From: Brevundimonas sp. M20
GTDB taxonomy: Bacteria > Pseudomonadota > Alphaproteobacteria > Caulobacterales > Caulobacteraceae
Assembly (NCBI RefSeq): GCF_006547065.1
Contig: NZ_CP041243.1
Span: 2,061,001 to 2,125,000, forward strand
Direction: 5' to 3'
Length of the DNA stretch: 64,000 nt
Shown here: positions 1 to 64,000 of the stretch, one piece after another
Layout: every line of letters starts with the position of its first letter
Position numbering within the stretch: position 1 is the first letter of the stretch
Translations under genes and position numbers: made by a program
Notes under the pieces: generated by a model
Told to the model about the DNA's origin: nothing
The model's input: the letters and a program-made list of their open reading frames with translations, nothing else
Database searches by the model: none

Positions 1-389
1 ACGCCGACCGTGCGGTGCAGGATGAACTGACGAGCGAACTGCACCACGGCGCGGATGGTCTGCTCATCGAACGGCTTGGACACGGCCCCCAGGGCGCCGG
101 CGAAGCCTTCGGGGATCTGTTCCGGATTGGCGGTCAGGAAGACGACGGCCGTGCCGTACTCGCCCACGATTCGCTGGGCGATCTGCGGACCGGTGAGGCC
201 GTCCAGCAGGTTCACGTCGATCAGGGCCAGATCGGGCCGCTCACGCTCGGCGATGGCGAAGCCCCCCGCCTTGTCCATGGCGCAACCCACGACGTCGCAG
301 CCGGACTCGCCCAGGACGAGTTCCAATTCCATGGCCAGCAAGGCCTGGTCTTCCACGATCATGACCCGAAGGTCGGGCAGGTCGGACAC
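1..389 (-). CDS. single-domain response regulator (3' end cut by window edge)
   Basis: Reading leftward from a GTG at 389, preceded by a GGGGGAGA ribosome site, the frame is open to the window edge for 129 codons. It is a CheY-like receiver: acidic pair E13-D14, phosphoacceptor D58 in the context LALIDVNL, T86 in FLTAN and K105 in SKPF are all present. A receiver of this family is about 125-130 residues, so only the last few residues, or a short output tail, can be missing. It diverges from the histidine-kinase-like gene at 519, which suggests a signalling pair. The receiver most resembles those partnered with HWE/HisKA_2 kinases; that partner assignment is inference. Confidence 0.88.
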   Translation of the reverse strand, partial: MSDLPDLRVMIVEDQALLAMELELVLGESGCDVVGCAMDKAGGFAIAERERPDLALIDVNLLDGLTGPQIAQRIVGEYGTAVVFLTANPEQIPEGFAGALGAVSKPFDEQTIRAVVQFARQFILHRTVG

Positions 390-429
390 CCTATCTCCCC
401 CACAATAATCAGACGCATTTACACTGTTG

Positions 430-445
430 TGTCCGCCAGCGGACA
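430..445. repeat. 7-bp inverted repeat between divergent signalling genes
   Basis: TGTCCGC and GCGGACA flank a 2-bp spacer in the 129-bp gap between the response regulator (start 389) and the kinase-like gene (start 519). Its symmetry and position fit an operator, but no regulator is identifiable and a chance occurrence cannot be excluded. Confidence 0.35.
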
Positions 446-518
446 TGCCAACGCCCCATTGGCTATTTGGTTCTGTGTGGAGTAAGAATTCCGGCCATTT
501 TCAATCCTTGGGGGAACG

Positions 519-1121
519 ATGGCCGCGGCAGCGGAAGACCGGATTGTCGAGCTCCAGAAGCGTTTGCTCGGCGGATATCAGCTGCTCCAGACGCTCGTGG
601 GGATTCGCCTGCGAAGCGTGAGCGACCCCCAAAGCGTTCGCCACCTGACATGGCTCAGCGACGTCACCGCCGCCATGGAGCTGATCAGCCGTCGCATGGC
701 CGGCGACGGTCCGCTCGACTTCGCCGGCTATCTGGAAGACGTCGCGGCCTTCTGGAGCCGATCCTGCGAGAGCCGCGCGATCCGTATCGATGTGCGCGGT
801 CAGGCGACCCTTCTGCCCGACAGCCATCTTCTGCCGCTGGCGATCATCACCCACGAGCTGATCTCGAACGCCAGCCGCCACGCCTTCCCCGGCGACCGGC
901 GCGGTTCGATCGCCGTCGCCTTCTCCCGCGCGGTCGGCGGGGTCAGCCTCGTGGTTCGTGATTCCGGGATCGGAGCCGACGCCATCGAGCCGGGCGAGGG
1001 CCTGTCGCTGGTGCAGGGACTGGTCGACCACCTCCGCGGCTCCATGACCATCGAAACCGCCCCCGAAGCCGGCGTCGGCGTCCGCATCCGCCTGCCGCTG
1101 GAAGTCGGCCAAACGCACTGA
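519..1121 (+). CDS. HWE/HisKA_2-like histidine kinase core without the phosphoacceptor His
   Basis: A 200-residue soluble protein made of a helical dimerisation segment (about residues 6-60) and an HATPase_c domain. The N-box is seen as HELISNASRHAF, the G1 box as VRDSGIGA and the G2 box as GLSLVQGLVDHL. In the dimerisation helix the family motif HHRVKNNLQ aligns with QKRLLGGYQ, which places K14 where the phosphorylated His should be. There is no sensor domain or membrane segment. GGGGGAACG precedes the ATG. It diverges from a receiver-domain gene. It could be a ChpT-like phosphotransfer or dimerisation scaffold, an anti-sigma-type ATP-binding protein, or a decaying kinase; the sequence alone does not decide. 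Confidence 0.78.
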   Translation: MAAAAEDRIVELQKRLLGGYQLLQTLVGIRLRSVSDPQSVRHLTWLSDVTAAMELISRRMAGDGPLDFAGYLEDVAAFWSRSCESRAIRIDVRGQATLLPDSHLLPLAIITHELISNASRHAFPGDRRGSIAVAFSRAVGGVSLVVRDSGIGADAIEPGEGLSLVQGLVDHLRGSMTIETAPEAGVGVRIRLPLEVGQTH

Positions 1122-1254
1122 CACCACAGGCCCGCGGACAACAAAGCCGCAACCAAGGGCGGGTTCAGATGCGGAGACAGACACCCGAAAGCGTCGGTCA
1201 GCCGACATTGCGGCCGCATAACTTACTGACCAGATAGAAAATAACGCCGCTCGC

Positions 1255-1279
1255 GGAACTTCGCACTTGCGAGAAGGTT
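1255..1279 (+). promoter_or_regulatory. EcfG/SigT-type promoter (GGAAC-N16-GGTT)
   Basis: GGAAC at 1255-1259 and GGTT at 1276-1279 are 16 bp apart, 46 bp before the glycosyltransferase start at 1325. The alphaproteobacterial general stress sigma factor recognises GGAAC-N16/17-CGTT, so this is one mismatch from consensus. Confidence 0.55.
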
Positions 1280-1324
1280 GCCGATCCGGACGCCACGCCG
1301 GCGCGTGCTCCGGGGAATATCGCC

Positions 1325-2440
1325 ATGAAGATCGCTCAGGTCACCCCTCTGTATGAGGCCGTTCCGCCCAGGCTTTATGGAGGCACCGAAAGGGTGGTCG
1401 CGCACCTGACCGACGCCTTGGTGGATCTCGGCCACGACATCACCCTGTTCGCCTCGGCCGAAGCCGAGACCCGGGCGCGGCTGATCCCCGTGCGTGATCA
1501 GGCGATCCGGCTGGACCCCGCCCCGCTCAAATCCGATCTGGCCGCCCACATGACCATGCTGGCCGAGGTGCTGAAGCGCGCCGATGACTTCGACGTCATT
1601 CACTTCCACACCGACATGATCCACTTCCCGTTCTTCGAACGGTTCGCTGACAAGACCCTGACCACCCTGCACGGCCGACTGGACCTGAAGGATCTGCCCG
1701 GCGTTTATGAGCGTTGGCCGCGGTTCGGGCTGGTGTCGATCTCGGACGATCAGCGTCGCCCGCTGCCCTTCGCCAACTGGAAGGCGACGGTGCATCACGG
1801 TATGCCGTCGGATCTCTACACTTTCAGTCCGAAGTCGGAAGGCTACCTCGCCTTCCTCGGTCGCATATCTCCCGAGAAGCGCCCCGACCGCGCCATCGAG
1901 ATCGCCACCAAGCTGGGCAAGCCCCTGAAGATGGCTGCCAAGGTCGATGCGGCGGACAAGGCCTACTGGGAGACGGTCATCAAGCCCATGGTCGATGGCA
2001 ACGCGCTGGTCGAGTTCATCGGCGAGATCGGCGACCATCAGAAGCCCGCCTTCCTGGGCGGCGCCGAGGCTCTGCTGTTCCCCATCGACTGGCCCGAGCC
2101 CTTCGGCCTGGTGATGATCGAAGCCATGGCCTGCGGCACACCCGTCATCGCCTTCCGCTGTGGCTCGACACCGGAAGTGATCGAGGACGGCCAGACCGGT
2201 TTCCTCGTCGAGACTATGGAACAGGCCGTCGCCGCCGCGAGCCGCGCTCACCTGCTGGACCGCGAGGCCATCCGCGCCCGGTTCGAACTGCGTTTCTCGG
2301 CCACGGCGATGGCCCGTCGCTATCTGGACGTCTATGGCGATCTGCTGGCCCGCCGTCCATTCGCCGAGGCGCCGTTGGCGGAGGTGGTCACGCCTTTGCG
2401 GCCGCTCGAGGAAGATCGCAGTTTCGCGGCCATCGCCTGA
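1325..2440 (+). CDS. family 4 glycosyltransferase
   Basis: A 371-residue GT-B glycosyltransferase. The N-terminal half opens with MKIAQVTPLYEAVPPRLYGG, the usual glycine-rich acceptor loop of GT4 enzymes. The C-terminal half has GRISPEKRPDRAIEIA (donor-site region), then EPFGLVMIEAMACGTPVIA, the conserved E-x7-E element contacting the nucleotide sugar. GGGGAA precedes the ATG. It is followed after 65 bp by a debranching-type glycosidase, which suggests a joint role in a stress- or storage-related glucan or sugar glycoside, but the substrate cannot be read from the sequence. An EcfG-like promoter lies upstream. Confidence 0.88.
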   Translation: MKIAQVTPLYEAVPPRLYGGTERVVAHLTDALVDLGHDITLFASAEAETRARLIPVRDQAIRLDPAPLKSDLAAHMTMLAEVLKRADDFDVIHFHTDMIHFPFFERFADKTLTTLHGRLDLKDLPGVYERWPRFGLVSISDDQRRPLPFANWKATVHHGMPSDLYTFSPKSEGYLAFLGRISPEKRPDRAIEIATKLGKPLKMAAKVDAADKAYWETVIKPMVDGNALVEFIGEIGDHQKPAFLGGAEALLFPIDWPEPFGLVMIEAMACGTPVIAFRCGSTPEVIEDGQTGFLVETMEQAVAAASRAHLLDREAIRARFELRFSATAMARRYLDVYGDLLARRPFAEAPLAEVVTPLRPLEEDRSFAAIA

Positions 2441-2505
2441 ACCCGCTTCCGCCATCAAGCGTTCGCATTTGCGAGACAGCCTGACCGGCATCGAAGGGAG
2501 CCCTC

Positions 2506-4653
2506 ATGGACGACGCCTATTCGGTGCAGACCACAGCCGCTGACGGCGGCGAGGTAGACGGCCTCGAGCAGTTGATGGCGCTGAAGGACGCCGACACCTT
2601 TTGTGTCGCGGATCACTGGGGCGACCTGAAGGGCGGGGCCGATGGTCTTTTCGACCATGACACCCGCCTGCTGTCCCGCTTCGTCATGACCGTGGGCGGG
2701 ACCCGACCGTCGCGCCTGAGCTCAGGCGTCAGTCAGGACAACGTCTTCTTCATCTGCCACACCACCAACCGCCCCCTTCCCCCGATGGGCGGGCGCTCGG
2801 CCCCGGCGGGCGTGCTGCACATCGAGCGGCGGCGGTTCATCCGTGATCGCCGACTGTTCGAGCGTGTGCGACTGGTGAACCACGGCGTCGAGGACGTGCT
2901 GTTGCCGCTGTCGTTCGACTTCGCCGCCGACTTCGCCGACATCTTCCAGGTGCGCGGCACATCCCGCCTGAAACACGGGACCATCGCGCCGCCCACCACC
3001 GACGGGCGTCGGGTCAGCTTCAGCTACACCGGTCTGGACAACGTCCGGCGCAACGCCTGTCTGGCCTTCTCCGAGCCGCCGGCCCGGCTGACGGGATCGA
3101 AGGCCGACTTCATGTTCAGCCTGCCGAAGGGCAAGCGGATTGATCTCTATATCGAGTGCGGGCCCGACCGCTGTGAACAGCCGGACGAGACACGCTTCCG
3201 CCTGAACGCCATCGAGGCGCGCCTGTCCATGCGTCGCCGGCGTCGCCGGGGCGCCTCGCTGCGCGGACCGCGCAGCCCGCGCTTCAACGACTGGCTGGAC
3301 CAAAGCCGCGCCGATGTGGCCCTTCTGACCACCGACCTTCCGACTGGTCCCTACCCCTATGCGGGCGTGCCCTGGTTCTCGACTCCGTTCGGGCGGGACG
3401 GAATCATCACCGCCTGGCAGATGCTGTGGCTCGATCCGTCACTGGCTCGGGGCGTTCTGACCTACCTGGCCAGCCGGCAGGCGACCGAGGTCTCGGCATT
3501 CCAGGACAGCGCGCCCGGGAAGATCATGCACGAGACCCGCGGCGGCGAGATGAGCGCGCTCGGCGAGGTGCCGTTCGGCCTGTACTACGGCGGCGTCGAC
3601 ACCACCTGCCTGTTCGTGGCGCTGGCGGGCGCCTACGCCCGGCGCACCGGCGACTTCAGGCTGATCCGCGAACTGTGGCCCAATCTGCTGGCGGCCACGC
3701 GCTGGATGACCGACTACGGCGACATCCGGAAAGACGGGCTGATCAGCTACCAGCGCGGCGCCGATAGCGGTTTGTCCAATCAGGGCTGGAAGGACTCCGA
3801 GGACTCCATCTTCCACGCCGACGGTCGCTTCCCCAAGGGCCCGATCGCCCTGCTGGAGGTTCAGGGCTACGCCTTCGCCGCCTGGCGGGCGATGGCCGAT
3901 CTGGCGGGCCTGCTGGGGGATGACGGTCAGGCGGAATGGGCGGCACGCGCCGAGGCGACCCGCGCGCTGGTCGAGGACAGGTTCTGGATGGAAGACGAGG
4001 GCTTCTACGCCATCGCGCTGGACGGCGACGGCGAACAGTGCCGCGCCATCGGCTCCAACGCCGGCCACCTGATGTTCACCGGCCTGCCGTCGCGCGAGCG
4101 GGCGCTGAAGGTGACGAAGCGGATGCTGTCGGCGGAGTTCCGCTCGGGCTGGGGCGTGCGGACGCTGGCGACCGGCCAGGCCCGGTTCAACCCCATGAGC
4201 TATCACGACGGCTCGGTCTGGCCTCACGACACCGCCATGGCGGCGGCGGGCATGGCGCGATATGGCGAACGTCGCGCTGTCGCCCTGCTGTTGAACGAAA
4301 TCTACGCCGCGGCCAGCCATTTCCGGATGCGATTGCCGGAGCTTTTCTGTGGCTTCGAGCGCATGACCGGGGAGCCGCCCATCGCCTATCCGGTGGCCTG
4401 CCTGCCGCAGGCCTGGGCCGCGGGATCGGTCTTCCTGATGCTGCAGTCCGCGCTTGGAGTGAACATCGATGCGGTCGAGGGGGTCGTCGAAATTGAGGAT
4501 CCCGTCCTGCCCGCGGGCATTGATCGGCTGAACGTGACAGGTCTTCAGGTGGGCGACGGGCGCGTCGACCTCGCCTTCCAGCTGATGGGAACCCGCACTG
4601 TCGTCATGCCCCACCGCCGCGACGGCGGCCTGAAGGTGCGGACGCTCGGCTGA
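2506..4653 (+). CDS. amylo-alpha-1,6-glucosidase / glycogen debranching enzyme family protein
   Basis: A 715-residue cytosolic protein with two parts. Residues about 25-240 match the N-terminal GDE_N_bis beta-sandwich (WGDLKGGADGLFDHDTRLLSRF). Residues about 275-640 form the GH133-like (alpha/alpha)6 barrel, with PWFSTPFGRDGIITAWQMLW, YYGGVDTTCLFVALAGAYA and YHDGSVWPHDTAMAAAGMARY. The family hydrolyses alpha-1,6 branch glucose or related oligosaccharides. It probably shares a transcript with the upstream GT4 gene. Start is the ATG at 2506 behind AAGGGAG. Many bacterial members lack a proven substrate, so the debranching role is by family only. Confidence 0.88.
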   Translation: MDDAYSVQTTAADGGEVDGLEQLMALKDADTFCVADHWGDLKGGADGLFDHDTRLLSRFVMTVGGTRPSRLSSGVSQDNVFFICHTTNRPLPPMGGRSAPAGVLHIERRRFIRDRRLFERVRLVNHGVEDVLLPLSFDFAADFADIFQVRGTSRLKHGTIAPPTTDGRRVSFSYTGLDNVRRNACLAFSEPPARLTGSKADFMFSLPKGKRIDLYIECGPDRCEQPDETRFRLNAIEARLSMRRRRRRGASLRGPRSPRFNDWLDQSRADVALLTTDLPTGPYPYAGVPWFSTPFGRDGIITAWQMLWLDPSLARGVLTYLASRQATEVSAFQDSAPGKIMHETRGGEMSALGEVPFGLYYGGVDTTCLFVALAGAYARRTGDFRLIRELWPNLLAATRWMTDYGDIRKDGLISYQRGADSGLSNQGWKDSEDSIFHADGRFPKGPIALLEVQGYAFAAWRAMADLAGLLGDDGQAEWAARAEATRALVEDRFWMEDEGFYAIALDGDGEQCRAIGSNAGHLMFTGLPSRERALKVTKRMLSAEFRSGWGVRTLATGQARFNPMSYHDGSVWPHDTAMAAAGMARYGERRAVALLLNEIYAAASHFRMRLPELFCGFERMTGEPPIAYPVACLPQAWAAGSVFLMLQSALGVNIDAVEGVVEIEDPVLPAGIDRLNVTGLQVGDGRVDLAFQLMGTRTVVMPHRRDGGLKVRTLG

Positions 4654-4749
4654 CGTCTGCGCATCACTGTCAGCGCCCTGCGGTATCACCTCCGGAAACG
4701 GAACCCCTCGCCTCCCCACCGATTGCGAAGGTCCACAAGGGAGGTTTCC

Positions 4750-5352
4750 ATGAAACGCATACTCATCCTTTCCGTCGGCGCCCTCGCGCTGACTGTCACC
4801 GCCTGCCAGCAGGAAAGCGGCGGCGCGTCTGACCAGCAAAACCAGGCGGTGAACGCCGCCCAGGACACGACCGCCGGCGTCGTCGGAAGCGTCGCCGGGT
4901 CAATGGGCGCCATGACGTCCGCGTCCTTCGTGAGCAACGCCGCCATCGGCGGCATGTATGAGGTCGAGGCCGGCCGCATCGCGGCGCAGCGATCGACCAA
5001 TCCCCGCATCAAGGCGCTCGGCGAGAAAATGGTGGCTGACCACACCAAGGCCGGAGACGCGCTCAAACCCATCGCGGCGGCGGCGAACCTGACCGTCCCC
5101 ACGGCGCTGGATCAACGCCATCAGGGCCTGATCGACAACCTTCGCGGCGCCAGCGATCAGGACTTTGACCGTGTCTACCTCCAGCAACAGGAGGCCGCCC
5201 ACAACGAAACGGCCATGCTGCTCGAGAACTATGGCCGGATGGGCGACAACGACGCTCTGAAGGCGTGGGCGGCGGAGACCCTGCCGGTCGTCAAGGGCCA
5301 TCAGGGCATGGTCGACCAGCTGGACGAGGCTGACGCCGACGCCGCCCGCTGA
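4750..5352 (+). CDS. DUF4142 lipoprotein
   Basis: A 200-residue secreted protein. The signal peptide MKRILILSVGALALTVTAC ends in a lipobox (VTAC), so it should be lipid-anchored. The mature part carries the ferritin-like helical DUF4142 domain: AAIGGMYEVEAGRIAAQRS, then NPRIKALGEKMVADHTKAGDAL, then HNETAMLLENYGR. The ATG at 4750 is chosen over an in-frame ATG at 4723 because AGGGAGG sits just before it and the signal peptide starts there. DUF4142 proteins are common stress-induced envelope proteins without a proven activity. A GGAAC at 4700 is followed by GATT rather than NGTT, so stress control is not claimed. Confidence 0.85.
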   Translation: MKRILILSVGALALTVTACQQESGGASDQQNQAVNAAQDTTAGVVGSVAGSMGAMTSASFVSNAAIGGMYEVEAGRIAAQRSTNPRIKALGEKMVADHTKAGDALKPIAAAANLTVPTALDQRHQGLIDNLRGASDQDFDRVYLQQQEAAHNETAMLLENYGRMGDNDALKAWAAETLPVVKGHQGMVDQLDEADADAAR

Positions 5353-5429
5353 TCAGCGACCGGCGGTCGGAACCCAAGCCGATCCCGCCGGTTGGTCGGA
5401 CGAGCAGAACAAGGCTCACTCTTAAAAGG

Positions 5430-5471
5430 AACCCCGGTTCGCATGCCCCTCGAACCGGGGTTTCGATTCTT
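5430..5471 (+). terminator. rho-independent terminator
   Basis: A perfect 12-bp stem (5430-5441 with 5451-5462, core CCCCGGTTCG) closes a 9-nt loop and runs into a T-rich tail. It ends the DUF4142 transcript before Ku. Confidence 0.85.
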
Positions 5472-5532
5472 GCGTCCTGCAACGCCTCCGGGCGGCCGAC
5501 GTTAGGGTCTCGACAATCGACGGAGCAGAGCC

Positions 5533-6423
5533 ATGGTCGCCCGCCCCACTTGGCAAGGACATCTGAAGCTGTCGCTCGTCAGCTGCCCCGTGGCGCTCTA
5601 CACCGCCACGACCAGTGCGAACGACGTGCGCTTCCATTTGATCAATCCCGAGACCAACAACCGCATCCGCATGGTCCCGACCGACCCGGACGCCGGTCCT
5701 GTCGAACGCGCCGATCTGGTGAAGGGCTATGAGGTGTCTAAGGACGAGTATGTCCTGTTCGACGACGCCGATTTCGAAAAGGTGAAGCTGGAGAGCACCA
5801 AGGCCATCTCCATCGACAAGTTCGTGGACGAAGCCGATATCGACCGCCTATATTGGGCCGATCCCTATTTCGTAATGCCTGAGAAGGGCGCCGGGATCGA
5901 AGCCTTCGTGGTCATACGCGACGCGATGAAGAAGCAGGGCAAGGTGGCGCTGGGCTCCCTGGTTCTGCGCGGCAAGGAACGACAGCTGGCGCTGGAAGTC
6001 CGCGACAAGGGGCTCGTCGCCTGGACACTGCGCGCCCATGACGAGGTGCGCGACGCCGGAGACTATTTCGACGACATTCCAAAGGTGGAGGCGGACACCG
6101 ACATGGTCGAGATCGCCACACGCATTATCAGTCAGAAGGAGGCGGACTTCGACCCGACCACCTTCAAGGACCGATACGACGACGCCCTGAAGGCCCTGAT
6201 CAAGTCCAAGACCAAGGGCGGCAAGCGTCTGGTCGAGGCGCCCGAGCCCGAGGACACCAATGTCATCGACCTGATGGCGGCTCTCAGGAACAGCCTGAAG
6301 GGCTCTGCCACGTCCGCGAAGAACAAGACCCCGACGAAGGCTTCAGCGAAGAAGCCCGCCGCCAAGGCGGCCACGAAGAAGCCCCCCGCGAAGAAGCCGG
6401 CCTCTCGCAAAAAGGCCGCCTGA
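5533..6423 (+). CDS. ku: Ku protein, non-homologous end joining
   Basis: A 296-residue bacterial Ku homodimer subunit that binds DNA double-strand ends and recruits LigD. The Ku core starts at TWQGHLKLSLVSCPVALY and includes KGYEVSKDEYVLFDDADFEKV and the bridge region AFVVIRDAMKKQGKVALGSLVLRGKE. The last 50 residues are a basic Lys/Ala/Pro-rich tail (KKPAAKAATKKPPAKKPA), as in Ku proteins that slide along or bind DNA through their C-terminus. It converges on ligD with only 3 bp between the stop codons. No EcfG-like site was found in the short upstream gap. Confidence 0.95.
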   Translation: MVARPTWQGHLKLSLVSCPVALYTATTSANDVRFHLINPETNNRIRMVPTDPDAGPVERADLVKGYEVSKDEYVLFDDADFEKVKLESTKAISIDKFVDEADIDRLYWADPYFVMPEKGAGIEAFVVIRDAMKKQGKVALGSLVLRGKERQLALEVRDKGLVAWTLRAHDEVRDAGDYFDDIPKVEADTDMVEIATRIISQKEADFDPTTFKDRYDDALKALIKSKTKGGKRLVEAPEPEDTNVIDLMAALRNSLKGSATSAKNKTPTKASAKKPAAKAATKKPPAKKPASRKKAA

Positions 6424-6426
6424 GGC

Positions 6427-9012
6427 TCAGTCCACGCCGAGCGTTTTCAACAGGGGTCGCAGGGAAGCCTCGGCCTTGCGGAAGTCCGTCCACGGGTCCG
6501 GCTTCTTGAGCAGGGCCGCCGCGTCGTGCAGGGTGAAGACGCGCGGATCGAGTCCCTTTCGAACCTGCCCCCAGGACAGGGGAAAGGCGATACCGGCGCC
6601 TGGCCGTGCGCGCGGAGACCAGGGCGCGACAGCCGTCGCCATCCGCCCGTTGCGCAGATAGTCGATGAAGATCTTCCCGCCCCGTGCCTTCTTGGCGAGG
6701 GTTGTCGTGAAACGGTCGGGATCATCCCGGCGGGTATCCTCCGAGACGGCTTTGGCGAAGGCCTTGCACTGGTCCCACTCCACCCGGCTGCGCCCGTCCG
6801 AACGGATGGGGACCACGACATGCAGTCCCTTGCCGCCGGTCGTCTTCACAAAGGGCGTAAGGCCGAGGGTCTCCAGCTTCGCCTTCACCACCTTCGCGCC
6901 GGCGATGACGTCGTCAAAGTCGAGGCCCTCGTCCGGATCGAGGTCGAAGGTGACCTGTTCGGGCGTATCCGGATCGCCCGGGCGACAGCCCCAGGGATGC
7001 AGCTCCAGACCACCGGCCTGACCGATAGCGACCAGACCACCGACGTCCTCCACGCCGACGTAGGGCTTGCGCTCTTTCACGTCGATCAGTTTCAGCCGCG
7101 GATTTGAACCGGGCATGGCGTGGCGCTGGAAGAACCTTTGCCCCTCGATACCGTCCGGTGCGCGGACGATGGAGACCGGGCGGTCGGCCACGTAAGGCAG
7201 GATGCGGTCGGCGGCGCTCTCATAGTAGCGGGCCAGATCGGCCTTGGTGATCGCCGGGCGCCCGTCGAAGGAGGGCCACAGCACCTTGTCGGGGCTGGAG
7301 ATCGTCACGCCGTCGACCACCAACCGGCCTTTCGTCGTCGCCGCGCCCGGCACGCGTATAGAGGCCTTCTTCTCGCTCGCCTTCGGTTTCGCGGGAGCTT
7401 GGGGTTGCTCCGTCACCTCGGCGGCGGGCTTGTCCTGTCGCAAGCCCTTGAACGCCGCCTGCCGCAGCGTGCCGCTGTCGGTGTAGCCGCCGTGCTCGAT
7501 CTCGGCGACCAGCACCGGCTTGACCCAGTGGACGGTATGCGGCCCGGCGCGGCGTTTGGGGGCCTCCTTGCCGATGAAGGGACTCTCGTCGGCGGCGACC
7601 GCCTTCAGCGCCGGCTCCAGCGTCTTCAGAACGGCGGCGGAATAGCCGGTCCCGACCCGGCCCAGATGACGCAGGCCGTTCCGCTCCCGCACCCCCACGA
7701 TCAGGGAGCGGAAGCGGTTTCCCTCGGCGGTCCAGCCGCCGATCACCACCTCATCTCCGCCCCGGCATTTGGACTTCACCCAGCTCGACGACCGACCCTC
7801 CCGGTAGGAGGCGTCCAGTTTCTTGGAAATGACGCCTTCCAGATCCATTCGACAGGCGCTCTGCAAGACCGCCTGACCGGTCGAGCCGAAGTGATCGACA
7901 TAGCGGATGCGTTGGCGCGCGGCCTTCGGGATGCGGTCGATCCAGGCCTGCAGCCGCGCCTTGCGGTGCGACAGCGGCAGGTCGCGCAAATCCTCCGGCC
8001 CCTCGAACAGCAGGTCGAAAGCGAAGTAGACCAGTGAAGCGGTCTTTTCGTCCGAGATGGCCGTTTGCAGGGCCGAAAAGTCCGGTCGGTGATCGCTGTC
8101 CAACGCGCACAGCTCCCCATCGATCACGGCGTCCGGCCAGCGCGCGGCGTCCTCGGCCAGCTCCGGGAATTTCGCGGACCAGTCCAGCCCCTTGCGGGTC
8201 CGGACGGTCGCCCGGGCGCCACCTGTAGCGACCTGCATGCGGTAGCCGTCGAACTTGATCTCGTGCACCCAACCTGGCCCGCCCGGCGGATAGTCGACCG
8301 GTTTGCACATCTGCAGCGGCACGAAGGCGTGAGGCTTCCTCGCCTTCGCGGTCACGGCCGCCCGCGCCTTGGGCTTGGCCGGACCCTTGCGCGCGACCGG
8401 CTTCGACGATGTCCACTGTTTCGCCCCGTCAGCGATCTCGGCGAGGCTGCGGCCCGTGGTGACGGAGGCGTCGATCTCCATGTTCGCATCGCCCTCGCCG
8501 GGGACGGCCTGCTCATCCTTCTCCTTGATCAGCAGCCAGTTGTTCCGCTTCGACGGCTTGCCGCGATCGGATTTCAGCCGCACCAGCGCCCAGCCGCCCT
8601 TCAGCCGCTCGCCGTCCAGCCACATCTTCAGCGAGCCCTTGGCGAAGTCCGCTTCCAGCGTTTCCGGCGCCTGCGGGCTCCAGGTCCCGGCGTCCCACAT
8701 CTGAACGGTCCCGGCGCCGTAGTTACCCGACGGGATGGTCCCTTCGAAGTCGCCGTAATCCAGCGGATGATCCTCGACCTCGACCGCCAATCGTTTGACC
8801 GCCGGATCGCGCGACGGGGCCTTGGTCACTGCCCAGGATTTCAGGACGCCGTCGAACTCAATGCGGAAGTCATAGTGCAGCCGGGTCGCCGCATGTCTTT
8901 GGATCAGATAGCGTAGCGGAGCGCCCCTGCCCTTGCGTCCCTTCAGGCCCTTCGGCTCCGGCGTCGCCTCGAACCGGCGCTTCTTTCGATAGGTCTCCAG
9001 CTCTCCGCGCAT
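6427..9012 (-). CDS. ligD: multidomain ATP-dependent DNA ligase LigD
   Basis: An 861-residue end-joining enzyme with the order phosphoesterase, ligase, polymerase. The 3'-phosphoesterase domain occupies about residues 30-190 (LIQRHAATRLHYDFRIE, HPLDYGDFEGTIPSGNYGAG). A low-complexity basic linker follows. The nucleotidyltransferase ligase core has the adenylated lysine K253 in EIKFDGYR. The archaeo-eukaryotic primase-like polymerase domain fills the C-terminal third (TFDLDPDEGLDFDDV, TTGGKGLHVVVPI). The ATG at 9012 is preferred over an upstream TTG because GAGGAAG precedes it at proper distance. It faces ku tail to tail, and together they form a complete two-component NHEJ system. Confidence 0.95.
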   Translation of the reverse strand: MRGELETYRKKRRFEATPEPKGLKGRKGRGAPLRYLIQRHAATRLHYDFRIEFDGVLKSWAVTKAPSRDPAVKRLAVEVEDHPLDYGDFEGTIPSGNYGAGTVQMWDAGTWSPQAPETLEADFAKGSLKMWLDGERLKGGWALVRLKSDRGKPSKRNNWLLIKEKDEQAVPGEGDANMEIDASVTTGRSLAEIADGAKQWTSSKPVARKGPAKPKARAAVTAKARKPHAFVPLQMCKPVDYPPGGPGWVHEIKFDGYRMQVATGGARATVRTRKGLDWSAKFPELAEDAARWPDAVIDGELCALDSDHRPDFSALQTAISDEKTASLVYFAFDLLFEGPEDLRDLPLSHRKARLQAWIDRIPKAARQRIRYVDHFGSTGQAVLQSACRMDLEGVISKKLDASYREGRSSSWVKSKCRGGDEVVIGGWTAEGNRFRSLIVGVRERNGLRHLGRVGTGYSAAVLKTLEPALKAVAADESPFIGKEAPKRRAGPHTVHWVKPVLVAEIEHGGYTDSGTLRQAAFKGLRQDKPAAEVTEQPQAPAKPKASEKKASIRVPGAATTKGRLVVDGVTISSPDKVLWPSFDGRPAITKADLARYYESAADRILPYVADRPVSIVRAPDGIEGQRFFQRHAMPGSNPRLKLIDVKERKPYVGVEDVGGLVAIGQAGGLELHPWGCRPGDPDTPEQVTFDLDPDEGLDFDDVIAGAKVVKAKLETLGLTPFVKTTGGKGLHVVVPIRSDGRSRVEWDQCKAFAKAVSEDTRRDDPDRFTTTLAKKARGGKIFIDYLRNGRMATAVAPWSPRARPGAGIAFPLSWGQVRKGLDPRVFTLHDAAALLKKPDPWTDFRKAEASLRPLLKTLGVD

Positions 9013-9077
9013 CCGGGTCTTCCTCAAGGGTCAAGGCGGACTCAACGCGGGCGGAGGCGGTTGGATCAGAGCCTGCT

Positions 9078-9102
9078 GGAACGGAGCGGCGGGCCCGCGG
9101 TT
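9078..9102 (+). promoter_or_regulatory. EcfG/SigT-type promoter before SemiSWEET
   Basis: GGAAC at 9078-9082 and GGTT at 9099-9102 are separated by 16 bp. The -10-like element ends only 8 bp before the ATG at 9111, so a transcript from here would have almost no leader. Confidence 0.5.
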
Positions 9103-9110
9103 TGAAGCGC

Positions 9111-9374
9111 ATGTCCGCCACCCTCGTCGCCAACATCATCGGTACGCTTGCCGCTCTGTGCTCGATCACCAGTTTCGCCCCGCAAGCAATCAAGATCTGG
9201 CGCGAGAAGGACGCCTCCGCCGTCTCGCTAAAGACCTATTCACTGACCGTCAGCTGCTTCGTGCTGTGGGTGGTCTATGGCCTGCTGATCAAGGCCTGGC
9301 CGCTGATCGTCGCCAATGGTTGCGCCCTCGTCATGGCCAGTCTGGTGCTGGCGATGAAATGGCGTTTCCGCTGA
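9111..9374 (+). CDS. SemiSWEET-type sugar transporter
   Basis: An 87-residue membrane protein with three predicted helices and the PQ-loop signature SFAPQAIKIWREKDASAVS in the first triple-helix bundle. Bacterial SemiSWEETs dimerise to make a sugar uniporter equivalent to half of a eukaryotic SWEET. The length matches the family (85-95 residues). There is no Shine-Dalgarno sequence before ATG 9111. With the EcfG-like promoter ending 8 bp upstream, leaderless translation is likely. A TTG at 9102 would add three residues but overlaps the promoter. The sugar carried is unknown. Confidence 0.88.
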   Translation: MSATLVANIIGTLAALCSITSFAPQAIKIWREKDASAVSLKTYSLTVSCFVLWVVYGLLIKAWPLIVANGCALVMASLVLAMKWRFR

Positions 9375-9376
9375 AC

Positions 9377-9401
9377 GGAACATCTGCGGATGGCTCCGGT
9401 T
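9377..9401 (+). promoter_or_regulatory. EcfG/SigT-type promoter before the SDR gene
   Basis: GGAAC (9377-9381) and GGTT (9398-9401) with a 16-bp spacer, 34 bp before the start codon at 9436. Confidence 0.55.
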
Positions 9402-9435
9402 GTCACCGCCCGTCCCCACCCGATGAGCGCCCGAG

Positions 9436-10329
9436 ATGACTGACACCCCCGTCCTTCAGGACCCCCGAGACCAGTATCCGAAGCCGCCGTTCCCCGAGCA
9501 GCCCCAATCGGCGCCTGGTCTGGTCCGCAGGATGGAGCCCCGGCCGGATCACGGCGAAGAGAGCTATGTCGGTTCCGCCAAGCTGAAAGGGCGGCGCGCC
9601 CTGATCACCGGGGGCGACTCCGGGATAGGCCGCGCCGTGGCCATCGCCTATGCGCGTGAAGGCGCCGATGTGGCCATTTCATACCTGCCGTCCGAGGAAG
9701 CCGATGCTACGGAAGTGATCGCCCTGATCGAGAAGGCAGGCCGCAAGGCGCTGGCCCTGCCCGGCGACATCACCGATGAGGACTGGTGTCGCGAACTGGT
9801 CGAGCGGACCGTCTCGACGTTCGGCGGTCTCGATATTCTCGTCGTCAACGCCGCCAGCCAGCAGTATCGGGACAGCGTGGAAGAGGTCACGACCGGGGAC
9901 TTCGACCGGACCATGAAGACCAACCTCTATGCGCTGCACTGGATCGCGCAGTCGGCGACCCCGCATCTGAAGCCGGGCGCGGCGGTCATCACCACCGCCT
10001 CGATACAGGCCTATGAGCCGTCAGCCATCCTGCTGGACTACGCCACCACCAAGGCCGGAATCGTCGCCTACACCAAGGCGCTGGCGAAACAGCTGATCGA
10101 AAAGGGCGTCCGCGCGAATGCGGTCGCGCCCGGGCCGTTCTGGACCGTCCTTCAGCCCTCCGGCGGACAGCCGATGGAGGCGGTGAAGTGGTTCGGCGAG
10201 CACAGCGCCTTCGGTCGCCCGGGACAGCCGGTCGAGATTTCGCCGGTCTATGTCCTGCTCGCCTCCTCCGCCGCCAGCTTCACCACCGGCGAGGTCTATG
10301 GCGTCACCGGCGGCGCCGGGATCGCCTGA
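9436..10329 (+). CDS. SDR family oxidoreductase (YhdG/GsiB-neighbour type)
   Basis: A 297-residue short-chain dehydrogenase with a 50-residue N-terminal extension rich in Pro and acidic residues (PKPPFPEQPQSAPGLVRRM), typical of the stress-associated subgroup. The Rossmann motif is TGGDSGIGRA. The structural NAA motif is in VVNAASQQ. The catalytic triad is in TTASIQAYEPSAILLDYATTKAG (Ser, Tyr, Lys). It probably reduces a small aldehyde or ketone with NAD(P)H. It has an EcfG-like promoter, and members of this subgroup are recurrent general-stress genes in alphaproteobacteria. It is followed after 3 bp by a flavodoxin-fold reductase, so the two are likely co-expressed. Confidence 0.9.
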   Translation: MTDTPVLQDPRDQYPKPPFPEQPQSAPGLVRRMEPRPDHGEESYVGSAKLKGRRALITGGDSGIGRAVAIAYAREGADVAISYLPSEEADATEVIALIEKAGRKALALPGDITDEDWCRELVERTVSTFGGLDILVVNAASQQYRDSVEEVTTGDFDRTMKTNLYALHWIAQSATPHLKPGAAVITTASIQAYEPSAILLDYATTKAGIVAYTKALAKQLIEKGVRANAVAPGPFWTVLQPSGGQPMEAVKWFGEHSAFGRPGQPVEISPVYVLLASSAASFTTGEVYGVTGGAGIA

Positions 10330-10332
10330 CAC

Positions 10333-11430
10333 ATGGCGAAGTCGAAAGCCACGGGCGCTGCGCCCGACCCGCGCAAGGGCATGCCATCCCCGAAGCTGAC
10401 GGAAGCCGACTTCACCGAGCGCTACCTTAGCCAGTTTCGGGACCCTGCCTTCGCTCCGATGCAGGAGGCGCTGGACAAGGTCGCCTCCATCGCGTGGGAG
10501 GCCTATTGCGACGGTCGCAAGTCACCGGTGACCCGCAAGGCGGGCAAGGGCTATGCCGATCCGGACTACGACCTGTCCGAAGACTGGATCAACGCCAGGG
10601 CCATGATCGATGAAGCGCAAGCGCGGTTCGAGGATGAGAAGGGTCCGTTGCGAGTGCTGCTGGTCAACGGGTCATCGCGCTCGGAACACACCTGCCCCGG
10701 CGAGATGTCCAAAAGCTTCCGGCTGGTTTCGTCGGCGCAGCAGGTCCTTGAGAAGGCGGGGGTCGAAACCAAGGTGCTGGATCTGTCGCGGCTTGCCAGC
10801 GAATACGGGCGCGACATCCACCCCTGCAAGGCCTGCTTCTCGACTGCGGCGGCGCTCTGTCACTGGCCATGCAGTTGCTACCCCAACTATTCGCTGGGGC
10901 AGGTCCACGACTGGATGAACGACATCTACCCGATGTGGGTCGAGGCGCACGGCGTCTTCATCGTCACGCCGGTGAACTGGTATCAGGTGTCCAGCCCGAT
11001 GAAGCTGATGATGGACCGGCTGGTCTGCGCCGACGGCGGAAACCCGGATCCGACCCTCACGCAGGGCAAGGACGCCGGGCTGGCCAAGACCGAGGAATTG
11101 AAGGGCTGGGCCTATCCCCGCCATCTGCAGGGTCGGGTGTTCTCTGTCGTCGTGCACGGCGATGTCGAAGGCGCCGAGAACGTCCGGCGGTCGGTATCGG
11201 ACTGGCTGAAGTTCATGAAGTTCACGCCCGCCGGGCCGGACGCGGAGATCGACCGCTACATCGGCTACTGGGAACCCTACGCCACCAGTCATGAGGCGCT
11301 GGATCGCGACACGGACATGCGGGCCGAGGTGAGGATCGCCGCCGAACAACTGGCGAGAGCGCTGAAGGCGCGTCGGGGCGGGAAACTGGTGACGACTTAC
11401 GAGGGTCTTGAGAGCCCACGCCAGAAGTAG
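10333..11430 (+). CDS. flavodoxin-fold NAD(P)H-dependent FMN reductase family protein
   Basis: A 365-residue protein. Residues 1-95 are an Arg/Lys-rich extension with no recognised domain. From about residue 100 comes an FMN reductase fold: LRVLLVNGSSRSEHTCPGEMS is the phosphate-binding loop, and VNWYQVSSPMKLMMDRLVC is the flavin-contacting segment. A cysteine cluster (HPCKACFSTAAALCHWPCSC) sits between them and is typical of iron-sulfur-flavoprotein-like members, but the spacing does not prove a cluster. It is the second gene of the SDR operon. The electron acceptor is unknown. Confidence 0.82.
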   Translation: MAKSKATGAAPDPRKGMPSPKLTEADFTERYLSQFRDPAFAPMQEALDKVASIAWEAYCDGRKSPVTRKAGKGYADPDYDLSEDWINARAMIDEAQARFEDEKGPLRVLLVNGSSRSEHTCPGEMSKSFRLVSSAQQVLEKAGVETKVLDLSRLASEYGRDIHPCKACFSTAAALCHWPCSCYPNYSLGQVHDWMNDIYPMWVEAHGVFIVTPVNWYQVSSPMKLMMDRLVCADGGNPDPTLTQGKDAGLAKTEELKGWAYPRHLQGRVFSVVVHGDVEGAENVRRSVSDWLKFMKFTPAGPDAEIDRYIGYWEPYATSHEALDRDTDMRAEVRIAAEQLARALKARRGGKLVTTYEGLESPRQK

Positions 11431-11434
11431 AGGC

Positions 11435-11821
11435 TCACGGCTCGGACCACCCCACAACAGCAAGGGAAGCGCCTGCGGGGTCGCGGTCAAAGTGCAGCCA
11501 AGCCTTGGCGTGTCCCCGCGCCGGCACATAGTCCAGCGTCACGGTGGAGGGCGAGGCGCCCTCCACCGTTCCGACCACATTCACGGCCGCCGCCGTGTCG
11601 CGACCGCTGTTGGACACCTCGATTTCCGCCAGATAGCCGCCCGCAGAGGGCGTTACCGTCGCAATCCGCGCACGCAGAACAGGTGGGGCCGACGGCTGCA
11701 GGGCTTCCCACACGACGACGCCGATGACGGCGAGGGTCACGACACCGCCAATGGCCGCCATGGTCCATTGCAGAACAGGACGGGTTTCGACGGCAGCCTT
11801 GGCTTTTTGAGGTCGGGCCAT
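11435..11821 (-). CDS. TIGR02588 family membrane-anchored protein
   Basis: A 128-residue protein with a basic N-terminus, one transmembrane helix (about residues 19-40, WTMAAIGGVVTLAVIGVVVW) and an exported beta-rich domain that reads EIEVSNSGRDTAAAVNVVG and GHAKAWLHFD. This matches TIGR02588, a family known from being encoded directly beside TIGR02587. Here it is the last gene of a four-gene operon, starting 2 bp after the TIGR02587 stop. Its function is unknown. The fold resembles an immunoglobulin-like scaffold, which is inference. Confidence 0.82.
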   Translation of the reverse strand: MARPQKAKAAVETRPVLQWTMAAIGGVVTLAVIGVVVWEALQPSAPPVLRARIATVTPSAGGYLAEIEVSNSGRDTAAAVNVVGTVEGASPSTVTLDYVPARGHAKAWLHFDRDPAGASLAVVGWSEP

Positions 11822-11823
11822 GA

Positions 11824-12645
11824 TTACACCAGCAGACGGGCCGCCGCCGCGCCGATGGCGGCGGGAAAGCCCAGGACAATGACACTCTGGACCATGCCGG
11901 GCAGCCAGTGACCATCCATGCGTCCGAAAACGAACAGGACGAACAGGCTGACCGCCAGCGCGATCGCATAACCCGGCAGGGTGAAATGGAAGAAGGCCTT
12001 GACCGGATGGTCTGCCTCCTCCTGCCCTGCGAAACCGGCCCGGAACACGATAAGGTGTAGCAGGCCGAGGGACAGCAGGATCAGCCCCAGCGCGTGCAGC
12101 GGCGTCGCCTTGTAGGCGATCAGGACCATCTCCTCCGTCGGAGCGACATTCAGACCGAGGAACAGGGCGCCGGCGGCCATCAGGAACAACTCGCCAGTAT
12201 AGGATGCGCTCCCCTCATCCGTCTCCCCGCCGCCCGCGCCCGCCAGCTGTCTTCGCGCCAGCAGCGCGCCCATGGCGCCCGGTATCGCCTGCAAGGTCAC
12301 CATGCCGATGAAGCCCGTCAGTGACGTGTCTCCCCGCACGACCCCGAACAGGGTGAGCAGTCCCGCGGCGGTGCCGAAACCGACCGCCAGAGCGACCGCC
12401 GTATCCAGACTGTCGTTGAGAAGACCTCTCCGGTCGGAGAACCCCGCATAGTGGGCGAGCCCGAGAAGAAGCGGCAGGCCCGCTGCAATGAAGGCCAGCA
12501 GCCGCCAGCGATCCATGGCGACACCCTGCGACCACATCTCCATGGTCATCAGCAAGGGAATGCCGAACAGCAGGGCGCCGCCGAAGGCCCGGCCCAGATC
12601 GTTGAGGTAGCTCGCGCTCCTCGCCCGGGCGGCCGCGGTCGCCAT
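11824..12645 (-). CDS. TIGR02587 family integral membrane protein
   Basis: A 273-residue polytopic protein with about eight hydrophobic segments, for example AFGGALLFGIPLLMTMEMW, LLAFIAAGLPLLLGLAHY and LFVLFVFGRMDG. A conserved polar stretch APTEEMVLIAYKATPLHALG lies in a loop. The start is taken as ATG 12645, which overlaps the upstream stop as TGATG; a GTG at 12669 would give eight more residues. It pairs with TIGR02588, and both are genomically tied to the PQQ/sorbosone dehydrogenase upstream. Function is unknown. Confidence 0.85.
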   Translation of the reverse strand: MATAAARARSASYLNDLGRAFGGALLFGIPLLMTMEMWSQGVAMDRWRLLAFIAAGLPLLLGLAHYAGFSDRRGLLNDSLDTAVALAVGFGTAAGLLTLFGVVRGDTSLTGFIGMVTLQAIPGAMGALLARRQLAGAGGGETDEGSASYTGELFLMAAGALFLGLNVAPTEEMVLIAYKATPLHALGLILLSLGLLHLIVFRAGFAGQEEADHPVKAFFHFTLPGYAIALAVSLFVLFVFGRMDGHWLPGMVQSVIVLGFPAAIGAAAARLLV

Positions 12646-13943
12646 CAGCCCGCCGGAGCGACCCGCCACACGGTGTTGGACAGGTCGTCGGCGATCAGCA
12701 GGATGCGACGTTGCGGATCGAAGGTCACCCCGACCGGGCGACCGCGCGCCTTGCCGTCCGCGAGGAAGCCGGTCACGAAGTCGACGGGCTGGCCGACCGG
12801 GCGGCCATTGCTGAAGGCGACCCAGCTGACCTTGTAGCCGGACAGGTCCTGCCGGTTCCAGCTGCCGTGCTCACCGATGAAGGCGCCTTGGCTGAAGCCA
12901 CCGCCGAAGCCGCCGTTGGTGGCGAAACTCAAACCCAGCGCAGCGACGTGTGAGCCCAGCGCATAGTCGGGGGCGACGGCGCGTTCCACCAGATCGGGAC
13001 GCGCCGGACGGACGCGCGGATCGACGGTCTTGCCCCAGTAGCTGTAGGGCCAGCCGTAGAAGGCGCCGTCGCGCACTGAGGTAAGATAGTCGGGCACCAG
13101 TTCCGGCCCGAGTTCGTCCCGCTCATTGACCACCGCCCACAGCTGGCCGGAGGTCGGTTCGATGGCAAGGGCGGTCGGGTTTCGGATACCGGTGGCGATC
13201 GTTCGACGCGCGCCGGTCAGGCGGTCGATCTCCCAGACCACCGCCCGCTCCTCCTCCACCGACATGCCGCGCTCGCCGACATTGCTGTTGGAGCCGATGC
13301 CCACATAGAGCTTGGTCCCGTCAGCGCTGGCGGTCAGGGACTTCGTCCAGTGATGGTTCACCTCGGCCGGCAGGCGGGTCAGGACTTCGCCCGGCGCGGT
13401 GATCCGGGTCTGCCCCTCCTGATAGGGAAAGCGCAGCAAGGCGTCCTGATTGGCGACGTAGAGATTGCCGTCCACGAAGGCCAGGCCGTAGGGCGCGTCG
13501 AGGTTCTCTATAAAGACTGTCCGAACTTCCGGCGTACCGTCGCCGTCAGCGTCCCGCAGCAAGGTGATCCGGTTTCCGCCCTTCACCGATGACTTGCCGC
13601 GCGCCTTGATGACGCCCGCGATCACGTCCTTGGGCCGCAGCTTGGGCGCCTTGCCGCCCGACCCTTCCGCGACAAGGATGTCGCCGTTGGGCAGCACCAG
13701 CATCTGGCGCGGGATTTTCAGGTCCGTCGCCATCGCCGTGATGCGGAAGCCCTGCGGGACGGTCGGCGCCTCGCCGTCCCAACCGGCGGGCGACGCGATC
13801 TTCATCGGCGGGATCAGGGTCTCATTGCGGTTCGGCAGCTCCGGGTTCGGTCCGGTCTGGTTCAGGTTTTCCGCAGGCCGACCACAGGCGGTGACGGCGA
13901 CGGCGAGGGTCAGGGCGGAGGTGGCGAGCAGGCGGCGCATCAT
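12645..13943 (-). CDS. sorbosone dehydrogenase family beta-propeller lipoprotein
   Basis: A 432-residue exported protein. MMRRLLATSALTLAVAVTAC ends in a lipobox (VTAC), so it is probably lipid-anchored in the periplasm. The body is a six-bladed propeller of the glucose/sorbosone dehydrogenase family: LVLPNGDILVAEGSGGKAP, VGIGSNSNVGERG, IATGIRNPTALAIEP, GEHGSWNRQDLSGYKV and ILLIADDLSNTVWR. Enzymes of this fold oxidise sugars or aldoses with PQQ. GGGAGGGA precedes the first ATG (13943), which overlaps the upstream gene's stop by 4 bp. No PQQ biosynthesis gene is in the window. Confidence 0.88.
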   Translation of the reverse strand: MMRRLLATSALTLAVAVTACGRPAENLNQTGPNPELPNRNETLIPPMKIASPAGWDGEAPTVPQGFRITAMATDLKIPRQMLVLPNGDILVAEGSGGKAPKLRPKDVIAGVIKARGKSSVKGGNRITLLRDADGDGTPEVRTVFIENLDAPYGLAFVDGNLYVANQDALLRFPYQEGQTRITAPGEVLTRLPAEVNHHWTKSLTASADGTKLYVGIGSNSNVGERGMSVEEERAVVWEIDRLTGARRTIATGIRNPTALAIEPTSGQLWAVVNERDELGPELVPDYLTSVRDGAFYGWPYSYWGKTVDPRVRPARPDLVERAVAPDYALGSHVAALGLSFATNGGFGGGFSQGAFIGEHGSWNRQDLSGYKVSWVAFSNGRPVGQPVDFVTGFLADGKARGRPVGVTFDPQRRILLIADDLSNTVWRVAPAG

Positions 13944-14371
13944 CGGGCTCCCTCCCGGATAGCCTGGGCGTTTCCAATCCAGGCGGCGGCGAGGGCCAGG
14001 ACGGTGCAGACGATGGACATCAGCAGACCGGCGGCGCCGACCGAGCTCCAGCCATCTCTGCTGTGCTGGAGCGAGTTGAGGAAGCCGATGACGAAGGCAG
14101 CGGCGAGCAGACCCGCCAGTAACAGGGCAGAGGTTCGCTCCGGCGTCCGCCACTGGAAAATCAGACTGATCAACGCCCACGCCAGAAGAACGCCCGCGAA
14201 AAGCTCGCCGCCCGCGATCAACCAGGCAGAGAAGTTGGTCCACTGGATCACCTCGGTCCTCAGATAGGCGATGTCGCTGACCAGCCCCCCGGCGAACAAG
14301 GCCGCTGGAAAGCCGAGAAGGACGGATCTGGCGGTCTGCAGCGGTCTCGCCGCTGGTCCGTGGGAGGGCAT
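13940..14371 (-). CDS. DUF2231-type membrane protein
   Basis: A 143-residue protein with four predicted membrane helices (LLGFPAALFAGGLVSDIAY, FSAWLIAGGELFAGVLLAW, ALLLAGLLAAAFVIGFLNS, GLLMSIVCTVLALAAAWIG). A His in the third loop (SLQHSRDGW) is typical of the family, in which heme binding has been suggested but not established. It heads the operon with the sorbosone-dehydrogenase-like gene, overlapping it as ATGA. The position suggests a membrane partner for electron transfer, which is inference. The start is ATG 14371; upstream in-frame codons lack hydrophobic or conserved sequence. Confidence 0.75.
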   Translation of the reverse strand: MPSHGPAARPLQTARSVLLGFPAALFAGGLVSDIAYLRTEVIQWTNFSAWLIAGGELFAGVLLAWALISLIFQWRTPERTSALLLAGLLAAAFVIGFLNSLQHSRDGWSSVGAAGLLMSIVCTVLALAAAWIGNAQAIREGAR

Positions 14372-14526
14372 GCCTAAATCGTTCCTGTTCAGCCTGTGCC
14401 GTGAGCCAACCCGCCGGACGCCGTTTCGTTGCCGTATTTGGGGAACCACCCGCAGGTTCGAACCCTTCTCAAAGCGAAGCCGCCGAGGGGAAGCGCCATC
14501 ATCCGTCCGCTGATCGAGTCCGTGTC

Positions 14527-15264
14527 ATGACGCCCGACGCCCTGACCTGGCTTCCGTACTGCGGTCCGGCTCCGGCGCCCGGCGAATGGCGCTGGAATCT
14601 CGACCCGCTGCTTCTGACCGCGCTGCTCACGACGGCGGCGCTTCTTCTGTGGCGCGGACAAGGTCGGCCCCGAACACTCGGCCTGATCGCGACGGTGGTG
14701 CTGGGCGTGATCTTCGTCTCCCCATTGTGCGCGACCAGCTCCGCGCTGTTTTCAGCGCGGACGGTGCATCACGTCCTCTTGGTCGCCGTCGCCGCCCCGC
14801 TGCTGGCGTGGAGCCTGCCCTTTGGCCGGACCGGCTCGCTGTCTTTGGCGACGGCGGTTCAGGCGGTTGTCTTCTGGGCCTGGCATGCGCCCTCCGCCTA
14901 CGCCGCCGCCCTGTCCAGCGACGCCGTCTACTGGCTTATGCAGGCCAGCCTTCTGGCCAGCGCCGTCTGGTTCTGGGCAGGGGTGCGCCGCGCCTCGGCG
15001 CCGTCGGCCGTCGGCCACCTGCTCGTCGCCATGGTCGCCATGGGGCTTCTCGGCGCACTGCTCACCTTCGCCGACGACGCCCTTTACGCGCCTCACCTGC
15101 TGACCACCATGGCATGGGGGCTGACCCCGCTGGAGGATCAGCAAGCGGCAGGCCTGATCATGTGGGCGCCGGCGGCGGCCATCTATCTGGCGGCCGCGCT
15201 GATCATCCTGGGGCGCTGGATCGGTCCGGACCGTCCGGTCGTGCGCGTGGATCAGACCGCGTGA
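14527..15264 (+). CDS. ctaG: caa3-type cytochrome c oxidase assembly factor CtaG
   Basis: A 245-residue polytopic membrane protein of the CtaG family found with caa3 oxidases (distinct from the Cox11 type). Seven hydrophobic segments are visible. Conserved features are WNLDPLLLTALLTTAALLLW near the start, SPLCATSSALFSARTVHHVLL and FWAWHAPSAYAAAL, with His residues that are candidate copper ligands. It is needed for maturation of the oxidase Cu centre in its family. It overlaps the next gene by GTGA. The oxidase genes follow from 16.7 kb. Confidence 0.9.
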   Translation: MTPDALTWLPYCGPAPAPGEWRWNLDPLLLTALLTTAALLLWRGQGRPRTLGLIATVVLGVIFVSPLCATSSALFSARTVHHVLLVAVAAPLLAWSLPFGRTGSLSLATAVQAVVFWAWHAPSAYAAALSSDAVYWLMQASLLASAVWFWAGVRRASAPSAVGHLLVAMVAMGLLGALLTFADDALYAPHLLTTMAWGLTPLEDQQAAGLIMWAPAAAIYLAAALIILGRWIGPDRPVVRVDQTA

Positions 15265-15971
15265 TCAACCGCCTCATCGGGAACATCCTTGAATGGGCCG
15301 CGGGCCACCACGACGAGCGCCGTTATTCGCCCGTGGCCATCGTCTTTCACTGGACGATGGCGGCCCTGATCGTTTTCCAGCTGTTTTGGGGCTGGTGGAT
15401 GGGACGCCTGCCGGTCGGGGGCGAGAAGGTGGCGGCGCACAGCCTTCACTACGCCGTCGGCGTGCTGATGCTGGTGCTCGCCATGGGGCGAGGCGCCTGG
15501 CGCCTGCTGGCGCCCGGGCCGATCAACGACGCCGACAAACCGGGCTGGGAAAGCAATGCCGCCACGGTCACCCACTACCTGTTCTACACCTGCCTGTTCG
15601 GCCTGCCCCTGACCGGTTGGGCGATGGTCTCGGCCACAGAGCGCGAGCAGAGCCTGACCCTGCTGGGCCTCGTCGCCTGGCCCCTGATGCCGTTCCAGGA
15701 CCTGAACAACGTCACCCGCTGGCGGATCGAGGCGGTGACGGAATGGATGCACTGGGGCCTGATCGTCACCCTGCTGCTGCTCATTCCCCTGCACATCGGC
15801 GCTGCGCTCAAGCACCAGATCATCGATCGGGACGACGTACTCCACGGGATGCTTCCGGTCGTGCCGCAGCCGAAGCGGCGGCGGACGCGCTGGCAACGTC
15901 GGTATCGGGCGGTCGAGCAGCGGGTGCGTGCTCTAGCCAGGCGGCGATTTGGGCTATCTCGGCGTCGGTGA
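15261..15971 (+). CDS. cytochrome b561 family protein
   Basis: A 236-residue membrane protein with four helices of the prokaryotic b561 type. Heme-ligand histidines are visible in VAIVFHWTMAALIVFQLFW, AHSLHYAVGVLML, VTEWMHWGLIVTLLL and PLHIGAALKHQIIDRDDVLHGML. It starts at GTG 15261, overlapping ctaG by 4 bp. The membrane domain ends near residue 200; the remaining basic tail (RRRTRWQRRYRAVEQRVRAL) is read through DNA that also encodes the C-terminus of the convergent diheme cytochrome c, a 152-bp overlap. It likely shuttles electrons in the membrane, with donor unknown. Confidence 0.85.
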   Translation: MINRLIGNILEWAAGHHDERRYSPVAIVFHWTMAALIVFQLFWGWWMGRLPVGGEKVAAHSLHYAVGVLMLVLAMGRGAWRLLAPGPINDADKPGWESNAATVTHYLFYTCLFGLPLTGWAMVSATEREQSLTLLGLVAWPLMPFQDLNNVTRWRIEAVTEWMHWGLIVTLLLLIPLHIGAALKHQIIDRDDVLHGMLPVVPQPKRRRTRWQRRYRAVEQRVRALARRRFGLSRRR

Positions 15972-16548
15972 GGTTCCTTACGGCGTCGGTCATCACGCCG
16001 CGCGGGTCGTTCCGCCGCTTCCTTTCCTGCCAGCGATGAAGTTGATCCACCGTATAGGCCGCGGGCTGACCCGCGATGGCCGGATTTCCGAAGCCCACGC
16101 CGCGTCCATCCGCCCCGTGACACGACGCGCAACCGGCCACGCCCCGCGACGCGTCCCCGGTCAGATAAAGCGCAGGCGGCGGACCGACGGTCGCCCGCGC
16201 GGGCGGCGCGGGCATGTCCGCATAGAAGCGCGCCACCGCCCGGCGGTCGCCGTCGTCCAGCCAGCGCGCCACTTCCCGCATGACCACATCCTGCCGAACG
16301 TCCTTGGCGTAGTCCTCCATCTGCTTCTGCAGATAGCCCGCGTCCAGCCCGGCCAGGCGCGGCACGCTGACGCCGTCGCCTTCTCCAGCCAGACCATGGC
16401 AGCTGAAACAGGCGTTGGCCGGGCCGCCCTCTCCCCCGCCCATGGCGATGATCTGGCCGGTCTCGGTGAAGGCCGCACCCGTCTGGTTGGAGGGGGGCGC
16501 GCAGGCCGCGAGCGGCAGCAGCAGGAGGGTCAGGAGTGAGAAACGCAC
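15820..16548 (-). CDS. diheme cytochrome c (c4-like), exported
   Basis: A 242-residue protein with two class I cytochrome c domains. The signal peptide MRFSLLTLLLLPLAAC has a lipobox-like LAAC. The heme-binding motifs are CFSCH and CASCH, and candidate axial methionines lie downstream. The last 35 residues are Ala/Pro/Ser-rich (ARPPDTDVASASAAASAAAR) beyond the cytochrome fold and overlap the b561 gene on the other strand. The GTG at 16548 has no Shine-Dalgarno sequence, and an EcfG-like promoter ends 9 bp upstream, so translation may be leaderless. It is a likely periplasmic electron carrier to the caa3 oxidase. Confidence 0.85.
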   Translation of the reverse strand: MRFSLLTLLLLPLAACAPPSNQTGAAFTETGQIIAMGGGEGGPANACFSCHGLAGEGDGVSVPRLAGLDAGYLQKQMEDYAKDVRQDVVMREVARWLDDGDRRAVARFYADMPAPPARATVGPPPALYLTGDASRGVAGCASCHGADGRGVGFGNPAIAGQPAAYTVDQLHRWQERKRRNDPRGVMTDAVRNLTDAEIAQIAAWLEHAPAARPPDTDVASASAAASAAARPEASRGVRRPDR

Positions 16549-16556
16549 CCGGAGCG

Positions 16557-16581
16557 AACACCGTCCGACCGCCACGGTTCC
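16557..16581 (-). promoter_or_regulatory. EcfG/SigT-type promoter for the diheme cytochrome c
   Basis: On the minus strand GGAAC (16581-16577), a 16-bp spacer and TGTT (16560-16557). Its GGAACC half is one arm of an 11-bp inverted repeat (16571-16581 with 16590-16600) shared with the opposing promoter. Confidence 0.5.
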
Positions 16582-16589
16582 GCTCCGGG

Positions 16590-16614
16590 GGAACCGTGGC
16601 CATGGGAGCGGGTT
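16590..16614 (+). promoter_or_regulatory. EcfG/SigT-type promoter for the cytochrome oxidase operon
   Basis: GGAAC (16590-16594), 16-bp spacer, GGTT (16611-16614), 57 bp before the cytochrome c start at 16672. It is back to back with the promoter at 16557-16581. Confidence 0.55.
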
Positions 16615-16671
16615 AGCTCCCAGACGAAGCAGGGGCGCAATGAAAGCTTTCGACAACCGACAGGGACCGGC

Positions 16672-17034
16672 GTGAGGTGGGGCGTGATCGCCCTGACCGC
16701 CCTTCTGTGCGCCTGCGCGGACAAGAGCGAGCCTCCGCGCGCCCTTATGGGCGCGGACGCCGCCCGGGGTGTGCGGGTGATTGAGCGCGTTGGATGCGCC
16801 GCCTGTCACGACACGCCAGGCGTCGGATGGCCGAAAGGGCTGGCCGGGCCTTCGCTGCACGGATTCGCCGACAGCCCGCTGATCGCGGGACAGTTCCCGA
16901 ACAGGCCGGACCAGTTGGTCCGCTTTCTGAAGGACGCGCCGTCGATGGCGCCCGCCACCGCCATGCCCGCGATGCCGCTGACCGAAGCCGAGGCCCGAGA
17001 CGTGGCCGCCTACCTGTACACGCTCCATGACTAG
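16672..17034 (+). CDS. monoheme cytochrome c lipoprotein
   Basis: A 120-residue protein with a short signal peptide ending in a lipobox-like LCAC, so probably anchored to the periplasmic face. One heme site, CAACH, lies near residue 42, and the axial methionine is likely in the AMPAMPLTEAEARDVAAYLYTL segment. Start is GTG 16672. The 3' end overlaps coxB by 8 bp. Its place as first gene of the oxidase operon suggests it delivers electrons to, or is a subunit of, the caa3 oxidase. Confidence 0.85.
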   Translation: MRWGVIALTALLCACADKSEPPRALMGADAARGVRVIERVGCAACHDTPGVGWPKGLAGPSLHGFADSPLIAGQFPNRPDQLVRFLKDAPSMAPATAMPAMPLTEAEARDVAAYLYTLHD

Positions 17035-17983
17035 AGCCGCAGCGGACGGAACAGCGGCCTGGCCGCCGCCTGCGCTGGATCCGGCGGGACCCTTCGCCGA
17101 GCCGCTGAACACCCTGTCATGGGTCCTGTTCGCCATGGCCGGCTCGGTCTTGCTGATCGTGCTGGCGGCGCTGGGCGTCGCGCTGTTCGGCCCCCGACGC
17201 TGGCGCGAGCGGCTGGGCGGGCGCAAGCTTGTCTGGATCGGCGGTTTCGCCTTCCCCGTCGTGGTCCTGACCGCCCTGCTCATCTACGGTCTCGGCCTGA
17301 CCAGTCACCTGACGCAGGAGCCCGGTCCCGACGAAATGCGCGTGCGTGTCACCGGCGAGATGTGGTGGTGGCGCATCGCCTATCTGGACGGCGAAGGTCG
17401 TGAAGCCTTCCAGGACGCCAACGAACTGCACATCCCCACGGGCCGTCCCGTGGTGATCGAACTGGACTCCGCCGACGTCATTCACAGCTTCTGGGTTCCG
17501 CGTCTGTCGGGAAAGGTCGACATGATCCCCGGACGCCGCAACCTGATCCGGATTCAGGCCGACGCCCCCGGAGCCTATGGCGGACAGTGTGCTGAATACT
17601 GCGGCGGGCCGCACGCCCTGATGGGCTTTGTCGTGGTGGCGCATGAGCCGACGGCCTACGCGGCATGGCGCGCCCGGCAAACCGCGCCCTCTCCCGCAGC
17701 CCTTCAGCCGACCATCGGCTCACAGGTCTTCGCCCGCGCCGGATGCGGCGCCTGCCACAGTGTCGCCGGCACGGCCTTCAACGGTCAGGCTGGCCCTGAC
17801 CTCAGCCACGTCGGCTCACGGCGCACGCTCGGCGCGGGCATTCTTCCCAACAACCAGGGCACGATGGCGGGCTGGATTTCGGACAGCCAGTCGATCAAGC
17901 CCGGCAACCGCATGCCGGCCTATCCCGTGCTCACCGGCGAGGAACTGCGCGAGGTTTCCGGCTGGCTCGAGAGCCTGAAGTGA
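17027..17983 (+). CDS. coxB: cytochrome c oxidase subunit II with fused cytochrome c (caa3 type)
   Basis: A 318-residue protein. Two N-terminal membrane helices (about residues 25-50 and 68-92) are followed by the cupredoxin domain with a complete CuA site: H153 in DVIHSFWVP, then C188, C192, H196 and M199 in CAEYCGGPHALMG. A class I cytochrome c domain is fused at the C-terminus with C240-x2-C243-H244 and the Met segment GNRMPAYPVLTGEEL. This fusion defines caa3-type oxidases. It overlaps both neighbours, upstream by 8 bp and downstream as GTGA. The protein lacks a cleavable signal peptide before the first helix. Confidence 0.95.
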   Translation: MTRAAADGTAAWPPPALDPAGPFAEPLNTLSWVLFAMAGSVLLIVLAALGVALFGPRRWRERLGGRKLVWIGGFAFPVVVLTALLIYGLGLTSHLTQEPGPDEMRVRVTGEMWWWRIAYLDGEGREAFQDANELHIPTGRPVVIELDSADVIHSFWVPRLSGKVDMIPGRRNLIRIQADAPGAYGGQCAEYCGGPHALMGFVVVAHEPTAYAAWRARQTAPSPAALQPTIGSQVFARAGCGACHSVAGTAFNGQAGPDLSHVGSRRTLGAGILPNNQGTMAGWISDSQSIKPGNRMPAYPVLTGEELREVSGWLESLK

Positions 17984-20532
17984 GCCGCGAGTTCGAGAGG
18001 GAAACGGGGTTCGACACCACCCTGTACGAGCAATTCCCCACCACCGGGCCTCGTCCGGAAGGCGAGGTCGAGGAACTGGAACGCATCTGGTGCCGCCCTA
18101 AAGGCTGGCAGTGGATCACCGCGATCAACAACAATTTCGTCGGCGTCTACTATGTGGGCGCCGCCATGTTGTTCTTTGTACTGGCGGGCGTCCTTGCGGT
18201 CCTGATGCGGACCCAGCTGGCCGTGCCGATGGCGGGCGTCCTTCCGGCCGAGACCTACAACCAGATCTTCACCGTGCACGGCACGATGATGATGTTCCTG
18301 TTCGCCGTTCCCGCCGTCGAGGCGCTGGCGGTGCTGCTTCTGCCCCAGATGCTGGGCGCGCGGGACCTGCCCTTCCCGCGCCTCAGCGCCTACGCCTTCT
18401 GGGCCTATCTGATTGGCGGACTGGCCTTCTTCTGCTCCCTGTTCTTCGGTCTCGCTCCGAACGGCGGCTGGTTCATGTACCCGCCGCTCAGTTCGACCGC
18501 CTTCTCGCCCGGGATCAACGCTGACTTCTGGCTCCTTGGTATCGGCTTCATCGAGATTTCCGCCATCGCCGGAGCCGTCGAGATCATTGTCGGCGTGCTG
18601 CGCAACCGCGCGCCCGGCATGACGCTGGACAAGCTGCCCATCTTCGCCTGGGCCATGCTGATCTTCGCCGGGATGATCATCATCGCCTTCCCGTCGGTGA
18701 TCCTCGCCACCACCCTGATGGAGCTGGAGCGGGTCTTCGGCTGGCCGTTCTTCGACCCGCTCAAGGGCGGAGACCCGATGCTGTGGCAGCACCTGTTCTG
18801 GTTCTTCGGCCACCCCGAGGTCTACATCATCTTCCTGCCCGCCGCAGGGGCCATGTCGACCATGATTCCGGCTATCGCGCGCACGCCGCTGGTCGGCCAC
18901 AACGCCGTGGTTCTGGCCATGCTGGCCACCGGCTTCATCAGTTTCGGCGTGTGGGCGCACCACATGTTCACCACCGGCATGCCGACCATCTCGACCAGCT
19001 ATTTCTCGTCGGCGTCAATGGCAGTGTCGGTGCCCGCGGGCATCCAGGTCTTCGCCTGGATCGCCACCATCGCGGCGGGCAAGATGCGCTTCACCACCTC
19101 CGGCCTGTTCGTCACCGGCGCCATCATCACCTTCGTCATGGGCGGTCTGACCGGGGTGATGGTCGCCATGGTCCCGTTCGACTGGCAGGCCCACGACAGC
19201 TACTTCATCGTCGCCCACCTGCACTATGTGCTGATCGGCGGGATGGTCTTCCCCTTCTTCGCCGCCATCTACTACTGGCTGCCCATGTCGTCGACACGCC
19301 CGCTCAGCGAGCGGATGGGCAAGTGGGTGTTCTGGCTGATGTTCACGGGCATGCACGTGACCTTCCTGCCCATGCACCTCAGCGGGTTGATGGCCATGCC
19401 GCGCCGCGTCTTCACCTATCTTCCCGGACGTGGGCTGGAGCTGCCCAACCTGATCTCCAGCATCGGCACGGCGATCACGGCGCTGGGCGTCCTCCTCTGG
19501 ATCATCGACATGATCCGCAACTTCCGCCCCTTCGGCGACAAGGACAGCGGCGATATCCACGGCTCACCCGGGCTCGAATGGCTGCCGACCGGCCTCTACT
19601 CGGTCCGCTCGATTCCGGTCGTGAAAAGCCTCTATCCCCTGTGGGAGCAGAAGAACCTCGCCCGCGACGTCGAAGCCGGACGCTACTTCCTGCCGAACGC
19701 TCCAACCGGCGCGCGGGAGACCCTGGTCACCTCCACCCTCAACGCCGAGCCGCAATACCTGCAACGGATGCCGTCGCCCTCCCCCTGGCATGTCTGGGCG
19801 GCGATCTTCACGGCGGGTCTATTCCTGCTGCTGACCGTGCAGGCCTATGTCGCATCGGCCATCAGCGGCGTTCTGGCCGTCTGGTGCATCATGCACTGGT
19901 GCTGGATGCTGGATCGCCCGCGCATCGCCGAGACGGTCGATATCGGCGGCGGCGTTCGAGTGCCGACCTATATGAGCGGCCCGTCCAGCCACGGCTGGTG
20001 GGCCATGGTCATCACCCTGATCGTGGCCGGCATGATCGCTCTGCTGGCGGGCTTCAGCTACGTCTTCCTGTGGAGCCGCAACCCGCAGGACTGGATCGCC
20101 CCTCCGCCGGCGACGGGTCTCTACCTTACCCTTGGCGCCAACCTCATCGGAGCCCTCCTCGCCTGGCTGTCGTGCAGGGTGCTGTCACTGGACCGCCCGC
20201 GCAGCCCGGTGATCGCGACCCTGCTGATGCTGCTGGCGACCGCCGCCCTGGGCGCGGCGTGGTGGACCGATCTGAACGGCTGGATCGACACCGGTCTCAA
20301 GGCCTCGGCGACGGGTCAGGGCGCCACGGTCTTCGCCCTGTTGTCCTGGCACGGCTTCTTCATGGGGATCGTCGCCCTGATGGCGCTGTACGCGGTTTTG
20401 CGACTGCTGTTCGGCCACGTCGAGGCGCGTCGCCCCTCAACCTTCCAGTTGATCGCCCTGTTCCTCACCTACTCCGCCAGTCAGGGCGCGTTTTCCGCCG
20501 CCCTCACCGCCCTCTTCCCGGGCGCGCCATGA
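17980..20532 (+). CDS. cytochrome c oxidase subunit I fused to subunit III
   Basis: An 850-residue polytopic protein. The subunit I part (about residues 40-580) has every heme/copper ligand: H100 in FTVHGTMMMF and H415 for heme a, H413 for heme a3, and H278 with cross-linked Y282 (FGHPEVY), H327 and H328 for CuB. The C-terminal part (about residues 600-850) adds further helices, including HGWWAMVITLIVAGMIALLAG and LLSWHGFFMGIVALMALYA, which correspond to a subunit III-like domain. No separate subunit III gene is present. It starts at GTG 17980, overlapping coxB, and ends overlapping the next gene as ATGA. Confidence 0.93.
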   Translation: MSREFERETGFDTTLYEQFPTTGPRPEGEVEELERIWCRPKGWQWITAINNNFVGVYYVGAAMLFFVLAGVLAVLMRTQLAVPMAGVLPAETYNQIFTVHGTMMMFLFAVPAVEALAVLLLPQMLGARDLPFPRLSAYAFWAYLIGGLAFFCSLFFGLAPNGGWFMYPPLSSTAFSPGINADFWLLGIGFIEISAIAGAVEIIVGVLRNRAPGMTLDKLPIFAWAMLIFAGMIIIAFPSVILATTLMELERVFGWPFFDPLKGGDPMLWQHLFWFFGHPEVYIIFLPAAGAMSTMIPAIARTPLVGHNAVVLAMLATGFISFGVWAHHMFTTGMPTISTSYFSSASMAVSVPAGIQVFAWIATIAAGKMRFTTSGLFVTGAIITFVMGGLTGVMVAMVPFDWQAHDSYFIVAHLHYVLIGGMVFPFFAAIYYWLPMSSTRPLSERMGKWVFWLMFTGMHVTFLPMHLSGLMAMPRRVFTYLPGRGLELPNLISSIGTAITALGVLLWIIDMIRNFRPFGDKDSGDIHGSPGLEWLPTGLYSVRSIPVVKSLYPLWEQKNLARDVEAGRYFLPNAPTGARETLVTSTLNAEPQYLQRMPSPSPWHVWAAIFTAGLFLLLTVQAYVASAISGVLAVWCIMHWCWMLDRPRIAETVDIGGGVRVPTYMSGPSSHGWWAMVITLIVAGMIALLAGFSYVFLWSRNPQDWIAPPPATGLYLTLGANLIGALLAWLSCRVLSLDRPRSPVIATLLMLLATAALGAAWWTDLNGWIDTGLKASATGQGATVFALLSWHGFFMGIVALMALYAVLRLLFGHVEARRPSTFQLIALFLTYSASQGAFSAALTALFPGAP

Positions 20533-20828
20533 AGACCTGGATCTGGATGACCGGCGGCCTGATTGTGTGGGCCTTTCACTTCATCGGCGTCTATCTGATC
20601 TCCAGCGTCGCCGACGTCGTAGCGACGGCCGACGATGTACGCTGGCGCATGGCCGGCCTGGCCTTCAGCGGGGGCTGCGCCCTGCTTGCCGCAACGCTGC
20701 TATGGGCGGCCGTCACACAGTTGCGCCGCCGGGGCTCCGGATTTTCAGACCAGGTCTCGGCCTTCGGCTCCGCCGTTTCCCTGATCGCCGTTGCATGGCA
20801 GGCGCTGCCGACCGTGATCGGGCACTGA
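20529..20828 (+). CDS. small membrane protein of the caa3 oxidase operon
   Basis: A 99-residue protein with three hydrophobic segments (MKTWIWMTGGLIVWAFHFIG, AGLAFSGGCALLAATLLWAA and AVSLIAVAWQALPTVI). It overlaps the subunit I/III gene by ATGA and is the last gene of the operon. It could be a small oxidase subunit or an assembly protein; no family was recognised with confidence. His17 in the first helix is a possible metal or proton-path residue, which is speculative. Confidence 0.75.
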   Translation: MKTWIWMTGGLIVWAFHFIGVYLISSVADVVATADDVRWRMAGLAFSGGCALLAATLLWAAVTQLRRRGSGFSDQVSAFGSAVSLIAVAWQALPTVIGH

Positions 20829-21122
20829 CGGCGATCGCCGTCCGCCGGACCCTCGACGCCCTCGCAGACAGTCCGCTTCTTCGCCCAGGCGCCCGAACGC
20901 GGAAGCGTTACAAGACGACTTCGACGACACGCGATGTCGGTCGGTCCGCAATCGGTCGGACTTCGCCATGAGACGAAATCAAAGGCTTGCGAGGCGCCAT
21001 CTCAAATAAGTTGCGAACACTCACCCTTCACTAGCAAAAGTTGCAGGCTTGGGCTATCGAGGCATTCCGGGCGCGGCGGCGCTCGGGACGATATGACGCG
21101 TTGTTCCTCGGGGGGTGGATCA
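20829..21122. other. 294-bp gap before the DyP/P450 operon
   Basis: No gene is seen. The stretch is less GC-rich than its surroundings near 20990-21050. It contains the 8-mer TCGGTCGG twice at a 15-bp period (20937-20944 and 20952-20959) and AAGTTGC twice. No GGAAC-N16/17-NGTT element is present, so the downstream operon is apparently not under the promoter type common elsewhere in this window. The promoter itself could not be placed. Confidence 0.5.
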
Positions 21123-21989
21123 ATGAGTAATCTGGCCGGCAAGGCCTATGCCATGAATGTCGTGACGCCCATGCGGCCGGGCGCGACGTGGATCAACACC
21201 TTCATCTTCATGCTCTCGCGCGCCCTGCCGGGCACCCTCAGCGGCCTGCTCGGGCTCGGCTTCATCCATTTCGCGCGCTGGGTGATGATCCGCCGCGATC
21301 AGTGGCCGCAGTTGGGCCAGCCCCCGGCGAAGCTGTCCAACGACTACATGCTGTTCTGCAGCAACTTCAACGGCACCTGGGACCAGTACATCGACGCCTT
21401 CGCCGACGGGATTCCGGGCGGGCTGGACCTGTTCTGGTATTCGAGCACCAAATACCCCAACTCGATCCCGGTCACCCCATTCAAGAACTACATCCGCGCC
21501 AATCAGGTCGACACCAACTATTATTATAACGCGACGCCGGGCAGCGGGCAGCGGGATATCAAGCTGGCGCTGAAGCTGTTGCACGATCTGGCCGCGGTCG
21601 CCGCGAAGGCCGGAGGGCTGAGCGACGCCGAGCTGGCCTCGGCGTTCGAACGGCTGCTGATCGCCAATCAGGGCGGGCTGGGCTCGCCGGGCTACGCCCC
21701 GATCGCGAGCTGTGACACCGCCGCCGCTGACCGCAACCGCGCCGATGCCGAGCTGGGTCTGTGGGGCGAGGGCGGCACCGGTCCGATCAAGGCCGAGCGC
21801 ACCCTGGAACCGATCGCGCAGGATGTCGTCCTCGCGTCCAGCGCGAACGAGGACGAGGCCGTCAGGGCCGAGGTCAGGGCCGCCGTCGCCGCCGCTCTCA
21901 ACATTACGCCGAACGCCGGCGAACCGCCCCATGCGCCGGAGCCGCCGCCGGAAACGCCCGTCCGGAAGGAGGAAAGAGCCGATGGCTAA
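21123..21989 (+). CDS. uncharacterised conserved protein, first gene of DyP/P450 operon
   Basis: A 288-residue protein without a classical signal peptide. Residues about 20-55 are hydrophobic and end in GLGFIHFARWVMI. A well-formed central block follows: MLFCSNFNGTWDQYIDAFAD, IPGGLDLFWYSSTKYP, then YIRANQVDTNYYYNATPGSG. The last 40 residues are Pro/Glu-rich. The block resembles a ferredoxin-like alpha/beta unit of the kind found in DyP and related oxidases, which is inference. No catalytic motif is evident. GGGGGGTGGATCA precedes ATG 21123. The stop overlaps the next gene's start by 8 bp. Such proteins appear to be conserved companions of peroxidases, but I cannot name the family. Confidence 0.8.
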   Translation: MSNLAGKAYAMNVVTPMRPGATWINTFIFMLSRALPGTLSGLLGLGFIHFARWVMIRRDQWPQLGQPPAKLSNDYMLFCSNFNGTWDQYIDAFADGIPGGLDLFWYSSTKYPNSIPVTPFKNYIRANQVDTNYYYNATPGSGQRDIKLALKLLHDLAAVAAKAGGLSDAELASAFERLLIANQGGLGSPGYAPIASCDTAAADRNRADAELGLWGEGGTGPIKAERTLEPIAQDVVLASSANEDEAVRAEVRAAVAAALNITPNAGEPPHAPEPPPETPVRKEERADG

Positions 21990-23004
21990 TATCGACGTCA
22001 GCACCTACTTCTTCACGGCGGCCGTGCCGGTGTGCAACGAGGGGGTTGTCGAGCATCGCAGCCTGACGGGCGCGAAGGGCGTGATCAAAAGCTCGCCCAT
22101 CCACATCGTGCGCGAGATCCTCGAGACCCTGCCCACGGCGCTGCAATCCCATGCGACCGAGGAGATCGGGCTGAACAGCCCTTTCTCCCGCAATCTGCGC
22201 ACCCATTTCACGCGCTTCGTGATCCTCGATCAGCCGAACTTCAACGGCCGCGACCACAGCAATGCGCTGGTCAACGCGGTGATGAAGGTCGACCTGCTCG
22301 CCGCCCAGCCGGTGGATCAGATCACCTGCCCCTACATCTTCTGGACCATCGATTTCGACCTGCCCGACCCCGCCGGCGCCGGCGAGCCGCGCCGCTATTT
22401 CGAGGAGCTGTGGGGCCAGATGGAGCCCGAGCTGCGGTCGATCTTCCAGTACTGCTACGGCTTCGATCAGGTGAAGGACGCGGCGAGTTTCGCGACCTAT
22501 ATCCTGCGGTGCCAGATCGAAACGACGATGCCGTTCCACGATTACTGGTACATCCCGCCGAAGCTGAGCCAGATATCCATCCCCGGACTGGCGCTGATCC
22601 CGGGCATCGGCGCGCTGATGCTGCTGGGGTCGCTGATCGCGGGCTTCCTGCGCTGGACCGGCTGGCGCTGGGCGGCGGATTTCGTCGGGTGGAGCGGCTG
22701 GACCTGGGCCCCTTGGGCCGGGCTGGGGGTGCTGATCCTCGGCCTCATCATCGACTATTACTGGGTGATGGCGAAGGGCCGGAAGCCCTACCCCGCCTCC
22801 CCCGGCGCGGATCTGCGGAATGTGCTGAAGGCGCTGTACCTCCAGCAGGTCTTCACCCGCTTCGCCACGGCGCAGCAGCGCCGGGACCGGACAAAATGGG
22901 GCGCCGAGTTCCGCACCTTTCTGACCGCCACCCGACCCGGCGACCTGGACGGGCCCACCCAGTCGCCCGGCGTGATCCGCAGCCAGCCGGGAGATGCGGC
23001 ATGA
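21982..23004 (+). CDS. uncharacterised membrane protein, second gene of DyP/P450 operon
   Basis: A 340-residue protein with a strong AAGGAGGAAAG ribosome site. The N-terminal 210 residues are soluble and carry LRTHFTRFVILDQPNFNGRD and CPYIFWTIDFDLPDP, an H-F-x-R-F/W-V-hydrophobic then F-N-G pattern also seen in the preceding protein. A central segment holds two adjacent membrane helices (about residues 197-222 and 237-258), followed by a basic C-terminal tail (QQVFTRFATAQQRRDRTKW). The topology puts both large parts on the same side, presumably cytosolic. It overlaps the peroxidase gene by 4 bp. No enzymatic motif is recognised. Confidence 0.8.
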   Translation: MANIDVSTYFFTAAVPVCNEGVVEHRSLTGAKGVIKSSPIHIVREILETLPTALQSHATEEIGLNSPFSRNLRTHFTRFVILDQPNFNGRDHSNALVNAVMKVDLLAAQPVDQITCPYIFWTIDFDLPDPAGAGEPRRYFEELWGQMEPELRSIFQYCYGFDQVKDAASFATYILRCQIETTMPFHDYWYIPPKLSQISIPGLALIPGIGALMLLGSLIAGFLRWTGWRWAADFVGWSGWTWAPWAGLGVLILGLIIDYYWVMAKGRKPYPASPGADLRNVLKALYLQQVFTRFATAQQRRDRTKWGAEFRTFLTATRPGDLDGPTQSPGVIRSQPGDAA

Positions 23005-24719
23005 CCAACGCCACCAACACGCCGTCCTCCGCCACCCTGCTCGACCTCGCCGACATTCAGGGCGGGATTCTGCGGACCTACGGCGACGGCTTCCCCAAGG
23101 GGCGAAACTTCTATCTGACCGTGCGCGACGCCCGAAAAGGCCGCGCCTTTGTCGAGGCCTTGCTGCCGAAGATCACCACCGCCGCGCGCTGGAAGGACCC
23201 GAAGCGAGACGAGCCGCTGCTGCGCACGCGCAATCCGCGCGTCAAGGATATCGTCCGCGCGCAGGGCGAGCCCGACTATCCGGGTCGCGTTCAGCTGATG
23301 AAGCCCAAAGTGACGCTCAATATCGGCTTCACCTTCACCGGACTGCTCGCCCTGGGCGTGCCGACCCGCACCTTGCGCGGCATGCCTGACGACTTCATCG
23401 ACGGGATGGAGGCGCGGGCGGCCCTGCTGGGCGACGATCCCTTCCTGGACAAGCGCGACGCGGTATGGCGCAACTCGAAGGGCGACAGGCGCGTCCATAT
23501 CCTGCTGACGCTCTACGCCCAGCAGAACCCCGACGGCACGGCCTGCCCCGAACTGAAAGCCGAGACCGACGCCATCGTCGCGCTCTGCAAGAAATCGAGG
23601 GGCGGGGTCGTTCTGCTCGACGGGGTCGGCCCCGACAACGCGCAATGGCAGGACCTGTCCGCGGTGATGCGGCAGGACGGCGAGAACTGGTGGCCGACCA
23701 ACAAGGAGCATTTCGGCCTGTCAGACGGCTTCGGCGACCCGGTCTTCTCCGGCCAGTTCTCGGGTGAGGCCGAGCAGGTCCGCGTCGCGGGCGGGGGCAA
23801 GCTGGTCTATGACCCGAAGAAGAAGACGTACAAATGGGAGCCGCTGGCGACCGGCGAGTTCCTGCTCGGCTACCCGGACGAGGCGCAGGAAATTCCGGGC
23901 GCGGCGATGCCGATCGCCTTCAGCCGCAACGGCGCCTTCATGGCCTATCGCAAGCTGCACGAGGCCGTCGGAACCTTCAACCGCTACATTGACGAGCAGG
24001 CCGGACGCTACGCCAGGATGTTCCACGTTCCCAAGGCGGAGGCGGTGGAGACGATCAAGGCCAAGATGGTCGGCCGATGGGAGGACGGCGTCCCGCTGAC
24101 CATCGCGCCGACCTACGCCGACTGGCAGCGTTTCCGCGCCGACCTCGACAAGGCGCGGGCGGAGAAGAACAAGGCCAGGCTGGCCGAAATCGCGCTGAAG
24201 TTCACCAACTTCACCTACGCCTCCGATCCGGCGGGATCGAAATGCCCGGTGACCTCGCACCTGCGCCGCGCCAATCCGCGCGACGGACTGGGGCCGACCT
24301 TCACCGCCGATGGCCTGTCAGGTGACGGCAGCGCGATCATCAACCGCCGTCGCATCCTGCGTCGCGGCCTGCCCTATGGTCAGTATGACGCCAACGCCCC
24401 GACCGATGACGGCGACCACGGCATCATCTTCATGGCGATCTGCACCAATCTGTTCCGCCAGTTCGAGTTCGTGCAGCAGCAATGGATGCAGTACGGGCTG
24501 GACTTCAACGCGGGCAGCGACACCTGCCCGGTGATCGGGAACCATCCCAAGGCGGATGAGCCCAAGATGGTGATCCCGGTCGATCCTGAAGTCGGCAAGC
24601 TGCCCTTCATCTGTGACCGCGTTCCGCAACTCGTGGAGCCGCGCGGCGGGGACTATTTCTTCCTGCCCAGCATGACCGCCCTGCGGATGATCGGGATGGG
24701 GATCATCGACCCGACCTGA
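23001..24719 (+). CDS. DyP-type heme peroxidase (long form)
   Basis: A 572-residue peroxidase. It starts with LADIQGGILRTYGDGFPKGRNFY, the usual DyP opening. The signature GXXDG is GLSDG with catalytic D242. The proximal heme ligand is H420 in SHLRRANPRDGLG. The distal Arg region is RRRILRRGLPYG. The length is above the common 300-450 residues and fits the long class of DyPs. There is no Sec or Tat signal, so it should be cytosolic or held at the membrane by its neighbours. DyPs oxidise aromatic or lipid-like substrates with H2O2. It overlaps the upstream gene as ATGA and precedes the P450 by 32 bp. Confidence 0.93.
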   Translation: MTNATNTPSSATLLDLADIQGGILRTYGDGFPKGRNFYLTVRDARKGRAFVEALLPKITTAARWKDPKRDEPLLRTRNPRVKDIVRAQGEPDYPGRVQLMKPKVTLNIGFTFTGLLALGVPTRTLRGMPDDFIDGMEARAALLGDDPFLDKRDAVWRNSKGDRRVHILLTLYAQQNPDGTACPELKAETDAIVALCKKSRGGVVLLDGVGPDNAQWQDLSAVMRQDGENWWPTNKEHFGLSDGFGDPVFSGQFSGEAEQVRVAGGGKLVYDPKKKTYKWEPLATGEFLLGYPDEAQEIPGAAMPIAFSRNGAFMAYRKLHEAVGTFNRYIDEQAGRYARMFHVPKAEAVETIKAKMVGRWEDGVPLTIAPTYADWQRFRADLDKARAEKNKARLAEIALKFTNFTYASDPAGSKCPVTSHLRRANPRDGLGPTFTADGLSGDGSAIINRRRILRRGLPYGQYDANAPTDDGDHGIIFMAICTNLFRQFEFVQQQWMQYGLDFNAGSDTCPVIGNHPKADEPKMVIPVDPEVGKLPFICDRVPQLVEPRGGDYFFLPSMTALRMIGMGIIDPT

Positions 24720-24751
24720 CCCAACAAGGCCCTCCGGAAAAGGCGCGCGCG

Positions 24752-26113
24752 ATGCAATGGCTGTTCAACCTGTCGACCGTGATCTGGCGCCGGCTGATGC
24801 TGCTCGTTCAGGGGCTCCGGGCCCTGCTCTGGCTGATCGCCGCGGGCATCGGCGCAGTGTTCGGCAAGGGCGGGACGATCGCGAGCCGGCTCGGCGCCGC
24901 CATCGGCGGGCCGAAGGGGCAGCGCATGGTGTTCGGGCTGCTGCGGCTGTTCCAGCCCAATCTGGTGCTCCGGCGGCGGATCATCGAGTCCTATCCCAAC
25001 AACGGCATCACCGCGATCGCGACCCGACGGGCCGATGTCATCGACATCCTGAGCCGCGAGGCGGATTTCGGCGTGGTCTACGCCCCGCGCATGGAGATGA
25101 TCACCGCCGGTGAGAACTTCTTTCTCGGGATGCAGGACACCCCTCGCTACACCCGCGATACCTCCAACATGCGGCTTGTGGTGCGGCGCGACGATGTGCC
25201 GGAAATCGTCACCCCCTATGTCTCGACCGCCGCCGCCGGGATCGTCGCCATGGCGCCCGGCGCGATCGACGTGCCTCAAGCCCTGACCCAGCCGGTCGCC
25301 GCCGGACTGCTGGACCACTATTTCGGCACGCCGGGCCCATCGGAGGCGGCGATCGCCGAATGGACCACCCTGCTGTTCTGGTATCTGTTCATCGACCTGC
25401 AGGCCGATCCCGATCTCGATGCGCGCGCCAGAAAGGCGGCGGCGGACTTCCGGGTCTGGATGGACGCCCACATCGCCGAGCGCCGCAAGGCCCCGCACAG
25501 GGATGACGTGCTCGGTCGTTGTCTGGCGATGGGCGAGGCCCGCCTGCCGGGGATGAGTGATCGCGACATCCGCAACAATCTGATCGGACTGTTGATCGGC
25601 GAACTGCCGACGCTTTCCGCAGCCGCCAATCTGGCGCTCGACGAACTGCTGGATCGACCCAAGGCGTTCGCCGCCGCCTGCGCCGCGGCGCGCGCCGACG
25701 ACGATGCGGCGCTGTCCGCCCATGTCTTCGAGGCGCTCCGGTTCCGGCCGCTCAACCCCGTCGTCTATCGCCGCGCGATGAGGGACACCACAATCGCCGC
25801 CGGCGCACTTCGCCGCCGCAGCATCCGCAAGGACAGCATCGTCATGGCGTCGAACCTGTCGGCGATGTTCGATCCGCTGGCGATACCCGATCCCACCCGA
25901 TTCCGCACCGACCGGCCGTGGGAGACCTACATGCTGTGGGGCTACGGCATGCACGTCTGCTTCGGCGCGCACATCAACCGCGCGGTGCTGCCCGCCATGC
26001 TCAAGCCGCTACTCGCCCGCCCCAACCTGCGCCGCGCGGCGGGCCCCGGCGGGCGGATCGACAAGGCGGGCACACCCTTTCCCCAGCACCTGCACCTGGT
26101 GTTCGACACCTGA
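24752..26113 (+). CDS. membrane-anchored cytochrome P450 with atypical I-helix
   Basis: A 453-residue P450. A hydrophobic N-terminal helix (about residues 12-38, LVQGLRALLWLIAAGIGAVF) indicates membrane attachment, which is unusual for bacterial P450s. The heme loop is WGYGMHVCFG with the thiolate C403; Trp replaces the usual first Phe. EALR supplies the ExxR pair, and FDPLAIPDPTRFRTDRP the meander. In the I-helix, GELPTL has Pro where the acidic residue of the acid-alcohol pair normally sits. That substitution is seen in P450s that rearrange peroxides rather than activate O2, so a hydroperoxide-processing role next to the peroxidase is plausible but inferred. Confidence 0.92.
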   Translation: MQWLFNLSTVIWRRLMLLVQGLRALLWLIAAGIGAVFGKGGTIASRLGAAIGGPKGQRMVFGLLRLFQPNLVLRRRIIESYPNNGITAIATRRADVIDILSREADFGVVYAPRMEMITAGENFFLGMQDTPRYTRDTSNMRLVVRRDDVPEIVTPYVSTAAAGIVAMAPGAIDVPQALTQPVAAGLLDHYFGTPGPSEAAIAEWTTLLFWYLFIDLQADPDLDARARKAAADFRVWMDAHIAERRKAPHRDDVLGRCLAMGEARLPGMSDRDIRNNLIGLLIGELPTLSAAANLALDELLDRPKAFAAACAAARADDDAALSAHVFEALRFRPLNPVVYRRAMRDTTIAAGALRRRSIRKDSIVMASNLSAMFDPLAIPDPTRFRTDRPWETYMLWGYGMHVCFGAHINRAVLPAMLKPLLARPNLRRAAGPGGRIDKAGTPFPQHLHLVFDT

Positions 26114-26180
26114 CACGCGCGGGAGCGGCCGGCGGCCTCGACAGCGGCGAGGCGGTTCGGATCGACATGACCGCAAGGCT

Positions 26181-26234
26181 TCAGAAGACCCGGAACACAA
26201 CGCCAACCGTAAAACCCGCCTCCGTCTGGAGAGG
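26181..26234 (-). pseudogene. possible remnant of an outer-membrane beta-barrel C-terminus
   Basis: The minus strand has a short open stretch ending EAGFTVGVVFRVF and a stop codon. The alternating pattern and final Phe are typical of the last strand of an outer-membrane barrel. The frame closes 17 codons upstream, so no whole gene is present. It lies between the P450 gene and tRNA-Gln. It may be a leftover of a lost gene or chance. Confidence 0.3.
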
Positions 26235-26263
26235 TCAAAAGCGCTCAAATGCAGTGAGGGCGG

Positions 26264-26337
26264 TGGCTGGGGAACTAGGACTCGAACCTAGAATGACGGT
26301 ACCAAAAACCGGAGTGTTACCATTACACCATTCCCCA
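26264..26337 (-). tRNA. tRNA-Gln (TTG)
   Basis: A 74-nt cloverleaf with encoded CCA. The acceptor stem TGGGGAA pairs with TTCCCCA, the T-arm is TAGGTTCGAGTCCTA, and the anticodon loop TTTTGGT gives TTG. A sigma70 promoter lies upstream at 26378-26406. Confidence 0.95.
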
Positions 26338-26377
26338 GCAGGTCCGGCGTCGCCCCGCCCGGAAGCGAGGAGGCGGT

Positions 26378-26406
26378 CAGATACGCCGGGGCGAAGCGGG
26401 ACGCAA
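26378..26406 (-). promoter_or_regulatory. sigma70-type promoter of tRNA-Gln
   Basis: On the minus strand TTGCGT, a 17-bp spacer and TATCTG, about 40 bp before the tRNA 5' end. Confidence 0.6.
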
Positions 26407-26513
26407 GAGGGTTTTCGCAGCTTCTTTCATCTCCTTTTCCGGAGCGCTTTCGGGCAAGCGACGGTCGCCGATCGCCGGGTCGCGAACTATTTACCGCGAG
26501 GGCTTTTCTCCGC

Positions 26514-26542
26514 TTGCGGGCGCAAAAACCCGTCGCTATAAG
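26514..26542 (+). promoter_or_regulatory. sigma70-type promoter of tRNA-Pro
   Basis: TTGCGG (26514-26519), a 17-bp spacer and TATAAG (26537-26542), 14 bp before the tRNA 5' end. Confidence 0.7.
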
Positions 26543-26556
26543 CCCCCTCCTCAAGT

Positions 26557-26633
26557 CGGAGTGTGGCTCAGCCTGGTAGAGCACTGCGTTCGGGACGCAG
26601 GGGTCGGAGGTTCGAATCCTCTCACTCCGACCA
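26557..26633 (+). tRNA. tRNA-Pro (CGG)
   Basis: A 77-nt cloverleaf with encoded CCA. The acceptor stem CGGAGTG pairs with CACTCCG, and the anticodon stem-loop CTGCG-TTCGGGA-CGCAG gives anticodon CGG. The T-arm is GGAGGTTCGAATCCTC. Confidence 0.96.
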
Positions 26634-26671
26634 TTCTTCCCAAGGGTTTCCCGAAACCCCGGAAGCGAGCG

Positions 26672-26700
26672 AAAGAGCCTCCCTCGGGAGGCTCTTTTCG
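26672..26700. terminator. bidirectional rho-independent terminator
   Basis: An 11-bp stem (core AGAGCCTCC with GGAGGCTCT) around a CTCG loop, flanked by A-rich and T-rich tracts. It serves tRNA-Pro and, on the other strand, ilvC, whose stop is at 26703. Confidence 0.85.
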
Positions 26701-26702
26701 TT

Positions 26703-27731
26703 TCAGCCCCCCGCCGTCCCCGACGCTTTCGCCGCCACCGCCGCCAGATGCGCGCCGACGCTTTCGATGGCGCGTTCGCCCAGAGCCTTGCGGCGGGCCA
26801 GCAGTTCCGGGGACCCGGCGTCGTAATCGGCCATCAGCTTGCCCACGAAAGCGCCGGACTGAACCTCGTCCAGCACCTCGTCCATCGCCGCCTTTGAAGC
26901 GTCGCCGATGATGCGCGGCCCGGTCAGATAGGCGCCGTACTCGGCCGTGTTGGAGATTCGCCCGAACGCTCCGGCGATTCCCTTCTCGAACATCAGGTCT
27001 GTGACCAGCTTCAGCTCATAGAAGCACTCGAACCACGCCACCTCCGGCGGATAGCCGGCGTTGACCAGCGTCATGAAGGCCCCGTCGACCAGTTCAGCCA
27101 CCCCGCCGCACAGAACCACCTGCTCGCCGAACAGGTCGCTTTCGCACTCGTCCTTCATCGTGGTCTCGAGAATGCCCTTGCGGCCACAGCCCAGCGCCGC
27201 CGCGTAAGACAGGCCCAGCGCATGGGCGCCGCCGGTGGCGTCCTGCTGCACGCCGAACAGGCAGAAGACCCCCTCCCCGGCCTCGTACAGGTCGCGGATG
27301 CGCGGCCCGATTCCCTTGGGCGAGGCCAGAATCACATCGAGGTCGGCGCGCGGCTTCACCAGCCCGAACCGCACCGACAGGCCGTGGGCGAAGATCAGGG
27401 CCGCGCCCGGCCGGATGTTGGGCTCCAGTTCGTCGCGCCACAGATCGCGGTGCGCCTCGTCCGAGACCATGACGGCGACCACATCCGCCCCCGTCGTCGC
27501 CTCGCCCGCCGTCAGGACGGTGAAGCCGTCCGCCTGCGCCTTCGCCCGCGTGGCCGAGCCCGCCTTCAGCCCGATGACGATTTCGGTCACGCCCGAATCG
27601 CGCAGGTTCAGCGCATGGGTCCGCCCCTGACTGCCGTAGCCGATCACGGCCACCCGCTTGCCGCGGATGATCGAAAGGTCGCAGTCGGCGTCGTGGTAGG
27701 CGGGGAGCGGATTGGGTAGGGTCTGGGTCAT
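26703..27731 (-). CDS. ilvC: class I-type ketol-acid reductoisomerase
   Basis: A 342-residue enzyme of branched-chain amino acid synthesis, converting acetolactate or acetohydroxybutyrate to the dihydroxy acid with NADPH and Mg. The Rossmann motif is VIGYGSQGRTHALNL. Metal-binding acids are in KDECESDLFGEQ and WFECFYELKLVTDLMFEKG, and SNTAEYG is conserved. The start ATG 27731 shares the palindrome CATG with the start of the divergent gene at 27730, so each gene's ribosome site lies inside the other's coding sequence. An upstream in-frame start near 27803 would add 24 unconserved residues. Confidence 0.9.
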   Translation of the reverse strand: MTQTLPNPLPAYHDADCDLSIIRGKRVAVIGYGSQGRTHALNLRDSGVTEIVIGLKAGSATRAKAQADGFTVLTAGEATTGADVVAVMVSDEAHRDLWRDELEPNIRPGAALIFAHGLSVRFGLVKPRADLDVILASPKGIGPRIRDLYEAGEGVFCLFGVQQDATGGAHALGLSYAAALGCGRKGILETTMKDECESDLFGEQVVLCGGVAELVDGAFMTLVNAGYPPEVAWFECFYELKLVTDLMFEKGIAGAFGRISNTAEYGAYLTGPRIIGDASKAAMDEVLDEVQSGAFVGKLMADYDAGSPELLARRKALGERAIESVGAHLAAVAAKASGTAGG

Positions 27732-28272
27732 GAGCACAGACCTACAACCTTCCGACGTCACCGGCTTCTGGAAAGAGGCCGGGCCCGGCAAGTGGTTCGC
27801 CAAGGATGACGCTTTCGACGACGTCTTCCGCCGGCGCTTCGCCCACGGTCACATGATGGCGGCGCGGCGAGAGCTGGATCACTGGGCGGACACGCCGGAG
27901 GGCGCGCTGGCCCTGCTGATCCTGCTGGACCAGTTCCCGCGCAACACCTTCCGGGGCACGGCCCACCAGTTCGCCACCGATCCATTGGCGCGCCACTTCG
28001 CCGAACAGGCGGTCGCGCGGGGCCACCATCTGGCCTTCGAGACAGACCTGCGGAACTTCCTCCTGCTGCCGTTCGAGCATTCCGAGCGGCTGGAGGATCA
28101 GGACCGCTATCTGGCGCTGATCGGCGACGACGCGGAGCTGCTGAAATGGGGCCACATCCACCGCGATATCATCGTCCGCTTCGGCCGCTTCCCGCACCGG
28201 AACGCGTGTCTGGGCCGGGAGACGACGGCGGAGGAGCAGGCGTTTCTGGATGAGGGCGGGTTCGGGGGGTGA
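27730..28272 (+). CDS. DUF924 family protein
   Basis: A 180-residue soluble helical protein matching DUF924: VTGFWKEAGPGKWFAKDDAFDD near the start, then LILLDQFPRNTFRGTAHQFATD, the family hallmark, and LLPFEHSERLEDQDR. Distant similarity to TPR-like folds is known for this family, but its activity is not. The ATG at 27730 overlaps the opposing ilvC start. The final residues are Gly-rich. Function unknown. Confidence 0.85.
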   Translation: MSTDLQPSDVTGFWKEAGPGKWFAKDDAFDDVFRRRFAHGHMMAARRELDHWADTPEGALALLILLDQFPRNTFRGTAHQFATDPLARHFAEQAVARGHHLAFETDLRNFLLLPFEHSERLEDQDRYLALIGDDAELLKWGHIHRDIIVRFGRFPHRNACLGRETTAEEQAFLDEGGFGG

Positions 28273-28338
28273 GGCAGCCTGACCAATTCCAAACCGCTCC
28301 GATCCGGGCGATGCTCCGGCCAGAGCCGAGGAGTTGAC

Positions 28339-29115
28339 ATGCTGCGATTTGCCGGACTTCTGACGGCGCTGCTGGCCTTCTCCGCCGAAGCCTCGGCTCA
28401 ACAGGCCCCGCCGACGGATCGTCCGGGCGACGCGTACGAACTGGAGTTGCGGGTCCGGACCGAGAGCCAGTCAACAAACGGCTCCAGCAGCACATCGAAC
28501 TCCGGCGGCGCGCTCGTCGAGCGGGTCGTGGCGGTTCTTCCCGAAGGACTGGAGCTGGAATTCGACCTGCCCGCCGATACAACGCCCGCGGAGCGGGCCC
28601 GCGACTGGCAATGGCCCGCCCGCATCCTTTGGTCGGAAAGCGCTCCGGCGCGCCTGCTGAACGGCCCCGAGCTGGAACAGCGCATCGAGGTCTGGCTGAA
28701 GACCGGCGAGATCCCGCGCGAAGCCTGCGGTCGCTGGTTCTTCAGCTGGACAGCCTTCAAGATCGAATGCGACCCAAACGCCGTCCTCGAGACCCTGAAG
28801 GTCTATAATCTGCGTTCCGGCGCCCACGGCATTGAAGCCGAGGTCGACCCAGACGCAGTCCGCCGGGAAAAGGCCGAGACGGACGTGGTGGTCGGCGAAA
28901 TCACCGGAACGCCCGTGACCTTGGAACAGGCCGTGGCCGCCCATGCGTCCGATCAGATTTCCGGGACGGAAACCCTGGTCCGCGAGTCCGATCCCCAAGG
29001 ACGTCCGATCCGGCAGGTCCGGACGGTCCGCCTGGAGATCATCACGGCGGACGGGGTCGTGGAGCAGAGCACGAGCACCCAAACGGTGACCCGAACGCCC
29101 CTCCAGGCACCCTGA
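28339..29115 (+). CDS. uncharacterised exported protein
   Basis: A 258-residue protein with a cleavable signal peptide (MLRFAGLLTALLAFSAEASA, cut before QQAPP). The mature part has a Ser/Asn-rich linker (ESQSTNGSSSTSNSGG), two cysteines that could form a disulfide (EACGRWFFSW and KIECDPN), and acidic C-terminal strands. GAGGAG precedes the ATG. It stands alone between DUF924 and thyA. No family was recognised. Confidence 0.78.
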   Translation: MLRFAGLLTALLAFSAEASAQQAPPTDRPGDAYELELRVRTESQSTNGSSSTSNSGGALVERVVAVLPEGLELEFDLPADTTPAERARDWQWPARILWSESAPARLLNGPELEQRIEVWLKTGEIPREACGRWFFSWTAFKIECDPNAVLETLKVYNLRSGAHGIEAEVDPDAVRREKAETDVVVGEITGTPVTLEQAVAAHASDQISGTETLVRESDPQGRPIRQVRTVRLEIITADGVVEQSTSTQTVTRTPLQAP

Positions 29116-29196
29116 CCGGACGCCGCTTCCAGTTTCTGTGGGCAAGCGAATCAGGCCGGTGCCGCGAAGCAAGAATCAGCGGCACACTACGTCCCC

Positions 29197-30042
29197 ATGA
29201 GCGCCGCTTTTGACCTGATCGATGTACCCGCCGCCCCGGCCGACCATCCGGAGCACCAGTACCTGAATCTGCTGCGCGACATCCTGAACAACGGCGCGCG
29301 CCGGGATGACCGCACCGGCACCGGAACGCTGGGCGTGTTCGGCCGCCAGATGCGGTTCGACCTGTCGAAGGGCTTCCCGGTCCTGACCACCAAGAAGCTG
29401 CACCTGCGTTCGATCATCGTCGAGCTGCTGTGGTTCCTGCGCGGCGAGACCAATATCGGCTGGCTGAAGGAAAACGGCGTCAGCATCTGGGACGAATGGG
29501 CCAACGCCGAGGGCGAGCTCGGACCCGTGTACGGCAAGCAATGGCGCAGCTGGTCGGCCCCCGACGGCCGCGTCATCGACCAGATCGAGAAGCTGGTCCA
29601 TGGCCTGAAGACCAACCCCAATGGCCGCCGTCACATCGTCTCGGCGTGGAACCCCGCCGACGTGGACGACATGGCCCTGCCGCCCTGCCACTGCCTGTTC
29701 CAGTTCTTCGTGGCCGACGGCAAGCTCAGCTGCCAGCTGTACCAGCGCAGCGCCGACGTCTTCCTCGGCGTGCCGTTCAACATCGCCAGCTATGCCCTGC
29801 TGACCATCATGATGGCGCAGGTCGTCGGGCTGAAGCCCGGCGAGTTCGTGCACACCTTCGGCGACGCCCACCTGTACCTGAACCATATCGAGCAGGCGCA
29901 GCTGCAGCTGACCCGCGAGCCCCTGCCCCTGCCGACCATGACCATCACGCCGCGCGAGGATCTGTTCGCCTACCGGCTGGAGGACTTCGTGCTGGACGGC
30001 TACCAGCCCTGGCCGCACATCAAGGCGCCGGTCGCGGTCTGA
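29197..30042 (+). CDS. thyA: thymidylate synthase
   Basis: A 281-residue enzyme making dTMP from dUMP and methylene-tetrahydrofolate. It starts [25 protein letters not shown], with the catalytic C164 in [12 protein letters not shown], and the dUMP-binding [17 protein letters not shown]. Length is slightly above the E. coli enzyme (264) because of a short N-terminal extension. It overlaps the MazG-like gene by one base (TGATG) and lies near folA, which recycles the dihydrofolate it produces. Confidence 0.97.
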
Positions 30043-30353
30043 TGGACCTCAAAGGCCTGCAGGACTCCGTCCTGCGCATCTCCGACATCTACGCCCGCGA
30101 GCACGGCATCGACCGTGACAAGGCGGCGTCCGGCGACTGGGCGCTGCTGAAGGTGCAGGAGGAGCTGGGCGAACTGGTCGCCGAACACCTGCGCACCACC
30201 GGCCGTGCCCGCGGCGCGGCGGATCACGACAAGCTGGGCGACGAGGCGGCGGACGTGCTTGGCATGCTGCTCATCTATTGCCGCGCGGCGAACATCGACA
30301 TCGAGCAGGCGATGCAGCGGAAATGGCTGCACTGGCTGGAGAAGACCGGCTGA
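30042..30353 (+). CDS. MazG-like nucleotide pyrophosphohydrolase
   Basis: A 103-residue all-helical protein of the MazG/dUTPase-beta superfamily. The metal-binding pattern EExxE...DExxD is seen as VQEELGELVAEHLR and DEAADVLGMLLIYC. Such enzymes hydrolyse non-canonical or excess NTPs to NMPs. Coupling to thyA (TGATG) suggests control of a pyrimidine nucleotide such as dUTP or dCTP, which is inference. There is a single MazG domain, not the tandem form of E. coli MazG. Confidence 0.85.
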   Translation: MDLKGLQDSVLRISDIYAREHGIDRDKAASGDWALLKVQEELGELVAEHLRTTGRARGAADHDKLGDEAADVLGMLLIYCRAANIDIEQAMQRKWLHWLEKTG

Positions 30354-30440
30354 GGCCCTCCCGGCAGACTTGAGCACATCCCACGATCAACCTAAGGTGA
30401 TAGACATCCATAACCGGATCGCGCCTCGGGGGAGCCGCTC

Positions 30441-31847
30441 ATGTCCACGCCCATCACCGTCGATCAGATCGTCAACCTGATCTACGACGCGATTGAGGAC
30501 GCCACCGGCACGCGCCCCCGTAATACCGACCCGGGCGCCGCCTTGGTCGCTGTGGCCCTGCCGAGCACCGGTCAGCGCAAGGCGATGATCGAGCAGGTCA
30601 TCCGGGCGCTGTATGCCCCATCTGTCATCGAACCGTCCGCCACTTTCGTGGCAAGGCAGTCCCGGCGATCAGCGGCGACAGTAGAGCAGTTGGCGACCGC
30701 GCTTGCAGAAGCATGGCTTGCCGGTCGGCTGATCGGCTCCGAGAACGATGAACCAGAGCCCCGGTCCTATGTGGAGTGGGTTGAAGCCAACGACGATGAC
30801 GCGAGGCCGCTCCCCAAGGCCTTGGGCGGCTCCGGGACGTTCAAGTCCCGCAAGGCCAACTCGCCTTCCATCCCCGATGTCGGCTTCAGTCTGGTCAAGA
30901 TTTTCTACGCCACCGACCGGGCGAAGCTGGCGGCCAAGCCAGGCAAGGTTGTTGATTACGGCCCCAGACGGGCGGACGGCCTGCAACTCGGCGAGTGCGA
31001 TGTCTCCATTCCCGCGCGCCACAAGGTCGGATCGGTCGAGCGGCCGAAATGGTGGAAGTTCGAGTTCGCGGAAGACCCCGAGAAACACGTCTCCCTGCGC
31101 ACCGTGACCGAGCTGGGTGATGAGGATTTCTACAGTCGGGTGTCGCAGAAAATCGCCGGGTCAGAGCGCAAAGAGGCCTTCGTCTTCGTCCACGGCTACA
31201 ATGTGAAGTTCGCCAACGCCGCCCGCCAGACGGCGCAGATGGCCTTTGACCTCCGGTTCGATGGCGCGCCGATCCTGTATAGCTGGCCCTCGCAGGGGAC
31301 CATCCCGGGGTATGTCGTGGACGCCAACACCGTCATCTGGACCGAAACCCATCTGGTCGATTTCCTGACCGACGTGGCGACCCGGACCGGCGCGACCCGC
31401 GTCCATGTGATCGCCCACAGCATGGGCAATCGCGCGGTCTGCAACGCCCTGGAAGCCCTCAGCCAGCGCGCAACCCCGAATCTGCACCATGTGGTGCTGA
31501 CAGCGCCGGACGTCGACGCCGACGTCTTCCGCAACGTGGTCAAGGCGTTCAAGACGCTGCCCAAGACCGTCACCCTATACGCCTCGTCCAAGGACAAGGC
31601 GATTGAAGCCTCCAAGGTCGTCAACGGCGCCCCACGCGCGGGCGAGCCGATCGTCATCATCCCCGGCATCGACAGCATCGACGCCTCGGCGGTCGAGACC
31701 GACTTCCTCGCGCACGGCTATTTCAGCGGAACGCGCTCGGTTCTCTCGGACATCTATAACCTGTTGCAGGATCAGCCGGCGAAAAGTCGGTTCGATCTGA
31801 CGCCGGACCAGCATGACGATGGCGACTATTACCGATTCAAACCCTGA
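30441..31847 (+). CDS. DUF900 alpha/beta hydrolase with extra N-terminal domain
   Basis: A 468-residue cytosolic protein in two parts. Residues 1-110 form a helical domain (ITVDQIVNLIYDAIEDATG, QRKAMIEQVIRALYAP) with no recognised family, then an acidic linker. Residues about 155-440 are the DUF900 hydrolase: FVFVHGYNVKFANAARQTAQ, the nucleophile elbow VIAHSMGNRAVCNAL with Ser in HSMGN, and a candidate Asp in VVLTAPDVDADVF. DUF900 enzymes are presumed esterases or lipases with unknown substrate. It lies between the nucleotide genes thyA/mazG and folA, with no functional link. GGGGGAG precedes the ATG. Confidence 0.85.
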   Translation: MSTPITVDQIVNLIYDAIEDATGTRPRNTDPGAALVAVALPSTGQRKAMIEQVIRALYAPSVIEPSATFVARQSRRSAATVEQLATALAEAWLAGRLIGSENDEPEPRSYVEWVEANDDDARPLPKALGGSGTFKSRKANSPSIPDVGFSLVKIFYATDRAKLAAKPGKVVDYGPRRADGLQLGECDVSIPARHKVGSVERPKWWKFEFAEDPEKHVSLRTVTELGDEDFYSRVSQKIAGSERKEAFVFVHGYNVKFANAARQTAQMAFDLRFDGAPILYSWPSQGTIPGYVVDANTVIWTETHLVDFLTDVATRTGATRVHVIAHSMGNRAVCNALEALSQRATPNLHHVVLTAPDVDADVFRNVVKAFKTLPKTVTLYASSKDKAIEASKVVNGAPRAGEPIVIIPGIDSIDASAVETDFLAHGYFSGTRSVLSDIYNLLQDQPAKSRFDLTPDQHDDGDYYRFKP

Positions 31848-31934
31848 GGCCGGGACGGAACGCTTGAAGGCGCCGGGCGGAATCGCGCAAACAGCGGAAG
31901 AAAGAGCGCGGGATCGACCGCGCATGAGCGCTGC

Positions 31935-32462
<528 letters not shown>

Positions 32463-32549
32463 GTCCGGAAGGGGGAGTCGTGAACCGTCAGCAGTGAGCA
32501 GGCGCGGACAGCCACGCCGCCACGCCTGACCACTCAACTGTCGCTCCCC

Positions 32550-33647
32550 CTACGACAGCGTTTGCATCGCCTCGCGGGTGAAGTCCTGCAGTTCGTCGTG
32601 GCGGCCGTCGCGGATCTTCTGCACCCAGTAGGGGTCCGCCAGCAGGGCGCGGCCGACGGCGACCAGATCGAACTCCTCGCGTTCCAGACGCGCGATCAGC
32701 CCGTCCAGCGAGGCGGGCTTCGAGCCCGCGCCGCCGAAGGCCGCGATGAACTCCCCATCCAGCCCGACGGAGCCGACGGTGATGGTCGGCAGACCCGTCA
32801 CCTTCTTGGCCCAGCCGGCGAAATTCAGGTCCGAGCCCTCGAACTCCGGCTCCCAGAAGCGGCGCTGCGAACAGTGGAAGACGTCCACCCCCGCCTCGGC
32901 CAGCGGCGACAGCCACTGCTCCAGCTCGGCCGGATCATGGGCGTTCTTGGCGTCATAGGCGCCGCCCTTCCACTGCGACAGGCGCAGGATCAGCGGCATC
33001 TCCTCACCGACGCCCTCACGCACGGCCTTCACCACCTCGGCGCCGAAGCGGCTGCGCTCGCCGATGGTCGCGCCGCCCCATTTGTCGGTGCGGACGTTCA
33101 GCACGTTCCAGAAGAACTGGTCGATCAGATACGAGTGGGCGCCGTGAATCTCGACGGCGTCGAAGCCGATCTCCTTCGCGGCGCGGGCCGAGCGGCCGAA
33201 GGCGGCGATGGTGTCGGCGATGTCCTCCTCGGTCATGGCCTCATATTTCGGCTTGCCCAGACCGGCCAGCCCCGAGGGGCTGTCGACCTTGCCCAGCGGC
33301 TGCCAGTCCTCGCCCTGCCCGCGCGCCGCGCCGACGTGCCAGATTTGCGGCGCGATCAGGCCGCCGGCGGCGTGGACCTCGTCCACCACCTTCCGCCATT
33401 CCGGCAGGGCCTCGCCGTGGAAGACCGGCACAGCGGCGTCATTGCGGGCCGCCGGGCGTTCCACCACCGTGCCCTCGGTGACGATCAGGCCCACATCCCC
33501 CTCAGCACGGCGGCGGTAATAGCCGGGCACGCCTTCGGACGGAATGCCGTTCGGCGAGAAGGACCGCGTCATCGGCGCCATGACGATACGGTTCGGCAGG
33601 GTCAGCCCCTTGATGGTGAAGGGACGGAACAGGGCGTCGACGGACAT
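32550..33647 (-). CDS. Old Yellow Enzyme-type NADH:flavin oxidoreductase
   Basis: A 365-residue FMN-dependent TIM barrel. Characteristic elements are LFRPFTIKGLTLPNRIVMAPM at the start, GLIAPQIWHVGAARG, the substrate-binding VEIHGAHSYLIDQFFWNVLN (His-x-x-His variant with Ala-His), and FDLVAVGRALLADPYWVQKI at the phosphate site. Enzymes of this family reduce activated alkenes or nitro compounds. It is monocistronic. The ATG 33647 is preferred over upstream in-frame codons that lack OYE similarity. Confidence 0.92.
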   Translation of the reverse strand: MSVDALFRPFTIKGLTLPNRIVMAPMTRSFSPNGIPSEGVPGYYRRRAEGDVGLIVTEGTVVERPAARNDAAVPVFHGEALPEWRKVVDEVHAAGGLIAPQIWHVGAARGQGEDWQPLGKVDSPSGLAGLGKPKYEAMTEEDIADTIAAFGRSARAAKEIGFDAVEIHGAHSYLIDQFFWNVLNVRTDKWGGATIGERSRFGAEVVKAVREGVGEEMPLILRLSQWKGGAYDAKNAHDPAELEQWLSPLAEAGVDVFHCSQRRFWEPEFEGSDLNFAGWAKKVTGLPTITVGSVGLDGEFIAAFGGAGSKPASLDGLIARLEREEFDLVAVGRALLADPYWVQKIRDGRHDELQDFTREAMQTLS

Positions 33648-33711
33648 GAACGGCTCTCGGTGGGGAAGACTGGAACCGGGAAGGTGGCCGTTCGCGTTGC
33701 GTTTGAAAACC

Positions 33712-34782
33712 CTATAGGTCGAGTTTTTTCGCAACCGCCTCCGCGAAGCCCGCGAAACGGGCGGCGATGTCGCCGGCGGGATCGGCGATGACCACCGGCG
33801 TGCCCGCATCCCCGCCCTCCCGCACCGCCGCATCCAGCGGGATGTCGCCCAGATAGCTGACGTCCAGCCGCGCGGCTTCCGCCTCCGCCCCGCCCTTGCC
33901 GAAGATCGGGCCGGTCATGTTCTCGATCAGGCCGAGCGTAGGCACGCCGACCTTGGCGAACAGGGCGTGGCCGCGCCGGGCGTCGGCCAGCGCCACCTCC
34001 TGCGGGGTCGAGACGATCACCGCCCCGTCCAGCGGCGTCTTCTGGATCAGGGTCAGTTGCACGTCACCGGTGCCGGGCGGCAGGTCAACCACCAGCACGT
34101 CCAGCGGGGCGTCCTCCGTGCCCCAGCGGGTCTGGGTCAGCATCTGGGTCAGGGCCTGCGAGGCCATCGGCCCGCGCCAGATCATGGCGTCCTCGGCCCT
34201 GGTCAGCAGTCCCACCGACATGGCCTTCAGCCCCTGCACGACGTGGGGCCGGATCATGCCGTCGACATAGTCCGGCTTGCCCGAGACGCCGAGCATGGTC
34301 GGCAGGGACGGGCCGTAGACGTCGGCGTCCAGCACCCCGACCGACAGCCCGCGCGCGGCCAGCGCCGCCGCGAGGTTCACCGCCACCGTGGACTTGCCTA
34401 CCCCGCCCTTGCCCGAGGCCACGGCCAGCACCTTGCGCACGTGGGCCGGACGGTCCGTGGCGACGGGCGCCTTGGGCCGGGTCTGGTCCACGGCCTGCGG
34501 CGACAGGCTGGCGGTGCGGCGCGGCTTGCTCGCCGGCGCGGTCTCTGCGGTCAGGATGACGGAGACCCGCGCCATTCCGGGAAGGGATTTCAGCGCGGCC
34601 TCGGCGGCGTCACGGACGGGCGCATAGAGCGCCGTCTCACCCGCCGGAACCTCGATGACGAAGCCCGCGCGGTCCTCGGTCACGGTCAGCCCCTGCGCCA
34701 GTCCGGCGGCCACCAGTCCCTGCCCGGTCTTCGGGTCACGGATGGCGTCGAGGGCGGCGATGACGGTGGCGCGATCAGGCAA
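33712..34782 (-). CDS. Mrp/NBP35-type iron-sulfur carrier ATPase
   Basis: A 356-residue P-loop ATPase. An N-terminal MIP18-like domain (about residues 1-85, [12 protein letters not shown]) precedes an Ala/Pro linker. The Mrp deviant Walker A is [18 protein letters not shown], and the second conserved block is [13 protein letters not shown]. Proteins of this type bind and transfer Fe-S clusters. The usual Cys-x-x-Cys of NBP35 was not evident. The start appears to be TTG 34782; no ATG or GTG is better placed. It diverges from miaA. Confidence 0.88.
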
Positions 34783-34857
34783 GGCTTTTGTCCAGCGGGT
34801 TGCGGCTGCGGGGCCTGCGTTCTATCGCCGGATGCCCCGCCCCGCGAGCCTCGAATT

Positions 34858-35742
34858 TTGTCCCAGCCCCCCAGAACGTCACAAGTCACCCTGATCGCCG
34901 GCCCCACCGCCTCGGGCAAGTCGCGGCTGGCGATGGATATGGCGGCGTCCACCGGGGCGGTGATCCTGAACGCCGACAGCCAGCAGCTCTACGCCGACCT
35001 GCGCGTCCTCAGCGCCCGTCCGTCCGAGGCTGATGAAGCGCAGGCCGACCACCGCCTGTACGGTGTCGCCGACGCCGCCGAGGCCTGGTCCGTGGGCCGC
35101 TGGAGCCGGGCCGTCATGCCCCTGCTGGCCGAGCTGGCCGACGCCGGTCGCCCGGCCCTGCTGGTCGGCGGCACGGGCCTGTATTTCACAGCGCTTACAA
35201 AGGGGTTGGCCGATATTCCGGATGTGCCGGATACGGTTCGCGATGCGGTCACGGCCGCCTTTGACGCCGAGGGTGAAGCCGCCTTCCGCCGCCGCCTCGC
35301 CGCCCTCGATCCGGCGGCGGCGCAACGCATCGAACAGGGCGACCGCCAGCGCCTGACCCGCGCCATGGCGGTGGCTGAGCACACCGGCCGGGCCCTCAGC
35401 GACTGGACCGCCGACACCACGCCCCTGCTGGCGCCCGGCTCATGGACCGGTCTGGTGGTCGAGCCGGACCGCGCGCGGCTCTACGCCAACTGCGACCTGC
35501 GGGTCGGCCTGATGGTCGAACAGGGCGCGCTGGACGAGGTCCGCGCCCTGGTCGCCCGCGACCTGTCCCCCGACCTGCCCGCCATGAAGGCCGTCGGCGT
35601 GCGCGAATTCGCCGCCCATCTGGCGGGTGAAGCCACGCTGGATCAGGCCATCGACACCACCCGCCAGGCCACCCGTAACTACGCCAAGCGCCAGCTGACC
35701 TGGTTCAGGAACCAGACGCCGGGGTGGACGCGGACCCGCTGA
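34858..35742 (+). CDS. miaA: tRNA dimethylallyltransferase
   Basis: A 294-residue enzyme that isopentenylates A37 of tRNAs reading UNN codons. The P-loop is [18 protein letters not shown], followed by [33 protein letters not shown] and the C-terminal [13 protein letters not shown], all hallmarks. The start is taken as TTG 34858, which leaves ten residues before the P-loop; no closer ATG or GTG is in frame. Length fits the family. Confidence 0.92.
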
Positions 35743-35760
35743 ACTATAAGGATGGACCTC

Positions 35761-36099
35761 ATGATCTCCCTCCTCCTTGCCGCCGCCCTGCTTCTCGCTG
35801 GTCAGGACGCGCCGGCCGCCAGGACCCCGCCCCACCCGGACGCAATCGCGGCCAAGGTGACGGGCGAACCCGATCCCTGCGCGCGCCGGGCGACGATCAT
35901 CGATCAGTACGTCGCGGATCAGGCCCGTTCGCTGGAAACCACGGACCCTGAGCAACTGTCCGCCCTGCGCCGCCTGGCGGTCGACATGTACCAGAACTCC
36001 CACGACATGGCCCGCCCGCGCGGCGCGCCCGAGGTCGACTTCCGGGCGCTGTGTGACGCCCGACCGCAAGCGGATCAGGCGCGCCCTCCGGCCCGCTGA
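35761..36099 (+). CDS. small exported protein, unknown function
   Basis: A 112-residue protein with a hydrophobic signal (MISLLLAAALLLAGQ) and two cysteines in the mature part (DPCARRA and RALCDARP) that may pair. ATG 35761 is favoured over ATG 35752 because AAGGA sits at proper distance. Its 3' end overlaps the convergent gene by 25 bp. No family recognised. Confidence 0.65.
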   Translation: MISLLLAAALLLAGQDAPAARTPPHPDAIAAKVTGEPDPCARRATIIDQYVADQARSLETTDPEQLSALRRLAVDMYQNSHDMARPRGAPEVDFRALCDARPQADQARPPAR

Positions 36100-36665
36100 G
36101 CTCTCTGATCCGGCCTACTGCAGTTGGCGGGTCGTTCCGGCGGCGACTCCACGCCGACAAACTCCGGATAGACCTCGCGCAGCAGGGCCTGCTGCGGCGC
36201 GTCCTCGACCCGGATCAGATACCATTCGCCGCCGTCCTCGATGGCGAGGGTCTGCGTGTCCGCCCGGAACCGCCCGGCGCCCTGAATGGTCATCTCGGTC
36301 CAGGTCGGGATCAGCAGATAGGTCCGCCCGGCGGTAGGCGTCATCAGCGTCTCCGCAGCGGCCAGATCCATGCCGTAGCCGTCAATGTGAACCCCATCCA
36401 GCATCCCGGCCATGGCCTGTCGCATGGCGGGCTTGATCTGGTCGCGCGACATGCCGAAACGGGCCGCCATCGCATCCTGCAGGAGGATCGGGATCACATC
36501 GACCGCCCCGACCAGATCGCCCTGCCCGATCAGACCGGTCAACTGGTCGATGCGAACCTGAATCGCCGCCCGGTCTTCGGCCTTGACGGTCTGGGCGCCC
36601 ACCGGAACGGCGGACAGGCTGATGGACAGCGCCGCGACGAGCAGCATCAAGGTCGAACGGATCAT
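36075..36665 (-). CDS. exported protein, unknown function
   Basis: A 196-residue protein with a signal peptide (MIRSTLMLLVAALSISLSAVPVGA, cut before QTVKA). The mature part is helical at first (IQVRIDQLTGLIGQGDLVGAVDVI, RDQIKPAMRQAMAGML), then beta-rich with YLLIPTWTEMTI and GGEWYLIRVEDAPQQ. The last 20 residues are Arg/Pro-rich and overlap the convergent gene. GGGGGAAA precedes the ATG. It resembles small periplasmic proteins that accumulate as hypothetical entries; no function can be given. Confidence 0.75.
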   Translation of the reverse strand: MIRSTLMLLVAALSISLSAVPVGAQTVKAEDRAAIQVRIDQLTGLIGQGDLVGAVDVIPILLQDAMAARFGMSRDQIKPAMRQAMAGMLDGVHIDGYGMDLAAAETLMTPTAGRTYLLIPTWTEMTIQGAGRFRADTQTLAIEDGGEWYLIRVEDAPQQALLREVYPEFVGVESPPERPANCSRPDQRAQRAGGRA

Positions 36666-36759
36666 CGGTTTCCCCCGGCGGCGCCTGATCGCCGCCCTGC
36701 GGGTCTAACCTAGCATCAGGCTTGGCGACCGACAGGCCCGCGCTGGCTGTTTCATCCCC

Positions 36760-36788
36760 TTCAATTCCTGACGGCTTTCCCCTATATT
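36760..36788 (+). promoter_or_regulatory. putative sigma70 promoter of tmRNA
   Basis: TTCAAT (36760-36765), a 17-bp spacer and TATATT (36783-36788). A start near 36795 would give the 5' end of the acceptor piece. Confidence 0.5.
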
Positions 36789-36794
36789 GGTCCT

Positions 36795-36877
36795 GTTCGG
36801 CTTCGGCCGGACTATGGCGATAAACGTGCCTGTAATAAGCGGACCGGACCCGGGTGCGATTCCCGGCGGCTCCACCA
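36795..36877 (+). ncRNA. ssrA: tmRNA, acceptor piece (permuted two-piece form)
   Basis: The permuted gene order puts the tRNA-like 3' half first. The T-arm stem CCGGG pairs with CCCGG around TGCGATT, followed by GCGGCTCC, discriminator A (36874) and CCA (36875-36877). The acceptor strand CGGCTCC pairs with GGGGCCG at the start of the downstream piece (36907), with the G3-U70 wobble that marks alanine charging. The 5' end is inferred from the -10 element and is uncertain by several bases. Confidence 0.88.
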
Positions 36878-36906
36878 TTCTCTCCCGGTTATCAGCGGGT
36901 TAGTGC

Positions 36907-37115
36907 GGGGCCGACTAGCATCGACGGACGTGTAAAGAGGATTGCTTTCGCTCGTCCTGACCCACCGTATCGGGTCATTTTCTAGCTGCGAACGATAACT
37001 TCGCTGGGGAATACGCTGTCGCCGCGTAATGCGGTTCCGGTAATTCCGAACTAACTCCTGGGGGTTCAGATCCTCAGGCGGGGCCCGGAGGGCGCCTGGC
37101 AACAGAAGCCCTCCA
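36907..37115 (+). ncRNA. ssrA: tmRNA, coding piece with proteolysis tag
   Basis: Begins GGGGCCGACTAGCATCGACG, the standard tmRNA 5' acceptor strand and D-loop region. The reading frame 36985-37026 encodes AANDNFAGEYAVAA and stops at TAA (37027-37029). The Caulobacter tag is AANDNFAEEFAVAA, so this is a close relative. The tag frees stalled ribosomes and marks the product for ClpXP. The 3' end is placed after the stem GGAGGGC (37087-37093) with GCCCTCC (37108-37114), and is approximate. About 29 nt lie between the two mature pieces. Confidence 0.9.
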
Positions 37116-37191
37116 CTTCCTCACCGTTTGAGAAGCGCCCTCCTGACTTCAAGAGAGAGGGCGGGCGCATGGCGCAAGAAGCCCTCCACTT
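37104..37191 (+). repeat. 15-bp direct repeat at the tmRNA 3' end
   Basis: AGAAGCCCTCCACTT occurs at 37104-37118 and again at 37177-37191. Each copy is preceded by a G-rich arm (GGAGGGC, GAGGGCG), so the 3' stem-loop of the coding piece appears partly duplicated. A further stem pairs 37136-37142 with 37157-37163. One of these may act as terminator or processing site. Confidence 0.55.
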
Positions 37192-37311
37192 TCCCGCTCA
37201 TCGGAAAATAGCCGCGCTGGGGATAGAATCCCGCCGCTAACCCTCTTTGCCGTCTTCCGCACGCGCCCGTCGGGGGTTATCACCGCCGCAGGACAGCGAG
37301 ACCCCGACCTG

Positions 37312-37806
37312 ATGGCTGAAGAAACGCCCCCCGTGGACGACATGCACTACGAGCAGCTGGCGCAAGACGCCCTGCGCGGGGTGATCAAGGCTGCGCTGGA
37401 CCGGGCCGCGGGGCCGGACGGCATTCCGGGCGCGCACCATTTCTACATCACCTTCAAGACGCGGGCGCCGGGCGTCAGCGTTCCGCCGGACGTGCTGGCC
37501 AAATATCCGGACGAGATGACCGTCGTCCTCCAGCATCAGTACTGGGACCTGAAGGTCGAGCCGACGAAGTTCTCGGTCATGCTGAAATTCGGCGGCATGC
37601 CCAAGGTGCTGGCCATGCCCTTCACCGCCGTGACCCGCTTCTACGATCCGTCGGTGCAGTTCCTGCTGCAGTTCGAGGCCCCGGCCACGGTCGACGAAAT
37701 CGCCGCCGAGGTCGCGGCGGCCGAGGCCGAGGAAACCCCGGTCCCCCCGCTGGGCGGCGATGACGCGCCAAAGGTCATTTCGCTGGACCAGTTCCGCAAG
37801 AAGTAA
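37312..37806 (+). CDS. sspB: SspB-alpha family ClpXP adaptor
   Basis: A 164-residue protein of the alphaproteobacterial SspB type. The tag-binding domain is about residues 8-130 (DMHYEQLAQDALRGVIKAAL, GAHHFYITFKTRAPGVSVP, YPDEMTVVLQHQYWDLKV). The C-terminus PKVISLDQFRKK is the XB motif that docks on the ClpX N-domain, joined by an acidic/Ala linker. SspB delivers ssrA-tagged proteins to ClpXP. It lies 0.2 kb after the tmRNA gene that makes the tag. ATG 37312. Confidence 0.92.
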   Translation: MAEETPPVDDMHYEQLAQDALRGVIKAALDRAAGPDGIPGAHHFYITFKTRAPGVSVPPDVLAKYPDEMTVVLQHQYWDLKVEPTKFSVMLKFGGMPKVLAMPFTAVTRFYDPSVQFLLQFEAPATVDEIAAEVAAAEAEETPVPPLGGDDAPKVISLDQFRKK

Positions 37807-37866
37807 CCCCTTCCCCTCTCCGCGCGATGGGCTAACGTCCCCTGACTGGAACAGCGGGGGTTGCGC

Positions 37867-38622
37867 ATGCTTCGGGGTTTGATCGTCGTGCTGACGGGCG
37901 TTCTGGCCTTCGCCATGCCCGCCGTCGCCCAGACCCGCGCGCCCTCGCCCCCGCCAAGCCGGTTCGACGGCTGGACCGCCGCCATTATCCAGGCCGACTG
38001 GCGCGACGGACGCGGCCGGCCGATCCAGGCCTTCGACAACGCCCGCCGCGATCTGGTCCGGGCCTTCCAGCGCACGGGCTTCAGCCGCGCCGACATGGTC
38101 GATTTCAGCCTCGAGAAGACCGCGCCTGACGCCGTGCTGCGCGGCGTGCGCGAGGCCGCGGCCCGCACCACCCGCGGCTGCCTGATCTATTTCACCTCGC
38201 ACGGCGCGCCGGACGGCATGGTCTTCGGCGATGCCCCCCGCATGTCGCCGGACATCATGGCCAACATGGTTCGCAACAGCTGCGGCGAGCGGCCGACGGT
38301 GGTGATCGTCTCGGCCTGCTATTCCGGCATTTTTCTCAACGCCCTGCAGGGGCCGAACCGGATGATCCTGACCGCCGCCCGCCGGGATCGCCCGTCATTC
38401 GGCTGTGGCGCGGACGAGCGCTATCCGTGGTTCGACGGCTGCATTCTGGAGGCCCTGCCCAACGCGCCCGACTTCCTCGCCCTCGCCGCCGACACCCGCG
38501 CCTGCGTCAGCCGCAAGGAGGCCGAGAACGGCGTGGAGCAGCCTTCGGAGCCCCAGCTGTTCGTCGGCTCCAACATGCAACTGCGCCTGCCGACCCTTCG
38601 GTTCACCGACAGAACGCTTTAG
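37867..38622 (+). CDS. exported C13-type (legumain/caspase-fold) cysteine peptidase
   Basis: A 251-residue protein with a signal peptide (MLRGLIVVLTGVLAFAMPAVA, cut before QTRAP). The caspase-hemoglobinase fold is indicated by the His motif LIYFTSHGAPDGMVFG and the Cys motif VVIVSACYSGIF at the ends of successive strands. Bacterial members of peptidase family C13 have few known substrates. GCGGGGG precedes ATG 37867 (an in-frame TTG lies 6 bp earlier). A strong terminator follows the stop. It is monocistronic. Confidence 0.88.
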   Translation: MLRGLIVVLTGVLAFAMPAVAQTRAPSPPPSRFDGWTAAIIQADWRDGRGRPIQAFDNARRDLVRAFQRTGFSRADMVDFSLEKTAPDAVLRGVREAAARTTRGCLIYFTSHGAPDGMVFGDAPRMSPDIMANMVRNSCGERPTVVIVSACYSGIFLNALQGPNRMILTAARRDRPSFGCGADERYPWFDGCILEALPNAPDFLALAADTRACVSRKEAENGVEQPSEPQLFVGSNMQLRLPTLRFTDRTL

Positions 38623-38625
38623 CGC

Positions 38626-38653
38626 CCCTCTCCCGTCGGGAGAGGGTTTCTTT
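38626..38653 (+). terminator. rho-independent terminator
   Basis: A perfect 9-bp stem CCCTCTCCC/GGGAGAGGG with a GTC loop and a TTTCTTT tail, just after the C13 peptidase stop. Confidence 0.85.
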
Positions 38654-38776
38654 GAGCCTACGTCCAAAAACGACGCATCGGCCTGCCAGGGTTCGTCACC
38701 TCGGGTCTTTGACATCGCCGCACACGCGTAGAAACCCAAACCCATCACCCCGCCTGACGGGAAAAAGTGCACCTTT

Positions 38777-38803
38777 GTGCACTCAAAAAATATTTGAGTG
38801 CAC
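38777..38803 (-). terminator. inverted repeat/terminator after RusA
   Basis: An 11-bp perfect inverted repeat (GTGCACTCAAA with TTTGAGTGCAC) around an AAATA loop ends 3 bp beyond the RusA stop. A third GTGCAC copy lies just outside (38768-38773) before a run that reads T5 on the minus strand, so termination probably occurs there. Confidence 0.65.
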
Positions 38804-38806
38804 TGC

Positions 38807-39160
38807 TCAGCGGCGCGGGAACACCCGGATCGTGATCCGCTCGCGCTCGCCCTCGCGGCGCTCGACCAGCAGACGTGCGACCTGGCTGTCGTCGTGGAAC
38901 AGATAGCCCTTGATGGCGTCCAGCAGGGCCTTGGCCAGATTGTCCAGGTCCATCCACGGCGGATCGCCGACGTGCTCCATCACGATCTCGACGACATAGT
39001 CGCCCCAGGCCGGACGCGAGGACCACTCCTTGCGCATGAACTCATAGACCAGCGGCTTGTAGTATTTGGCCTGGGTGGTCAGTCCCTCGATGGCGATCTC
39101 CACCGCCTCTCCGCTCTCGCGGGCGCGAACCTTTCCCGTGCCGATCCAGCCTGCGGTCAT
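38807..39160 (-). CDS. RusA family Holliday junction endonuclease-like protein
   Basis: A 117-residue protein of the RusA family. The conserved core is PPWMDLDNLAKALLDAIKGYLFHDDSQVARL, whose aspartates are the metal ligands of RusA. The C-terminal strand is ERITIRVFPRR. E. coli RusA is prophage-encoded and cleaves Holliday junctions. Here the gene is coupled (TGATG) to a periplasmic cyclophilin gene and no other phage gene is present. The ATG 39160 start follows from the overlap; a GTG or CTG start upstream would add a few residues. Confidence 0.82.
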   Translation of the reverse strand: MTAGWIGTGKVRARESGEAVEIAIEGLTTQAKYYKPLVYEFMRKEWSSRPAWGDYVVEIVMEHVGDPPWMDLDNLAKALLDAIKGYLFHDDSQVARLLVERREGERERITIRVFPRR

Positions 39161-39768
39161 CAGAGCCCGCACTGCGTCGGGGTCGGTCCCATCACGTGGG
39201 CGGCGCGGATCAGCACCGGCTCATTGATCTGTTCGTCTGTCGCCGGCAGGGCCTGGATACGCCGGGCCACATCAAGGCCTTCGATCAGATGCCCGAACAC
39301 GCCGAAACCCTGCCCGTCCGGGTTCCGACCGCCGCCGAAGTCCAGCGAGGGCGTGTCCTGCGTGACCACGAAGAAGCTGGTGGTCGCCGTGTCCGGCCCG
39401 TCCCGCGCCATCGACACCGCGCCCGCCGTGTGACGCAGGCCGGTGTCCCGCGTCCGCTCCAGCGGGATCGGCGGCTGGCTGGCGTCGTCCGAGCCGTGGA
39501 CGGTGGCCGCCTGAATGACGTCGATGGGGTTGGGGTTGGCGTTGGTCGCCGCAACCACGGTGCGGAAGAAGCTTCCGTCCGTATAGGCGCCCCGCAGCGC
39601 GGCCTTGATGAAGTTGCAGCCGGTGACCGGCGCATGTTCCAGATCGACGGCGATCGCCATGGTCCCCGCCGTGGTATCCAGACGCACGACATGCGGCGAC
39701 GGCGGCGCCTGCCGCGCCCCCGCGAGGCCCAGCGCCAGTGCGGCCATTCCATAAACGGCGGCGTTCAT
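39160..39768 (-). CDS. exported cyclophilin-type peptidyl-prolyl isomerase
   Basis: A 202-residue protein with a signal peptide ([20 protein letters not shown]). The cyclophilin core includes [42 protein letters not shown] (catalytic Arg region FFR), [20 protein letters not shown] and [17 protein letters not shown]. It should speed proline isomerisation in the periplasm. AGGAGAG precedes the ATG. It diverges from fumC and overlaps the RusA-like gene by one base. Confidence 0.9.
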
Positions 39769-39851
39769 GCGGCTCTCCTGTCCTTGTTCCCGCGCCCTCC
39801 CGTGCTACACCCCCGCGCATCTTCCCGCCACGCCTGAGAGAGCCCTCCGCG

Positions 39852-41243
39852 ATGAGCAACGTCCGCACCGAAACCGACACCTTCGGCCCCATCGAAGTCG
39901 CCGCCGACCGCTACTGGGGCGCCCAGGCGCAGCGCTCGCTGGGCAACTTCAAAATCGGCTGGGAAAAGCAGCCGCTGCCGATCGTCCGGGCTCTGGGCAT
40001 CGTCAAGCGCGCCGCCGCCGAGACCAATCGCGATCTGGGCAAGCTGTCGCCGGAACTGGCCGACGCCATCATCGCCGCCGCCAATGAGGTGATCGAGGGC
40101 AAGCTGAACGACCACTTCCCGCTGGTGGTCTGGCAGACCGGCTCGGGCACCCAGTCGAACATGAACGCCAACGAGGTCATCTCGAACCGCGCCATCGAGA
40201 TGCTGGGCGGCGAGATGGGGACCAAGAAGCCGGTCCACCCGAACGACCACGTCAACATGAGCCAGTCGTCGAACGACACCTATCCCACGGCCATGCACGT
40301 CGCCTGCGCCGAGCAGGTCGTCCGTGACCTGATCCCGGCCCTGCAGCACCTGCACGCCGCGCTGAAGGCCAAGGCGGACGCCTGGCAGGGCATCATCAAG
40401 ATCGGCCGCACCCACACCCAGGACGCCACCCCCCTGACCCTCGGTCAGGAGTTCGGCGGCTACGCCCAGCAGGTCGAGAACGGCATCAAGCGCATCGAGC
40501 AGACCCTGCCGGCCCTGATGGAGCTGGCGCAGGGCGGCACCGCCGTCGGCACCGGCCTGAACGCCCCCATCGGCTTCGCCGAGAAGGTGGCGGAGAACAT
40601 CGCCGCCATCACCGGCCTGCCCTTCACCACCGCCCCGAACAAGTTCGAGGCCCTGGCCGCCCACGACGCGATGGTGTTCTCGCACGGCGCGATCAACACG
40701 GTCGCCGCCTCGCTGTTCAAGATCGCCAACGACATCCGCTTCCTCGGCTCCGGCCCGCGTTCGGGTCTGGGCGAGCTGTCGCTGCCCGAGAACGAGCCGG
40801 GCTCGTCGATCATGCCGGGCAAGGTCAACCCGACCCAGTGCGAGGCCCTGACGCAGGTCTGCGTGCAGGTGTTCGGCAACAACGCCGCCCTGACCTTCGC
40901 CGGCTCGCAGGGCCACTTCGAGCTGAACGTCTTCAACCCGGTGATGGCCTACAACTTCCTGCAGTCGGTCCGGCTGGTCGCCGACGCCGCCATCAGCTTC
41001 ACCGACAACTGCGTCGTCGGCATCGAGCCGCGTGAGGACAACATCAAGCGCGGCCTCGAGAACTCGCTGATGCTGGTCACGGCCCTGAACGGCAAGCTGG
41101 GCTACGACGCCTGCGCGAAGATCGCCAAGACCGCGCACAAGAACGGCACCACCCTGCGCGAGGAAGCCGTCGGCGGCGGCTACCTGACGAACGAGGAGTT
41201 CGACCAGTACGTTCGTCCCGAACTGATGATCTCGCCCTCGTAA
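39852..41243 (+). CDS. fumC: class II fumarate hydratase
   Basis: A 463-residue homotetrameric, iron-free fumarase of the TCA cycle. The superfamily signature is [15 protein letters not shown]. Other conserved blocks are [41 protein letters not shown] and [19 protein letters not shown] (catalytic His). Length matches E. coli FumC (467). Codon use is strongly biased to C-ending codons, consistent with high expression. It is monocistronic, divergent from the cyclophilin. Confidence 0.97.
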
Positions 41244-41264
41244 GTCGAACGATCAGGACGCCCG

Positions 41265-41795
41265 ATGAAGCTGATTTTGCTGGCGTTCGCGGTCTTCATC
41301 GTCTGGATGACCGTCCGGGCGATGAACCGCGAGAAGGCGAGCCGCGACCGGATCAAATCCGTCACCGCCGCCGTCGCCACGGCGCACGGGGTCACCGACC
41401 TCTTCGTCTCGCCGGATGACGGCAGCTTCGTCGGCCTCTCGCCCGACGGCGGACAGGTGATCGTCGGCAAGGGTGAGGCGGTGCGGGTCCTCCCGACCGC
41501 CTCGCTCCTCGCGGTCGAAGGCGTCCGGGACGAGACCGTTCTGATCCGCGCCGAACCGGACGGCGACCCGGTGAGTCCCGCCCCCGTTGCCGAGCAGGGT
41601 GTCAGCGACATTCCCGAGCGCATTCGCCGGCTGGGCCTGCGCCTGACGACCGGGGATGAGGTGGTCAGCGTCGCGTTCTACGAAGGCGGCCGCCACGGCG
41701 TCAGCCCGGATAACGCCCAGTTCCGCAAGGCCGCGGCCCGCACCGAGGCATGGTTCGGCAAACTGTCGACGGCGATGCGGCTGGCGCGCAGCTGA
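41265..41795 (+). CDS. membrane-anchored protein, unknown function
   Basis: A 176-residue protein with one N-terminal helix (MKLILLAFAVFIVWMTVRAM) and a soluble domain whose strands read VTDLFVSPDDGSFVGLSPDGGQVIVGKGE and LGLRLTTGDEVVSVAFYEGG. This looks like a small beta-sandwich or PH-like unit. It lies 21 bp after fumC, so it may be cotranscribed. No family recognised. Confidence 0.75.
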   Translation: MKLILLAFAVFIVWMTVRAMNREKASRDRIKSVTAAVATAHGVTDLFVSPDDGSFVGLSPDGGQVIVGKGEAVRVLPTASLLAVEGVRDETVLIRAEPDGDPVSPAPVAEQGVSDIPERIRRLGLRLTTGDEVVSVAFYEGGRHGVSPDNAQFRKAAARTEAWFGKLSTAMRLARS

Positions 41796-41831
41796 TTGGC
41801 CAGAACGCCGATTTCAGCTAGTCTGGCCGCC

Positions 41832-42077
41832 ATGGGCAAGGTCGAGTTGAAGATAGAGATCGATCAGTCGCTCCTCGACGAGGCGCGTTCCGTTGATATC
41901 GACATCCAGACACTGGCGCTGGACAGTATCCGTCGCGCCGTCGCGATGAGGCAAGCTGCCGAGACCGATGTCGGGGACGCCAAAGCGTGGGCTGAGGAGA
42001 ACGCCGCAGCATTGGAGATGCATCGCGAACGCATCGCCCGGTTCGGCATCTTTGGCGAAGACCTCCGCAGCTGGTGA
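41832..42077 (+). CDS. ccdA: CcdA-type antitoxin
   Basis: An 81-residue protein with an N-terminal ribbon-helix-helix (KVELKIEIDQSLLDEARSVDIDI) and a flexible C-terminal toxin-binding region with WAEENAAALEMHRERIARFG, the CcdA pattern. ATG 41832. It overlaps the toxin gene by GTGA. CcdA neutralises CcdB and represses the operon. Confidence 0.85.
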   Translation: MGKVELKIEIDQSLLDEARSVDIDIQTLALDSIRRAVAMRQAAETDVGDAKAWAEENAAALEMHRERIARFGIFGEDLRSW

Positions 42078-42388
42078 TCCGCCAGTTCGACATCATCGAG
42101 AACCCGTCACCGCGCTCGCGTCAGATCGCACCGTACTTGGTGCTGGTCCAGTCTCACCTCTATGACGAAGGCCCGACCGCGGTGGTCGCCCCTTTGCTAG
42201 ACATGCCGGAACCCGCACGGGTAACGCGCGTCAGCCTGTCCGTTCAGTTCGACGGAAAGCCTTATCTGCTGATGCTTTCGGAACTCGGATCCGTCGAAAG
42301 ACGCACTCTGGGCCGTTCGCTCGGCTCCCTGCGCGACCGGGAAGATGACATCCGCCGCGCGCTCGACCGGCTGTTCACCGGCTTCTGA
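42074..42388 (+). CDS. ccdB: CcdB-type gyrase toxin
   Basis: A 104-residue protein matching CcdB in length and pattern: QFDIIENPSPRSRQIAPYLVLVQSHLYD, VVAPLLDMPEPARVTRVSLSVQ, MLSELGSVERRTLG and a C-terminal RALDRLFTGF where the gyrase-contacting residues lie (CcdB of F ends WGI, so the last residues differ). Starts at GTG 42074. The stop abuts the convergent YccF gene with no gap. Confidence 0.85.
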   Translation: MIRQFDIIENPSPRSRQIAPYLVLVQSHLYDEGPTAVVAPLLDMPEPARVTRVSLSVQFDGKPYLLMLSELGSVERRTLGRSLGSLRDREDDIRRALDRLFTGF

Positions 42389-42778
42389 TCAGCGCTTGTC
42401 GCGGATCGTCCGGCCAACAGGCGCCAGAGCCAGCTTGGCCAGTTCCAGATCCTTCAGGGCGAAGGGAATGCCGATGATGGAGATGAACTCGGCCACCGCG
42501 ATGAGCAAGTGCGACAGGGCGATGTACCAACCCGCCACAAGGAACCAGATCACGTTCAGGACCACGGCGAGCCCGCCCGCGACCGGGTGCGGATTATCCT
42601 GCCAGACAACCTCGCGCCCGAACGGCCAGAAGCTGTAGCTGGCGATCCTCCAGGCCGCGAAGGTCCAAGGCAGGCCGACGACGGTCAGGGCCAGCAGGGC
42701 GCCGCCCACCAGCCACAACAGACCGGCCAGCCAGCCGCCGAAGAAGAACCAGAGCAGGTTGAGGATCAGACGGATCAT
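42389..42778 (-). CDS. YccF domain membrane protein
   Basis: A 129-residue inner-membrane protein with two YccF repeats. Paired hydrophobic segments are ILNLLWFFFGGWLAGLLWLV with VGLPWTFAAWRIASYSFWPFGREV, and VLNVIWFLVAGWYIALSHLL with IIGIPFALKDLELAKLALAPVG. The internal duplication is typical. Function unknown. Confidence 0.88.
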   Translation of the reverse strand: MIRLILNLLWFFFGGWLAGLLWLVGGALLALTVVGLPWTFAAWRIASYSFWPFGREVVWQDNPHPVAGGLAVVLNVIWFLVAGWYIALSHLLIAVAEFISIIGIPFALKDLELAKLALAPVGRTIRDKR

Positions 42779-42851
42779 GACCTCAACATAGGCGAACGGC
42801 CCGCCGGGACCAGCGGGCCGTCCATGAATTCGGGGTAACCCGAACGCGGTC

Positions 42852-43088
42852 TCAGTGCGGCTTCTCTGTCCAGCGGGCCTTGGCCTCGTCCTTGGTCACG
42901 TTCAGATGGACGTGCTCATCCACGTGATCCACCCAGCTGACCGGGATCATGTGGTGCTTGAAGCCGCCGGCGAGATCGAGCTTCGCCAGTTCGATCTGGT
43001 CGCCGACGACGTGATCGACCCGACCGACGTGCTCGCCGTCCGAGCCGACGACTTCGAGGTGTTCGCGGATTTGGCTGGCGTCTACCAT
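42852..43088 (-). CDS. DUF2171 domain protein
   Basis: A 78-residue protein: VDASQIREHLEVVGSDGEHVGRVDHVVGD then GGFKHHMIPVSWVDHVDEHVHL. This is the PRC-barrel-like DUF2171 pattern. GAGGAGAG precedes the ATG. The family is common as stress or envelope-associated small proteins without an assigned role. Confidence 0.85.
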   Translation of the reverse strand: MVDASQIREHLEVVGSDGEHVGRVDHVVGDQIELAKLDLAGGFKHHMIPVSWVDHVDEHVHLNVTKDEAKARWTEKPH

Positions 43089-43156
43089 GGGACTCTCCTC
43101 AGACTATGAGGCTGGACAACCATCCTGATCACGGCCGGTTGCATCATGGAGGCGTC

Positions 43157-43333
43157 ATGGGCGAGATCGTGAATCTGAACCGGTTCCGGAAGGACCGGGC
43201 CAGGGCCGAGGCGAAGGCGACCGCCGCGACCAACCGCGCCACACATGGCCGCACCAAGGGCGAAAAGACGAAGGCGGACAAGGAACGCACCCGCGCCGAA
43301 CAGCTTCTGGATGGATCGAAGCTGGAGGACTGA
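43157..43333 (+). CDS. DUF4169 family small protein
   Basis: A 58-residue, highly basic protein, MGEIVNLNRFRKDRARAEAK then THGRTKGEKTKADKERTRAE, a single charged helix matching DUF4169. GGAGG lies before ATG 43157. It is followed after 1 bp by another 58-residue gene. Families of this type often accompany ribbon-helix-helix genes in alphaproteobacteria; one lies at 45019. Function unknown. Confidence 0.8.
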   Translation: MGEIVNLNRFRKDRARAEAKATAATNRATHGRTKGEKTKADKERTRAEQLLDGSKLED

Positions 43334-43334
43334 G

Positions 43335-43511
43335 ATGGGCGGCTATGCTCCCCGGACGCGCGCCGGACTGATCGCCCTGATCGCCATGCGTCGGGCGACC
43401 GCCGAAAAGATCCGCCGCAAGAAGCTGTCGGAAGCGAAGACGCCCGAGCAGGTCGAGACGCTCGTCGAGGCGGATCGGAAGCAGAAGAAGGCGGGCTGGT
43501 TCCGGCTCTAG
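43335..43511 (+). CDS. small basic protein, unknown
   Basis: A 58-residue protein, MGGYAPRTRAGLIALIAMRR then ATAEKIRRKKLSEAKTPEQV, ending KAGWFRL. It starts 1 bp after the DUF4169 stop and should be cotranscribed. Its stop codon TAG overlaps the stop of the convergent EamA gene in the palindrome CTAG. No family recognised. Confidence 0.65.
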   Translation: MGGYAPRTRAGLIALIAMRRATAEKIRRKKLSEAKTPEQVETLVEADRKQKKAGWFRL

Positions 43512-44437
43512 TGTTTGGGCGCGCGGATCAGCAGCGCCTGTCCCGACAGCACCAGCAGCAGACCGATCAGCGCCGGCCAGCCGAAGCGGGCGCTCTCGAA
43601 GATCACCGACACCAGCATGGCGATGGGCGGCGTCAGGGCTGAGATGTAACTGGCCATGGCGTAGCCGATCGAGCGCGCGATGGTGAAGTACAAACCGAAC
43701 GCGATCACCGAGCCGAACAGCGACAGGTAGAGCAGCGAGCCGATGTAGGCGGGCGTGGGGGCGACCGTGAACTCCACGCCTGTCGCGAGGCCGTAGATCA
43801 CCAGAAGCCCCGTGCCGTAAGCCATGGCCCAGGCGGTCGACGGGATGGCCTGCGAGCCCTTCTGCTGGCCCCGCCACGCGAAAAAATTGCCGAAGGCCGA
43901 GGCCGTGGTGGCGATCAGGGCCAGGCCCACGCCGACGGCGGCGCGCTGATCGAAGCCCGTGCCCAGAACCTCGCCGCCGGACAGAACCGCCACTCCGGCG
44001 ATCCCCAGCAGCGCCCCGCCCCATGACGCAGCCGCCGCCTTCTGGCGCGCGATCAGGCGGAACAGGACCAGGTTGATGAAGGTCAGCGAGGCGAAGGTCA
44101 CAGCGACGATGGCCGAAGCGACATGCTCCTCGGCCGCGTAGGTGAAGCTGTAGCTGAGCGAAAAGGCGAACGCCCCCTGCCCCAGCGCCGCCAGATGCTG
44201 CGCCTTGGTCAGTTTCAGGTTCTGCCGGAAGACCACGCAACCGAGGAACAGTACCGCCGACGCCAGACCAAATCGCCAGACGATGGAGGCGATGTTGGGG
44301 ACCTCGCCCAGTTGCAGGGTGATGGCGAACCAGGTCGTGCCCCAGATCATCGCGCAGATGATCACGCCGCCGATCCCGAGCAGGGTCGTGCGGCTCAGGC
44401 GGGGACGCGAAACAGGCGCTTCGGCGGGATCGGACAT
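43508..44437 (-). CDS. EamA (DMT superfamily) transporter
   Basis: A 309-residue protein with ten hydrophobic segments in two EamA repeats: GIGGVIICAMIWGTTWFAI opens the first and GVGLALIATTASAFGNFFAWRG the second. Members export or take up small metabolites such as amino acids; the substrate is not readable. ATG 44437 is the first Met of a plausible cytosolic N-terminus. Its upstream region contains a 12-bp inverted repeat shared with the divergent ybaY-like gene. Confidence 0.9.
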   Translation of the reverse strand: MSDPAEAPVSRPRLSRTTLLGIGGVIICAMIWGTTWFAITLQLGEVPNIASIVWRFGLASAVLFLGCVVFRQNLKLTKAQHLAALGQGAFAFSLSYSFTYAAEEHVASAIVAVTFASLTFINLVLFRLIARQKAAAASWGGALLGIAGVAVLSGGEVLGTGFDQRAAVGVGLALIATTASAFGNFFAWRGQQKGSQAIPSTAWAMAYGTGLLVIYGLATGVEFTVAPTPAYIGSLLYLSLFGSVIAFGLYFTIARSIGYAMASYISALTPPIAMLVSVIFESARFGWPALIGLLLVLSGQALLIRAPKH

Positions 44438-44462
44438 CGCCCCGCAATGCCCGCGTGGAAGA

Positions 44463-44515
44463 CGCCGCACAAGCACTGTTCTGGCGAGGCTCGCATAAGG
44501 CGCGCTTGTGCGGCG
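44463..44515. repeat. 12-bp perfect inverted repeat between divergent genes
   Basis: CGCCGCACAAGC (44463-44474) and GCTTGTGCGGCG (44504-44515) are separated by 29 bp in the 128-bp gap between the EamA gene and the YbaY-like gene. It could be a regulator's split operator or a structured leader of either transcript. Confidence 0.6.
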
Positions 44516-44565
44516 CAGCTTCCGGCCGCGTTCTGCGTTTGGCTGGATGAAACCGGAGATGTCTG

Positions 44566-45000
44566 ATGCGTCGCGCCCTGCTTATCCCGATCCTGCCGCT
44601 GGCCCTGATGGCCTGCGCGCCTACGCCGTCAGGCGAGCCGCAAACGCCGCCGCGGGTTGGACACGGCATGACGGTCGTGAACGTCACCGCCACCTATCGC
44701 GAACGCATTCTGCTGCCGCCCGGCCATGTGCTGAAAGTTCGGCTTGAAGACGTCAGCCGCGCTGACGCGCCCGCCGAGGTTCTGGCCGAACACGCCGAGC
44801 CCCTGAACGGTCGGGCCCCGCCCTATCAGGCGACGCTGGGCTTCCCGTCCAGCCAGATCGACCCCCGACACACCTATGCGGTGCGCGCCGAAATCCGTGA
44901 TCCGTCCGGCGCCCTGCGGTTCACCACCGACACCCGGCACGCGGTCCTGACCCATGGCGCCCCGGCCCGCGCCGACATCGTGCTGGTCGCCGTCCGCTGA
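44566..45000 (+). CDS. YbaY family lipoprotein
   Basis: A 144-residue lipoprotein. The signal MRRALLIPILPLALMAC ends in a lipobox (LMAC). The mature part is the YbaY beta-sandwich: VVNVTATYRERILLPPGHVLKVRLEDVSRADAP, then PYQATLGFPSSQIDPRHTYAVRAEI. CCGGAGA precedes the ATG. Role unknown; the family is generally envelope-located. Confidence 0.85.
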   Translation: MRRALLIPILPLALMACAPTPSGEPQTPPRVGHGMTVVNVTATYRERILLPPGHVLKVRLEDVSRADAPAEVLAEHAEPLNGRAPPYQATLGFPSSQIDPRHTYAVRAEIRDPSGALRFTTDTRHAVLTHGAPARADIVLVAVR

Positions 45001-45018
45001 TCGCCTTACTGAGGACGG

Positions 45019-45255
45019 ATGCTGAAGAAACGCTCCGTCTCCCTGTCCGGCCACGCCACCTCGGTGGCGCTGGAGGCCGAATTCTGGGTGGTGCTGGATC
45101 AGGTGGGCGCCGCGATGGGTCTGTCCCATGCCGGTCTCATGAAGCGCATCGACGAGACGCGCGGACGCACGCCGCTGGCCTCCGCCTGCCGACTTCTGGC
45201 GCTCGCCTGGGCCGGCGGCGATCACAGCTTTGCGGGTCAGGTTTCGACCGATTGA
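45019..45255 (+). CDS. ribbon-helix-helix domain protein
   Basis: A 78-residue protein matching the RHH_4 family: KKRSVSLSGHATSVALEAEFW then MGLSHAGLMKRIDETRG and SACRLLALAWA. GAGGACGG lies before the ATG. Members are presumed DNA-binding dimers with no known regulon. It is followed by the SIMPL gene after 49 bp. Confidence 0.82.
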   Translation: MLKKRSVSLSGHATSVALEAEFWVVLDQVGAAMGLSHAGLMKRIDETRGRTPLASACRLLALAWAGGDHSFAGQVSTD

Positions 45256-45304
45256 CTTCGCCCATGGCGAGCGCATCGTCGGCCTCTCTTCATGGAGCCC
45301 GGCC

Positions 45305-46027
45305 GTGGCCATCACCTTCGACAAGTCCCTTCTCCCCGCCGCCGTTTTCGGCGGTCTGATCGCTATCGGCATGATCGGCGGCGGCGCCCTGATCGGGTCC
45401 GGCGTCGTCAATGCCCAGGTGGGCAATCGGCAGGTTACGGTTCGCGGCGTGGCTGAACGGAACGTAGTCGCCGACCTCGCCGTCCTGACCCTCAGCTTCA
45501 AGGCGGCCAACGACGATCTGCCGACGGCCCAGGCCCAGATTGACCGCGATCTGGCCAGCGTGCGCGCGTTCCTGCGTGGACAGGGTTATTCGGACGCACA
45601 GATCACCATCGGTCGGATGCAGGTCACCGATACGAAGGCGCGGGAGTACGGCTCGTCCGAGAACACGATCCGCTACATCGTCAGCCAGAGCGTCACCGTA
45701 CGGACCAGCGACGTACAGCGTGTGGCGACCACCGAACGGGCGCTGAACGATCTGGTGCGGCAGGGCGTCCAGCTGGACTTCGCCGCACCGAACTACGTCT
45801 TCACCAAACTGAACGAGGTGCGGCCCTCGATGATCGCGGAAGCGACCGCCTCGGCCCGGTCGGGCGCCGAGCAGTTCGCCAAGGATTCCGGCGCGCCGCT
45901 CGGCCCCATCCGTCAGGCGACGCAGGGCTCGTTTGAAATCCTGGCCCGCGAGGACATAGACAACGAGGCCACCTCCCTGAACAAGCGCGTCCGGGTGGTG
46001 GCCACCGTCACCTATCAGCTACGCTGA
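45305..46027 (+). CDS. SIMPL/DUF541 domain membrane-anchored protein
   Basis: A 240-residue protein. One N-terminal helix (LLPAAVFGGLIAIGMIGGGAL) anchors an exported SIMPL domain: RQVTVRGVAERNVVADLAVLTLSFKAA, SVRAFLRGQGYSDAQITIGRMQV and ATASARSGAEQFAKDSGAPLGPI. GGAGCCC precedes GTG 45305, which starts just before the hydrophobic segment. The fold is of the BP26/Irak-associated type; function uncertain. The stop abuts the convergent gene. Confidence 0.87.
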   Translation: MAITFDKSLLPAAVFGGLIAIGMIGGGALIGSGVVNAQVGNRQVTVRGVAERNVVADLAVLTLSFKAANDDLPTAQAQIDRDLASVRAFLRGQGYSDAQITIGRMQVTDTKAREYGSSENTIRYIVSQSVTVRTSDVQRVATTERALNDLVRQGVQLDFAAPNYVFTKLNEVRPSMIAEATASARSGAEQFAKDSGAPLGPIRQATQGSFEILAREDIDNEATSLNKRVRVVATVTYQLR

Positions 46028-46330
46028 TCAGCCCGCCGGAGCCGGCGCCGGGTCCGGATTGGGCGTCGCCGGGCGCTCGATCGGCGGCGGGGCCGGCAAA
46101 TCCGGCATCTTCGGCGCGTCCGGCAGGTTGAGATTGATGTCGACATCCGTCGCCTTGGGTGTCTCGATCTCTCCGCCGCGGTTCAACACGACAAAGGCTA
46201 TGACGGCCACCACCACGAGCAGTCCGCCGACCAGGAAGGCGATGACGGCGCCTCCGCCGCGTCGCTGGGGCGGATTGTTGATGGTGGTATGATGCACGAC
46301 CTCCGGGCGACCGGGGGGCTGATCGGTCAT
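46028..46330 (-). CDS. small single-helix membrane protein (paralogue of 46334)
   Basis: A 100-residue protein with a polar N-terminus containing HHTTINNPPQRRGGG, one helix (VIAFLVGGLLVVVAVIAFVV), a basic patch and a periplasmic segment DVDINLNLPDAPKMPDLPAP with a Pro-rich tail. The layout repeats that of the upstream protein (helix then DVNLPE). Starts 3 bp after that gene's stop. The pair sits behind a consensus EcfG promoter. Function unknown. Confidence 0.75.
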   Translation of the reverse strand: MTDQPPGRPEVVHHTTINNPPQRRGGGAVIAFLVGGLLVVVAVIAFVVLNRGGEIETPKATDVDINLNLPDAPKMPDLPAPPPIERPATPNPDPAPAPAG

Positions 46331-46333
46331 GGC

Positions 46334-46525
46334 TCAGTTCCCCGGGGTCGCGGGAGCCGAAACCTCCGGCAGGTTCACATCGACACTCACTTCCTTCTTC
46401 TCGGCGCCCGGCAGGCCGCCCCGGAAGACGAAGAAGGCGATGACCAGAACCGCGACCAGAAGCCCGCCGATAATGAAGGCGAGGCCCGAGTTGCCGCCGC
46501 CGCTGCTGTTGGTGTTCTCAGCCAT
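46334..46525 (-). CDS. small single-helix membrane protein
   Basis: A 63-residue protein, MAENTNSSGGGNSGLAFIIG, with one helix (LAFIIGGLLVAVLVIAFFVF) and a short outer segment KKEVSVDVNLPEVSAPATP. AAGGAGGAA precedes the ATG at ideal distance. It is the first gene of a two-gene unit with its paralogue and has a GGAAC-N17-CGTT promoter 40 bp upstream. Confidence 0.78.
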   Translation of the reverse strand: MAENTNSSGGGNSGLAFIIGGLLVAVLVIAFFVFRGGLPGAEKKEVSVDVNLPEVSAPATPGN

Positions 46526-46562
46526 ATTGGGTTCCTCCTTGTTGACCCTTATCCCGGTGCAA

Positions 46563-46588
46563 GGAACGGAGGCCTGACCGTAACGGTT
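46563..46588 (+). promoter_or_regulatory. EcfG/SigT-type promoter toward the UvrD-type helicase
   Basis: GGAAC (46563-46567), 17-bp spacer, GGTT (46585-46588), 63 bp before the helicase start. It interlocks with the opposing promoter. Confidence 0.4.
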
Positions 46589-46590
46589 CC
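46565..46590 (-). promoter_or_regulatory. consensus EcfG/SigT promoter for the small membrane protein pair
   Basis: On the minus strand GGAAC (46590-46586), 17-bp spacer, CGTT (46568-46565). This is an exact match to the EcfG consensus and lies 39 bp before ATG 46525. Confidence 0.65.
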
Positions 46591-46651
46591 GAAGAGGGTC
46601 GTTCGCGACGGCTGACAAGAGCGCCCGGTCTCCTTATGTTCTCGCCGGTCC

Positions 46652-48985
46652 ATGACTGATTCAGCTCCTCCCCGCATTTCCGACCTCGCCCGTTCGCAGG
46701 GCCCTGGGGGCCTCACGCCCTCGGCGGCTTCCGACTATCTGACGGGGCTGAACCCCGAGCAGCGCGACGCGGTGGAAACCACCGAGGGCCCGTTGCTGGT
46801 TCTGGCCGGCGCAGGCACCGGCAAGACGCGGGTGCTGACCACCCGACTGGCGCACATCCTGGCGACAGGCCGGGCCAAGCCGTGGGAACTGCTGGTCGTC
46901 ACCTTCACCAACAAGGCCGCGCGCGAGATGCGCGAGCGGATCACCCACCTGATCGGGCCGTCGGCCGAGGGCCTGCGCTGGCTCGGCACCTTCCACTCCG
47001 TGTCGGCCCAGATCCTGCGACGGCATGCCGAACTGGTCGGGCTGAAGTCGAGCTTCACCATCCTGGATACCGACGATCAGGAGCGGGTGTGCAAACAGCT
47101 GCTCGAGGCCGCCAACCTCGACACGAAGCGCTGGACGCCCAAGTCGCTGAACACTCTGATCGACCACTGGAAGAACCGCGGCTGGACCCCGGACAAGCTG
47201 CCGCCGTCAGAGGACTTCGCCAACGGCAAGGGTCACGCCCTGTACGCCGCCTATCAGGCGCGACTGGCCAGTCTGAATGCCTGCGACTTCGGCGACCTGT
47301 TGCTGCACAACCTGACGATCCTGTCGCAGCATGCGGATATCGCGGAGGAATATCGGCGTCGCTTCCGCTACATTCTGGTGGACGAGTATCAGGACACCAA
47401 TGTCGCCCAGTACCTGTGGCTGCGCCTGCTGACCTCCTCGACCGGCAACGTCTGCTGTGTCGGCGACGACGACCAGTCGATCTACGGCTGGCGCGGGGCC
47501 GAGGTGGACAACATCCTGCGTTTCGAGCGGGACTTCCAGGGCGCCAAGGTGATCCGGCTGGAGCGAAACTACCGCTCGACCCACCACATCCTCGGCGCCG
47601 CCTCGGGGCTGATCAAGGCGAACCGGAGCCGTCTGGGCAAGACGCTCTGGACCGAGGACAAGACCGGCGACAAGGTCCGGGTGCGCGGCGTCTGGGACGG
47701 CGAGGCCGAGGCCCGGCTGATCGCCGACGAGATCGAGACCGCCCGCAAGCAGGGCGTCAGCTATCGCGACATGGCGGTATTGGTGCGCGCCTCGTTCCAG
47801 ATGCGGGCGTTCGAGGAGCGGTTCGTCATGCTGGCGATCCCGTACACCGTCATCGGCGGCCCTCGGTTCTTCGAGCGGGCCGAAATCCGCGACGCCCACG
47901 CCTATCTGCGCCTGATCCTGTCCGAGGACGACGATCTGGCCTTTGAGCGGATCGTCAACGTGCCCAAGCGCGGGCTGGGCGACACCAGCGTGCAGAAGGT
48001 GCTGCAGATCGCGCGCGAGAACGGCGTCTCGGCCATGGCCGCCGTCCGTCACCTAATCGGCACGGACGAGCTGCAGGCCCGCACCCGCACCGCCTTCTCC
48101 AACTTCATCCGCGACATCGACCGCTGGCGGACGCTGGGCCAGACGACCAGCCACTGGGAGCTGACCGAGGCCGTTCTGGAGGAAAGCGGCTACACCGACA
48201 TGCAGAAGGCCGACCGGGCGACCGGCCAGACCCGGCTCGACAACCTGAAAGAGCTGACGCAGTCGATGCAGCAGTTCGACGGCCTGACCGCCTATCTGGA
48301 GCACGTCTCGCTGGTCATGGACCTGGACCGGGGCGAAAGCGCCGAGTCGGTGCAGATCATGACCCTGCACGGCGCCAAGGGACTGGAGTTCCCGCTGGTC
48401 TTCCTGCCGGGCTGGGAGGAAGGCGTTTTCCCCAGCCAACGCAGCATCGACGAGAAGGGCGAGAAGGGCCTCGAGGAAGAACGCCGCCTGGCCTACGTCG
48501 GCGTCACACGGGGCAAGGAGGATGTCCGCATTTCCTTCGCCGCCAACCGTCTGGTCTATGGCCGCTGGACCAGCCAGCTGCCCAGCCGCTTTGTCGACGA
48601 ACTGCCCATCGACCACGTCGAGCCCCAGTCGGACACCGGCTACTACGGGGCTTCTACCGGCATGAAGGAAGCCAGGAGCCGCTGGGACGAGGCGCCCTCA
48701 TTCGGCTCGGGCTACTCCTCGCCCGGCTGGAAGCGCGGACAGGCCTTCACCGCCAACCGCGTGCCCAACGCCCAGCCCGCCCGTCAGACCCTGTTGGAAG
48801 GCGACGGCCGACTGGTCGCCACCGCCGATCCCAAGGCCGGCTCGGGCTGGACGCGCGGCGACCGGGTCTTCCATCAGAAGTTCGGCTACGGCGCCGTGAA
48901 GTCCATCGAGGGCAACAAACTGGTGGTCGCCTTCGACAAGGCGGGCGAGAAGAAGGTGATCGACACCTTCGTGGAGAAGGCGTGA
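46652..48985 (+). CDS. UvrD/PcrA-type DNA helicase
   Basis: A 777-residue superfamily 1A 3'-5' helicase. Motifs in order are LNPEQRDAVETTEGPLLVLAGAGTGKT (Q motif and Walker A, K58), VTFTNKAAREMRERI (Ia), ILVDEYQDTNVAQY (Walker B), CVGDDDQSIYGWRGAE (III), LERNYRST (IV), MTLHGAKGLEFPLVFLPG (V) and EEERRLAYVGVTRGKED (VI). The C-terminus has the PcrA-like RNA polymerase-binding Tudor fold (GDRVFHQKFGYGAVKSIEGNK). It serves nucleotide excision repair and replication-transcription conflict. The first 30 residues are an unconserved extension. Confidence 0.94.
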   Translation: MTDSAPPRISDLARSQGPGGLTPSAASDYLTGLNPEQRDAVETTEGPLLVLAGAGTGKTRVLTTRLAHILATGRAKPWELLVVTFTNKAAREMRERITHLIGPSAEGLRWLGTFHSVSAQILRRHAELVGLKSSFTILDTDDQERVCKQLLEAANLDTKRWTPKSLNTLIDHWKNRGWTPDKLPPSEDFANGKGHALYAAYQARLASLNACDFGDLLLHNLTILSQHADIAEEYRRRFRYILVDEYQDTNVAQYLWLRLLTSSTGNVCCVGDDDQSIYGWRGAEVDNILRFERDFQGAKVIRLERNYRSTHHILGAASGLIKANRSRLGKTLWTEDKTGDKVRVRGVWDGEAEARLIADEIETARKQGVSYRDMAVLVRASFQMRAFEERFVMLAIPYTVIGGPRFFERAEIRDAHAYLRLILSEDDDLAFERIVNVPKRGLGDTSVQKVLQIARENGVSAMAAVRHLIGTDELQARTRTAFSNFIRDIDRWRTLGQTTSHWELTEAVLEESGYTDMQKADRATGQTRLDNLKELTQSMQQFDGLTAYLEHVSLVMDLDRGESAESVQIMTLHGAKGLEFPLVFLPGWEEGVFPSQRSIDEKGEKGLEEERRLAYVGVTRGKEDVRISFAANRLVYGRWTSQLPSRFVDELPIDHVEPQSDTGYYGASTGMKEARSRWDEAPSFGSGYSSPGWKRGQAFTANRVPNAQPARQTLLEGDGRLVATADPKAGSGWTRGDRVFHQKFGYGAVKSIEGNKLVVAFDKAGEKKVIDTFVEKA

Positions 48986-49012
48986 CGACACGATCCATGT
49001 TACAAGCCGTGC

Positions 49013-49285
49013 ATGGCTGACGGCGCGCTGACCCTCGAACTCGACGCCTACACCGTCGGCAAGATCGCCGAGCGGGCCAAGGCCATGGGAATTGCGCCGG
49101 AGGAACTGGCCGCAATGGTGCTGGACGCGCGCTTCTTTGACTACGACGACTTCAGCTGGATCAATGGCGATCCACGCAGCGATGCGGTTGAACCGTCCGG
49201 GCTCCACGAGACTGGTCGTCCATGGAAGGACGTTCGCCCGGAGTTTCTCGCCCTGATCGACAAGACGTTCGGCAAGCCCGAGTGA
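49013..49285 (+). CDS. putative antitoxin of a ParE-type module
   Basis: A 90-residue acidic protein: ALTLELDAYTVGKIAERAKAMGIAPEELAAMVLDARFF, which looks like a short helical DNA-binding or dimerisation unit, and an extended C-terminal tail (GRPWKDVRPEFLALIDKTFG). It overlaps the toxin gene by 4 bp. Assignment rests on context and size. Confidence 0.7.
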   Translation: MADGALTLELDAYTVGKIAERAKAMGIAPEELAAMVLDARFFDYDDFSWINGDPRSDAVEPSGLHETGRPWKDVRPEFLALIDKTFGKPE

Positions 49286-49569
49286 AAGTGGTTCTCTCGC
49301 CCCGGGCCGAACTCGATTTCGAGACCCAGGTGCGATGGCTCGCCGCCCATTCTCCCTCCGCAGGCCGGGCCGCGGCGCTGAAGATCGTGGAGACGATCGA
49401 CCTTCTGGTGGAATTCCCCGACATAGGCCTCGCTGTCCATGGTGGCTGCCGCGAGAAGCAGGTCCAGTTTGGGCGCGATGGGTTCGTCATTCGCTATCGA
49501 CGGACCGGAGACGCCGTGATCATCCTGCGCATCTTTCACGGCCGTCAGGACCGGCAGGGCGCAAACTGA
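49282..49569 (+). CDS. RelE/ParE superfamily toxin
   Basis: A 95-residue protein with the ParE fold: VVLSPRAELDFETQVRWLA, SAGRAAALKIVETIDLLVEFPDIGLAV and FVIRYRRTGDAVIILRIFHGRQDR. The C-terminal I-L-R-I-F-H-G-x-Q/R-D-R is typical of ParE toxins, which poison gyrase. Starts at GTG 49282. The stop overlaps the next start (TGATG). Confidence 0.87.
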   Translation: MKVVLSPRAELDFETQVRWLAAHSPSAGRAAALKIVETIDLLVEFPDIGLAVHGGCREKQVQFGRDGFVIRYRRTGDAVIILRIFHGRQDRQGAN

Positions 49570-50276
49570 TGATCACGAGATTTCTGATCTCCCTGTCGGC
49601 GTTTGCCGCCATGCTCTCTTTCGCTTCAACCGCCACGGCGGCCTGCGAGCGATACCCGACCGTGGCCGAGGAATTCGCCGCCGCCGACTACGTCTTCATG
49701 GTGCAGGTGACATCCGGACGGATGGATCGGACGCCTGCCGATCCCGAGGGCTTCGACGGCGTCGAATATACGGTGCAGCCGCTCAAGACCTTCAAGGGAG
49801 AGCCCCCGCCGGAGCTGTTGCTCTACAGCGAGAACAGCACCGGCCGTTTTCCGATGGCGGTGGCCGGCTGGTATCTGGTCTTCGTCGGCCCGGCCTACGG
49901 CGTCGGCTTCGCGGAACCGCCCCGGATCGAGCGCGCCGTCAGCAACTGCGGCCACTCCTTCCTGCTGAATTCCGTCCCCTTCGCGCTTGAGCGTCCTCCG
50001 ACCGACCTGACGTTCGACCAATTGATGGCCATGGTGCCGGAGATCAGTGCATTGGTCGAGCGAGCGGAAGGCTGCCTCCATTTCCAGGGCGAGGAGCCCT
50101 ATGACGAGTACCGACGGGGCGACATCGCACGGGCGCTTATGAATTTGCGCTGTGACACGCTGGGCTCCGAGGTCGCCTCTACCCGCGCCCGCTTCGACGG
50201 CGCGCCGGAGGCCCAGACCCGTCTGGACCGCGCCATGGAGGGCAATACCCGGCCGGCTTCCCGACCCGGGTCTTAG
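49569..50276 (+). CDS. exported protein, unknown function
   Basis: A 235-residue protein with a signal peptide (MITRFLISLSAFAAMLSFASTATA, cut before ACERY). The mature domain has C-E-R-Y, an NTR/TIMP-like pattern: AAADYVFMVQVTSGRMD, GFDGVEYTVQPLKTFKG, LLYSENSTGRFPMAVAGWYLVFVG and AVSNCGHS. Similarity to netrin/TIMP-type OB folds is inferred from the spacing of Cys and strands. It overlaps the toxin stop by one base, though a functional link is unlikely. Confidence 0.75.
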   Translation: MITRFLISLSAFAAMLSFASTATAACERYPTVAEEFAAADYVFMVQVTSGRMDRTPADPEGFDGVEYTVQPLKTFKGEPPPELLLYSENSTGRFPMAVAGWYLVFVGPAYGVGFAEPPRIERAVSNCGHSFLLNSVPFALERPPTDLTFDQLMAMVPEISALVERAEGCLHFQGEEPYDEYRRGDIARALMNLRCDTLGSEVASTRARFDGAPEAQTRLDRAMEGNTRPASRPGS

Positions 50277-50376
50277 CGCGCGATGACGATTCAGGGTCGC
50301 CGTGACACATCACACTGGCCGCGAAGCGATTTACCCGCGAGAACAGGCATCACCTGTGAGCACGGATGACTCGCCG

Positions 50377-51681
50377 ATGATGAACCGCCGCACCCTGCTC
50401 GCCGCCACGGCCGCCGTCGCGGCGACGCCCGCCCTGCCCGCCCTCGCGCGCCAGACCGCGTCCGCGGGCTTCGTGCGGCGCGAGGGGATGCAGTTCACCC
50501 TCGACGGCAAGCCCTACCGCTATGTCGGCGCCAATCTCTGGTACGCCGCATGGATCGGACATGAAGGGCGTCTGGCGCGCGAGCTGGACGCGCTGGCGGC
50601 CGACGGCGTCACCAATCTGCGTATCGCCGCCTCGGCTGAGTGGTCGCCGCTGAAGAATGCGGTGCGACCCGCCTTCCACGATCAGGACGACGCCTACAAT
50701 GAGGCCCTGCTGACCGGGCTGGACCACGCCACGGCCGAGATCGGCAAGCGGGGCATGAAGGCGGTGCTGTACCTGACCAATTTCTGGGAATGGTCCGGCG
50801 GGATGGCGACCTATCTGCTGTGGAGCAACGGCGGGCAGTACGTCGATGCCGACGCCCCCTGGCCCGATTTCCCGGAGTTCGTATCGGGCTTCTACCGCAG
50901 CCCGGAGGCCGTCGCCCGCTATCACGCCCACCTCCGCAGGATCGTGACCCGGGTGAACTCGGTCACCGGCAAGCCCTACGCCGAGGATCCGGCCATCATG
51001 GGCTGGCAACTGGCCAATGAGCCGCGCCCGGGCGGCACGGACGGCAATGTTGATCGCACCCTGCCGGACTTCCATGCCTGGATCAGCGGGACCGCCCGCC
51101 TGATCAAGTCGCTGGCGCCGCACCACCTCGTCTCCACCGGCGGCGAGGGCCTCAAGGGCTCGATGGAGCGTCCCGGTCTGGTCCTGTCGTCACAGGCGGA
51201 CGACACCATCGACTATCACACCGCCCACGTCTGGCCCGGCAACTGGGGCTGGCTGGATCGCACGGACATGCCCGGCACCCACGCCCGCGCCGTCGCCCTG
51301 TCGACCGAGTACGTCGCCCGGCACGTGGAACTGGCCAAACAGGCCGGCAAGCCGCTGGTGGTCGAGGAGTTCGGCTATCCTCGCAACGGCGACGTCTATG
51401 ATCTGGGCGCCTCCACCTCAATGCGGGACGATCTCTACAGCGCCATTCACAACGCCGTTCTGGCCAGCGCGCGCGAAGGCGGCCCTCTGGCCGGATCGAA
51501 CTTCTGGGCCTGGAACGGCGAAGGCCGCGCCCGGCACCCGGACTTCCGCTTCCGCAGCGGCGACACCGCGTTCCTGGGCGACCCGCCGCACGAGCCGCAG
51601 GGCTGGTACGGCGTGTTCGATCAGGACGTCTCGACCCGCCGCATCATCCGCGACCACGCCGCGGCGCTGGCCGCCCTCTAG
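50377..51681 (+). CDS. Tat-exported GH5 mannanase-like glycoside hydrolase
   Basis: A 434-residue enzyme. MMNRRTLLAATAAVAATPAL is a twin-arginine-type signal. The mature part is a clan GH-A TIM barrel of the endo-beta-1,4-mannanase subgroup: RYVGANLWYAAWIGHEGRL, VTNLRIAASAEWSP, the acid/base Glu in GWQLANEPRPGG, and the nucleophile Glu in LVVEEFGYPRNGD. It should cleave beta-mannan or a related beta-glucan in the periplasm or outside. Start is uncertain: ATG 50377 gives a normal signal peptide; upstream GTG and ATG codons would add an unusual leader. Confidence 0.88.
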   Translation: MMNRRTLLAATAAVAATPALPALARQTASAGFVRREGMQFTLDGKPYRYVGANLWYAAWIGHEGRLARELDALAADGVTNLRIAASAEWSPLKNAVRPAFHDQDDAYNEALLTGLDHATAEIGKRGMKAVLYLTNFWEWSGGMATYLLWSNGGQYVDADAPWPDFPEFVSGFYRSPEAVARYHAHLRRIVTRVNSVTGKPYAEDPAIMGWQLANEPRPGGTDGNVDRTLPDFHAWISGTARLIKSLAPHHLVSTGGEGLKGSMERPGLVLSSQADDTIDYHTAHVWPGNWGWLDRTDMPGTHARAVALSTEYVARHVELAKQAGKPLVVEEFGYPRNGDVYDLGASTSMRDDLYSAIHNAVLASAREGGPLAGSNFWAWNGEGRARHPDFRFRSGDTAFLGDPPHEPQGWYGVFDQDVSTRRIIRDHAAALAAL

Positions 51682-52442
51682 CCGCGCAGGACCGCCAACC
51701 GGTCCGGGTTCTTGCGCAGGTATTTGACCGCCTGACGCCGGAGGTTCTCGATCTCCGGCTTCAGATGCGCGCCCATTCCGCCGTCGTCACCGCGCAGCTC
51801 GCCGAAGACCGCCAGCGCGAACGCCCAGCTGCGGGGCGACAGATACCCGGCTCCACGGCTGCGCCAGCCCTGACTGAAGGCGTCGCCGTACTGCTCGAAG
51901 CTGAAGGCCGAGTTGGCCCCGAACACGCCCAGCCCGGTGAAGGCCACCGTCAGGTCCGTCATCAGCTCATGGGTCTCATCCTCGACCAGATCGGCCTGTC
52001 CCGCGAGCAGGTAGTGGGCCAGCTCATGCGCCAGTGTGGCGACGAGGTTGATCGGGTCGTCCAGCAGGTCCGGGGCGTAGGTGATGACCACCCGTCCGTC
52101 CGGCTCGACGCGGAAAGTCCCGTTCGGCTCGTCCCCACCGGTGATCGAGACAAACTCCGACACCCGCTCGCCTGTGAACCGGCGCGGCTGGGCCTCCAGT
52201 TCGCAGGGCCAGTTGTCGCTGAGCCCCATGATGTCCTTCACGCAGGCGAAGACATGTTCGGCGCGGGCATGACCCGTCGCATCGCTCGGCGGAAAAAAGT
52301 CGCGCGTCGGCAGGGCGACCGGCGTTTCCGCCAGCGGCATCTCTTCCGCGAACCGGTCCAGCAGCGTTCGCCATGTCTCGATGTGCCAATCCTCGATGTC
52401 CGCATCGAGAAAGCGCTTCGCGCCGAACAGCCCCGCCGGCAT
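51678..52442 (-). CDS. HExxH-containing protein, possible metallopeptidase
   Basis: A 254-residue soluble protein. A zinc-peptidase motif is present in LVATLAHELAHYLLAGQADLVEDETHE, with HELAH and a later Glu as possible third ligand. Preceding strands read RVEPDGRVVITYAPDLLD. The C-terminal part is helical (SWAFALAVFGELRGDD, LRRQAVKYLRKNPDRL). It converges with the mannanase (4-bp overlap) and diverges from the O-antigen-ligase-like gene. No named family is recognised. ATG 52442 is chosen; in-frame codons further upstream run into the divergent gene. Confidence 0.75.
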   Translation of the reverse strand: MPAGLFGAKRFLDADIEDWHIETWRTLLDRFAEEMPLAETPVALPTRDFFPPSDATGHARAEHVFACVKDIMGLSDNWPCELEAQPRRFTGERVSEFVSITGGDEPNGTFRVEPDGRVVITYAPDLLDDPINLVATLAHELAHYLLAGQADLVEDETHELMTDLTVAFTGLGVFGANSAFSFEQYGDAFSQGWRSRGAGYLSPRSWAFALAVFGELRGDDGGMGAHLKPEIENLRRQAVKYLRKNPDRLAVLRG

Positions 52443-53800
52443 CCCCAACCCTTCGTTAAGCCAGAACACCGACTCTGGAGGGGTGCGTGAGTCCCGTCCA
52501 GCCAACGATGCGACCGAACCGGCCCCCGCCTGGTGGGAGACGGCGATCTGCGTCGGCCTGATCGCCATGCTGACCGGCGCCCTGATCGGCCCGGTCTTCG
52601 CCCCCTTGCAGCAGGAGACGCCGGTTCTGCGTCTGGTCTGGCTGCCTGCCTATGCGGCGATCGGCGGCCTGCTGATCTATCGGATGGACCGGGTCTGGCG
52701 GGCGTGGCCGGCGGCGATCCTGATCGCCATGCTGGTCGGCCTGTGCTTCGCCTCGAAATACTGGTCCATCGACTATCACACGACCAGCCGCCGCGTGATC
52801 GCCCTGGCCATCAGCTGCGTCTTCGCCCTGTATCTGGGCGCGGCCTTCCGGGGACCGCACCTGCCGCGTCTGCTGATGATCTCCAGCCTCATCATGGCGG
52901 TCGGCAGTCTGGTCATGGTCTTCGCCTTCCCCGCCATCGGGGTGCACCACGACGTCAACGCGGGCCTCTGGCGAGGCCTCTGGTACGAGAAGAACCAGAT
53001 GGGCGCGGTCATGGTGATCGGCGCCACGGCGGCGGCGGCCTGTCTCGCCTCCGACGATCCGCGAAAACTGATGCCCGCGATCTCATTCGTCCTGTCCAGC
53101 CTGCTGGTGCTGGCGACCCAGTCCAAGACCTCCCTGCTCTGCCTGATGCTGGGCGTCGGCTGCGTCGGCGGCTTCTGGGCCCTGCGCAAGGGCGGGGCCG
53201 CCTTCACCGTGGTCGCGGTCTGGAGCGCCGTGGTTCTGGCGTGTCTGGGTCTGTGGATCTGGGAGACCCATTCGGTCGCGGTGCTGGAGGCGCTGGGCAA
53301 GGACCCGTCGCTGACGGGCCGGACCGACATCTGGGCCAGTCTGATGCGCCGCGTGGCCGAGCGTCCGTGGACCGGATACGGCTACGGCGCCTTCTGGGGC
53401 CGGATCGGCGAAAGCCCGCCCGCCGACTGGGTGCGCAAGGAAACCGGCTGGATCGTGCCGTCGGCGCACAACGGCTGGATCGACCTGCTGGTCCAACTCG
53501 GCTGGCCCGGCGCGATCCTGGTCGGCGGCCAGCTGGCCCTGACCTTCATGGTCACCCTGTTCCGCAGCGCCGGGTCGGGCGCGCGCGAGGGCTGGTGGGC
53601 GCTCGGCTTCCTGCTGGCCTTCTTCATGCTCAGCCTGTCGGAATCGATCCTGCTGACCCATCAGAGCCTGCCGTTCGTCCTGTTCATGGCCGTCATGACC
53701 CGCGCCTTCCTGCCATCGTCCACAACAGAGGCGGTCGCGCTTGCTCCAAAGGCGCGTCGGGCCTACCAGACCGGCTCCCGAATCGCCGCACACTCGATGA

Positions 53801-55924
<2,124 letters not shown>

Positions 55925-55951
55925 CCGCATCAAGCGCCCAAAGGCGGCTTC

Positions 55952-56491
55952 CTAGCCCTCAGGCGACGCAGGACAGGCGGAGCGCTCGCCATAGCGATCG
56001 ACCATGCCGTGCACGCCGCTACGGGTGATGCGGAGCGCGGTCAGCCGGTCGAACTCGCACTCCGGCATGTCCGCGGCCTCCGGATAGCCCAGCCCTCTGG
56101 CAATCAGGGGTATGGTGTTGCTGTGGCCCACCACCAGAACGACGGCGTTGCGGGGCAATGCCCGGACACGCGCGATCACCGCATCCACATGCGCGGCCAC
56201 GCCGTCTTCAAAGCCGATCACGTCCGGCGTCAGCGAGGCGTAGTGGGCCAGCGGCGCCGCGGTCTCGGCGGTCCGTCTCAGGGGGGTGGTGATGATGTAG
56301 CGCGGCTGCGCATTGGCGACATTCAGCATCAGCATGGTCGCCCGCCGCCGCCCGGCCTCGGACAGTGACGGATCGGCCCCGCCCTCCTCAGCCTTCTCGG
56401 CATGGCGCACCAGAATGACCGTCTGCGCGGCCGCTTCGGTGGCGGCGAATACAGACATCAGCACGGCGGCCAGAAGCAGCAGACGTTTCAT
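55952..56491 (-). CDS. exported histidine phosphatase family protein
   Basis: A 179-residue protein with a signal peptide (MKRLLLLAAVLMSVFAATEAAA, cut before QTVIL). The catalytic motif is VILVRHAEKAE (RHG variant RHA), with the second His in VLVVGHSNTIPLIARGLG. This is the SixA/phosphoglycerate mutase-like branch. It probably dephosphorylates a small periplasmic substrate. GGGGGAG precedes the ATG. Confidence 0.88.
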   Translation of the reverse strand: MKRLLLLAAVLMSVFAATEAAAQTVILVRHAEKAEEGGADPSLSEAGRRRATMLMLNVANAQPRYIITTPLRRTAETAAPLAHYASLTPDVIGFEDGVAAHVDAVIARVRALPRNAVVLVVGHSNTIPLIARGLGYPEAADMPECEFDRLTALRITRSGVHGMVDRYGERSACPASPEG

Positions 56492-56549
56492 GAGACACTC
56501 CCCCATTCCCGTCGAAACTGCGCCGCCCCCATGCGCCTGTCGAGATGTC

Positions 56550-57902
56550 TCAGTGCTCGGCCCAGTCCCCCGGCGGTTCCAGGAAGGCGCGCTTTCCGCT
56601 GACGTCGGCGTAGGTCATGCACAGGTCCTCGAACACCCGGTTCCAGGCGAAGCGCTCGACGGCCTTCTGGCGCGCGGCGGCGCCGATGGCCTCGATGTCG
56701 CGCTCGAACAGCGCCTTGATCGCCTCGGCATAGACGCCCGGCTCGGCCGCTGAAGCCAGTTGGCCAACCGAGTTGTCGACCGTCTCCTTCACGCCGCCCG
56801 CATCGACGCCGACCACCGGACGACCGCAGGCCATGGCCTCCAGCACGATCAGGCCGAACGGCTCCTTGTCGTTGGCGTGCACGAAGGCGTCGCAGGAGGC
56901 GATGATCCTGGCCACGGCCTTCGGATTGGCCTCATACGGCAGGGAGATGACCCGTTCCTCTGCGGGCAGTCCCTGCCCTGCCCCGACCAGCACCAGATGA
57001 TAGGGATCGCCCAGCTTCTGCACGGCCTCGATCAGGACGCCGATGTTCTTCTCGCGCGCCGGACGTCCGGCGAAGCACAGCAGGCGCGCGGACGCCGGAA
57101 GGCCCAACTTCTTCAGCAGCCACTCGCGATCCCGGCGGTCGGGACGGAAGGTGTCGATCTCCACGCCCAGCGGCTGGATGACGATGTCCCGGATGCCCGC
57201 CTCTTCCAGACGACGGGCGATATAGCGGCTGGGCGACACGACGCGGTCGAACTGGCCGAACAGACGGGCCCAGCGCTTCTCGACGGGCTTCTTGGCCCAT
57301 TCGCCGAAATGCAGCGCGGCGAGGCCCGCGGGGTCGGAGTGGCAGAAGCCGACGACCGGGCAGCCGGCGCGTTGCCCGGCCTCCAGCGCGCCCTGCCCCG
57401 GCGTATAGGGGTCGCCCGCCTCGATCAGCGAGGGGTTCAGCGACGCCACCCAGGCGGCCCAGCGCCGCACCGAGGTCGGCCAGCGATAGCCGTCGCCGAA
57501 CGGCAGCTTGGTGGCGTGAAGCTGAATGATGCCGTCGTCACCGGCCTTGTGGTGCTGGCCCGGAACCACCAGCGAATGGGCGACGCCCGGCCGGTTCTCC
57601 TCCAGCCAGGCCTTCTTCGAGAGAAGGTATCGTTTCACCCCGCCGGACTTGGGGGCGTACAGCATGGTGGTGTCGACGAAGCGAGGGCGTTCATCCTCCC
57701 CGGCCAGCTTCGTCGCCTTCAGGGTCCGGGAGACTTCCTCATCCCAGCCCGGAATAAGGCGCAGCTCGCCCTCCTGGACTTCCAGACCCGCCAGACTCAT
57801 CAGTTCCCGCTCCGTTGCGCTGATACCGGAAGCGCCAACGCGCTGGACCCGCTTCTGGATGCGACGGGCCTTGCGGACGCGGGACATATGAGACTTCACC
57901 AT
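56550..57902 (-). CDS. family 4 glycosyltransferase
   Basis: A GT-B glycosyltransferase of about 450 residues. The acceptor half includes LYAPKSGGVKRYLLSKKAWL, and the donor half LCFAGRPAREKNIGVLIEAV and KEPFGLIVLEAMACGRPVVG with the E-x7-E motif. The first 60 residues are basic and lack GT similarity. ATG 57902 is given; a TTG at 57938 would overlap the upstream ribbon-helix-helix stop as TTGA and would couple it to the SPFH operon. Substrate unknown; possibly a lipid or exopolysaccharide sugar. Confidence 0.85.
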   Translation of the reverse strand: MVKSHMSRVRKARRIQKRVQRVGASGISATERELMSLAGLEVQEGELRLIPGWDEEVSRTLKATKLAGEDERPRFVDTTMLYAPKSGGVKRYLLSKKAWLEENRPGVAHSLVVPGQHHKAGDDGIIQLHATKLPFGDGYRWPTSVRRWAAWVASLNPSLIEAGDPYTPGQGALEAGQRAGCPVVGFCHSDPAGLAALHFGEWAKKPVEKRWARLFGQFDRVVSPSRYIARRLEEAGIRDIVIQPLGVEIDTFRPDRRDREWLLKKLGLPASARLLCFAGRPAREKNIGVLIEAVQKLGDPYHLVLVGAGQGLPAEERVISLPYEANPKAVARIIASCDAFVHANDKEPFGLIVLEAMACGRPVVGVDAGGVKETVDNSVGQLASAAEPGVYAEAIKALFERDIEAIGAAARQKAVERFAWNRVFEDLCMTYADVSGKRAFLEPPGDWAEH

Positions 57903-57934
57903 ACCAGCGCCCGTAGCTCCGCTGGCGATCAAGC

Positions 57935-58120
57935 TCAAGCGTCGTCTTCAGTCCCCGGATCATCCGCGGTCGGAACACCCCTGCGGGTCAGCGCCTCGCG
58001 CAGCAGAATCTCGACCTGGGCGTTGACGGAGCGCAACTCTGCAGATGCAAGCTTCTCGACCGCCGCCATCACGCCCGGGGACGCGCGCATCAGGAAGGGC
58101 TTCCTGGGCTTGCCCGCCAT
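57935..58120 (-). CDS. Arc-type ribbon-helix-helix protein
   Basis: A 61-residue protein: KPRKPFLMRASPGVMAAVEKLASAELRSVNAQVEILLREAL, an Arc/MetJ-like strand followed by two helices, with NAQVEILL as second helix. It starts 2 bp after the SPFH stop. It may bind the palindrome upstream of the SPFH gene (59041-59056), which is inference. Confidence 0.8.
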   Translation of the reverse strand: MAGKPRKPFLMRASPGVMAAVEKLASAELRSVNAQVEILLREALTRRGVPTADDPGTEDDA

Positions 58121-58122
58121 GA

Positions 58123-59016
58123 TCAGCCGTACAGGGTGCCGGTGTTGACGACCGGCTGCGCTTCCCGGTCCGCGCACAGCACGACCAGAAGGTTCGAGAC
58201 CATCGCCGCCTTGCGGTCCTCGTCCAGATCGACCACCCCGCGCTCGCCCAGATCGTTCAGGGCGGCCTCGACCATGCCGACGGCGCCCTTCACGATCAGG
58301 CGGCGGGCGGCCAGAACAGCCTCGGCCTGCTGGCGCTTCAGCATCGCGCCGGCGATTTCAGGGGCATAGGCCAGGTGGGCCAGCCGCGCCTCGTCGATGG
58401 CGACGCCGGCGACCTTCACCCGCCCAACCAGTTCATCGCGCAGACGGGCGGCGACATCCTCTGCGTCCGACCGCAGGGTCAGCTCCGGCTCGGACTCCTC
58501 CTCGCCGTGGTCGTAGGCGTACAGCGAGGTGATGTCGCGCAGGGCCGTGTCCACCTGGATATTCACGAACGCCTGATAGTCATCCACGTCGAACAGGGCC
58601 TGCGCCGAGTCCTCGACGCGCCAGACGACGTTCGCCGCGATTTCGATCGGGCTGCCGCGCTTGTCGTTCACCTTCAGCTTGTCGCTGGTCAGGTTGCGAA
58701 CACGCAGGCTGATTTTCTTGCGCGTGTACCAGGGCAGAACCCAGCGCAGGCCCGTCTTGCGATCGGTGCCGCGATATTCGCCGAACAGCAGGATCGCCGA
58801 ACCCTCATTGGGCTGAAGCGAATAGAGGCCGCACATCAACAGCAAACCAACCGTGGCCAGAGTGACTCCGGCGATCACGAAGACAAGATTGTCGGGATCC
58901 TGCGCGATCAGCGCCGGACCGCCGACGGTCAGGGCCAGCCCGATCAGCAGCACCAGAACGCCATTGGCGGTGGCCGCCGGGCGTTCCGTGGATTTCGAAT
59001 GGGTGGTGTTAGTCAT
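58123..59016 (-). CDS. SPFH/band 7 domain membrane protein
   Basis: A 297-residue protein. Two N-terminal helices (about residues 19-38 and 46-64) are followed by the SPFH domain: GSAILLFGEYRGTDRKTGLRWVLPWY, RKKISLRVRNLTSDKLKVNDKRGSPIEI, ANVVWRVEDSAQALFDVDDY and LRDELVGRVKVAGVAIDEARLAHLAYAPEIA. These are prohibitin/stomatin-like scaffold proteins. GAGAGGGGCTC precedes the ATG. A 16-bp perfect palindrome lies 24 bp upstream of the start. Confidence 0.9.
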   Translation of the reverse strand: MTNTTHSKSTERPAATANGVLVLLIGLALTVGGPALIAQDPDNLVFVIAGVTLATVGLLLMCGLYSLQPNEGSAILLFGEYRGTDRKTGLRWVLPWYTRKKISLRVRNLTSDKLKVNDKRGSPIEIAANVVWRVEDSAQALFDVDDYQAFVNIQVDTALRDITSLYAYDHGEEESEPELTLRSDAEDVAARLRDELVGRVKVAGVAIDEARLAHLAYAPEIAGAMLKRQQAEAVLAARRLIVKGAVGMVEAALNDLGERGVVDLDEDRKAAMVSNLLVVLCADREAQPVVNTGTLYG

Positions 59017-59040
59017 GAGCCCCTCTCCAAAGTCGATATG

Positions 59041-59056
59041 AAAGTGATATCACTTT
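59041..59056. promoter_or_regulatory. 16-bp perfect palindrome, probable operator
   Basis: AAAGTGATATCACTTT, centred about 33 bp before the SPFH start codon. Perfect symmetry, AT-rich edges and its place in the promoter region fit a dimeric repressor site. The operon's own ribbon-helix-helix protein is a candidate binder, although Arc-type sites usually have shorter, spaced half-sites. Confidence 0.7.
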
Positions 59057-59216
59057 GATTTCGAATTTGGCAACTGGCCACCGTCCTGAAGCGGGACAGG
59101 AAATGCCTTCGGCCTTGCATTCGCCTCAAATTCGAGAAACTTGAGGCACGCTGGTACGGTCCCTGTTAGAGGATCACCTGCGTCTCTGGCGTGTCGTCCA
59201 CAGGGGTTTCTTTCGA

Positions 59217-62200
59217 ATGCGTATTCTACTCGCGACCGCGGTGGCGATCGCTCCCCTGCTGGCAGCGTCCCAGGCGGCGGCCGACGTCGTGATCAGCACG
59301 TCGCGGACCACGCCCATCCGGACCTCGACCGCGACGGGCACGGGTCCCGACAATATCGAGATTTCGAACGCCGGCTCGATCGTGCTGACCACAGGCACGG
59401 CCGTCACGATCGATTCCAGCAATAATCTGGTGATTTCGGCCGGCGGCTCGATCAGCATGACCAACGCCGCCAGCGGCGCGACGGGCGTTCTGGTGGATCC
59501 GGGTCTGACGACGAACATCCGCGTCGACGGTTCGATCACCCTGACCGATTCCATCACCGACTACCCCGACACCGACAGCGACGGGGACTTCGACGGTCCC
59601 TGGGCGACCGGCTCCGACCGGTACGGCATCCGCCTCCAGGCGGGCGGCGACACGACGGGCAACCTGATCATCGGACAGGCGGGCGCGGTCGCGGTCGAAG
59701 GCAACAATTCCTACGGTGTCTCGGTCGAAAGCAACCTGGTCGGTCGTCTCGATAATTTCGGCCTGATCCGGATCATGGGCGATAACTCGATCGGCCTGCG
59801 CACGCTGGGAACCGTCACCGGCCCGGTCAATCTGCTGGGCACCATCACGGCGCGCGGCGCCGACAGCTCGGCCGTCCTGATCGGCAACGATGTTGATGGT
59901 CGCCTGACCTTGCAGGGCAGCATCGACGCGTCCGGCTATCGCTACACCACCCGCGGCAGCGATGAGTTCATCGCGAAGCTCGATGCTGAAGACATGCTCC
60001 AGGGCGGCCCGGCCGTGCTGGTCACAGGCAATGTCTCGGGCGGCGTGGTGGTGGATCGCCCGCCGACTGAAGCGGACGCGAACAACGCCGACGAGGACGG
60101 CGACGGCATTCCCGACGCCAACGAAACCACGGGCAACATCAACAGCTTCGGCTCGGCTGCGGCGATCCAGGTCGGCTCGACGACCGACTCCATCACCCTG
60201 GGCGTCGCGGGCACGGGCACGAACGCCTACGGCTTCATCAACCGCGGCACGGTCACCGGCCAGGGCGTCTATGACGGCATCGCCGCGAACGCCATCGTGT
60301 TCGGCGGCAATCCGGGCCAGGCCGTGGTCATTGACGGCGGCGTCCGCAACGAAGGCACCATCGCCAGCCTGGCGTATGAGGCCAACGCCACCGCCGTGCG
60401 GTTCGGCGAAGGCTCCTCCACCCCGACCTTCTTCAACAACGGCGCGATCACCGCAGGCATGTCCAGCGATGTAGCCGCGACCGGGACGACCATCCAGATC
60501 GACGCCGGCGCAAACCTGCCCTCGATCAACAACGACGGCACGCTTCTCGCCTCCACGGGCGGCGGCGTGGCCGATGTCTACGGCATCCGCGACCTCAGCG
60601 GCACCTTGACCTCGATCACCAACACCGGCTCGATCCAGGCCGTCTCGAGCGCCAACGAAGATGGTGACCCGATCACCAGCCAGCGCGTCGCGATCGACGT
60701 TTCCGCGAACACCACCGGCGTCACCTTTATCCAGGACGGCATCGCCAGCACCCCCACCGACGCTGATCCGGATACGGACGGCGACGGCGTCACCGACACC
60801 AATGAGCCGATCACGATCGGCGATGTGCGGTTCGGCTCGGGCGCGGATGTTCTGGATGTCCGCAACGGCTATATCGACGGCGACATCTCGTTTGGCGCGG
60901 GCGCCGACGTGCTCAACATTTCCGGCGGCGGTCTGGTCCGCGGCGCCATTTCGAACGCCGACGGCGATCTCGCTGTCAACATCAGCGACGGGGTGCTGGA
61001 AACCCGCCAGACGGGCGTTCTGGATGTCTCGAGCCTGAACATCGGCGCCGACGGCAATCTGATCGTCACGATCGACCCGGCGGCGAATAACGCCTCGGGC
61101 GGCATGAACGTGTCGGGAACCGCCACCCTGGCCGACGGCGCGGGTCTGGGCGTGCGTTTCAACTCGCTGCTGGACGGCCCCGCCCGCTTTGACCTGATCA
61201 ACGCGGGCACCCTGAACGCCGGCGCGATCAATATGGACTCGTTCCAGGAAAACTCGCCCTATCTCTACGTCGTTGAAGGCGGCATCGATAACGCGAACAA
61301 CACCGTCTACGCGGACGTGCGCCAGCGCACGACGCAGGAAGCCGGCCTGATCTCGGTGGAAGCGTCGATGTACGACGCCTTCTACAGCTCGCTGAGCCGC
61401 GACGCGGACATGCGCGCCGCCTTCCTGGCCCAACTGGGTCGCGATGAGTTCATCAACCTGTACGAACAGCTCCTGCCCGATCATTCGGGCGGTCCGCTGG
61501 TGTCGCTGGCGTCGGGCGTTGACGCCGTGACCCGCGCCCTGACCGGCCGCAACGCCTCGGCCGCGCCGGGCGAGACCAGCGCCTGGGTGCAGGAAATCAA
61601 CTTCTACGCCGACAAGGAAAAAACGGACTCCTACGGCTTCCGCTCGGAAGGCTTCGGCATCGCGGGCGGCGTTGAGCGCGGCACCGGCCTGGGCGCCCTA
61701 GGTCTGTCGGTCGCCTTCACCTCCTCCGACCTTGAGGATCCGGAATCGGAAGCCGAAGAGGTCTTGACCGCCAACTTGCTGGAGCTGGGCCTCTACTGGC
61801 GCGCCCAGGGACAGTACTGGACGACCTGGGCCCGTGCGGCCGCCGGTTACGCCACCTTCGAGTCCGAGCGTCGGTTCGTCGGCGCGGGCCTGAACCTGAC
61901 CAGCACCTCGGACTGGAACGGCTTCACCCTGTCGGCCGCCGCGGGCGCATCCTACGAGCGCAACTTCGGTCGCTTCAGCATCCGCCCCGAAGGCTACATC
62001 GAGTACTTCTCGCTCAGCGAGGACGGCCACCTTGAAGAAGGCGGCGGCGACGGCTTCGATCTGGACATCGACGACCGCGACGGTCACCTGTTCTCCGCCA
62101 CCGCCGCGATCAATATCGGCATGTCGATGGGCCAGAACAGCTGGCTCAAGCCGGAGCTGCGCCTCGGCTGGCGCCAGAACATCTCGGTCGATCCGGGTGA

Positions 62201-62396
62201 GACCATCGCCCGCTTCCGCTCGGGCGGTCCCGACTTCACCCTGTCGCCCGACACCATCGAAGGTGGCGGTCCGATCGTCGGCTTCCGCCTGAACGTCGGC
62301 AACGAACTGGGCATGCTGTCGGTCAGCGCCGACGCCGAAATGCTCGACAACTACGTCCGCTACATGCTGTTCCTGCGAGCCAGCTTCCGGTTCTAG
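59217..62396 (+). CDS. autotransporter with beta-helix passenger and barrel domain
   Basis: A 1059-residue outer-membrane autotransporter. Signal peptide MRILLATAVAIAPLLAASQA is cut near ADVVI. The passenger (about 25-740) is made of short N/G/T-rich repeats such as NAGSIVLTTGTAVTIDSSNN and FINRGTVTGQGVYDGIAANA, typical of a beta-helix. Three acidic inserts resemble calcium loops: DTDSDGDFDG (about residue 118), DEDGDGIPDANE (about 293) and DPDTDGDGVTDTNE (about 517). The C-terminal 270 residues form the barrel (GETSAWVQEINFYADKE onward), ending in the aromatic FLRASFRF. A 13-bp stem terminator follows. Confidence 0.92.
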   Translation: MRILLATAVAIAPLLAASQAAADVVISTSRTTPIRTSTATGTGPDNIEISNAGSIVLTTGTAVTIDSSNNLVISAGGSISMTNAASGATGVLVDPGLTTNIRVDGSITLTDSITDYPDTDSDGDFDGPWATGSDRYGIRLQAGGDTTGNLIIGQAGAVAVEGNNSYGVSVESNLVGRLDNFGLIRIMGDNSIGLRTLGTVTGPVNLLGTITARGADSSAVLIGNDVDGRLTLQGSIDASGYRYTTRGSDEFIAKLDAEDMLQGGPAVLVTGNVSGGVVVDRPPTEADANNADEDGDGIPDANETTGNINSFGSAAAIQVGSTTDSITLGVAGTGTNAYGFINRGTVTGQGVYDGIAANAIVFGGNPGQAVVIDGGVRNEGTIASLAYEANATAVRFGEGSSTPTFFNNGAITAGMSSDVAATGTTIQIDAGANLPSINNDGTLLASTGGGVADVYGIRDLSGTLTSITNTGSIQAVSSANEDGDPITSQRVAIDVSANTTGVTFIQDGIASTPTDADPDTDGDGVTDTNEPITIGDVRFGSGADVLDVRNGYIDGDISFGAGADVLNISGGGLVRGAISNADGDLAVNISDGVLETRQTGVLDVSSLNIGADGNLIVTIDPAANNASGGMNVSGTATLADGAGLGVRFNSLLDGPARFDLINAGTLNAGAINMDSFQENSPYLYVVEGGIDNANNTVYADVRQRTTQEAGLISVEASMYDAFYSSLSRDADMRAAFLAQLGRDEFINLYEQLLPDHSGGPLVSLASGVDAVTRALTGRNASAAPGETSAWVQEINFYADKEKTDSYGFRSEGFGIAGGVERGTGLGALGLSVAFTSSDLEDPESEAEEVLTANLLELGLYWRAQGQYWTTWARAAAGYATFESERRFVGAGLNLTSTSDWNGFTLSAAAGASYERNFGRFSIRPEGYIEYFSLSEDGHLEEGGGDGFDLDIDDRDGHLFSATAAINIGMSMGQNSWLKPELRLGWRQNISVDPGETIARFRSGGPDFTLSPDTIEGGGPIVGFRLNVGNELGMLSVSADAEMLDNYVRYMLFLRASFRF

Positions 62397-62419
62397 GGCC
62401 GGTCAGGCGTCAAACGACA

Positions 62420-62458
62420 AAAGGGCCGTCGGGATCACCGGCGGCCCTTTTTCTTTTT
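62420..62458 (+). terminator. rho-independent terminator
   Basis: A 13-bp stem with one G-T wobble (62420-62432 with 62438-62450), loop GATCA, and the tail TTTTTCTTTTT, 24 bp after the autotransporter stop. Confidence 0.88.
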
Positions 62459-62496
62459 GCAGAGCCAGCCTACAAGGCCCCTCGCTTCACGCGACC

Positions 62497-62573
62497 GGGC
62501 GGCTAGCTCAGCTGGTCAGAGCACCTCGTTTACACCGAGGGGGTCGGGGGTTCGAACCCCTCGCCGCCCACCA
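62497..62573 (+). tRNA. tRNA-Val (TAC)
   Basis: A 77-nt cloverleaf with encoded CCA. The acceptor stem GGGCGGC pairs with GCCGCCC, the anticodon stem-loop CCTCG-TTTACAC-CGAGG gives TAC, and the T-arm is GGGGGTTCGAACCCC. Confidence 0.97.
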
Positions 62574-62643
62574 TATTCCGGTCATCGCCGTCAGACTGTG
62601 TTCACCAATCGCGGGTTAACCCTGCGCGGTCGGGAGAATCGCC

Positions 62644-62901
62644 ATGCAGTTCATCAAACGCGCCACCGCCCTGTCCGCCGTTCTGGCCGGGGGACTGATG
62701 CTTCAGGGCTGTCTTGTGGGAGCCGTGGTGGACGCCGGGGTGGCCGTCGTCGGGACCAGCGCCAAGGTCGTCGGCGCGGGCGTGGACGCCGTCACCACCT
62801 CTGACGAAGAGACCCGCGCCAAGCGCGAACGCGACCAGCGGCGATGGGAACGCGAGCAACGCCGCTGCGAACAGCGCCAGCGCCGCGGTCAGGACTGCTA
62901 G
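62644..62901 (+). CDS. small Arg-rich lipoprotein
   Basis: An 85-residue lipoprotein. The signal MQFIKRATALSAVLAGGLML ends in LQGC as lipobox. The mature part has an Ala/Val-rich stretch (VVDAGVAVVGTSAKVVGAGVDAV), then a highly charged helix (EETRAKRERDQRRWEREQRR). GGGAGAAT precedes the ATG. Short lipoproteins with this plan are common in the order, with unknown role. Confidence 0.8.
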   Translation: MQFIKRATALSAVLAGGLMLQGCLVGAVVDAGVAVVGTSAKVVGAGVDAVTTSDEETRAKRERDQRRWEREQRRCEQRQRRGQDC

Positions 62902-62933
62902 CCGGACCGGCCCCGGGGTCGTAGGCTCCCGCC

Positions 62934-63626
62934 ATGATCCCCATCCTGCTCATTCCCGGCCTGATCTGTACGGCCGAACTGTTCACGCCCCAGCTGCCGG
63001 CCCTTTGGTCGCATGGCCCGGTGACCGTGGCTTCCACGCTGGAAGGCGACACCATCGGCGCCATGGCCTCGGCCATCCTGCGCGACGCCCCGCCGACCTT
63101 CGCGCTCGGCGGGCTGTCCATGGGGGGCTACATCGCGCTGGAAATCCTGCGACAAGCCCCTGAGCGGGTGGTGAAGCTGGCGCTGCTGGACACCTCGGCG
63201 CGACCGGATACCGCCGAACAGACACGGCTGCGAAAGGGGATGGTCGAAACGGCCCTGAACGGCGGCTACGGCACGGTTCTGGCCATGACGCTGCCGAACC
63301 TCGTGCATCCCGATCATCGCGGCCATCAGGCCCTGATCGACACCCTGACCCGAATGGGTCGCGCGGTCGGTCCCGAGGGCTTCGCCCGGCAGCAAGGGGC
63401 CATCATGGGCCGGGTCGATTCCCGCCCGTTCCTGTCCGCGATAGCAGTCCGCACACTGGTGCTTGTCGGTGAGCAGGACGCCCTTACCCCGCCGGAAATG
63501 GCGCATGAGATGGGCGCGGCGATCCCCGGCGCGAAGACCGTGACCATCCCGAACGCCGGCCACATCTCGACCCTGGAACAGCCGGAGGCCGTCACCACGG
63601 CGCTGGTCGAGTGGCTGAAGGCCTAA
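62934..63626 (+). CDS. alpha/beta hydrolase
   Basis: A 230-residue hydrolase: LLIPGLICTAELFTPQLPAL (oxyanion region), the nucleophile elbow FALGGLSMGGYIALE with Ser in GLSMGG, the Asp in LVLVGEQDALTPP and the His in IPNAGHISTLEQP. A complete catalytic triad is therefore present. Substrate unknown. It converges on the QueD-like gene with a 4-bp overlap. Confidence 0.9.
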   Translation: MIPILLIPGLICTAELFTPQLPALWSHGPVTVASTLEGDTIGAMASAILRDAPPTFALGGLSMGGYIALEILRQAPERVVKLALLDTSARPDTAEQTRLRKGMVETALNGGYGTVLAMTLPNLVHPDHRGHQALIDTLTRMGRAVGPEGFARQQGAIMGRVDSRPFLSAIAVRTLVLVGEQDALTPPEMAHEMGAAIPGAKTVTIPNAGHISTLEQPEAVTTALVEWLKA

Positions 63627-63991
63627 AGGCTGAGCACGCAACGCTCGTTGATCGTCGGGCGCGCGACCTGGATACGGCACAGCCCGGGCCACTCCGGCTT
63701 CAGCTGCGCGGCGAACCAGAGGCACAGGTTCTCCAGCGACGGCAGCTCCAATCCCGGATGCTCATTCAGCATTCCGTGGTCCAGCTTCTCGGCGGCGGCC
63801 TTCAGCGCGTGGTCCAGCGCGCCCAGATCGGCGACCCAGCCGTGCTCGACGTCCAGCACCTCGGACCGCACCGTCGCCTCGACCGTGAACGAGTGGCCGT
63901 GGACGCGGCGATAGATGCTCCCCTCGGGTTCATTGGGGAAGTGGTGGGCCGCGTCGAAGGTGGCCTGTTTGGTGATCTCGAAGATGGGCAT
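63623..63991 (-). CDS. 6-carboxytetrahydropterin synthase-like protein lacking the catalytic Cys
   Basis: A 122-residue T-fold protein of the QueD/PTPS family. Zinc ligands are H16 (or H17), H31 and H33 (FDAAHHF, RRVHGHSF), the Asp-His pair is in KLDHGMLNEHPGL, and SLENLCLWFAAQL and PTINERCVLSL complete the fold. In E. coli QueD the catalytic C27 lies in a K-C-G-R-L-H-G-H context; here the aligned residue is Y27 in SIYRRVHGHS. It may still act in queuosine synthesis or be a PTPS-type paralogue. Nine bases remain to the window end. Confidence 0.85.
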   Translation of the reverse strand: MPIFEITKQATFDAAHHFPNEPEGSIYRRVHGHSFTVEATVRSEVLDVEHGWVADLGALDHALKAAAEKLDHGMLNEHPGLELPSLENLCLWFAAQLKPEWPGLCRIQVARPTINERCVLSL

Positions 63992-64000
63992 TAGCGGACG

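Follow-up and report, generated by a model that had tools for sequence, protein, structure and literature searches.

Four adjacent genes of Brevundimonas sp. M20, encoding a DyP-type heme peroxidase, a cytochrome P450 and two proteins of no recognised class, raise the question of whether their products work as one unit and, if so, by what chemistry. The genes are located in a 64,000-nucleotide stretch of contig NZ_CP041243.1 that was analysed as a whole and is referred to here as the window. All four ORFs are encoded on the plus strand with exact coordinates (Table 1), and these confirm the close packing on which the original prediction of an operon was built, with overlaps of 8 and 4 bp followed by a gap of 32 bp before the P450. 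In a simple scan, sigma-70-like promoters numbered 0 where 0.7 were expected, and sites resembling terminators 5 where 3.7 were expected; the case for co-transcription is therefore made by the overlaps and by conservation.

Table 1. Coordinates of the four genes and their main features in the window.
Feature	Position	Strand	Description
ORF1	21123-21989	+	288 aa; member of an undescribed family of DyP partners; core conserved over residues 1-206
ORF2	21982-23004	+	340 aa; distant ORF1 paralogue with two-helix membrane hairpin (predicted)
ORF2 membrane hairpin	22594..22773	+	residues 205-264, two hydrophobic segments
DyP-type heme peroxidase	23001-24719	+	572 aa
DyP Asp242, GXXDG motif	23724..23726	+	row conservation
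DyP His420, expected proximal heme ligand	24258..24260	+	row conservation
DyP Arg454, expected distal arginine	24360..24362	+	row conservation
Cytochrome P450	24752-26113	+	453 aa
P450 N-terminal hydrophobic segment, residues 15-33	24794..24850	+	hydropathy
P450 I-helix G283-E-L-P286-T287	25598..25612	+	acid-alcohol pair replaced; row conservation
P450 Cys403, heme thiolate ligand	25958..25960	+	row conservation

Results

Conservation of the gene neighbourhood

The original prediction hinged on the neighbourhood being conserved in related genomes, and we found it kept in every one of 80 loci up to the limits of the contigs. ORF1 is followed by ORF2 in the same order and on the same strand in 80/80, DyP comes next in all 76 loci whose contig extends that far, and 55 of the 80 then have a matching P450; about one quarter (21 loci) have no adjoining P450. 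The successive gene pairs are separated by median gaps of 3, -4 and 18 bp (71, 64 and 51 measurable pairs), and in two loci (L006 and L076) a single ORF covers both ORF1 and ORF2. Gene order is maintained across classes and in a second phylum. Pairwise distances of all gene pairs correlate with r between 0.69 and 0.91, compared to at most 0.19 in shuffles (43 units, window included). In the P450-less loci no single gene was found in place of the P450; 19 of these 21 genomes were searched, and five of them carry a family-grade P450 elsewhere. A GST-like gene comes next in 16 of the 55 loci with a P450 and in 0 of the 21 that lack one, which fits a P450 working as part of the unit.

In other bacteria the same parts occur in one protein of about 1,300-1,900 residues, in the order P450, ORF2-like stretch, membrane hairpin, ORF1-like domain and DyP. 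Among 120 listed of the 200 fused proteins found, 69 combine P450, ORF1-like domain and DyP, and 51 the ORF1-like domain and DyP. N-terminal to the ORF1-like domain lies a stretch with a match to the ORF2 profile, and membrane helices are found between the two; this ORF2-like part was missed by the plain ORF2 HMM and recovered only by profile-profile comparison. Kept order, correlated divergence and single-polypeptide fusions bear out the earlier view of the four genes as one functional unit.

The association of ORF1 with DyP holds in both directions. The ORF1 family is present in 27 of 398 genomes of the phylum, and in all 30 loci inspected, out of 34 matches, a DyP is located beside it or fused to it (27 places in 27 genomes, window included). 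In the reverse test on the same 398 genomes DyP relatives were identified in 29, namely those 27 and two more. The additional two, G362 and G443, carry a DyP match but lack a neighbour of ORF1 type over a distance of about 1.5 kb. G463 and G484 each have a further DyP match of lower strength.

ORF1 and ORF2 families

Neither ORF1 nor ORF2 matches any Pfam or NCBIfam model at E up to 1, even though the two families comprise 2,371 (ORF1, E≤0.001) and 886 (ORF2) database relatives. Residue conservation was counted in rows consisting only of expected-length gene calls from the 80 loci, window included (78 rows for ORF1, 69 for ORF2, 72 for DyP and 50 for P450). The ORF1 core is marked by the motif HFARW ... 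SN[FY][ND]G[TS]W..Y, which is largely retained in three aligned fused rows. The profiles of ORF1 and ORF2 match each other with a probability of 81 and intermediate sequences match both, by which measure the two are distant relatives (paralogues). The membrane protein that had been predicted in the operon is ORF2, with hydrophobic segments at residues 205-223 and 246-264; at least two such segments are present in 57 of 69 rows, and the predicted model places helices at 200-226 and 240-267. In this predicted structure the soluble part bears a marginal resemblance to alpha+beta barrels. A Foldseek search of the PDB gave no match better than E 1.4; the fold search rests on the ORF2 model, that of ORF1 being of too poor quality. 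Comparison by hhalign gave no support for ORF1 and ORF2 as detached halves of a DyP barrel (probability under 1); with the P450 profile ORF1 alone was compared.

The DyP peroxidase

The peroxidase matches DyP families only, and no cyclooxygenase-like domain was found in Pfam, NCBIfam or solved structures. Its match to Pfam DyP_N is just under the cut-off (7.9e-6, 26.5 versus 27.5 bits), that to Dyp_perox_C over it (3.9e-5, 23.9 versus 20 bits) and that to NCBIfam TIGR01413 (4.6e-23) under its own, while the best sequence match to a solved structure is DrDyP (8re2/8re3, 1.4e-39). His420 and Arg454 are each conserved in 72/72 operon rows and in 120/120 listed fused proteins, and Arg454 corresponds to R348 of DrDyP as counted along the alignment. 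Asp242 is retained in 71 of 72 operon rows, the remaining row having an X, and the last Gly of its motif is replaced by Ala in 20/72. Judged by these alignments, the enzyme keeps its catalytic residues intact. The Asp, the distal Arg and the proximal His are shared with DyPs of class C/D (class V) such as DrDyP 8re2, as far as these are described in PMC10820274. In contrast to that class, the relatives of the window DyP in the phylum scan occur nearly all with or within ORF1-type proteins, and the window protein exceeds the DrDyP chain, of 442 residues, by about 130 residues. It has no hydrophobic segment, whereas 15 of the 72 aligned rows have one, and the genome holds no second Pfam DyP match.

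The P450

The P450 scores over the Pfam cut-off (1.1e-8) and is the genome's sole match to that model. Of the Cys ligand motif and ExxR, C403, G397, H401, E327 and R330 are each found in 50/50 operon rows, and the heme-ligand Cys also in 69/69 listed fused proteins. The acid-alcohol pair of canonical P450 monooxygenases is absent from all 50 operon P450s: the I-helix threonine is replaced by proline (50/50 operon rows, 68/69 listed fused proteins) and the acid by an aliphatic residue (L/I/V, 50/50). Control P450 ORFs of the order, which are the best Pfam scorers and biased to typical families, were checked by pattern and show AGx[DE]T in 27/31; two others (L147, L148) have Asp-Asn instead, and the first L128 ORF and L137 were matched at a place probably outside the I-helix. 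The GxxPT pattern also matches in two controls: in L124, alongside the canonical motif, and in the first ORF of L128. In a tree of 25/50 operon, 23/69 fused and 28/31 control P450s, which carries a long-branch warning, a 97/82 branch separates the operon and fused P450s together from the controls. A hydrophobic segment like that of the window P450, its only one, is present in 31/50 rows.

These residues make the usual O2/NAD(P)H cycle unlikely for the P450, whose features could be those of a hydroperoxide-handling P450. The H2O2-driven CYP152 peroxygenases have Arg-Pro at this I-helix place (PMC5818669); as that source describes P450 BS-beta, SP-alpha and OleT, the operon P450s share with them Pro for Thr and the lack of a preceding acid, but have Leu, Ile or Val instead of the Arg. 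CYP152 members were absent among 60 of the 66 solved relatives of the window P450. Neither CYP152 enzymes nor CYP74-clan P450s are known to have a DyP partner, and a search of titles and abstracts found no description of a DyP-P450 fusion or operon.

Discussion

With moderate confidence we read the module as a membrane complex that faces the cytoplasm and in which, on an ORF1/ORF2 scaffold, DyP works jointly with a P450 that uses peroxide or hydroperoxide. This builds on the observed operon, the fusions, the kinship of ORF1 and ORF2, the company of ORF1 and DyP, the DyP residues, the lost P450 pair and the hairpin, from which we infer that the proteins associate physically, that the barrels pair and that the P450 uses peroxide, as well as the order of the two reactions and the class of substrate. 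ORF2, held by its hairpin, and its paralogue ORF1 would form a paired alpha+beta-barrel scaffold that keeps DyP at the membrane, and the P450, where present, would dock onto the same scaffold. DyP would use peroxide to oxidise a membrane-soluble substrate, and the P450, taking its oxygen from H2O2 or an organic hydroperoxide rather than from O2 plus NAD(P)H, may complete or rearrange the product. Lipids or terpenoids as substrates are a guess. A bolder version, offered only tentatively, is a new bacterial oxidative machine of independent origin from fungal Ppo, with DyP and a peroxide-only P450 on a paralogous two-barrel membrane scaffold, passage of the substrate between the hemes, and a lipid or isoprenoid product that signals or modifies the membrane.

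The physiological role and biological substrates of DyP peroxidases are described as unclear (PMC10820274). A conserved link between a DyP, a membrane scaffold and a P450 that is unlikely to follow the normal O2 cycle makes the question of its native role testable with four genes or one fused gene. Should the two-heme machine prove true, a whole group of bacterial DyPs would acquire a native partner as well as access to their substrate. The module also hints at a bacterial counterpart to fungal and plant oxylipin chemistry.

Defence against peroxides at the membrane appears improbable as an account of the operon. DyP and P450 would here destroy H2O2 or lipid hydroperoxides and a GST-like protein would clear electrophiles, for which both heme sites are suited, and a GST-like fifth gene comes next in 16 of 55 P450 loci. 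However, every neighbour cluster other than that gene is limited to at most 8 of the 80 loci, and the distribution is very patchy, unlike that of general stress defence: operon-type ORF1 is found in 3/200 genomes of the order. One of the three copies (G034) is not intact, ORF1 being interrupted by a stop and ORF2 split in two.

We are more doubtful still about a relay like that of fungal psi-producing oxygenases (Ppo), to which the peroxidase-P450 pair had been compared, with DyP dioxygenating a lipid or terpenoid and the P450 isomerising or cleaving the hydroperoxide. The comparison holds for the layout and perhaps for the P450 chemistry. Fungal Ppo and linoleate diol synthases likewise carry a heme peroxidase-type domain and a non-classical P450 in tandem in one chain, as described in PMC9579011, whose description mentions neither an ORF1/ORF2-type domain nor a membrane hairpin. 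CYP74 P450s, which need neither O2 nor a redox partner, give a precedent for a P450 devoid of the O2-activating pair; by description their clan likewise lacks the canonical I-helix site, and a member is recorded from Methylobacterium nodulans (PMC10813956). The comparison fails for the peroxidase: the N-terminal domain of Ppo is cyclooxygenase-like and, as described, descends from the peroxidase-cyclooxygenase line (PMC4420034), whereas DyP, an alpha+beta barrel family (PMC4835899), belongs to another superfamily. Dioxygenase activity of DyP is purely hypothetical, and many loci carry DyP without P450.

It is decidedly unlikely that the P450 is of the ordinary NAD(P)H/O2 type despite its unusual I-helix and shares nothing but regulation with a DyP of separate task. 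Some P450s do work without the I-helix threonine and the genome contains ferredoxin-type frames at other places, but any neighbour cluster that could supply a redox partner is confined to at most 8 of the 80 loci (the GST-like cluster alone was family-scanned), Pro286-Thr287 is invariant in the operon rows, and the P450 is physically fused to DyP in the one-chain proteins. Four unrelated genes brought onto one transcript by chance, an account for which no evidence was found, are ruled out, because the neighbourhood is conserved across classes and in a second phylum, fusions exist, and the ORF1 family and DyP co-occur in both directions.

The four genes in the window

An operon of four co-oriented genes, two of them coding for unrecognised proteins, had been proposed in the original prediction, and we found both statements to hold. 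Genes 1 and 2 overlap by 8 bp, genes 2 and 3 overlap by 4 bp, and gene 4 starts 32 bp past gene 3; searches of Pfam and NCBIfam, even at E = 1, gave nothing for ORF1 or for the membrane protein ORF2. The third gene codes for a DyP-type peroxidase (NCBIfam 4.6e-23, below the cut-off of that model), which in a search of solved structures matched DrDyP, a peroxidase of this type (8re2), at 1.4e-39. The fourth gene was identified as a P450 by Pfam and by solved P450s. In the window copies two hydrophobic segments lie in ORF2 and one near the N-terminus of the P450, and none was found in ORF1 or DyP; one such segment is present in 21 of 78 aligned ORF1 sequences and 15 of 72 DyP sequences. Elsewhere in the host genome, a single contig of 3.3 Mb, neither ORF2 nor the Pfam models of P450 and of the DyP C-terminal part find a match. 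Located 294 bp upstream of the operon is an 850-aa protein, which by eye looks like subunits I and III of cytochrome c oxidase fused together, accompanied by a small membrane protein. One tRNA-Pro call by ARAGORN, 92 bases within a long ORF on the other strand, is probably false because a tRNA-Pro with the identical anticodon is present elsewhere in the window.

Coordinates of the operon and of further features
Feature	Sequence	Position	Strand
Four-gene operon	window	21123-26113	+
850-aa protein with small membrane protein	window	17980-20828	
tRNA-Pro, identical anticodon	window	26557-26633	
Long ORF	window	54062-55924	+
tRNA-Pro, probably false	window	55045-55136	-
Intact operon copy	L087 (genome G151)		
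Operon copy; ORF1 with internal stop, ORF2 split in two pieces, DyP and P450 frames open	L086 (genome G034)	about 4999-6759	
Open 493-residue DyP frame near ORF1-like fragment with two internal stops	L118 (genome G047)	4859-7844	
Second, fused copy with P450 domain	L119 (genome of L052)	981-5306	

Conservation of the gene neighbourhood

Conserved neighbourhood had been named as a test of the operon. A search of species genomes with ORF1 yielded 153 relatives, and the best 80 loci, chiefly from Alphaproteobacteria by their record titles but including Beta- and Gammaproteobacteria as well as two from Verrucomicrobia (L028, L079), were counted. ORF2 follows ORF1 in 80/80 of these loci and DyP comes next in 76/76 with a long enough contig (in the other four the contig stops within or just past ORF2), always with identical order and strand. 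A P450 of the operon family is next in 55 of the best 80 loci, including one remnant of 118 residues. Median gaps are 3 bp for ORF1-ORF2, -4 bp for ORF2-DyP and 18 bp for DyP-P450 (71, 64 and 51 pairs). The genes flanking the operon differ between loci. In L006 and L076 a single open frame covers ORF1 and ORF2; in short stretches read from L110, L111 and L112, one ORF1-like frame (258-267 residues) precedes DyP, with no recognisable pair. Pairwise distances of the four genes correlate in 43 four-gene units, window included (r 0.69-0.91, shuffles ≤0.19), values that vertical inheritance alone would be enough to yield. Two ORF2 homologues, P0190 and P0134, carry odd database labels: for one the protein name is pimeloyl-ACP methyl ester carboxylesterase, and for the other the organism is Nostoc sp. 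3335mG. Misnaming or contamination seems to lie behind both.

Directly 3' of the P450, a fifth gene, whose GST-like product is about 260 aa long, was found in 16 of 55 P450 loci versus 0 of 21 P450-less loci among the best 80 (L007, L008, L016, L017, L046, L050, L055, L057, L059, L062, L071, L072, L074, L078, L080 and L081, with a tandem pair in L074), a contrast inflated by the common ancestry of the loci. All four proteins tested contain Pfam GST_C domains, and such a gene suits a reactive product.

Fused single-chain proteins

Our ORF1 scan of 200 Caulobacterales genomes also placed ORF1-like stretches within four open frames, all of them long (1,057-1,772 residues). A database search with one of these proteins gave 200 relatives; among the 120 listed, 69 combine P450, ORF1-like domain and DyP in one chain (1,312-1,883 residues) and 51 only the ORF1-like domain and DyP (957-1,254 residues). 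Source annotation of the listed chains calls them 'cytochrome P450', 'Dyp-type peroxidase family', 'deferrochelatase/peroxidase EfeB', some combination of the three, or just 'hypothetical protein'. The ORF1-like part matches ORF1 (probability 98.9, E 1.8e-17), and in a group of 90 less similar sequences the stretch N-terminal to it matches the ORF2 profile (probability 79, E 1.7e-5). Between the two, exactly two membrane helices are found in two of four fusions examined and more in the other two. Judged from these profile matches and the helices in between, the fusion is made up of the operon parts in a different order.

Heme sites of the peroxidase and the P450

In the operon DyP, His420 and Arg454 are each conserved in 72/72 aligned sequences, and Asp242 in 71/72, with X in one. 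The 120 listed fused DyPs (of 200) have His and Arg in 120/120 and Asp in 95 of 96 aligned, 24 being gapped there. Cys403, ExxR and the heme-loop G-x-x-x-H of the P450 are present in 50/50 operon and 69/69 listed fused sequences.

The canonical P450 I-helix reads [AG]Gx[DE]T, and AGx[DE]T was seen in 27 of 31 other P450 ORFs from Caulobacterales. The operon P450 aligns gap-free to solved P450s here and reads Gx[ILV]PT, with Pro and an aliphatic residue at the acid position each in 50/50. In the closest solved P450s among the matches listed the acid is likewise absent (L or I), but T or S occupies the position of Pro. The listed fused P450s have Pro in 68/69, P0359 being the sole exception, with the acid replaced by I, V, G or A; by eye, the L085 protein also lacks Pro. 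When 76 P450s were sampled for a tree, the operon and fused sequences shared one side of a 97/82 branch versus 28 controls. In this tree the 25 operon sequences form a single group (100/99), and P0359 falls outside the fused group.

Proposed complex and relation to known systems

This anatomy argues for one membrane-held complex of scaffold, DyP and optional P450. The scaffold would have two members, one chain with a membrane hairpin; DyP would be cytoplasmic and part of the complex, and the optional P450 should act on peroxide or a hydroperoxide. CYP152 enzymes, which use H2O2, have Arg-Pro as the I-helix pair (PMC5818669), CYP74 enzymes function without O2 or a redox partner (PMC10813956), and fungal psi-producing oxygenases (Ppo) combine a cyclooxygenase-like dioxygenase with a P450 (PMC9579011, PMC4420034). 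The operon P450 falls outside CYP152 because it has no Arg. From the Ppo analogy originally drawn, at most a similar plan survives; the module lies outside Ppo because its peroxidase is a DyP. We found no description of the module in open-licence PubMed Central literature, which lacks bioRxiv preprints and the majority of subscription papers.

Loci without a P450 and patchy distribution

DyP without P450 was found in 21 of the best 80 loci, two of them at contig ends. Leaving out these two, family-grade P450s (34-40% identity) are present elsewhere in 5 of 19 genomes searched. Three of the five are Mesorhizobium genomes, where the P450 match falls in an open frame of 1,442-1,443 residues; the one frame read contains P450, ORF2-like, ORF1-like and DyP in this order. 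In addition to its P450-less operon, the Mesorhizobium genome of L052 has the system a second time, as a fusion with a P450 domain.

Distribution of the module is patchy: operon-type ORF1 is rare in Caulobacterales, with 3 of 200 genomes (the window's, G151 and G034). A genome search also revealed an open DyP frame near an ORF1-like fragment in G047, from the window's genus (L118); this may be a member of the wider family that is degenerating.
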